A stretch of DNA of 30,896 nucleotides, from IMG/VR virus record IMGVR_UViG_3300032116_000908, positions 1 to 30,896 of that record; one strand, 5' to 3'. A program made the position numbers and the translations under genes. How positions within the stretch are numbered: position 1 is the stretch's first letter; each line of letters begins with the position of its first letter. Positions 1 through 30,896 of this stretch are shown piece by piece. Under the pieces are notes generated by a model. That model saw nothing but the letters and a program-made list of their open reading frames with translations. It had not been told where the DNA came from and searched no databases. This stretch comes from a virus.

Positions 1-459
1 TGTTTGGCTCAATCGCCAGTAAGTTATAGCATTGTACACATCTGGTAAATTGTTAGCATCAAACACTTTTCTATAGTGCCTGGCTGTGCTGACCTGATCC
101 TGCCATGTTCTGCAACCCGTAGATATCACAACGTCTCTATGTCTAAACATAGTCCACCAGTGATCAATCGAACTGGCAATCATCATGTCTGCTTCTAGTT
201 TGATAGTTTCGCGATAAGGCGAATTAAAAAACACTTGCCAGTCGTTTGCATACAAGTTATCGCGATCGATGTTCTCAATCACACGATAGTAATTGTACAA
301 GGGATCGTTGGCATGAGTCTTGTCCGTGATCAAGCAAACACTGGCATGAGGATTCCATTGTTTGATTGTTTTTGTCAATGTTCTAGCACAATCCAAGTAG
401 TCAACTTGGGGCGTGTTCAAGGCCATGATCACATAGCCTTGTTCTTCTATGGGTTTCAA
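1..459 (-). CDS. Glycosyltransferase-like protein, partial at the 3' end (TTG start)
   Basis: The reading frame is open from 459 to the left edge, giving 153 residues; the 3' end lies outside the window. An in-frame TAG directly precedes the TTG start, and AGGAG at 470-466 sits 6 nt before it, so TTG is preferred over the in-frame ATG at 426. The product starts MKPIEEQGYVIMALNT and carries IKLEADMMI, with E89-A90-D91 in the place of a GT-A DxD metal/nucleotide-sugar motif. Start, spacing and motifs match the upstream glycosyltransferase (GxxIxAxxT....YLD, then LDAD), so the two look like paralogues. The frame overlaps the upstream gene by 59 nt, suggesting coupled translation. Donor and acceptor cannot be read; glycan modification of host surface or virion is an inference. 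EAD instead of DxD could mean altered metal binding. Confidence 0.72.
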   Translation of the reverse strand, partial: MKPIEEQGYVIMALNTPQVDYLDCARTLTKTIKQWNPHASVCLITDKTHANDPLYNYYRVIENIDRDNLYANDWQVFFNSPYRETIKLEADMMIASSIDHWWTMFRHRDVVISTGCRTWQDQVSTARHYRKVFDANNLPDVYNAITYWRLSQT

Positions 460-1246
460 CTATTGCTCCTAAATCTCTTTTGCCCATGGCATGAAAGTCC
501 AGCCCAACAATTGAGACTGTTTTACATTTACCTTGTGCATCTTCATACTCAATATTCCAGAACGTTTCATTATCAAGCGTTAGTTTGTTTTCGGGTACTA
601 CACTGGGCATGCCCCAGGGTATGGCATCTACTTTTAGTGTCTGGCCACTCACAATACCCAATGCTATGCTTAGTGCATAGTCGTTTCTGTATGTGGGTTG
701 TGAGATGTGATAGAGATCTCTGTAGTGCTTCCAGTTCTCACGAATCATCTGCATGGCATCAAATATGTACTGTGAAGTGTTTGATCTGCGAAACATCATC
801 ACAGTAGCCCAGTACATGGGAAATTTATATGTACCAAAAGTGTTTAAAAATTCTTCTTCGGGCCTAGCAAGATTGTATGCTGATCTAAAGCACATGAAAT
901 CTTGTGGGCTGTCAAGCACCACTTTTAAATCTTCACTATTGATCACAAAGTCAGCATCCAACACTAGAGTTTGCTCCCAAGGTGACAAGTTGTAAGCATC
1001 TACTCGGTTGCTGTTATGCCAAGGTACATGATCTTGTATGTCACCAAACCAGCGTGAGTTTTCGCCCAACGGATCAGCATATATCACTTGATCAAACACA
1101 GTTTCGTTGCCGGCAGCAGGATTGTTTGTGACCACTGCTACAGGAATTTTTAAGAAATCTTTGACTCGTTCGGCACACCATGCTGCCATGTCCAAATAGC
1201 GTGTGTGTTTGGTGTCAAATGCAAAGATCAGTGCGCCAGTAGTCAT
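401..1246 (-). CDS. GT-A type glycosyltransferase
   Basis: This 281-aa protein has a Rossmann-like first strand (GALIFAFDT, residues 4-12), a second strand VAVVTNN (36-42), and QTLVLDADFVI with D97-A98-D99 as a DxD motif, which in GT-A enzymes binds the divalent metal and nucleotide sugar. Near the C-terminus FHAMGK recalls the His/Gly/Lys element that completes the metal site in GT8-like enzymes. No signal peptide or membrane segment is evident, so it is probably cytoplasmic. Its ATG overlaps the stop of the 101-aa gene (ATGA), and its last 19 codons overlap the next glycosyltransferase. Phage glycosyltransferases modify DNA, virion proteins or host surface glycans; nothing here chooses between these. 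The fold call is fairly secure, the substrate unknown. Confidence 0.78.
   Translation of the reverse strand: MTTGALIFAFDTKHTRYLDMAAWCAERVKDFLKIPVAVVTNNPAAGNETVFDQVIYADPLGENSRWFGDIQDHVPWHNSNRVDAYNLSPWEQTLVLDADFVINSEDLKVVLDSPQDFMCFRSAYNLARPEEEFLNTFGTYKFPMYWATVMMFRRSNTSQYIFDAMQMIRENWKHYRDLYHISQPTYRNDYALSIALGIVSGQTLKVDAIPWGMPSVVPENKLTLDNETFWNIEYEDAQGKCKTVSIVGLDFHAMGKRDLGAIVETHRRTRLCDHGLEHAPS
466..470 (-). promoter_or_regulatory. Shine-Dalgarno site AGGAG deciding a TTG start
   Basis: AGGAG lies inside the 3' end of the upstream glycosyltransferase gene, 6 nt before TTG at 459-457. It is among the strongest ribosome-binding sequences in the window, and it supports the non-ATG start because the next in-frame ATG (426) has no comparable site. 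Confidence 0.65.
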
Positions 1247-1548
1247 CGTTTGGTGCTAACTTCGTTGTGTTCCAACAGCCAAGCATTCATTTGCTCTTGC
1301 CAACGTTGCATGGCCAAGCCGCGCAGTTCTTCTGGACGTATTTGTACTGGAGTTTCATACAAGTCTAACAGAACTGCATCTCCTGGCGGCACAGTAGCCA
1401 AGAGGTTTAGGAGTTCAGGACCAGCACGCCACATGCCACCGTCGTGAGCAAATATCATCCGGGCTTCGTATTTTTCTCGGAGTATGCGCTTTGCAGCCAC
1501 ATGGTCAAATCGAGCACGGCTGTGCGAAATTAAATCGTCAGTGTTCAT
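1243..1548 (-). CDS. Conserved-looking small protein of unknown function (101 aa)
   Basis: The product is charged and mostly helical in appearance: an N-terminal stretch rich in Arg/Lys (SRARFDHVAAKRILREKYEA), a central GGMWRAGPELL segment, a hydrophobic strand AVLLDLYETPVQI, and a C-terminal helix RWQEQMNAWLLEH. I recognise no domain. No Shine-Dalgarno sequence precedes the ATG, and a sigma70-like -10 box ends 6 nt upstream, so the transcript may be nearly leaderless. It is the first gene after the terminator of the structural block and overlaps the following glycosyltransferase by 4 nt (ATGA), so it likely belongs to that small operon. Reading-frame integrity and tight coupling support a real gene. 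Confidence 0.8.
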   Translation of the reverse strand: MNTDDLISHSRARFDHVAAKRILREKYEARMIFAHDGGMWRAGPELLNLLATVPPGDAVLLDLYETPVQIRPEELRGLAMQRWQEQMNAWLLEHNEVSTKR

Positions 1549-1554
1549 GTTGCG

Positions 1555-1583
1555 ATTATATAGGATTTACAGGGAAAAGTAAA
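1555..1583 (-). promoter_or_regulatory. Candidate sigma70-type promoter for the 101-aa/glycosyltransferase operon
   Basis: Read on the minus strand, TTTACT (1583-1578, 4 of 6 to TTGACA) is followed after exactly 17 nt by TATAAT (1560-1555, a perfect -10). The ATG at 1548 is only 6 nt beyond the -10, so transcription would start at or beside the start codon. The -35 overlaps the last three bases of the terminator hairpin. An alternative reading is a degenerate late promoter, since CTATATAAT is AT-rich in the same way as TATAAATA. Confidence 0.5.
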
Positions 1584-1600
1584 GGGCCTTGTGGCCCTTT
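1581..1600 (-). terminator. Intrinsic terminator of the structural operon
   Basis: A perfect 8-bp inverted repeat (AAAGGGCC / GGCCCTTT) with a 4-nt loop begins 4 nt after the TAA of the 330-aa gene. On the minus strand it is followed by ACTTTT. On the plus strand the hairpin is followed by TT to make a T5 run, so it could also stop transcription entering from the left. Its place between two transcription units fits its role. Confidence 0.8.
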
Positions 1601-1604
1601 TTGA

Positions 1605-2597
1605 TTAAGCTACCGAGCTTGCTACAGTGGGTGTGCCCCACGAATTAGATAGATAAGTAGTTGCTGGTGGAACAAATCGGCAAAGCACTGTGGGTGCTGT
1701 GCCGTACGCTGAGAATGGCGAAGTAGTATCAGTACCACCTGAAATTTGAGTGTTTTGGCCGGCGCCAGTTCTGGCTGTGCTGACCCATGTTGTAACAAAT
1801 GTTATTGCGGTTGAGCCAGCATTTTTTGCAGCAGTAATTAAAACATAGTCGCCTGTGTAAACTGACAAGTCATCGTACAATTGAAATAAATTTGTGGCAG
1901 CAGCACCAGCAGTCAGTGCATACCAACCAATGCTTGACGACAAGATGTTTAGTGTTCCGCCTGTGCCGCCTTGTCTGCTGGTTCCTGTGTAAGAAGTGCC
2001 GCCTAGAGTTTTAGCAGCGGCAATACCAGTAAAACTGATTGTGCCGACTTTGCCTATAAATGTGTTCCAGTCTGCATCACTGTCTAATCCAGTGGATGAT
2101 TTGTTCATAGTAATGTAAATTCTGCCGCCTGCATTCCAAAAATATCTAGCTTGATCCGCAGATGGAAATGTAACAGTTTGTGTCCAAGTAATGCTCCATG
2201 CAGCATTGCCAGTGCCAGTTGTAGTAGTTTTGGCAGAAGCGCCAGTCCAGGTTGTACTTGTGCTGCCAACAGCCGCAGCATTGGCGCGATTGGTATTACA
2301 ATTAGTAATGTCCGTGGCCACAGCCGCCAACACACTAATAGTTTGCCCCGCGGTAGGAGCAGATCGAGAAGTAATAGTTGTGCCGGTTTGGCTGCCCATA
2401 GTAGCAAGTGTGTTGACCAAGCTGGCCCAGTTTGTAGCAGTTACAGTGCCGCCAGCACTCACTGTACTTAGAGCACTTTGTCCCCAGCCGCTGTCGGTTG
2501 AGCCTGTGCTCCAAATGTTATTGATGTTTGGTGATCCAGTGCTTACAAACCCGTTAAAGTCTGATGCTTGAATTAATCCACCGCTTGAATATGTCAT
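1605..2597 (-). CDS. Fibre-like or virion surface structural protein (330 aa)
   Basis: The protein is very rich in Ser, Thr, Ala and Gly, with few charged residues, as in beta-structured phage fibres and adhesins. Residues around ARYFWNAGGRIYI and the following TMNKSSTG form the most recognisable segment; similar 'ARYFFNAGG' segments occur in virion proteins of many phages of this type, from memory. No enzyme motif, signal peptide or membrane segment is seen. The ATG is 12 nt after the stop of the 593-aa fibre gene, with a weak GGA 8 nt upstream, so the two are probably co-transcribed from the late promoter at 4421-4428. It is the last gene before the terminator. A function in host recognition or decoration is inferred from composition and position only. 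Confidence 0.72.
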   Translation of the reverse strand: MTYSSGGLIQASDFNGFVSTGSPNINNIWSTGSTDSGWGQSALSTVSAGGTVTATNWASLVNTLATMGSQTGTTITSRSAPTAGQTISVLAAVATDITNCNTNRANAAAVGSTSTTWTGASAKTTTTGTGNAAWSITWTQTVTFPSADQARYFWNAGGRIYITMNKSSTGLDSDADWNTFIGKVGTISFTGIAAAKTLGGTSYTGTSRQGGTGGTLNILSSSIGWYALTAGAAATNLFQLYDDLSVYTGDYVLITAAKNAGSTAITFVTTWVSTARTGAGQNTQISGGTDTTSPFSAYGTAPTVLCRFVPPATTYLSNSWGTPTVASSVA

Positions 2598-2609
2598 TGT
2601 TTGTTCCGA

Positions 2610-4391
2610 TTACTTTATAGTCACAATTGCTTCTATTGTACCTGGACCAGGGGTGAGTTTGTCAACCAGTGCTCGTCCAATTACGTTGAATGCTGTGGCT
2701 TCACCTGGTTGAGCAGCTCTGGCCATGCCTGAGCCTGCTGATACCAATCTGTCACCTTTGCGCACTACTCCAATTACTTGCACCGGAACACGTCCAGTCA
2801 TTGCAACTGGTGGATGCGTGTCGTCTTCTCCGGCGCCGCCATTCATTAGGTAGGCTGCTCTTGTACTTATAACGCCAAACACATTTTCGCTTAAATCTTG
2901 TTGAGATCTTGTGATTTCAGCTGTACCGCCTAGTTCAACTACGGTACCAGGTGCCAGTTCTTCATCAGCTGCAAAACGTTCTGCAACGTCAGCATACAAG
3001 GCTGTGGTGGCTGTGGCAAACAATCGATTGAAATAACTAGCAGAGGATCCAATATTGCCCACAGCATTTGTGCCAGTGTGTTCGATACTTGGTGTGCTCA
3101 ATCCAGTGACAATTGCTCCGGTAGTGGCCAGCACCATGACATTCCCAATGCCGCCAATTGTAAATGCAATATTGCCGCCGGATGATGTAACATTGCCTTC
3201 TGAAGTACCGTTTTCAATTTTGGTAACACTAACAGCTGAACTCAATCCAGTAAGCTGACTACCGTTGCCCAAGAAAAATCCAGCACTGACGTTGCCTACA
3301 CCAGAAACTCTGCCTGATCCGAATAGTACGTTACCACCTGTAATATTACCTGTGCCAGAAACTATTCCAGAACCAAATAGCACGTTTCCACCAGTGATGT
3401 TGCCTGTGCCACTCACAATGCCAGATCCAAATAACACATTGCCGCCAGTTATATTACCAGTTGCGCTGACCAGACCAGCAGTTCTTATGTTACCACCTTG
3501 GACGTTTCCAGTTACTGTAGCAAGGCCAGCAGTAATAAGATTGCCGCCTGTAGCATTGCCGGTTGCTGACATTATTCCACCAGTTAAAAGATTGCCACCT
3601 GTAATATTCCCAGTAGTACTAACTGAGCCGCCGGCAGGTGGAATTACATTGCCAATAAAGTTTGGAGCAGTAATATTGCCAGTGGCACTAACTAATCCAG
3701 TAACAAAAACGCCTGTGCTAGCCACAGTTTCAACAACACTTCCAGCAACTGCTAACGTGATGTTGGCTGGGTTGCTGATGTTGCCGCTGCTGTTGCCAAT
3801 ATTCCAGACTGTAAAGCCTTTGTAAATTTTAGGAAATCCCAATCCAACGTATGCACTACTATTACCAGCTGGTGTAAAGTCAGCAACTTTACTAATAATA
3901 CCAACCAAGTCACCAGCAGCATACAATCCTGTGACAACATAACCTGTGGTACCATCGCCAATGGTAAGGGGTATAGCGCCAGATTGTCCTTCGATACTTG
4001 AATATGCTGGACCAACCACAATAAATGTGCTAGGAGCTACTGAACAAACTTTTAACTGCTGATTTGTGGTATCATACCACAAGTCTCCTTGTACAGCAGG
4101 GCTTGGTGCTGTAGATGATGATGTGGCACCGCTAATAACTTTCCAGGTTGTTCCTGAATAAACTTTCAATAGTGTATTGGTGCTGTCCCACCATAGTTGT
4201 CCAGTAAGCGGAGCAGCAGGTGCTGTTGTGTTAGCTGAATTTTCCAACAAGTGAATAAAATTGTCGTCTAGGAACTGTCCGTACCCAGCATAATTTTTGC
4301 CGATCAACGTCATCGAACTGGCAGTGTTTACAGTACCATCTGTTATGGTAGCAAACGTTGTGCCGTTTGTTAGATTAATTGTATATGCCAT
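2610..4391 (-). CDS. Tail fibre / appendage protein with Gly-Asn repeats (593 aa)
   Basis: The N-terminal part (about residues 1-140) contains two similar units, GQLWWDSTNTLLKVYSG and GDLWYDTTNQQLKVCS, a pattern I associate with fibre proteins of T4-like marine phages. The middle (about 234-375) holds eight repeats of about 17 residues built on SGTGNITGGNVLFGSG, expected to form a fibrous beta-stalk. The C-terminus has a charged globular domain starting near YADVAERF, followed by TGRVPVQVIGVVRKGD, which may be a trimerisation, chaperone or tip domain; its resemblance to autoproteolytic fibre tips is only loose. The gene has its own exact late promoter 29 nt upstream and an AAGG ribosome site at 4403-4400. 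Role: probably host attachment. The gene product is clearly structural; the specific fibre type is not determined. Confidence 0.8.
   Translation of the reverse strand: MAYTINLTNGTTFATITDGTVNTASSMTLIGKNYAGYGQFLDDNFIHLLENSANTTAPAAPLTGQLWWDSTNTLLKVYSGTTWKVISGATSSSTAPSPAVQGDLWYDTTNQQLKVCSVAPSTFIVVGPAYSSIEGQSGAIPLTIGDGTTGYVVTGLYAAGDLVGIISKVADFTPAGNSSAYVGLGFPKIYKGFTVWNIGNSSGNISNPANITLAVAGSVVETVASTGVFVTGLVSATGNITAPNFIGNVIPPAGGSVSTTGNITGGNLLTGGIMSATGNATGGNLITAGLATVTGNVQGGNIRTAGLVSATGNITGGNVLFGSGIVSGTGNITGGNVLFGSGIVSGTGNITGGNVLFGSGRVSGVGNVSAGFFLGNGSQLTGLSSAVSVTKIENGTSEGNVTSSGGNIAFTIGGIGNVMVLATTGAIVTGLSTPSIEHTGTNAVGNIGSSASYFNRLFATATTALYADVAERFAADEELAPGTVVELGGTAEITRSQQDLSENVFGVISTRAAYLMNGGAGEDDTHPPVAMTGRVPVQVIGVVRKGDRLVSAGSGMARAAQPGEATAFNVIGRALVDKLTPGPGTIEAIVTIK
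3268..3690 (-). repeat. Eight coding repeats (~51-54 nt) in the 593-aa fibre
   Basis: Eight consecutive units align as VSxTGNITGGNxLxxG. Two adjacent units are identical in protein (IVSGTGNITGGNVLFGSG), and the preceding one differs at only a few positions. Their DNA differs at many third codon positions, so the copies are not fresh duplications. The reverse strand of this stretch yields a proline-rich open frame that is an artefact of the repeats. Confidence 0.85.
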
Positions 4392-4420
4392 GTTGGTCGC
4401 CTTGTTCCTATATTTTTCTA

Positions 4421-4428
4421 TATTTATA
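4421..4428 (-). promoter_or_regulatory. T4-type late promoter TATAAATA for the fibre genes
   Basis: The minus strand carries an exact TATAAATA, the late-promoter element recognised in T4-type phages by the gp55-like sigma factor. It ends 29 nt before the ATG of the 593-aa fibre. The TAA stop of the 207-aa gene (4426-4424) lies inside the element. The leader has ACAAGGC as a probable ribosome site. Confidence 0.75.
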
Positions 4429-5047
4429 CAGCATTTATGTTGCTTAGTGTCTGTATACGTAGGGTGTAATCAATTTGAATTTGACGGTTCAAGCTCTTTT
4501 GCACTGGGTGGAAAATTACATGAGTAATCAGTCGCAAATCTGTTGAGCTGCCGTTCCAAGATTTAAGGCCTAGTTCATCAAACACATATTCGCCGTTAAA
4601 ATTGGTAGAATTGTCAAATGCTTGTTGTGTGGGCGGTTCGCCGTAGTCTAACAAACAGGTCACAAGAATATCTGTATAAACAGTACCTGCTGTGTGTATC
4701 ACAGTCATAAAGTTTGTGTCAGGATCGCTATCTGCAGCCGAGTTATCGTCAACAACTTTGGCGTAGGTTTCATTGTACAATCCGGCGTTTTGTCCCACAG
4801 TGTTTGGGGGCAAATATGTAATCACGCCTGTAGGGTCCACAGAGCTGCCGCCGTTTCCAAATGCCATAGAATAGATAATTCCCAAACTAGACCCGTTTGC
4901 GTCCAATCTATTGCTTAGGGCTTGTGCCATAGCAATTGATATATTTTCATAGTGAATTGCGTTTTTCTTATCTACCAACACTTCACCTGTGTTGGGATCG
5001 TGTATTTTAATAAAGCCTTCAATACGGGCCAATCCTGGTTCTATCAT
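4424..5047 (-). CDS. Putative baseplate or fibre-connector structural protein (207 aa)
   Basis: The protein begins MIEPGLARIEGF and has a short beta-hairpin segment IKIHDPNTGEVLVDKKNAIH at residues 13-32, then mixed beta segments ending in LNRQIQIDYTLRIQTLSNI. No catalytic motif, signal peptide or membrane helix is seen. Its start overlaps the stop of the 52-aa gene (ATGA), and the N-terminal hairpin resembles the C-terminus of that small protein. Placed between the giant wedge-region protein and a fibre, it could be an attachment or adaptor subunit, in the relative place where T4 has gp8-gp11, but I see no sequence likeness to those. The frame and coupling make it a secure gene; the function is inference from position. 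Confidence 0.72.
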   Translation of the reverse strand: MIEPGLARIEGFIKIHDPNTGEVLVDKKNAIHYENISIAMAQALSNRLDANGSSLGIIYSMAFGNGGSSVDPTGVITYLPPNTVGQNAGLYNETYAKVVDDNSAADSDPDTNFMTVIHTAGTVYTDILVTCLLDYGEPPTQQAFDNSTNFNGEYVFDELGLKSWNGSSTDLRLITHVIFHPVQKSLNRQIQIDYTLRIQTLSNINAV

Positions 5048-5202
5048 GCTCTGCCCTCCATATAAACTTCGCGAGTTTTTGGATCAAAAATACGCACATG
5101 AGCTTCGACGGAAAACGATCCTTGCTCGTTGGGACGTTTAGGCTGAGGTTGTTTTTTCTCAGAATTTGCAGTTACTGGCTGTTTTGGCATAGTAGTTGAC
5201 AT
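5044..5202 (-). CDS. Small protein between giant gene and 207-aa gene (52 aa)
   Basis: This short frame starts at ATG 5202, ends with TGA at 5046-5044, and fills the otherwise empty gap after the giant gene. An AAGGT site (5218-5214) precedes the ATG by 11 nt; the in-frame ATG at 5190 has no such site. The first half is Lys/Pro/Gln-rich and probably disordered. The second half, SVEAHVRIFDPKTREVYMEG, is a likely beta-hairpin that resembles residues 9-29 of the next protein (FIKIHDPNTGEVLVD). Its stop overlaps the next ATG (ATGA). Function unknown; a small linker or assembly factor of the baseplate/fibre region is possible. Confidence 0.7.
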   Translation of the reverse strand: MSTTMPKQPVTANSEKKQPQPKRPNEQGSFSVEAHVRIFDPKTREVYMEGRA

Positions 5203-5220
5203 GATCGTTTATTTACCTTG

Positions 5221-8200
5221 TTATAATCCACGTAAAAACCTTGCAGCATTTGTGTCAGTGATCTGTAGTGCTTCGCCGTTGCTAGGTGTTCCGTTACCCG
5301 GAGCATACCAAGTTACACCTCTACGCTGTAATATCACCACCTCAACACCTGCACCTGGAGCAGGCAAATCGTTGGCTGTAAGGAACTGTATTGCTAGTGG
5401 ATTGTAATCGGTTACTTGGTAGTAGTTGCTGGCCAAACTGGTGCCAGCAACACCTGTTCCTGACCCTGCCCCTGTAGCTGTAAATACCACGCCCGGCAAT
5501 GGATAAACATCGCTTGGCAGGCCAATAGCATGCCAGTTGGTGCTGCCAACACTAGCAATAGTGTAAGTTTGTCCTATCACAAACTGCCCAGCATAGTAAC
5601 CTACTCTAGCACGGTTGCCGCCGACATATACTTCAATACTGTTGACTTCAAAAGAACTGTCACTTAAATCAAATTCAATTGTAGGAGCGTAAAATATTGT
5701 GGTAGATCCATCACCCGTACTGGTATCGCTTACAATATAGTTTTGAAACTCTTGAGGTTGTCTGTTACCAAGACCCATGTCATACACTTCTGCATTGACT
5801 GAATGACTGGTAGCGGCTGTGCCAGCAGTACCTCGTTGTAACCCAGTGATTGAATTTGTAGACAAATTTCTTTCGCGATATAGTATGCGTTCACCATCGA
5901 TTGTAACTACACCAAAAATACCATCAGTCAAGTTGGGCTCACTAAGGGCTGCGACATTTGCGACGTAGATAATGTCTGCTACAGCTGACACTGCCTGAGC
6001 TACTGTAGTTGTTGTTGAGGCAGTGATACGGAACGTAGTTTGCACTCCACGCATGTCCTGGAACAATCTAAATGCCATAGCACCTGGCACAACACTCTCA
6101 GTAAATTCAGTTACTGCCAGCACTTGTGCCGAGCCAATAATACCACTGCCCAGTATCAAATATTGTCCTTGCACTGCATAATCCACGCCTGGATACAATC
6201 TATTGCCATCCAATGTAACCCATAATCTGTTGGCCAATATTCCTTCACGACCTAGATTAAAATCATTAGTTGGAATAGCCACGCCTATGCTGAAGTCAAA
6301 GCTGCCTGATGTGTCATTGGCTGCATCTGGAAAACTGTATCCAGTGCTGTCATATGGCTCAATCACTGTGAGGCCAGTAACCACCGGGCCTACAAATACC
6401 AAAGTTAACGGATCTTGTTGTGATGTATCATTCCAACTGGTAATTGCAATTTGATCGCCTAAATTAAGCAACGGAGTTATTAACAATCTGTTGGGCGATC
6501 CTATCACAACTGTGTATTGTGCAATGGTGCTAACTGATATTAAAATCTGTGCGCCATCAGCAGGTGGAGTAAAAAATACCACTTGTCGGCCTGGAGTATT
6601 ACTACCATCATAATTGGTCACATAATAATTACCTACAATAGCACCATAATTTTGTACTTGTAGGACATTGTCTACCCAAACTTGAATATCAGTGTAAGCA
6701 TTGATAGCAGATTGTGGATAGCCACCACCGCGCTGTGGCAATCCAAAACTGCTGCTGGTTCCGTCACCAGTCCATTCAATACCCTCAGGTGGTTGTAGGC
6801 GTTTGCCATTAACAGTGACCACTAGGTTGGCCACATTGGTTCCTTGCATGCTGTTGTCAAGATTGATACTGTTGGTCAATCTATCAGACTCAGTAGCGGT
6901 ACGATACTGTGTTACTGCTGTGCTCCAGCTGTATTGTGGATCTTCAACGCCCATGACAGTGATAGAAATTCCATCGCCTGGACCATATGGTGCTTCGGTA
7001 CCAATAAATCGAGTCCAATCAATCTCAGTGGTTCCAACAGAGATAGACGGATTTGATGTGCAGACCCATCTTGTGGCAGCATTGGTTGATCCTGATGTAA
7101 CAAGGGTGATTGCGCTAGGAATATCTAGAGAATCAACAAAATCTGTTGCTCTGGTCAATATCCAACCAATTGTGCTATTACCAACTCTAGTAACAGTATA
7201 GATACCATTAAACGTTGCACTTTGCGTGGTGTCATTGGTGTATATGCCAGTTTCATCCTTGACAAGTATGCGATCTCCTACCAATGGAATAACGCCGTCA
7301 ATTGTTAACGCAGTGTAATCATCAAATACGTTGTAATTTGTTAGTGTTGCCCCAACACCGTTTGTGCCATTGTTGTACACATAGCCATAAGTTCCAAATA
7401 ACGATGTTGTGGTTGCATATTTTACATTGGCCATTGGATATGGAAACCTAACTGTTGATTGCACAGTTGGAACAAATTCTATCCAATACAATGGATCATC
7501 TAATAAAATTCCCGGCGGCACTGATTGCAACGCTCGATAATACAATTGATTATCTTCAACAACAGTTTGTGCTGCATAAGAATTTTCGTAAGTCCAAGGC
7601 ACACTGTTAGCATAAGATGTCCAGGTGGCACCTGACACATTTGTACCATTTACAAACAATACCAGTTCATAAATTTCATTGGCATTTACAGGAATTACTA
7701 CAGAATTATTGACTTCTGTTCCGTTGTAATTTCCGCGGTACAACTGATTACCACCACCCATTTCGTAAGCAGTAACACTGATCACATCACCATTTGCAAT
7801 ACCACCGCCAGGAACGGCTGTTATAGTTTGGGCCTCCCAATCCACAACATAGTCTACGTCTGGTGTGAGATCACTATTTGTATTTTCATTAGAAACTTCA
7901 ATGTTTACCGGATTTTGCACCAATGTGCCCCAGTATAAGGCATTGCCGTCATAAACATAATTGAATGTGCCTATAGCAAAGCCATGTCCGTCACCTGTCC
8001 AGTCTGCACCTGGACGAGTATACACACGGAAATCTAGTGTGTCGTATTCAGATCCGTTGACCAATTCTTCTGGAGCATGTCCTTCGTATGGTCCAATAAA
8101 TTCGCCACCATCTACATTGATATCAGTTGGACGTAGTCCCAAAAACATATCAGTAAAGCTGCTGGCATAGGTAGCATCTATTGGTTCTGGCACGTCTGCA

Positions 8201-11200
8201 ATCATGGTGCCGGTGGCAGAAGTCAGGCTAAATGTTAACCCATCTGGTGCTAAGGCAACTGTAAAATGTGTTGCATCAACAATGGCATTTACATAATAAA
8301 CAGTACCAGCCACGATGCCACCAAACACCGTGCCGTAGAATCTGATTGGATCACCAAGCGACAATCTTGCTGTTTGAACACATGTGATTTCGTTGGTAGT
8401 TGCATTGGTAGCAGTACACACCAAGGTAGGACTTGCCGGAGCACTGCCCAAGAAATAGTCTCCCCAAACTTGCACACCTGGATAGCTGGTGCCATCTACT
8501 AGCAATTGCAAATCTAATCCAAATTCGTTTACGCCCGGAACATAAAATCCCATGGTACGATTGACACCACTGAGTGTGGCTGCATCTACCAGTGTCCAAT
8601 CTTCAAGATTAAAGACTGGGCCAATCACCGCACTACTGCCGTCTGCACTGTCAGCTTGCCATACACGATCATCATACCGAACCAGTGTGCCATTTTCGTA
8701 TGTGCCATCTGAACTCCAGGTTAATACAGATGTTTGATATTGATAACGGTCGTATTTGAGAACTGTGCGGAAACTGCGCACAAGTCCGTTGTCCATCTGA
8801 GGGTATGCAGCAACGCCTGTGCCATTGCCACCATCAAACGCCACAGTTGGAGTTGAGCGGTAGCCTGAACCGCCATTGATCAATGTTATAGATACGACAT
8901 TGCCTGATGAGTTTAGCACTGCTGTGGCTTCTGCTCCAGACCCAGTGTCACCTTCAGCCGGTACAATCAACACTGTAGGCGCAATGGTATAGCCTGTGCC
9001 TTGATTGGTAACTGTAATTGAATCTACATGTAGCAAATAGTTGTCAAACCATTGACTGTAAGGCCACTCTGGCCACAGAGTGCTATTAGGAGCAGTGTCA
9101 CTGAGTGTGTTAAATGCCTGAGCTGTAGCATGTTCATAAGGTAACAAAATTGGGCTTACATACTGTGGTATGGTCAAATTTGTGTCATAGTATGCTGGCA
9201 AATCAAAGTCAGTCAAACTGCCTTGGAAACTATCAATGCCATCATATGTTAGATTGAATTCACGAACTTGTACATGATAGGGTTTGACTTCTTGAATGTA
9301 CTCACTCACAAAGTCTTGATTGTCACGAATGTAATTTTGATATGGCACCAGATCTCTAACTTTGTGTTGAACATCAATCAAACTGGTTTTAATCAACCAT
9401 TCTGGTGCTAGTAACTCGCTTAAAATAAAGTTAAACATCAGAGTAAGTGACTGATTTCTTTCAATTTTCAATTCGTCAACAAACAATTCTTCATTGATAG
9501 CTTGAATAATTTTACGTGTTTCAATCACTGGTTCTTGATCAAAATATTGTGCATCAAATACTTCAACGTCAAATCCAAATCTGCCTAGCGCATAATCATA
9601 AATTTCAGCAGAAATTTCGATGGTGCCATCTTCAAGGCCTACTCGATCCCATCCTGTATCAGTACGTAGATAGATTTCAAACTTGCCTTGTGCATTAGCA
9701 GTGACTTTGACACTTGATCCAATGGCCACACTTAATGTTTCCAATGTAGCATAGTTTGGTACTTCGGCCACAATAATTGAACTAGAATTATATCCTGGCT
9801 GATACCAGTTAACGTAACTCCAGTATTGTGGCGTGTTATAATTTTGCACACGACTTAACACCAATTCTCTCACTGTTGGATCATTTGTAGCTTGTACTTC
9901 ATTAATGGTCCATAATCCACGATTCAAACTATTGGTAACCACAAGATATTTGTAACCCAATGGCACAGCATATATGTCTTGGAATCCTAGTATTTCTAAA
10001 TTAGCCACTCTCAAATTCCACTCGCCGCTGGTTGCACTAGGTTCAGGTTCTGCACTGTTTAATAATGCAAAACTTCTAATTTCTGTTATAGGATACAATG
10101 CAAATACATCATTGGCACGTTGAATATAATTTTTTAACGCTAAAAATCGATCCACAAACATACTCTGGCGTGGTCGGAATTGAACCCCATATTGTTGAGC
10201 GTAGTTAAGATTTGGATCTGGAACTTTATTGCCAGTTGTGTCTACTCCACAAAAACTGTCTTGTAGTTTGCGATACAAATTATCACTTAAGAAAGCATCA
10301 TCTTGCCCTTGTGCAATTAATTCGTATTCAGTGTGTACATTAGCCTCTGTAAGAACTTGATCAAACTCCACACTGATAATAGTGTCTGCTGCCAAAATGT
10401 ATTCAATTGCATTGTAGATTGCAATGGTACTAGAGTTAATTGGTGCAATATAACTAATGCCACTGGCTTTTGGTTCTTGAATATAAGATGCCACTGTGGC
10501 CACGCTAAGTGTCTTGCCTGCCCGTGATGCAGTTTCAGTTATGCCACGCACCCAGAAATAATATTCAGTAACAAATGTTCCAGACTGATTTAATCGAGTG
10601 CTTACTACATAACTAATGATGCTGTATGGTGTGCCAACTCCGGCGTAATTTGCAGGTGGTACTGTGCTAGAAATCCATTGATATACATCCACTGTGCTGC
10701 CGGGGAATACTTGTCCCCAACGACGGCTGGCATAAGTTGGATTGTCCTGATTTGGATTAATAAATCTTACTGTGCTGATGTCCCACCAAACTTCTCCAAC
10801 ATGTGTAGCCGCCCAAGTGTCACCGCGATTGTTTACAGGACCAACATTGTAAGCAGCAGGGTCAATTGCACTGATAAAATCTATATTTTCTTGAGCGGCC
10901 CCTAATACTTTTCCTTGCAGTGGATCAAAGAAATCAAAGAACTGACTCTTGGCTGAAGAAATTCTGTCATACATGTACACACTAGTCAACAGTCTTATAT
11001 CAACAACTGGTTGTTGAATAGCAATTGGCTCCCAAGCTAAACGTTGCGTGGGATTTTCAAATATATAAGCAGCACCGTATTCGCTGAATGTGCTATCTTC
11101 AAAGTCTTCGCCGGGCGCTGTGGCTACCAAAACACCAGAATTGTAACTTACTGCATAACCATATTGATCCAGATAATTTACTCCATTAGTTTCAACTTGC

Positions 11201-14200
11201 TGTCCAAATATAAACTTACCCGGATTGGCTACGCTGAGGCTATTGCTAGGCAAATAGTCATATGTATAAACTGCACCTGCCTGTACCAATGAACGAGTAA
11301 CATAAGAACCATTGACCAAGACCATAACCACTGAGCTAAAGAATATGGTAGAGTTACCATCAAACGTTGTTCCTGGTTTTTCTGTTGTGGTATTATAATC
11401 AAACACCATAACTGAATATAGTGTGCCCTTTGGTGATCCAACCACAAGATTAAGTGCAGTGTCATTTACAGCCACTGAGTAACCAAATTGACCAAACTCT
11501 ACTGGTCGTGGGCTTGCAATAGTTTGTGTGTATTCAAAAGTTACAAATCCAAGTGCAGAAAACACTGAGCCAACTGAACCCGGTGCCACTTGTAATTTGT
11601 TGCCGTCTGGTGCAGCAGCAGTGTTGGTCACAAAAATAGTCAGGTAGCCTGTTGAGGAAACTACTGCGGTAGCATTAGGAGCACCCGAATTGGTGCCTGC
11701 TTCTCCACCATTTATTGCAGCAGCAAGGCCTGCAATATTATTGTTTGGACTAGCTGGTACTGCAATGTCAACATTGTTTACTCGTAATGTTTGCCCAGCA
11801 GTCAGACTAGGATTGGCAATAGTAGAAGTAATTGTACCATAACTTCTGGCTTGGTTTACACTGCGCTCAACCACACCACCTTTCCAAACAATACTAGAAT
11901 CTTGCGGCGCACCCACATACAAACTACAGTTGTATGGACACAAATCCAAACTTTGGCCGTAGTTTGTGAATTCGGCTACTGTGTTCTCTGTGATCAATTG
12001 CTGTTGCACAAACTGATTGATTTCAATTTCAATTACGTCGCCTACAAACAAATCTTTGTTGATGGTGATGTTATTGCCTGAAACTGAGAATGTGTTATCA
12101 GCGCCAACAATACTGTCAGTTTGATTGGTTAAAAATACATTATTAACTAGAACACTAATTGGTGCTGCCACAGTTCCTAACACAGTATACGTGTTTGAAC
12201 TATCGTCCTGACGAATGAACTTTTGTACATTTCTGTCAATCACATACACTGAACCTGCTTCAGTCAATGTGTTAACTGTGGCGTTAGGACAGCCAATTAT
12301 AACTTGACGTCCATCTGTAGAACACTGAACGCTTGCACCAAATCTTGCACCAGCAGCAACTGCCACTGTTGGTGTAATGGTGCCAGCCAGTTGATAATAA
12401 AACTGCGATGTCACTATAATATCATTACTTGGGGCACTGGCAAATGTCAGTGTGGTGCCAGAGTAGGTGTAATCAATGTTAGGACGTTGTAATACACTAT
12501 CTACACTGACTGAGAATGAATAAATGTTGTTTGCTGTGGCTGTAAACAACCATGGTGACAATGAATATGTAGTACCACTTGGACTAAATGTTTTGACATA
12601 TTTTCTTGAAATTGTAATAACATCACCAGCAGCAGGCATTGCAGTAAATGTCACAGTGGTAAAACCAGCGTCTACAGTGTAATCTGTTGTGAGCGTCAAT
12701 ACTGCATTGTTTTTAAGCACAGCAATTTGATTGGCATTGTTTATTTGTATAGTATCGCTGATGTCAGCAGTATTGCTAGTGCCGTTGGCAATGTATTGTA
12801 AAACTTGATCTTGCCATTGCACTTGTCCGTATGCATACACTGTGTTCAGTCCAGGTGCACCAACGTACAACCAGCGTTCGTCAAGACTCATAGCCACACT
12901 ATAACCAAATTCACCAGCACCTGGGGTGGTGGTTGGTGTTGTTCCAGGTAATGTCAACAACTGTGGTTGAGACCAAGGACTGGTGTTGGCTGCCCCAGCT
13001 GTGGGGTCACGCCATAATACTACAGCGTATCCGTTGTTGACAGGTGATCCTGCAGGTGCTGGTCCCAAGCTGGCGCTTGCTCCGCCAACAGCAAATGTTT
13101 GATTGCCAGCATCTACAGCATTGCCATACCCGCGCAGGCCTGTTGTGCTTAATGTAAGAACAGTGTCTTGTCCGCCAATGGGACTGATTGGCACATACTG
13201 GTCGCCGGCATTTCTTACATACAAATAGATACCGCCCTTGGCAGTACCCAATCCAAACCCATAACGCGGACTACCAACAAACAATGCTGCTCGATTTGTG
13301 GCTTGTGCTACAGATGCTCCGTATTGTTCTGTGGCATCAAGCAACACTGGCGCTAACACTGCTCGGTCAGTAAAAGGATTTTGTTTTTCTAATACTTCCC
13401 ATAATCCGTCACCGTTATCATCAACCCAAACTTTTGCGCCGGGTAAAAATTGTTGTGCGTAAGGCAAATCTATCACGTTGCTGGCCTGGTCTACACGCAT
13501 GGTTTCTAGGGTAAACCCAATGCCTGTGCCGTCAACCACAGTGCGATCACCTGCAAGATCCAATGCAATGTTCACAGTGGTCAAATTGGGAACACTTAAT
13601 ACGGTGTAAACACCATTGACTTCTGTATCAAAAAATCTTATGATCAATCGATTGCCAGTTATCAATCCATGTTGTTTGCTGAATATAACTCTGCTGGTTC
13701 CATTAAGATTGTCACAAACGTGTTGTATAGTTCCTGGCACAGCTTCTGCACGATAAATGTTCCAGTCATAGTTGTTTACTTTGGCAACCCAGATGCTGGT
13801 TCCAACTATAATAGAATTGATGTTGGCATTGAGATTTGCAGGATCATCTAAATCAAAAACTGTGATATCAACGTCATCAATATTAACATATCCTGCACTA
13901 GGCAAAGATATATCTGTTGGCAATGTGGTTGTGGTTGGTAAAAGTGCAGGAGTGGTCAACGGGAAACTACTTTTCCATACATCGCTAAGGAAAATTTGTT
14001 GATCAGCAGTGCTTGTTTCGTTTGGCACCACAACCTGTACCAAGCTAGGATTGCTTGATAACAATGCACGATTCAGTCTCAAATCAAAGAAACTGCGATT
14101 GGCGTTTGCACCATATACCCCACGTTGTATTGCCCAGTTTTCAAAAATTTTGTATTCGGCAACTTCTTTGTTGAACTTAGCTTGCCCAAACAAGTCAACA

Positions 14201-17200
14201 CTATTTTTAGTTCCTTTGGTTCCAAGGAATTCTCTATAAATGTTAAGCTGACTAACATCATCAAGATTTAGTGCAGCCATATACTGTCTAGGTCTAAATC
14301 CTATCAAGCCATAACTTAACAAATCATTGTCACTGACTAAATTTGCCGAGTTGATGTCATAACTGTTGCTGAGTTGGTCAGCTTTGTTTGCAAGATTGGC
14401 CAATAATCCTTGTTCAATAACTGTGTAATCGCTTTGATTCCAGTCATTGTAATTGAACTTGGTGCTGGGTTGTACAATTGTGGCAGCACTCCAGTATGCA
14501 CCTTTGTATGTTACTATTTCACCTTTGGCATAAGTTTTTAAACCAGTCCATGCAGGAATGTTGTTTTGATTTAATATAAATCCCTGCGCATCAACACTGC
14601 CGTTCCATTCTGTAGAAGTAGTGCCAGCAATATACAATCTGCTTTGTCTAGCGCCTGTTATAGGTTCAAAAATTAAGTCGCCAAACAAACTGGCGTTATC
14701 CAACACAATCATACTTTCGAAGCTGGTATAACGCATGTCAATAAAACTCAAACTTTGATTGTTCAAAGGTTGGATAGTAAAGTTGTTGTCAACTCGCACA
14801 ATATTGAGATCACGTGTGGGGAAATCTTTACGATTCTGGTCTAATATTACATGTTCCGCAGTTTGTGATGTTATGTTGTCTACTACTGCTTGTTCCTTGA
14901 ACACAGACAGTCCTATAGCCAACGGATTCAAATTGATTAAGCTGCCATTGCCCCAGCCTTGTTGACTCCAGTATATGAACTCGTACACCATTTGTGACCA
15001 GGTCATCAAGTAACCATTGGTCTGATTGGTAAATTCAAAGCCTTGTGATTCTAAAAACTTTCCATAACTCAACAAGAAATTGGCTACAGCACTTTCAGTT
15101 GTGAATACAAACCCATAGGGAATTTGAGTGACAGTGTCTGTGTAATTGGCAGGTACTTGTATAGTTTTACTGGCCACACTGTATGTTTCAAATTGTCCAA
15201 CTGGAATACTGGTGAATGTGTTAAAATATGGTCTTGCAGTGCTGTAGCCAAATACTGCGTAGCCACCATCCACAACTTGAATCACCACAGAACTGTAAAT
15301 TAATCTGTCAAATGGTTGATTTTTGTATACCAACAGTTGATAGCTTTCTGGAGGAATCTGCAACGAGGCGTTGGTTGATCTAGGACTAGATTTTTCAGTG
15401 TAAATTTTCAAGTACTGTTTGTCTGAGAATGAAGCCATTCTGTAACACAAACGTACATCTAAATTTTGCAAATCTGTTTCTAATGCCACAGTGCTGTCAG
15501 TACCTGTGAGGCGATTGTAATCCACAATCCAGTTGATGTAACTGGCTTTGCTGGTACCGTCACCATACACTTGCACGCCGTTGGCGTCTAATCTGTAACG
15601 ACCATTATAAAGATACTGATCAAATTCTGTGCTATACTTGTACAAGTCTCTGTCAGCAAACAATGCAAAGAATTTTGCTGGACGAGTAAGCGCCAGCAAC
15701 CGCATGGCTGCAAATGGGTAATCGCTTGAATTCCACCACGAAGCTTCTACCGGACCGCCATCACCGGGTGCCCAGCTTTTCTGCCACGTTTGTGGATTGT
15801 ATCTACCTACAACTGATTCCAATGGCGCTAACAGATTGCCTGCACTGTCAGTTGGTAGCACAGATAGCAAGCCAGGTCTTGCATAAGCTGGTAGTGTGTA
15901 TGCGCCAACCGGATCTCTCACAAGCCCTAGTTCCAAATCATCCCACAAGTTCATGTTGTCAGATGTATAAGGTGCCGGGCCGTATGTTATTTCCCACCAG
16001 TCGGGTTGAACTGAAAACCCAATCATCTCCCAAGGAGTTAGTTCTGGTTGTTGGGTATCGTAAAAATAACGATAGATACCACGCCAGGCACCCAACAAAT
16101 TTTCATTGTTAAGTTTGTTAGTTGAAGAACTATAATTGTAGGTAAATGGATTACCAGCATTGTAATTTTGCGTGGTGTAATCCAACTTGTTCCAGCCTAC
16201 ATAAGTCAAGAAACTAGTTTCTAATATGGTATTGATCTCAGCATAGCTATAACCAGTATCTCTAAACTGTCCTGGCAACACATCCACAACATCCAGTGGC
16301 ACAGGATTGTTATCTAACTTGATATTGTTATAAATTCTAGTTTCAAATTCTAACAACACTTCGTCACGTATATCACCAAAGATAGGTGTCTGACTGCCAT
16401 CATGTCCTAGTATAACCAGTTGTTCACCTGCGCTGGTCTTGACTGTCAAAATTTCTGGTCGCCATGCAGGATACAATCCCATTTTGCTTGGAGTATTAGG
16501 CACATAGGTGCCATAGGTAGCACTGTATTCTTGAATGGTAATTGTATCACCAATGGCCAGTGTAATCAAAATCTCAATTCGTGGACCATCTGTGGCAACT
16601 GTGTATTCTAAATCTCTAGTTAAGATTTGGTCATTTACATACACATTCATGCCAAGGTAGTTGGCTGATGTGTAGTTGTAAACTTGTACAGTGTCAAACA
16701 CCTGCCTGGTAATATAGCTCACAGTGTAAGTTGTTGTGGTGAATACTGCGGTAGCAGGCAGCATGTCACTCCAATAGAATGGATTATTTTCTGTTCGTCC
16801 TAGTGTGATTTCAGCTATCACAGTATCAAGTACTTGTGATGTAGTTTCGTATTGAATGGTCTGTCTGGTCACTGCTTCTAGCAGTTGATTTTTGTACTTT
16901 TGATATTCTCTGCTGTTGTATTCTATTGCACCAAAAATATTGTACTGCTGAGATCTCATAAAGTATCCAGCTAGGGTCAATGGAGAACTTTGTTGTAAAA
17001 TCAGTTGACCGTAAGGAATAACATTACCAAGGTCTCTAGTGTTATTTGCACCATTAATTGATCCTGAGAATGTAGTTAAATTTTGACAAATGCTGTCATA
17101 GTGAGTGCGCAATGTACCTAATGTAAAACTTGGGCTGTTGGCATTCAATGGATTGTTATTGAGATTTAACGGAACTTGATAAAAAGCCACTTGGCTGATT

Positions 17201-20200
17201 TGGTCACTAAGCACTTCAACTTCAATTACATCTCCCACAACGTGTGCAGTATGTAATGTAATAGTTGTGGTATTGGCAGTAGTGGCCACTGTGTATGTGC
17301 CTGGATCTTGGAAGATAGATCCCACAAACACTGTTACGCTAGGCACAGTTGTCACAATGTTTGACTGAACAGCAACATCCAATTGTAATGGTTGTAAATT
17401 ATAAACAAATTTAAACTGCTGTCTCATTAGTGTAGGCACTACTGCTGTTTGCCAACCAATCAATCGTTCAAACACAGTTCTTGATGCATATTCATAAACA
17501 AATCCTGAACTAATTGGTGCTGTGGTGCTAACATTGTCAATCACATACACAAATGAATCTGAGTATAAATTATTATCAAATACAATGTCTCCTACATTGG
17601 TCAATGAAAGATATTTGAGCACTAGTTGTAGCACTGGATCAGCAGGTCCTGAGCCTGTGGCATAACTAAACAATTTTGTGCCTGTAAATGTTGAACTAGG
17701 ATATGTAGTTCTGTTGGCCAAACTCACTCCGTCAGCATCAAATATGTCAAACAGTGGTGCCTGTTGTACAGCAGTTTTTTGTTGTGCTTCTAACCAATTT
17801 ACACCATCATACCAGTAGGTAACGCCAACTTGCGAACCACTAATGCATGTGGTAGTTTGATCAACAAGTATTTCTCCATCTGATGCTTCTACCAAATTAA
17901 TAATAGGTTGTGTAATCAATGGTGCCACAGTATCTGGTACAATAAAATTTACCACGTAAATTTTGCTTCGTACATTCTGATCTTCGTCAGCAGCAAATAT
18001 CACACGACTGCCATTGACAAATGTGTAATCATTCACTGAATATCCAGTGCTGCCTTCAATGTTACTGAATGCATCAGTTTCAGTAAAATCAATTACGTTC
18101 ACTGGTTGCTTGGCATCTGTGCCCATGTTATACAATCTGATGCCACCACGGAATTGTATAATTGGCCGCTTGCCTTTACGGTCATTGTCTATTACCACAG
18201 GCGTGTCATTGTAAGCACCTGTAGCATTGAGCACATCAATGTGGAACCATCGATTGCTACGACTCCATGCATTTAGATCTGGACTGTCTCGGTTGATTGT
18301 GAGATAATCAACATCGTCAGCAGACGCATACTCTTCAGGAGTGATATAATTTGTTACTGGCAATAGTTCAATTGCTGTGCCTACACCACTAACATAGTAT
18401 TGCGGATTTTGACTGGTAGTTGCAACCATACTACCATTGGCCGAGGTCAACGTCACTGCTGTGCCATCTTTGGTTGTGCTTACTTTAAATTGACTGCTGC
18501 TAAACACTGTTTGAACGTAATAGGTAACACCAGTGTTTACTCCGCCGAATGCTGTGCCATTAAAAATAATTTCCTGACCTACTGCCATGCCTGCTGTGGA
18601 TTCAGTGGTAATGAGATTGATACCTGCTGCGGTGTTTGTGCAAATAAATGCAGCAGACCCAGTGGCGTAGCTGGCAGGTGATACATTACCTAAAAATTGA
18701 ACTTTTAATCCATTGGTAAATGTAACACCATTTGGACTGGTGTAGTTGGTTTTTCCTAACACATCTTCGATGTATATTGTACTGCTATTGTCTTGTTCAA
18801 TTAGACGGATGGTGCCAAAAATTTCTGGGTCGGTGCCATCTTGGTAATACAATGTATCCAACTTGGCTGTAAGCTGAGGCATTTCAACAATATATCCAGT
18901 TTGGTTTTTGTACCACTGTGTGCTGGAATATTCAGTGCCATATCGTATGGTCCATTTTTCTAAATTAGCTATATTTTGAATGCTGCCTAATGATAGATAG
19001 GTAAAGGCACCCACAACAACATAACTTATACGCCATATGCTATAATAATTAGTAGAAGGATCACCCACACTGTTTGCAAATACCAATGTTCGTGTGTTGA
19101 GATCAGTGATGCCATCAATGCCACCATAGGTAGCTATAAATTGATCTAGTCTGGCTCCGTCGATATTATTGAAAAACAAATCAGTAACAAGATCAACCGA
19201 CCCAATGCTAACAAGATTGTAGAAAAAGTCTTGAGCTGTTTTTTGTGGTACGTTAAAATTAAGTGTGCCAAGATCAATACCATTGTTGGTAACACCGTAG
19301 ATGGATCTAGAAGTTACGTTTGGAGTAGTAGGATCTAATCCATTGATTCCGGGTGCTGTCTGAATCCAAAATCCTGGACCGTCACCAGGTTGGGCATCAA
19401 TCACACTGATGGTACCTCTCATGAGACTTTGAGTCTGACAAGAATAATATAGTGTATTAGGTGCGTCTTGGGGTACAGTAAAAGTCACTGTGCCTACTAC
19501 TGATCCATTACGTGTGACACCTGAGTTATACTGATCACCTGTGCCTGTTGTAGGTGCAGTTTTGATCCAGAACGGAAAGTCGCCTTGCACAAACAGGTTA
19601 AAAGTGTATGTGTTACCACGAATTAAAACAATTGGTGCATTGGGTTCGTTGTCAATGTTAAAGCTGGTAACATTAGTGCGTGTTACTTTGTAATTAACAG
19701 TTTCTTTGTTGTTTTGCGATACTTGAAAAGTGTAGTTGCCGCCACGAACTAAATTTATAGTAGGGTTGTTACCAGTTAATCCTGAAAATGTGTAAACTCC
19801 ATCAGCTCTGTCTACAACAAAATTTTGGCTCAACGCCACACCCGGTGATTGCACAGTAACTACATCAGGGCCATCTGGCACCCAGTAATACTGACTAAAG
19901 TTTACAAACGTGTCAAAATCCATAAACGGATCAAGACTATAATAATCACTAGTATACAGTCGACTGGGTTGTGTTGATGGACTACCTTGATATACCAGTG
20001 TATCAGTTATGCCTGGATACGTAATAGCATCTATTATTTTGTTATTGTCTGCAGGATCAACACTAATCACACCTGGCTCAAGTTGATAGTCAGCGCGAGT
20101 TTTGTCGGGCTCAATCACATACTTGTCGTTGGGATTTACACCTGGGCCAACTGTGCGGCCAATATAACCTTGAGTCTTTTTAAACTTTGGCTCTTGAATC

Positions 20201-20289
20201 AACTGATCCAAAGTAGCAGCCAAAAATTGCTTGTTGGCGTCCGTCTGAAAAATCTCAGGAAGAAAATCTACACTGCGTACTCGTGCCAT
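5221..20289 (-). CDS. Giant modular virion structural protein (5022 aa), probably baseplate/tail-tip associated
   Basis: One uninterrupted frame of 5022 residues (roughly 550 kDa at 110 Da each). Its ATG overlaps the gp6-like stop (TAATG), with GGAG 7 nt upstream. The N-terminus (MARVRSVDFLPEIFQ) and aromatic DFDTFVNFSQYYWVPDG (124-140) resemble, from memory, unnamed virion proteins of marine T4-like phages. Modules read by eye: cupredoxin-like tandem (about 205-370); a 78-residue module at 548-625, repeated at 3956-4033; Trp/Tyr-rich core in the middle; seven FG-GAP-like propeller blades (about 2323-3089) with inserts; then a Trp-rich stretch with GEVWWDISTVRF and ASRRWGQVFPGS; and fibre-like 'NG...DY...GD.I' units, frequent toward the C-terminus. 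No signal peptide or membrane helix is evident. Position right after gp6 corresponds to gp7 in T4 (1032 aa), but homology to gp7 is not shown. Structural role is near certain; exact place in the virion is inference. Confidence 0.88.
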   Translation of the reverse strand: MARVRSVDFLPEIFQTDANKQFLAATLDQLIQEPKFKKTQGYIGRTVGPGVNPNDKYVIEPDKTRADYQLEPGVISVDPADNNKIIDAITYPGITDTLVYQGSPSTQPSRLYTSDYYSLDPFMDFDTFVNFSQYYWVPDGPDVVTVQSPGVALSQNFVVDRADGVYTFSGLTGNNPTINLVRGGNYTFQVSQNNKETVNYKVTRTNVTSFNIDNEPNAPIVLIRGNTYTFNLFVQGDFPFWIKTAPTTGTGDQYNSGVTRNGSVVGTVTFTVPQDAPNTLYYSCQTQSLMRGTISVIDAQPGDGPGFWIQTAPGINGLDPTTPNVTSRSIYGVTNNGIDLGTLNFNVPQKTAQDFFYNLVSIGSVDLVTDLFFNNIDGARLDQFIATYGGIDGITDLNTRTLVFANSVGDPSTNYYSIWRISYVVVGAFTYLSLGSIQNIANLEKWTIRYGTEYSSTQWYKNQTGYIVEMPQLTAKLDTLYYQDGTDPEIFGTIRLIEQDNSSTIYIEDVLGKTNYTSPNGVTFTNGLKVQFLGNVSPASYATGSAAFICTNTAAGINLITTESTAGMAVGQEIIFNGTAFGGVNTGVTYYVQTVFSSSQFKVSTTKDGTAVTLTSANGSMVATTSQNPQYYVSGVGTAIELLPVTNYITPEEYASADDVDYLTINRDSPDLNAWSRSNRWFHIDVLNATGAYNDTPVVIDNDRKGKRPIIQFRGGIRLYNMGTDAKQPVNVIDFTETDAFSNIEGSTGYSVNDYTFVNGSRVIFAADEDQNVRSKIYVVNFIVPDTVAPLITQPIINLVEASDGEILVDQTTTCISGSQVGVTYWYDGVNWLEAQQKTAVQQAPLFDIFDADGVSLANRTTYPSSTFTGTKLFSYATGSGPADPVLQLVLKYLSLTNVGDIVFDNNLYSDSFVYVIDNVSTTAPISSGFVYEYASRTVFERLIGWQTAVVPTLMRQQFKFVYNLQPLQLDVAVQSNIVTTVPSVTVFVGSIFQDPGTYTVATTANTTTITLHTAHVVGDVIEVEVLSDQISQVAFYQVPLNLNNNPLNANSPSFTLGTLRTHYDSICQNLTTFSGSINGANNTRDLGNVIPYGQLILQQSSPLTLAGYFMRSQQYNIFGAIEYNSREYQKYKNQLLEAVTRQTIQYETTSQVLDTVIAEITLGRTENNPFYWSDMLPATAVFTTTTYTVSYITRQVFDTVQVYNYTSANYLGMNVYVNDQILTRDLEYTVATDGPRIEILITLAIGDTITIQEYSATYGTYVPNTPSKMGLYPAWRPEILTVKTSAGEQLVILGHDGSQTPIFGDIRDEVLLEFETRIYNNIKLDNNPVPLDVVDVLPGQFRDTGYSYAEINTILETSFLTYVGWNKLDYTTQNYNAGNPFTYNYSSSTNKLNNENLLGAWRGIYRYFYDTQQPELTPWEMIGFSVQPDWWEITYGPAPYTSDNMNLWDDLELGLVRDPVGAYTLPAYARPGLLSVLPTDSAGNLLAPLESVVGRYNPQTWQKSWAPGDGGPVEASWWNSSDYPFAAMRLLALTRPAKFFALFADRDLYKYSTEFDQYLYNGRYRLDANGVQVYGDGTSKASYINWIVDYNRLTGTDSTVALETDLQNLDVRLCYRMASFSDKQYLKIYTEKSSPRSTNASLQIPPESYQLLVYKNQPFDRLIYSSVVIQVVDGGYAVFGYSTARPYFNTFTSIPVGQFETYSVASKTIQVPANYTDTVTQIPYGFVFTTESAVANFLLSYGKFLESQGFEFTNQTNGYLMTWSQMVYEFIYWSQQGWGNGSLINLNPLAIGLSVFKEQAVVDNITSQTAEHVILDQNRKDFPTRDLNIVRVDNNFTIQPLNNQSLSFIDMRYTSFESMIVLDNASLFGDLIFEPITGARQSRLYIAGTTSTEWNGSVDAQGFILNQNNIPAWTGLKTYAKGEIVTYKGAYWSAATIVQPSTKFNYNDWNQSDYTVIEQGLLANLANKADQLSNSYDINSANLVSDNDLLSYGLIGFRPRQYMAALNLDDVSQLNIYREFLGTKGTKNSVDLFGQAKFNKEVAEYKIFENWAIQRGVYGANANRSFFDLRLNRALLSSNPSLVQVVVPNETSTADQQIFLSDVWKSSFPLTTPALLPTTTTLPTDISLPSAGYVNIDDVDITVFDLDDPANLNANINSIIVGTSIWVAKVNNYDWNIYRAEAVPGTIQHVCDNLNGTSRVIFSKQHGLITGNRLIIRFFDTEVNGVYTVLSVPNLTTVNIALDLAGDRTVVDGTGIGFTLETMRVDQASNVIDLPYAQQFLPGAKVWVDDNGDGLWEVLEKQNPFTDRAVLAPVLLDATEQYGASVAQATNRAALFVGSPRYGFGLGTAKGGIYLYVRNAGDQYVPISPIGGQDTVLTLSTTGLRGYGNAVDAGNQTFAVGGASASLGPAPAGSPVNNGYAVVLWRDPTAGAANTSPWSQPQLLTLPGTTPTTTPGAGEFGYSVAMSLDERWLYVGAPGLNTVYAYGQVQWQDQVLQYIANGTSNTADISDTIQINNANQIAVLKNNAVLTLTTDYTVDAGFTTVTFTAMPAAGDVITISRKYVKTFSPSGTTYSLSPWLFTATANNIYSFSVSVDSVLQRPNIDYTYSGTTLTFASAPSNDIIVTSQFYYQLAGTITPTVAVAAGARFGASVQCSTDGRQVIIGCPNATVNTLTEAGSVYVIDRNVQKFIRQDDSSNTYTVLGTVAAPISVLVNNVFLTNQTDSIVGADNTFSVSGNNITINKDLFVGDVIEIEINQFVQQQLITENTVAEFTNYGQSLDLCPYNCSLYVGAPQDSSIVWKGGVVERSVNQARSYGTITSTIANPSLTAGQTLRVNNVDIAVPASPNNNIAGLAAAINGGEAGTNSGAPNATAVVSSTGYLTIFVTNTAAAPDGNKLQVAPGSVGSVFSALGFVTFEYTQTIASPRPVEFGQFGYSVAVNDTALNLVVGSPKGTLYSVMVFDYNTTTEKPGTTFDGNSTIFFSSVVMVLVNGSYVTRSLVQAGAVYTYDYLPSNSLSVANPGKFIFGQQVETNGVNYLDQYGYAVSYNSGVLVATAPGEDFEDSTFSEYGAAYIFENPTQRLAWEPIAIQQPVVDIRLLTSVYMYDRISSAKSQFFDFFDPLQGKVLGAAQENIDFISAIDPAAYNVGPVNNRGDTWAATHVGEVWWDISTVRFINPNQDNPTYASRRWGQVFPGSTVDVYQWISSTVPPANYAGVGTPYSIISYVVSTRLNQSGTFVTEYYFWVRGITETASRAGKTLSVATVASYIQEPKASGISYIAPINSSTIAIYNAIEYILAADTIISVEFDQVLTEANVHTEYELIAQGQDDAFLSDNLYRKLQDSFCGVDTTGNKVPDPNLNYAQQYGVQFRPRQSMFVDRFLALKNYIQRANDVFALYPITEIRSFALLNSAEPEPSATSGEWNLRVANLEILGFQDIYAVPLGYKYLVVTNSLNRGLWTINEVQATNDPTVRELVLSRVQNYNTPQYWSYVNWYQPGYNSSSIIVAEVPNYATLETLSVAIGSSVKVTANAQGKFEIYLRTDTGWDRVGLEDGTIEISAEIYDYALGRFGFDVEVFDAQYFDQEPVIETRKIIQAINEELFVDELKIERNQSLTLMFNFILSELLAPEWLIKTSLIDVQHKVRDLVPYQNYIRDNQDFVSEYIQEVKPYHVQVREFNLTYDGIDSFQGSLTDFDLPAYYDTNLTIPQYVSPILLPYEHATAQAFNTLSDTAPNSTLWPEWPYSQWFDNYLLHVDSITVTNQGTGYTIAPTVLIVPAEGDTGSGAEATAVLNSSGNVVSITLINGGSGYRSTPTVAFDGGNGTGVAAYPQMDNGLVRSFRTVLKYDRYQYQTSVLTWSSDGTYENGTLVRYDDRVWQADSADGSSAVIGPVFNLEDWTLVDAATLSGVNRTMGFYVPGVNEFGLDLQLLVDGTSYPGVQVWGDYFLGSAPASPTLVCTATNATTNEITCVQTARLSLGDPIRFYGTVFGGIVAGTVYYVNAIVDATHFTVALAPDGLTFSLTSATGTMIADVPEPIDATYASSFTDMFLGLRPTDINVDGGEFIGPYEGHAPEELVNGSEYDTLDFRVYTRPGADWTGDGHGFAIGTFNYVYDGNALYWGTLVQNPVNIEVSNENTNSDLTPDVDYVVDWEAQTITAVPGGGIANGDVISVTAYEMGGGNQLYRGNYNGTEVNNSVVIPVNANEIYELVLFVNGTNVSGATWTSYANSVPWTYENSYAAQTVVEDNQLYYRALQSVPPGILLDDPLYWIEFVPTVQSTVRFPYPMANVKYATTTSLFGTYGYVYNNGTNGVGATLTNYNVFDDYTALTIDGVIPLVGDRILVKDETGIYTNDTTQSATFNGIYTVTRVGNSTIGWILTRATDFVDSLDIPSAITLVTSGSTNAATRWVCTSNPSISVGTTEIDWTRFIGTEAPYGPGDGISITVMGVEDPQYSWSTAVTQYRTATESDRLTNSINLDNSMQGTNVANLVVTVNGKRLQPPEGIEWTGDGTSSSFGLPQRGGGYPQSAINAYTDIQVWVDNVLQVQNYGAIVGNYYVTNYDGSNTPGRQVVFFTPPADGAQILISVSTIAQYTVVIGSPNRLLITPLLNLGDQIAITSWNDTSQQDPLTLVFVGPVVTGLTVIEPYDSTGYSFPDAANDTSGSFDFSIGVAIPTNDFNLGREGILANRLWVTLDGNRLYPGVDYAVQGQYLILGSGIIGSAQVLAVTEFTESVVPGAMAFRLFQDMRGVQTTFRITASTTTTVAQAVSAVADIIYVANVAALSEPNLTDGIFGVVTIDGERILYRERNLSTNSITGLQRGTAGTAATSHSVNAEVYDMGLGNRQPQEFQNYIVSDTSTGDGSTTIFYAPTIEFDLSDSSFEVNSIEVYVGGNRARVGYYAGQFVIGQTYTIASVGSTNWHAIGLPSDVYPLPGVVFTATGAGSGTGVAGTSLASNYYQVTDYNPLAIQFLTANDLPAPGAGVEVVILQRRGVTWYAPGNGTPSNGEALQITDTNAARFLRGL
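8190..8424 (-). repeat. Second copy of a 78-residue module in the giant protein
   Basis: Residues 3956-4033 align without gaps to residues 548-625 (DNA 18415-18648), about 30 of 78 identical by hand count, sharing GTxFGG, TYYV/VYYV, FxV, DG and LTSAxGxM. The pattern recalls small beta-modules of tail fibres. Confidence 0.75.
11022..13323 (-). other. Seven-blade FG-GAP (integrin-like) beta-propeller region within the giant protein
   Basis: Seven segments fit the FG-GAP blade pattern (FGxSVa...lxVGaP....GxVYvy): YGASVAQ...LFVGSPRYG; YGNAVDA...FAVGGAS; FGYSVAM...LYVGAPG; FGASVQC...VIIGCPN; YGQSLDL...LYVGAPQ; FGYSVAV...LVVGSPK; YGYAVSY...LVATAPG. The number equals that of integrin alpha propellers. 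Calcium-loop DxDGDG motifs are not clear. Inserts of 40-150 residues separate several blades. Domain call by eye. Confidence 0.68.
18415..18648 (-). repeat. First copy of a 78-residue module in the giant protein
   Basis: Residues 548-625, with GTAFGGVNTGVTYYV at its centre and LTSANGSM at its end; the partner is at 8190-8424. The two copies differ throughout in DNA, so this is an old duplication or repeated acquisition of a common fibre module. Confidence 0.75.
19180..19677 (-). other. Cupredoxin-like tandem domains in the giant protein N-terminal region
   Basis: Residues 205-298 follow a cupredoxin-like pattern that I know from phage and bacterial proteins: RGNTYTFNL, FPFWIKT, GVTRNG, GTVTFTVP, then LYYSCxxxxxMRGTISV. 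A second, weaker copy at about 306-358 repeats FWIQTAP, GVTNNG, GTLNFNVPQ. In the first copy Cys284 and Met290 remain, but Gln287 replaces the usual His of CxxHxxM, and Phe stands where the 'HPF' His would be. Confidence 0.55.
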
Positions 20290-23200
20290 TAAATTACTCC
20301 GCTACCAGGTGCAGTACGCAAATTAGTACTGGTCAATGCATCAATCACAACAATATTGTCAATGGTAGCGCCGTTAACAAATATTTCACTGGGTTCTGCT
20401 CTTACTTCGTACATGTCGCCAAAGTATTTTTGTGTGTCTAGTGGTACCAATACCACTGAACTGATTATGGTTCCAAGATATCTGTGCAGGTACGCCGCCA
20501 GTTCTGAAAAATAGAATGTATCGCCAAATCCCCATTTGTCAATGCTAAAATATTCATTCATAGCTGCCAACACAGAACTTTGTATTTCGCTAGTGCTGGC
20601 TGTGGAATTTTGAGCACGAATAACTTTGATTGTGGCTTGCAATGTTGTGGCTGCTTTAGGTCCAAACAATGGTTTAAACACTACAGAATTCAAAATAATG
20701 TTGTCACTGATCATCTTGTATTCATTAAGTCCTTGATATTCTGTACTAAGCTCATCAATGGTTGGCACGTCAGGTTCTGTAACTGTTCCGGTGGTGTCTT
20801 TAATCCAATTTTGATAGGCAGTGTAGTATGACTGTGTTACAACATACAAGTCAATAATATTAGTGGTGCCAGGATCAATTCTATTGGTCAATGGTGAGTT
20901 GTGACGATATTGGAAGTACAATGCTTGTCGTCCTGTTCTAGCAATCCAATCGCCTTCTGCTGCTTGCGTGATAACTCTCACTCCGGCAGTATTAACAGTC
21001 AATGTAAAAAATAATTCATCGGTGTAGGCATAGAAAACTTGCCCAGGTGAGTATTGAAACTTTACCAGTTCAATATTATCATACGTAGGATAGTCTGAAT
21101 TGACCACTCCAGGTTCTACCAGCAAATATCGTTGCAAATTGTCAAAGTCCACAGTTTGTTGCAAGAACACTAGTTTGAGGTTGGGATTAACTGTTGGTGC
21201 AACAATTTCATTGAAGAAATCTGGATTGTCTGGCACGCCATCAGAGTCAGAATCTCTATAGCTGATCAACACCTGAAAGTCGTCAACATAGCCATCAGAC
21301 TCCACAGGCTGTCCAGTGATTGTGGTATAGATATCTCCAGGCAGCGGTGATGAGCTGTCTGGTTTGGTGTTTACTGCCAGCACGTTAATAAAATCTTTAA
21401 TGGTGGTGCCTGTGCGGCTGTCGTAAATCTTTTGATTTCCGTAAAAAAAGAATCTTGTTTGCAGTACTGATCCAAAGTAATAAGCAAGTCCTCGAAATGT
21501 GATTGTGTATTTGTTGTCCACCGCCACAAACTGTACCATCCAACTTGCATCTAAATTGTTTCCTGATGTGTTACCTGCATACGCTTGACTCCAAGTAGCA
21601 TCAGCATCTAGATTGGTACTGGTAATAACATACCAAGTCCCGGCAGTGCCTGTAATGGCACCATTGTTATCATAGCCAAGACCAAAATTTCTGTACAACA
21701 AAATTTGTTGTGTCATTTGTTCTCTAATAGACGGAGTCAAATCTGTAAGGAATACAGGAATAATACTGTCCACTACAGCACCTGTAGGCACAAAGTTATT
21801 GAGTGCAATAGGGCCTTGGCCATTGGTTAAATTACCAATGCCGTTATTACTGCCGTCACCTACTATGGCAAGTGGACTGGCCCAAATTTCCAAATGGTCT
21901 TCGGGTCTAGTTGGCAGTCCTTGTTTCAATCTATTGTTTGCATCAAAGTAATACGGTTGTCCATTAATAACTGGAGGTATGAATTTAATTAAACTTTTTT
22001 GCACCACATACTTGAATGCAGTACTGCTAGAAGTTCCAACCATAACTGGTTCACCCAATGCATTTTGAAAATACCCTGTGGTTTCGTTAGCCAGTGTTGT
22101 GCTTTGATTCCAAGTGCTTAGAGCAGTAACACCAGTGTTTACAGGTATTCTTGGAAAGTTTGCATAGTAAAACTGTTTGAATGTGGTATCGATGATAGCA
22201 GGCTGTACTTGGTTGGCAATGAGGTCAGCAATCTCATTGCGATTGATCCAACTAAACAAAATACTAGGAAGAACATTGTATTCCCACATAGCCCCGTCAC
22301 TGGAAAATGTGTTGGTAGACGAATACTTGCCTGTGTTGTCCACAAGATCAAGATACCGACTAGTGCCAATACTAGCACGGTTTACTGCTTTTGATTTGAT
22401 AATAGAATTGTAAAGAGTAAACGGAAACAAGTTATAGTCTTCACCGTTGACCATGCGATTCTGTGTGTAGTATCTTGCTGGCGCACGTTGTTTGATAGCG
22501 TCAATGCTTTCACGACTTTGTGCATTGCTTACTGGTTGTGTGATACCACAAGTAAAAGTAATAGTTTGTAGGTTACCATTACGATCAATATAACTGATAG
22601 GCAACACCACGTTCTGCATTTCAGCAGGATTGATAATGTATTGAAGGCCATTGCTTGCACGAACATATGCACGGAAAATGCCCACTGGTATTTCTGAGAA
22701 CACGCCATCACCAAACACCATGGTAATCTGATCATTGGTTCTGCTGGTCACAGAAAATATTGGTCTTAGTGTTGCAGTTTGTTCCGCAGCAGCTGAGTAA
22801 ATGTTTTCAGTAAATGTCCACTCTCGACTGATGCTGCCCACATTATCTAATTGGAATAGCCAACGATCTTCGTTGTTCACACCATCAATGTTGATGTTTA
22901 CTGTGCGATTGGCAATGCGTTCAGCCAAGTTAAAATCTTGATTTTGCAATGTACCTTGTTTGAAAAAGAAGAAAAATCCATTGTTAGCACTTTGGTATCC
23001 TAACTTATCATTACGATACAATATATTGAATGTGGCATTGGGTTTTGGACTTGGTTCATAAATGTAGTCTCTGCCAGCTGTGGACGACGTTGTGGCTTCA
23101 AACGGCATGTTAACTCCATCCACTGTGGCAGTATACGGAATTACTGGCAAGAATCCTGGCACTAAGTTAATGCCATATTCATTGGTATCTACACCCAAAA

Positions 23201-23735
23201 TAGTTTGACGATTAGCAGGACGTCCAATTTTTTGACTGCTGACCAAGGATGAGTTAACAATAGCATTCCACTGTTCCAACCAATCAAAGTTTGTAGGATC
23301 GGCCCAATTAACTGTGACATTGGCCAAGTTAACACCGTTGTAATCCACAACATTTTCTGTTGTGGTCACTGAGAATGCTTTGAGCAGGCCCTGGGCGGCT
23401 GTGTTACGTTTGGCTGTATAGCTAACAAGATTGGCCAATCGTGTGACTGAATCTCTGCGTTCTGCTGTGTCTAAGTAATTTTCTCTTGTGTTAAGGTCTG
23501 TGCGGAAGGCAAGTGCCTGGCCCATAAACGCAATAACATCTAATAGCGCAATATATTCAGATGACTCAATGTAGTCGTTGAATGTTTCTGGATAGTACAA
23601 ACGCAGGTAATCGGTGAAACTCTTGCGTAGAGTTTCAAAGTCGTAGCTTTGGAAATCTGCTTCGCGATAGGTTTGATAGATTTGTTTCCAATCTTCTACA
23701 CCAAATATCGCTGTTTGTCTAGTGGTTTTTGCCAT
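20289..23735 (-). CDS. Baseplate wedge protein, gp6 / baseplate J-like
   Basis: At 1148 aa it is much longer than T4 gp6 (660 aa). The N-terminal helical part (about 10-115) has YPETFNDYIESSEYIALLD and RENYLDTAERRDSVTRLA, typical of the gp6/baseplate J group. MVFGDGVFSEIPVG near residue 337 is the FGDG...P.G signature of baseplate J proteins, and QRAPARYYTQNRMVNGEDY near 415-435 matches the conserved segment that follows. The remaining C-terminal half is beta-rich and less familiar. In T4, gp6 dimers hold neighbouring wedges together as the ring of the baseplate. It follows the gp25-like gene, the same adjacency as W and J of P2. It has its own exact late promoter at 23765-23772 and an AAGG ribosome site at 23749-23746. 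The family assignment is strong; the roles of the extra ~490 residues are unknown. Confidence 0.92.
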   Translation of the reverse strand: MAKTTRQTAIFGVEDWKQIYQTYREADFQSYDFETLRKSFTDYLRLYYPETFNDYIESSEYIALLDVIAFMGQALAFRTDLNTRENYLDTAERRDSVTRLANLVSYTAKRNTAAQGLLKAFSVTTTENVVDYNGVNLANVTVNWADPTNFDWLEQWNAIVNSSLVSSQKIGRPANRQTILGVDTNEYGINLVPGFLPVIPYTATVDGVNMPFEATTSSTAGRDYIYEPSPKPNATFNILYRNDKLGYQSANNGFFFFFKQGTLQNQDFNLAERIANRTVNINIDGVNNEDRWLFQLDNVGSISREWTFTENIYSAAAEQTATLRPIFSVTSRTNDQITMVFGDGVFSEIPVGIFRAYVRASNGLQYIINPAEMQNVVLPISYIDRNGNLQTITFTCGITQPVSNAQSRESIDAIKQRAPARYYTQNRMVNGEDYNLFPFTLYNSIIKSKAVNRASIGTSRYLDLVDNTGKYSSTNTFSSDGAMWEYNVLPSILFSWINRNEIADLIANQVQPAIIDTTFKQFYYANFPRIPVNTGVTALSTWNQSTTLANETTGYFQNALGEPVMVGTSSSTAFKYVVQKSLIKFIPPVINGQPYYFDANNRLKQGLPTRPEDHLEIWASPLAIVGDGSNNGIGNLTNGQGPIALNNFVPTGAVVDSIIPVFLTDLTPSIREQMTQQILLYRNFGLGYDNNGAITGTAGTWYVITSTNLDADATWSQAYAGNTSGNNLDASWMVQFVAVDNKYTITFRGLAYYFGSVLQTRFFFYGNQKIYDSRTGTTIKDFINVLAVNTKPDSSSPLPGDIYTTITGQPVESDGYVDDFQVLISYRDSDSDGVPDNPDFFNEIVAPTVNPNLKLVFLQQTVDFDNLQRYLLVEPGVVNSDYPTYDNIELVKFQYSPGQVFYAYTDELFFTLTVNTAGVRVITQAAEGDWIARTGRQALYFQYRHNSPLTNRIDPGTTNIIDLYVVTQSYYTAYQNWIKDTTGTVTEPDVPTIDELSTEYQGLNEYKMISDNIILNSVVFKPLFGPKAATTLQATIKVIRAQNSTASTSEIQSSVLAAMNEYFSIDKWGFGDTFYFSELAAYLHRYLGTIISSVVLVPLDTQKYFGDMYEVRAEPSEIFVNGATIDNIVVIDALTSTNLRTAPGSGVI

Positions 23736-23764
23736 TGCGTCTGGGCCTTGTGTTCTTTATCTGT

Positions 23765-23772
23765 TATTTATA
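23765..23772 (-). promoter_or_regulatory. T4-type late promoter TATAAATA for the gp6-like and giant genes
   Basis: Exact TATAAATA on the minus strand in the 56-nt gap between the gp25-like and gp6-like genes, ending 29 nt before the gp6 ATG. The leader contains ACAAGGC, also present in the fibre leader. One of only two exact copies I found, both at gene boundaries and in the right orientation. Confidence 0.75.
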
Positions 23773-23791
23773 CGGATAAAAAACGGCGTAG

Positions 23792-24166
23792 TTATACATA
23801 GCTAGCCGACCGGCTGACTTGATTGAAGAATACGTTTAGTATTTCAGCATTGACTCCACCTACAGTTTGAATTTCTAATTCAATCAGCATGCCATTTTCT
23901 TGTGGGTACACATTGATGTTGCTGATGAATACTCTAGGATCGCCGCCTGCCACTCGTTGCACTTCATTAATAATACCTTGTTGAACAGCATCAACTTGAT
24001 TTTCAAACAGATAATTCCACAACACTGTGCCATACTCTGGACGACCAGGCAGTTGACCTTGGCGAATGTTAAACGCATTCAAGAGATCGCGTTTGACCAA
24101 TTCAAAATCTACTAGCGTGAATTTTTTGTATTGATTCTGTGTGTTAAAGCCAACAAAGGTAGTCAT
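23792..24166 (-). CDS. Baseplate wedge protein, GPW/gp25 family
   Basis: The length, 124 aa, is close to T4 gp25 (132 aa). The family pattern is clear: LVKRDLLNAFNIRQGQLPGR (24-43) matches the 'I..il.t..Ge.....~fG' region, followed by PEYGTVLWNYLFE (44-56), then INEVQR, DPRV, and the final strands with ENGMLIELEIQT. In contractile tails this protein sits at the inner wedge, contacting the sheath and triggering its contraction; P2 W and type VI secretion TssE are relatives. No good Shine-Dalgarno sequence is seen; the stop of the 546-aa gene ends 8 nt before the ATG, so reinitiation is likely. CATAAATA at 24179-24172 is one base from the late promoter but only 5 nt from the ATG. Confidence 0.93.
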   Translation of the reverse strand: MTTFVGFNTQNQYKKFTLVDFELVKRDLLNAFNIRQGQLPGRPEYGTVLWNYLFENQVDAVQQGIINEVQRVAGGDPRVFISNINVYPQENGMLIELEIQTVGGVNAEILNVFFNQVSRSASYV

Positions 24167-24171
24167 AGCAA

Positions 24172-24179
24172 TATTTATG
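24172..24179 (-). promoter_or_regulatory. Near-match late promoter (CATAAATA) before gp25-like gene
   Basis: The minus strand reads CATAAATA, 7 of 8 to the late consensus, and contains the TAA stop of the 546-aa gene (24177-24175). It lies only 5 nt before the gp25 ATG, so a transcript from it would be leaderless. It may be chance. Confidence 0.3.
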
Positions 24180-25815
24180 CGGTGGGATTAGGCCTTGGAT
24201 AGCCTATTGCAGTAAGACTTGGCAGACCACGACGTAGTCGTTCGGCATTCACCCGATCCCACACTATCTCGTCATTTCCAGTGTAAATTAAATCCTCATC
24301 TTTGGTATTGGAATAAGCACTAGATTCTATGGCTACCGGCAAAATACTAGGCACTTTGGCATTACCCACAATGCGTTTAGCGGCTGCTTCAAGTGTGTCT
24401 GTGTTTACAGTATCAATAGCAGCTATAGGTGTGTACTCCTGAAGCATGGACGGGTCTATTTTAGTTTGCGCCAAATTTACAGCAAACGCACCATTAACTG
24501 CGGCAGCATCAAATTTGGATTTGATGTCAGCCGGTAACCCAGGAGTATTTTTGGCCCAATTTAGTGTGTCAGGCACACTTTTTGCAGCATTGGTGGCCAG
24601 ACCGCTAAGTGCTTGTGGTGTAAGTTTGTCTGTGGGAATTCCCAGTGATTTTAAGTCAGCCACACCCGAAGTCATCAATCCTTGCTGAATTTTGTTTTGA
24701 AGTCCTTCATTGCCCAGCAACCCATCGAGACTTTTTACACCATCTCTGCCAGTCCACACTGTGGGACTTTTTAACACACTGGTAAGATTACCACTGCCTT
24801 GTGCCAAAAATGTAGCAGCAGTTCCTGGTTTAACAAGACCCCATCGTTCAAGTTGACTGGCATCAAGTCCAAATTTACCTGCACCTGCTGTGTTACTAAT
24901 AGTGTCTGCACTTTGACCTACCAACTTTGACGCTTGAGCCAATGTGCTTGTTACATCGGGTAAACTCATGCTACCAAGTCCAGTTAATGCTGGTCCTTGT
25001 TTGGCAAAGTCTGCCACATTGATACCACTTGTAGGAGTTCCTTTAATCAATCCAGATATGGTGCCAACTGCGGTGCTAGCCAAACTGCCTACTCGTGCAG
25101 CAGCACCAGTTAACGCACCTGTGATGGCTGATGTTGAAGGTAATGAAAATCCGGCGCCTGCGCCAGCCAATGATGCGCTGATAGCAGCAGTAGCGCCGCC
25201 TGCGCCGGTAGTCAGTGAATTGAATGCAGCCGCGCCACCTTGAAGTGCGCTGGCCACTTGTGTGCCTGCTCCTTGCCCCAGTGCGCCTATACTGGCTGTG
25301 AGACTGTTCAGATTCGTACCTGCAGGTAATTTGCTAGATAATGATGCCAGTCCTTGTGTGAGCTGACTTTGTGCAGATGCTAACCCGGCAGCAGCTTGTG
25401 TAGCTGCACTTGCAGTGTCTCCAACTTTGAATCCAACAAGTCCCCCACTGTTGACCTGTTGATCAAACACTGCCTTTGCTTGTTCATATGTCATGCCCGG
25501 AGGGCCTTTGATTTTAAATGTTTCTGGTAAACCATTGTTACCTACACTTGAAGTTGGTTGCGTTGGCGGAGCGTCAAGTGGTCTTGGATATCCTAATTCA
25601 GTTAAACTTGGAAGACCACGGCGTAATCTTTCTTCATTGACTCGATCCCATACGATATAATCATCGCCGGTATAAGTTAAATCTTTATCTTTAGTGTTTG
25701 AGTACTGCCCAGATTCAAAATTGGTTACGGCGGACTGACTAGGTGCCGATGCTCGTGCTTCGTTTATTGCAGAGCTAATTCCAAGTTGATTGAGAGAAAA
25801 TGTAAATTCACTCAT
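24175..25815 (-). CDS. Structural protein with duplicated terminal WDRVN motif (546 aa)
   Basis: Residues 38-79 and 501-542 are copies of one 42-residue motif (35 of 42 identical) centred on IVWDRVNxERLRRGLPSL and ending GYPRP. Between them, about 130-330 is low-complexity Ala/Gly/Ser/Thr, and about 340-490 is a helical-looking domain with LERWGLVKPGTAATFL, VWTGRDGVKSLDGLL and LQNKIQQGLM. I recall related helical segments in marine T4-like phage proteins near gp5, but no assigned function. Its ATG overlaps the stop of the spike gene (ATGA), and it precedes gp25. The position suggests a baseplate hub/spike accessory, perhaps carrying a cell-wall-binding or spike-tip role, but no catalytic motif is seen. 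No signal peptide or membrane helix is evident. Confidence 0.7.
   Translation of the reverse strand: MSEFTFSLNQLGISSAINEARASAPSQSAVTNFESGQYSNTKDKDLTYTGDDYIVWDRVNEERLRRGLPSLTELGYPRPLDAPPTQPTSSVGNNGLPETFKIKGPPGMTYEQAKAVFDQQVNSGGLVGFKVGDTASAATQAAAGLASAQSQLTQGLASLSSKLPAGTNLNSLTASIGALGQGAGTQVASALQGGAAAFNSLTTGAGGATAAISASLAGAGAGFSLPSTSAITGALTGAAARVGSLASTAVGTISGLIKGTPTSGINVADFAKQGPALTGLGSMSLPDVTSTLAQASKLVGQSADTISNTAGAGKFGLDASQLERWGLVKPGTAATFLAQGSGNLTSVLKSPTVWTGRDGVKSLDGLLGNEGLQNKIQQGLMTSGVADLKSLGIPTDKLTPQALSGLATNAAKSVPDTLNWAKNTPGLPADIKSKFDAAAVNGAFAVNLAQTKIDPSMLQEYTPIAAIDTVNTDTLEAAAKRIVGNAKVPSILPVAIESSAYSNTKDEDLIYTGNDEIVWDRVNAERLRRGLPSLTAIGYPRPNPTA
24190..24315 (-). repeat. C-terminal copy of the 42-residue WDRVN motif
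   Basis: Codes for YSNTKDEDLIYTG...GYPRP at residues 501-542. It pairs with 25579-25704. The proteins differ at 7 of 42 positions, while the DNA also differs at many third codon positions. Confidence 0.9.
25579..25704 (-). repeat. N-terminal copy of the 42-residue WDRVN motif
   Basis: Codes for YSNTKDKDLTYTG...GYPRP at residues 38-79 of the 546-aa protein; partner at 24190-24315. Confidence 0.9.
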
Positions 25816-27326
25816 GATCTTCTAGTTATTTCTATGCCAGCTGGAATAGGCACTGCACTAGGATTAGGCGGTGGCTGCCCTGCTTCTAATGGAATTTCAA
25901 TATCTACACCTTTGTTGTGATAGGGATATGGTTCGTGTGTGGGTGCTCGCGTCACAATACTGTCTAGGCCACCTGTTTTGACTGTCCATCCAGTGGCGCT
26001 ACTAAATGTTGTGTCATCTAAAATGGTTGTGGTCAAATTGTTGGGCGCTGATACTGAGTCAGCTGCTGGACCGTTGAGATCAATACCGCCTGCAGTAAAC
26101 TTTAATGCACCACCACCGTCCCAACTTCCACTAGCACTTTGCAAAGCCAAACTGCCGTCGGCTTTTATACCAATGTAATTTTTGCTGTATAGTTTTAAAT
26201 TTTGTTGTGCAATAGTTGTAAGGTCTGCATCAGCTTGTAATGTAATATCTTCTGCAGCCTTGGCTTTGATACTGCCGCCGGCATACATGTTGATGTCTCT
26301 ATCAGCATGCAAGTTAATGTCACCACGTGTGCGCAAGTTGATGCTGTTTGTGGCATACACATCTAGCGTGCCTTGAGCGCCAAGTTCAAACCAGGCTAAG
26401 CCATTGGCATGAGTGATGTAAAAGAAGTCTCCACTATCACTCATTGTGATTTGGTGGCCAGCTGTGGTTCTAAATCTTATCAGTCTGGTATTACCATCAG
26501 TGTCGCCATCATCCATCACAATGCTATGCCCGCCCACACGACCAATCACATTGAGATCTTGAGGTTTCAATTGTCCAGTTTGAACTTTTCGTTGTATTTC
26601 TCCCAGTTTCATGCCACCTTTATAAACCGCTGGTCCGGGTGTGCTAACACCAAACACAGCACTGGGACTTTCTCTCTGACTGCTACTCGATATAGGACCA
26701 CGTTGTGGATCTTTAATCAAGCCTTGACGAAACATGGTTTCCGAAACTACACTTTGTATGGGCTTAGGAGCATCAAAAAATCTAGCGTTTTCTTCAAGAG
26801 CAAGATTATTGGTGTTGATTTCAACTACTGGTAATTGCGATGCTCCTTTAAAATACGCTGCTTGACTTTCATTTTCTGCAATTACTTGAGTGGCAACTGG
26901 TGCAGCGCCGATGGCAGGAACCATGTGTCCAATACTTTGATCTGGTGCAGTACCGATATAAAACCCTTGACTGCGGTCTCCATTCACAAACACACACAGC
27001 ACTGTGATACCTACGTCTGGTGGTGTAAACCACATGCCATAACTGTTGGAATTGCCATCAATGTATTTTCCCACGCCCGTTGCCGCAGGGTTGTAAGGAG
27101 TTGATCCAAAGAACTGCGGCATGTAGCTTACTGTGATCCATTTTGAAGGATCATTTTCGTTGCCGTTGGAGAATGCATCAATGTAAACTTGTATGCGACC
27201 TGATCTTATTGAATCTGTGGTGTTTTTTACTACACCATAAAATGGTCCAAACTCCGCAGGTACACCTCCGCGATCAAACTTGTAGTTTGTAGGGCGTCCT
27301 CTACTGCGTTGTACTTCTGTTGCCAT
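25812..27326 (-). CDS. Baseplate central spike, gp5/VgrG-like, without lysozyme domain
   Basis: 504 aa. The N-terminal FGPFYGVVKNTTDSIRSGRI and the later WITVSYMPQF, GMWFTPPDVGITVLCVFVNG (about 25-135) match the gp5 OB-fold domain. Residues about 255-430 form a spike beta-helix: HQITMSDSGDFFYITHANG, then repeated D/N-I-x-L/M units such as SINLRTRGDINLHADRDINM. The 110 residues between are Ser/Pro/Gln-rich and carry none of the helical core or catalytic Glu pattern expected of the T4 gp5 lysozyme domain, so this resembles the VgrG form. The C-terminus contains THEPYPYHNKGVDIEIPLE. The trimer would form the membrane-piercing needle under the hub. AAGGA lies 7 nt before the ATG and overlaps the stop of the 942-aa gene; its own stop overlaps the next ATG. 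Confidence 0.9.
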   Translation of the reverse strand: MATEVQRSRGRPTNYKFDRGGVPAEFGPFYGVVKNTTDSIRSGRIQVYIDAFSNGNENDPSKWITVSYMPQFFGSTPYNPAATGVGKYIDGNSNSYGMWFTPPDVGITVLCVFVNGDRSQGFYIGTAPDQSIGHMVPAIGAAPVATQVIAENESQAAYFKGASQLPVVEINTNNLALEENARFFDAPKPIQSVVSETMFRQGLIKDPQRGPISSSSQRESPSAVFGVSTPGPAVYKGGMKLGEIQRKVQTGQLKPQDLNVIGRVGGHSIVMDDGDTDGNTRLIRFRTTAGHQITMSDSGDFFYITHANGLAWFELGAQGTLDVYATNSINLRTRGDINLHADRDINMYAGGSIKAKAAEDITLQADADLTTIAQQNLKLYSKNYIGIKADGSLALQSASGSWDGGGALKFTAGGIDLNGPAADSVSAPNNLTTTILDDTTFSSATGWTVKTGGLDSIVTRAPTHEPYPYHNKGVDIEIPLEAGQPPPNPSAVPIPAGIEITRRS

Positions 27327-27335
27327 GTGTTATCC

Positions 27336-30164
27336 TTAAAAGTCTCTTACTATATCTTGTGGTCCAGACGGTGAGTTGCCAAGTCCATCTGCAGAAATTC
27401 TACCAGACAGGGTGCCTGGTGGCACAAACGGATCTCCTACATCTAAATTCTCTCCGGAGCCCGATGTTGGTGGCTGTGGTGGTGGTGCAGGAACTGCTGT
27501 GTCTTTTGGTCCCGGCGGCGCCGAATTTATTACATTTGGTGTGCCGCTACCCGGACCTGCACTTACCGCTGGCACAGCTAGTGTTGTGGGTCTTCCACTT
27601 GCGCCCGCGGCAGCTGCGGATGCATTTGTATGACTAGGATTGTCAGACGTGGTTGCATTGTCTATTCTTCTTACATCAGCTTGAGTTGCCGGTGGTGGTG
27701 CTGTCATTGCTTTATTAGAAGCATTGGGCTTCATAAAGAAATACAACTTGCCTTGTATGTTCTGATAGAAACTACCTTTACTAAACTCACTAGTGCATTG
27801 CATAGCAGTATATACTCGGCTCTGCACTGGTTGTCGTTTGCTAGATCCAGCATACGGATCAGCTAACCCAGTATTGATATCATAGTCTTGTGGCCGCTGC
27901 CAGGCTATCTCAAACATGACTTCTCTGGCATCAAAATTAATAGTGCCGTCAGGTAAGAATGCGTTAAAATCAAATTCTTTTGCGCTGACTCCACCCGCAA
28001 AACTTCCTTGCTGTATCCAGGCAGGATCACCTACAATTTTAATATTACAATTGGCCAGACCTACTGGATCATACAAACTTTCAGCCAAATTGGCTTGTGG
28101 TTCGTTTTGTTTGCCATTATCACCAGCACTGTTTTCCGTGCTGGCTGTTTGAAAATTGTAAAAGGGTTGATCTCTCATGCTACTGGTAAAGGCCTTGCGT
28201 TGCTGAAACGCAAGGTTGCCTTTGGTCTGATCTCCACTAATAGTCAAATTGTAGAGATTGTTCATGGTTTCTTTGTAATCAATCACAGAGGTATTTTGAC
28301 CAGTAAACCAATAGTTGTATTGTTTATGTAATCCACGAAACTTGTTGATAGGATAATAACTGCTGTTAAAGTTCATAGGAGTGTATGTGTTGATTACAAA
28401 AGTTATCTTTTGTGCAAAGTCATTGCGTTTGTTATCATAGTCTAATTGTATTGCTTGAAAAGTAATATTGAACCACACAATGTCTTTTTTGTTAATATTG
28501 TCTTTGACTTGTAATGCATCATTTTCGTCAAAAAACAAAACATTTTGGCCTGTAACAAATGTACTGTTTCTTATGGCAAGTTCAATGGCCTGAACCAATT
28601 GCATGCCAGCAGTGATAGCATAATTTCTACTTTTGATATCCTTGTAAATTCTCTCCATGTCTGCTGAGTCTGGACTGGTAGTAACAGGCGGAGCTGTTCC
28701 AGACTGCTTTGCATTAGTTTTTGCCCCTGGTGGGATCAATCTAGCATTTTTAATTGCGGTTCCGCCACCGCCTGGACCAGGATTAGCAAACACAATCTCA
28801 TACTGATCTGCTTTTTCATACACACCTTCGTCTACTAAGTTTTTTTGGAATTGATTCATTGCACCCATAAGGCCTTGGACAATGCTGGTTTTTTTTGTCG
28901 TGGGAGCTGCGTCAGCTTTTGGTGGTGGTGCTGCATCCTCGCCAAATTCTCCTTGCAATACAGGATTCACAAAAGTAGTAGTAGCGGTACCCGGAGTGGC
29001 TGTAGCTGCTTGAGTAGCAGAGTACACTACATCTTGCCCCAATAAGTCGCCAATGGTAGATGCAGTTAATTCAATATTGTAAGGTATGGTTCCACGACGA
29101 GTTCCAGCAGCAGATCCTTCGCCAGGCGCAAGTCCTTCAAAACTGTAGGTGACTAATTTGCTGTCAATAGTCCAGTCGCATTTGGAAATTTTAAATGGCA
29201 CAAATTTTTCAATCACTGAATTGGGATCAGACTTGTTACCGCTAATGTTAGTGACCAAATTGCCTTGCTCGTCGTATCCGTAAAATCTTATTACCATGAG
29301 ATACACTACAGAAGAATAGTTGATGCCATTTTTTTGACCACTAGCAGGCATAAAGTCTTGTACTGCTTCATATAGTCTATCTAGCAAAGTAATACCGTTG
29401 TTTTCTACAACAGTAAATTTTATATTTTTGACTGAGTGTGGTGCTCTAGTACCGCCACCTGTGAGAAAGTTTTCAATGGTAACATTGTCAATATAAAAAT
29501 CCAAAGGAAAAGCTGGGTTGCGACCAGCGTCAGCATCCTTGGCACCTGGAATCTTAACAGCCTCAACTGATCCATCAGGATATGCTTGTGGTTGTTGGGT
29601 GCCTTTTGCGCCTTGAAACCCGCCTGAATTTTGTGGAGCACCACCGCTTTGCACCAGCAACATATAACCATTCACTGTTTTTTTCTTGCTGAATACCAAC
29701 TGCTTGTATTGTGCCGGTGTCATTAGATACCAACTGGCTCTGTAAGTGTAACTAGAAAACCGATCTAGAACATTGGCTTGAGGTGTTATTACTTGATTGC
29801 TACCATCAGTAGATATGGTTCCAGTTTGTATTCGAGCAGCATCTGCTTCTGCTCCGCCGGCTGCTATTGTTGCTGCGGATGCACTCGTTCCAGCGTCATC
29901 ACTTAAGGCTTGACTGACATTTGTGCCTGCTCCGCCAGTGGCATCATCATACTGACCAACACCAGTACTGGTAGGAGGAATAGCTCCTTGGCCAACTCCG
30001 CCAGTGTCGTCGTTGGCACTGGGGTCTTGTCTGACGCTGCCTTCAAATCCAGTTTCATAATCCGACGTTGACTGTGTTTGTGTAAATGATCGTGTGGCTG
30101 CGTTGGTGCCTTGATCGCCGTCACCGGCATTGGTAGTGGGAGTAGTTTCCGGAAGGGTGGCCAT
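27336..30164 (-). CDS. Putative baseplate hub protein (942 aa)
   Basis: The first ~130 residues are low-complexity Gly/Thr/Ser/Asp/Ala, and the last ~130 are Pro/Gly/Ser/Ala-rich; both are probably disordered. The ordered core begins near VLDRFSSYTYRASWYLMTP (about 133) and includes FPLDFYIDNVTIENFL (219-234), FTVVENNGITLLDRLYEAVQ, and VYLMVIRFYGYDEQGNL. These beta/alpha patterns and its place directly before the gp5-like spike gene fit the hub role of T4 gp27, which carries the spike trimer, but I see no direct signature and it is over twice the length of gp27 (391 aa). It follows the gp53-like gene with a 3-nt gap, without a clear Shine-Dalgarno site, so coupled translation is likely. No signal peptide or membrane helix is seen. 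Alternative: a large wedge or tail-tip protein. Confidence 0.6.
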   Translation of the reverse strand: MATLPETTPTTNAGDGDQGTNAATRSFTQTQSTSDYETGFEGSVRQDPSANDDTGGVGQGAIPPTSTGVGQYDDATGGAGTNVSQALSDDAGTSASAATIAAGGAEADAARIQTGTISTDGSNQVITPQANVLDRFSSYTYRASWYLMTPAQYKQLVFSKKKTVNGYMLLVQSGGAPQNSGGFQGAKGTQQPQAYPDGSVEAVKIPGAKDADAGRNPAFPLDFYIDNVTIENFLTGGGTRAPHSVKNIKFTVVENNGITLLDRLYEAVQDFMPASGQKNGINYSSVVYLMVIRFYGYDEQGNLVTNISGNKSDPNSVIEKFVPFKISKCDWTIDSKLVTYSFEGLAPGEGSAAGTRRGTIPYNIELTASTIGDLLGQDVVYSATQAATATPGTATTTFVNPVLQGEFGEDAAPPPKADAAPTTKKTSIVQGLMGAMNQFQKNLVDEGVYEKADQYEIVFANPGPGGGGTAIKNARLIPPGAKTNAKQSGTAPPVTTSPDSADMERIYKDIKSRNYAITAGMQLVQAIELAIRNSTFVTGQNVLFFDENDALQVKDNINKKDIVWFNITFQAIQLDYDNKRNDFAQKITFVINTYTPMNFNSSYYPINKFRGLHKQYNYWFTGQNTSVIDYKETMNNLYNLTISGDQTKGNLAFQQRKAFTSSMRDQPFYNFQTASTENSAGDNGKQNEPQANLAESLYDPVGLANCNIKIVGDPAWIQQGSFAGGVSAKEFDFNAFLPDGTINFDAREVMFEIAWQRPQDYDINTGLADPYAGSSKRQPVQSRVYTAMQCTSEFSKGSFYQNIQGKLYFFMKPNASNKAMTAPPPATQADVRRIDNATTSDNPSHTNASAAAAGASGRPTTLAVPAVSAGPGSGTPNVINSAPPGPKDTAVPAPPPQPPTSGSGENLDVGDPFVPPGTLSGRISADGLGNSPSGPQDIVRDF

Positions 30165-30167
30165 TGA

Positions 30168-30470
30168 TTAGAACCCCAGTGTTGATCGCAATGTGGTGAT
30201 CTTTGGAATGTAAATTCTAGTGTCTGCTTTGAAGTCTAGAGGTGGCGCAGTAAGTGTGTTGGGATTGCGTTGATAAAATGTCCACCATAGTCCAGCATCT
30301 CCATACAAGTCATAGGCCAACAAGTCTGGACGATACTGATAGGTGACATTTATGATCCACAGCTTGTCATCGCTTTCTTTGGGTATGGGTCTGTTGACCA
30401 TCACATCCAAATAAAACTGATTGTAGCCAGTTTGAAAGTATGGACTGGTACTTGTGTAAGTTGCAGCCAT
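30168..30470 (-). CDS. Baseplate wedge protein, gp53-like (LysM-like)
   Basis: The 100-aa product contains NVTYQYRPDLLAYDLYGDAG, then LWWTFYQRNPN, and ends FKADTRIYIPKI. This is the LysM-like pattern (a domain, an xDLLA..YG segment, W..F...N, and a final 'G..I.IP' strand) found in gp53-type baseplate subunits and in tail LysM proteins. T4 gp53 is about twice this length, so this is a compact form. The ATG overlaps the previous stop (TAATG), and GGAGGG lies 8 nt upstream, a strong ribosome site. The gp53 call rests on pattern and on the neighbouring hub and spike genes; another LysM-type tail protein is the alternative. Confidence 0.75.
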   Translation of the reverse strand: MAATYTSTSPYFQTGYNQFYLDVMVNRPIPKESDDKLWIINVTYQYRPDLLAYDLYGDAGLWWTFYQRNPNTLTAPPLDFKADTRIYIPKITTLRSTLGF

Positions 30471-30896
30471 TACCAGAACCCTCCGCCTGCCAGCAACGAA
30501 CCATTGGCAAAAGATTTCAAACTAAATTGTTTGCTGACTTGATTGCGTGTTTGCATGGGCAATAGTGTTATTGAAATTTCCATTTTGGTTGGAACGTAAG
30601 TACTGTTGATAGAAGTTTGATTGGTGACATTTTGATTGACCTGACTGGGACTGGGACGATTGGTTAAACTGCCGTTGCTTAGTCCGGCATTGCTCAATCT
30701 ATCAAGAATAGCCACCACTGTGCCTAGCGATCCACCTATGGCAGGCCCAGATGATTGGTTTCTGCGATTTTCCATGTTCAGTCCAATGTTGTTAAATCCG
30801 TTGGCACGAATGTAATCCACATCAGTGGGCAAACTATATCCAAAAGTAGTGACCACACAAGGACTTTCGTTAAACTGATATTTTCCAAATCCACTG
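30470..30896 (-). CDS. Tail tube / baseplate-cap type protein, partial at the 5' end
   Basis: The frame is open to the right edge; 141 residues are visible, beginning in SGFGKYQFNESPCVVTTF. A GTG at 30856-30854 could be mistaken for a start, but the upstream codons stay open and continue the pattern, so the true start is outside the window. The segment SPCVVTTFGYSLPTDVDYIR, the Asn/Ser/Gln-rich linker, and the end MEISITLLPMQTRNQVSKQF, then FANGSLLAGGGFW, look like the beta-barrel C-terminal part of a tail-tube-related protein such as the T4 gp48/gp54 tube cap and initiator. This is a suggestion from pattern and position before the gp53-like gene. The stop overlaps the next ATG (TAATG). Confidence 0.5.
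   Translation of the reverse strand, partial: SGFGKYQFNESPCVVTTFGYSLPTDVDYIRANGFNNIGLNMENRRNQSSGPAIGGSLGTVVAILDRLSNAGLSNGSLTNRPSPSQVNQNVTNQTSINSTYVPTKMEISITLLPMQTRNQVSKQFSLKSFANGSLLAGGGFW

Follow-up and report, generated by a model that had tools for sequence, protein, structure and literature searches.

A predicted seven-bladed FG-GAP propeller as a discrete module in a baseplate-associated giant protein of uncultured jumbo phages

Results

A giant open reading frame directly follows a gp6-like baseplate gene

The window, by which we mean the whole 30,896-nucleotide stretch of viral DNA that was analysed (IMG/VR record IMGVR_UViG_3300032116_000908), carries a run of baseplate genes that leads into one very long open reading frame.

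30168..30470, minus strand: gp53-like baseplate wedge gene (phrog_7145, E=3.2e-23)
25812..27326, minus strand: gp5-like baseplate hub gene (phrog_13211, E=8.1e-36)
23792..24166, minus strand: gp25-like baseplate wedge gene (profile match)
20289..23735, minus strand: gp6-like baseplate wedge gene (phrog_10646, E=3.5e-276)
5221..20289, minus strand: giant virion protein, phrog_10938 relative (ORF of 5022 aa)

The giant lies directly after the gp6-like gene, whose stop codon has one base in common with the start of the giant, and downstream of the gp53- and gp5-like genes; the same gene run also includes genes of 942 aa and 546 aa and the gp25-like gene. An IGF2_C Pfam match on the 546-aa ORF was below the cut-off and was taken as chance. 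The phrog_10938 profile matched the giant with E=3.2e-217 and covered residues 1-3130. The homologue of the giant in phage CBB is, by gene number and sequence, CBB_236, which the mass spectrometry data of the CBB report place in the phage particles with 21 unique peptides and 7.72% coverage (PMC5259590).

The earlier note on this DNA had placed the propeller described below in a baseplate protein, specifically a wedge protein of T4 type. The first part is supported indirectly, by the baseplate gene region and by the presence of a homologue in the virion, whereas the T4-type identity is not supported. The best hhalign score of five gp7 proteins against 22 giants was E=0.43, and no Gp7 Pfam domain was found in pieces of the giant when the T4 gp7 control showed three. 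The fold-search listings, which end at 50 matches, do not include the solved gp7 structures (5hx2, 5iv5), and they are too short to speak for or against a structural resemblance to gp7.

The giant contains a predicted propeller of the integrin-alpha type

Within the giant, the earlier note had pointed to a seven-segment repeat at 11022-13323, which we refined to the following domain.

11017..13380, minus strand: FG-GAP seven-bladed propeller (residues 2304-3091; Pfam, AlphaFold2, fold match)

The motif [FY]Gx[AS][VL] occurs exactly seven times in the whole 5022-aa protein, and all seven copies, at residues 2323, 2388, 2461, 2650, 2777, 2935 and 3043, fall within 11022-13323. The same motif was found on average 0.99 times, and at most 6 times, in 1000 residue shuffles, and a longer motif with an added [VIL][GA]x[PS] strand was observed 5 times, as compared with a shuffle mean of 0.046 and a maximum of 2. 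The GxVYxY-like strands noticed in several blades are also borne out, as the third strands read GGIYLYVR, GYAVVLWR, TVYAYGQV, GSVYVIDR, GVVERSVN, GAVYTYDYL and GAAYIFE. Pfam FG-GAP_2 (PF14312) matched within residues 2264-3130 (E=1.2e-9, 38.7 bits versus a curated cut-off of 23); the older FG-GAP model, PF01839, had zero matches in the window record. A sequence profile search of the PDB ranked integrin alpha-IIb first (E=0.0026).

AlphaFold2, supplied with an alignment of 98 rows (the window plus 97 relatives, L001 and L094 having been left out of the 99 that were clustered), predicted seven four-stranded blades with a pLDDT of 87.3 and a pTM of 0.86. Integrin alpha heads topped the Foldseek list (E 1.8e-10), and the best solved match in VIA was likewise an integrin alpha head (Z 34.7, rmsd 2.8, 371 residues aligned over model positions 215-1000). 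The propeller fold is not integrin-specific, because the WD40 propeller of CIAO1 scored close behind (Z 32.3). When superposed, the predicted propeller matches closed integrin heads from one end to the other, from which we infer that the predicted ring is closed. One alternative is that the blade motifs are parts of unrelated beta-sandwich domains that form no closed propeller, and small beta modules do indeed separate the motifs; these beta-sandwich segments are, however, insertions in blade loops, and the four predicted strands at each of the seven motifs, the end-to-end match and the FG-GAP_2 score render this alternative extremely improbable. The data thus support a seven-bladed FG-GAP propeller of integrin-alpha type as the predicted fold of this region. 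The calcium loop D.[DN].[DN]G (DxDxDG type) has 0 occurrences in window residues 2304-3091, and 9 of the 98 aligned rows, the window not among them, have one match each. The absence of the loop from the window copy points to an integrin-type fold rather than an integrin.

Several blades carry insertions in their loops

The motifs and the model together give the following map.

13156..13323, minus strand: blade 1 (residues 2323-2378; motif and AlphaFold2)
12952..13128, minus strand: blade 2 (residues 2388-2446; motif and AlphaFold2)
12376..12909, minus strand: blade 3, with a 140-aa insertion (residues 2461-2638; motif and AlphaFold2)
12400..12819, minus strand: blade 3 insertion, in the strand 3-4 loop (residues 2491-2630; Pfam, AlphaFold2)
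11992..12342, minus strand: blade 4, with a 59-aa beta insertion at 2693-2751 (residues 2650-2766; motif and AlphaFold2)
11518..11961, minus strand: blade 5, with a 105-aa insertion at 2813-2917 (residues 2777-2924; motif and AlphaFold2)
11197..11487, minus strand: blade 6, with a 52-aa strand 2-3 loop at 2953-3004 (residues 2935-3031; motif and AlphaFold2)
11017..11163, minus strand: blade 7 (residues 3043-3091; motif, AlphaFold2 and fold match)

The blade 3 insertion gave a CBM_X2 match (E=5.6e-5) that is below the cut-off; read by eye, it appears to consist of two small beta-sandwich modules in tandem. Blade 7 probably closes the ring with the N-terminal strand 2307-2312.

Conserved cores and small modules flank the propeller

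The propeller is bounded by strand segments of the types VWVDxxxxxWxVxxK and VVDxxLLNSVF, and two conserved cores and two small modules lie on its flanks.

14023..16506, minus strand: conserved core A (residues 1262-2089)
14428..14565, minus strand: small CBM5/12-like module (residues 1909-1954; structural match)
13504..13746, minus strand: small barrel immediately preceding the propeller (residues 2182-2262; UBA1/UBA6- and endosialidase-barrel-like fold)
10234..11025, minus strand: conserved core B, directly after the propeller (residues 3089-3352)

The structural matches of the small modules have Z scores of 7-10, near the tool's warning level. The barrel resembles UBA6 (Z 10.0) and the endosialidases NF (Z 9.0) and phi92 (Z 8.8, 23% identity), and the module at 1909-1954 resembles Milano 8fqc_P1, from a baseplate receptor-binding complex (Z 8.2, rmsd 1.3, 45 aligned). 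The window itself gave no Pfam CBM match. CBM_5_12 matches in three cultured giants were rejected as support for this module, since they are located near window residues 1690-1725. The AlphaFold2 model of core A with the linker had a pLDDT of 80.6 and a pTM of 0.60 and was weak around model positions 710-805. The small barrel dominates the VIA matches listed for it, and the helical part had no match among those listed, a result that is uninformative on novelty.

The propeller occupies a slot that is filled, differently filled or empty

The best 80 of 591 relatives were kept; 68 have both cores on one ORF, and exclusion of the fragment L076 left 67. The relatives are not independent; the pairs L044/L080, L061/L078 and L077/L083, for example, have identical lengths and scores. 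With a blade model from which the tested loci had been excluded, we found blades in the slot of 65 of these 67 environmental relatives (drawn from the best 80 of 591), in none of four cultured slots and in none of 142 shuffled or reversed controls. An earlier blade model, which included the tested locus L048, gave 66/67 slots and 1/142 controls. With a slightly looser motif, 19 of the first 21 relatives had at least seven copies in the slot, and the other two, L013 (six) and L016 (four), are cut by contig ends. Blades are retained in relatives down to about 26% identity. One environmental relative, L086, represents a natural empty site that has no propeller.

The phrog_10938 giants of six cultured phages (PBECO4, CBB, Paride, Atu_ph07, Phosso and SCTP-2; RaK2-like and related jumbo phages) have cores colinear with those of the window, and five of the six follow a gp6-like gene. 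None of the six contains FG-GAP blades: the SCTP-2 and CBB giants had none (0/2), and FG-GAP was absent from a Pfam scan of four cultured giants. PBECO4 has 118 aa between the flanking matches, Paride 320, SCTP-2 338, and Atu_ph07 and Phosso each about 1530; the flanking matches end at different window residues. Searches by tblastn of 50,697 phage records yielded no match to the window propeller (E up to 1e-3) or to the divergent slot of L053 (E up to 0.01), whereas core A matched 59 of these records. When genome contigs were searched with the propeller alignment, none of the 58 pattern matches was confirmed as a relative, and hence no host or domain source was found. On computational grounds it is well supported that the propeller is a discrete module inserted at a defined site of the giant.

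The length and contents of the slot vary widely among phages. This variation, together with the absence of the propeller from L086, is what one would expect if the propeller were a spacer or a domain-shuffling relic that has no specific ligand and, like many other beta modules with which it could be exchanged, simply adds length to the protein. We think that this is quite unlikely, given the retention of the blades at low identity and the pattern of substitution described next.

The propeller diverges faster than the cores under purifying selection

Percent identity to the window is lower in the propeller than in core A for all 68 relatives, than in the linker for 65 out of 68 and than in core B for all 66 compared. 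The C-terminal 1312 residues are almost as variable; the propeller is lower in 46 of 63 relatives, with a mean difference of 3.2 points. No positive selection was seen over ten pairs and ten regions, dS being near saturation in most of the ten pairs. The only cell in which dN exceeded dS was the linker versus L003 (0.002 vs 0.00), which has too few changes for meaning. In all eight mid-distance pairs, strand dN was well below loop dN, as is expected of a maintained fold, and this argues against the spacer explanation.

Discussion

The predicted fold, blade count, insertion site, natural empty site and wedge-gene linkage were each obtained by computation. FG-GAP phage proteins have been recorded before, as have Kelch propellers in the virions of jumbo phages; the literature searched yielded no fixed propeller slot in a baseplate giant. 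The phage propeller shares with integrin alpha heads the seven four-stranded blades, the FG-GAP signature and the end-to-end structural match, at 15-18% identity in the integrin rows listed. Unlike integrin alpha, it lies in mid-chain in a 5022-aa protein, has beta insertions between strands 3 and 4 and lacks the DxDxDG loop. It belongs to the same repeat family as the PF14312 FG-GAP_2 proteins, scoring above the curated cut-off, and UniProt/BFVD already list one FG-GAP protein from an uncultured Caudovirales phage and others from giant viruses; unlike other FG-GAP_2 proteins, it is a single ring inserted in a conserved giant that adjoins wedge genes. Proteins 107 and 108 of the cultured relative Phosso, a Sinorhizobium phage, are FG-GAP proteins of giant size (3162 and 3692 aa), but they are separate genes with many FG-GAP repeats and not the protein after gp6. 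The phage endosialidases (phi92, K1F, NF) have a barrel fold like that of the small barrel preceding the window propeller, and they pair their barrel with a propeller, which is of sialidase type rather than FG-GAP type.

The giant holds the position of gene 7 in T4, directly after gp6. A propeller-like domain may be present in T4 gp7, in which case a propeller in this gene position would be less unexpected.

One could envision that the propeller serves as a structural platform within the tail, docking fibres or wedge neighbours, so that its variability tracks those partners and not the host. Propellers are often protein-docking platforms, and the adjoining baseplate genes, the purifying selection throughout the giant and the strong conservation of the blade strands are in keeping with such a role. 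The CBB Kelch propellers, of which CBB_552 was found in the particles, are discussed by the authors of that report as protein-binding domains, and an RCC1-like GAP32 protein was detected by mass spectrometry (PMC5259590). These Kelch- and RCC1-type propellers of RaK2-like phages are, however, separate genes of other propeller families and not the baseplate giant. We regard the platform role as rather doubtful, since the six cultured relatives have the same cores without FG-GAP blades, which indicates that the propeller is unnecessary for a working baseplate in general, and since core A and core B diverge more slowly than the propeller does.

The reading that we prefer, by a cautious leaning, is that the FG-GAP propeller is a discrete module in a baseplate-associated giant of uncultured jumbo phages and acts as an exchangeable host-contact head. 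The faster divergence and the small neighbouring modules suggest ligand or host binding and make the propeller a good candidate for host-cell contact. The giant would project outward from the baseplate and display the propeller, which, with its strand 3-4 beta insertions, would form a ligand-binding head. This head may grip a host surface polymer or protein, either ahead of sheath contraction or while it proceeds. The slot would then be the exchangeable tip and the rest of the protein the conserved arm.

The jumbo-phage giants in the records examined carry no annotation beyond "virion structural protein", "structural protein" or hypothetical. The present work provides a partial domain map of one of them, defines a slot that occurs naturally with the propeller, with other contents or empty, and places a predicted integrin-type head in the context of a phage baseplate. 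The propeller is a concrete ligand-binding candidate, and contact between the giant and the host becomes testable in cultured relatives. Tentatively, this group of uncultured jumbo phages might carry an integrin-alpha-type propeller as an adhesion head plugged into a fixed slot of the giant baseplate arm; loss or exchange of this head, together with its loop beta modules, would retune host contact in the manner of tail-fibre tips.

A predicted seven-bladed FG-GAP propeller within the giant protein

The 30,896-base window comes from an IMG/VR virus record. The baseplate genes on its minus strand encode a gp53-like protein, a 942-aa protein, a gp5-like hub, a 546-aa protein, a gp25-like protein, a gp6-like wedge and a 5022-aa ORF (the giant), and the gp6-like stop codon and the start codon of the giant have one base in common. 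The first 3130 residues of the giant match phrog_10938, a 'virion structural protein' (E=3.2e-217). The regions referred to here are as follows.

20289..5221, minus strand: the giant
residues 1262-2089: core A, followed by the linker
residues 2304-3091 (window 11017-13380, minus strand): the propeller, in the slot between the cores
residues 3089-3352: core B

The seven-segment blade repeat reported in the earlier note was borne out: the 5022-residue giant has seven copies of the short blade motif, every one within residues 2323-3043, against a mean of 0.99 and a maximum of 6 in 1000 shuffles. In the search with FG-GAP profiles, the propeller segment matched Pfam FG-GAP_2 (E=1.2e-9) but the older model PF01839 matched nothing in the window record. 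FG-GAP_2 was found, at E up to 0.01, in 55 of 63 slot representatives (28/32 and 27/31 in two sets); the 63 take in four cultured phages and L086, a locus with an empty site.

AlphaFold2 prediction of residues 2090-3118 on a 98-row alignment gave a pLDDT of 87.3 and a pTM of 0.86, with strands 1-4 present for each of the seven motifs; the propeller fold and its seven blades are computational results. The integrin-type propeller proposed earlier agrees with the Foldseek comparison, in which integrin alpha heads were the top PDB matches (E down to 1.8e-10). With VIA, the integrin alpha-M head aligned at Z 34.7 and rmsd 2.8 over 371 residues spanning residues 2304-3089, and 48 of the 50 matches listed were integrins. 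The remaining two, with Z scores of 32.3 and 32.0, were both CIAO1, a WD40 protein, and therefore the shape by itself is not integrin-specific. The sequence profile of the 98-row alignment also ranked integrin alpha-IIb first in PDB, although weakly (E=0.0026). Unlike an integrin alpha head, the propeller of the window lacks any DxDxDG loop, although such a loop is present in 9 of the 98 alignment rows. The window propeller shares the integrin-head plan, yet it is not an integrin.

Blades 3, 4 and 5 carry extra pieces of 140, 59 and 105 aa, each between strands 3 and 4, and in blade 6 a 52-aa loop separates strands 2 and 3. By general propeller topology, the strand 3-4 loops would all lie on one face. 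By eye, the blade 5 insertion (window 11539-11853, and in relatives such as L042) resembles the flagellin hook IN motif; Pfam Flagellin_IN matched 4 of 63 slot representatives and did not match the window.

The slot is filled, differently filled or empty

The window slot extends about 1000 aa from core A to core B. When the blade model was based solely on the window plus ten first relatives, it gave at least one FG-GAP blade hit in the slot of 65 of 67 environmental relatives (taken from the best 80 of 591); 46 of these 67 had five or more hits and 18 had seven. That model found no blade in L086, in the locus L094 or in any of four cultured slots, and none in 142 shuffled or reversed controls. 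An earlier blade model matched 66 of the same 67 relatives and 1 of 142 controls, and did not match the giants of the cultured phages SCTP-2 and CBB. In whole-record searches, PF14312 was present in 9 of 13 records, namely 7 of 8 IMG/VR records (one below cut-off), Phosso and Atu_ph07, and was not detected in L086's record, SCTP-2, PBECO4 or Paride.

In L086, 38 residues connect both flanks; the insertion site and the natural absence of the propeller are likewise computational results. Ahead of the propeller, a VWVDxxxxxWxVxxK segment fits the strict pattern in 23 of 43 relatives, with close variants by eye in the other 20, and the propeller edge looks like a clean module boundary. The L094 slot (L094:3094-7248, 1385 aa) matched PQQ_2/BamB-type and EMC1-type propeller models, with FG-GAP_2 just under the Pfam cut-off, which suggests that this slot has an additional propeller or one of another kind.

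A fold search of core A and the linker identified two small modules. Residues 1909-1954 resemble a portion of the receptor-binding complex in the baseplate of Agrobacterium phage Milano (45 residues, Z 8.2, rmsd 1.3), phage 7-7-1 tail fibres (Z 7.7) and chitin-oligosaccharide deacetylase (Z 7.1). Residues 2182-2262, directly ahead of the propeller, resemble the UBA1/UBA6 barrel (Z up to 10.0) and the barrel of phage endosialidases (Z about 9). At these low Z scores, both are leads that may point to a surface-binding arm. Pfam CBM_5_12 scored under cut-off in 3 of 4 cultured giants, near window residues 1690-1725 rather than at 1909-1954; therefore, CBM5/12-like modules, which in the window include residues 1909-1954, recur in these giants at separate positions, but not as the same one. 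A further weak local match lies near residues 3852-3916.

Giants of cultured jumbo phages

Core A was matched by 59 of 50,697 phage records, and the cores flanking the propeller recur in cultured jumbo phages. The window propeller and one divergent slot had no match in those 50,697 records. The giant lies directly 3' of a gp6-like gene in Phosso, Atu_ph07, PBECO4, Paride and CBB, a linkage to wedge genes that is again computational; unlike these, Salicola phage SCTP-2 (L024, L194) has its gp6-like gene (231 kb) far from giant gene 140 (128-139 kb). That the giant's homologue belongs to the particle was shown by the experiments of others: CBB_236, which gene number and sequence identify as the homologue in CBB, is reported from purified particles by mass spectrometry (21 unique peptides, 7.72% coverage; PMC5259590).

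Sinorhizobium phage Phosso also encodes two giant FG-GAP proteins. These adjacent proteins of 3162 and 3692 aa (PV764938.1; L187:1839-11327 and 11401-22479) are FG-GAP-rich and annotated as hypothetical, and with two proteins of roughly 400 aa they account for the 42 PF14312 matches of Phosso. Atu_ph07 gp320 (L186:11019-12200, 393 aa) contains FG-GAP_2 repeats, is annotated as a streptococcal hemagglutinin and adjoins a tail sheath gene. In the window hub region (24175-27326), a 504-aa ORF strongly matches baseplate hub families, and the 546-aa ORF matches them weakly (E=0.0074).

UniProt already contains FG-GAP proteins from both phages and giant viruses: the BFVD matches listed include an uncharacterised protein from an uncultured Caudovirales phage (E=5.8e-29), another that bears the name 'FG-GAP repeat', several from giant viruses, and the 'hemagglutinin' of Atu_ph07. 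Earlier work has described Kelch propellers in the particles of CBB, and RCC1-like proteins among RaK2-like phages (PMC5259590). The terms FG-GAP, beta-propeller and wedge do not occur in the main text of the RaK2 paper (PMC3622015), and the open-licence literature searched yielded no paper that mentions FG-GAP together with a phage baseplate or a jumbo phage.

Divergence and the role of the propeller

Among relatives from the best 80 of 591, the propeller fell below core A in identity to the window in 68/68 (mean difference 17.9 points), below the linker in 65/68 (11.1 points) and below core B in 66/66 (16.5 points); its gap to the C-terminal region was small (46/63, 3.2 points). In eight pairs with slots 84-90% identical, blade strands had a dN of 0.022-0.038, and loops and inserts one of 0.061-0.153; the corresponding values were 0.037-0.054 for core A, 0.048-0.096 for the linker, 0.038-0.067 for core B and 0.082-0.135 for the C-terminal region. 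Only one cell had dN above dS, that of the nearly unchanged linker against the near-identical locus L003. This pattern fits a fold that is both maintained and exposed; it is no demonstration of selection driven by the host.

Giant residues 179-298 (window 19396-19755) match phrog_677, a baseplate wedge tail fibre connector family (E=2.8e-15), and may mark a fibre attachment point.

One could envision three roles for the propeller. That it serves merely as a spacer seems improbable, and a structural docking role is a possibility to which we give limited credence. We lean slightly toward host contact, as the earlier note had proposed, in which the propeller would be exposed at the baseplate, where it would bind a ligand and contact the host.
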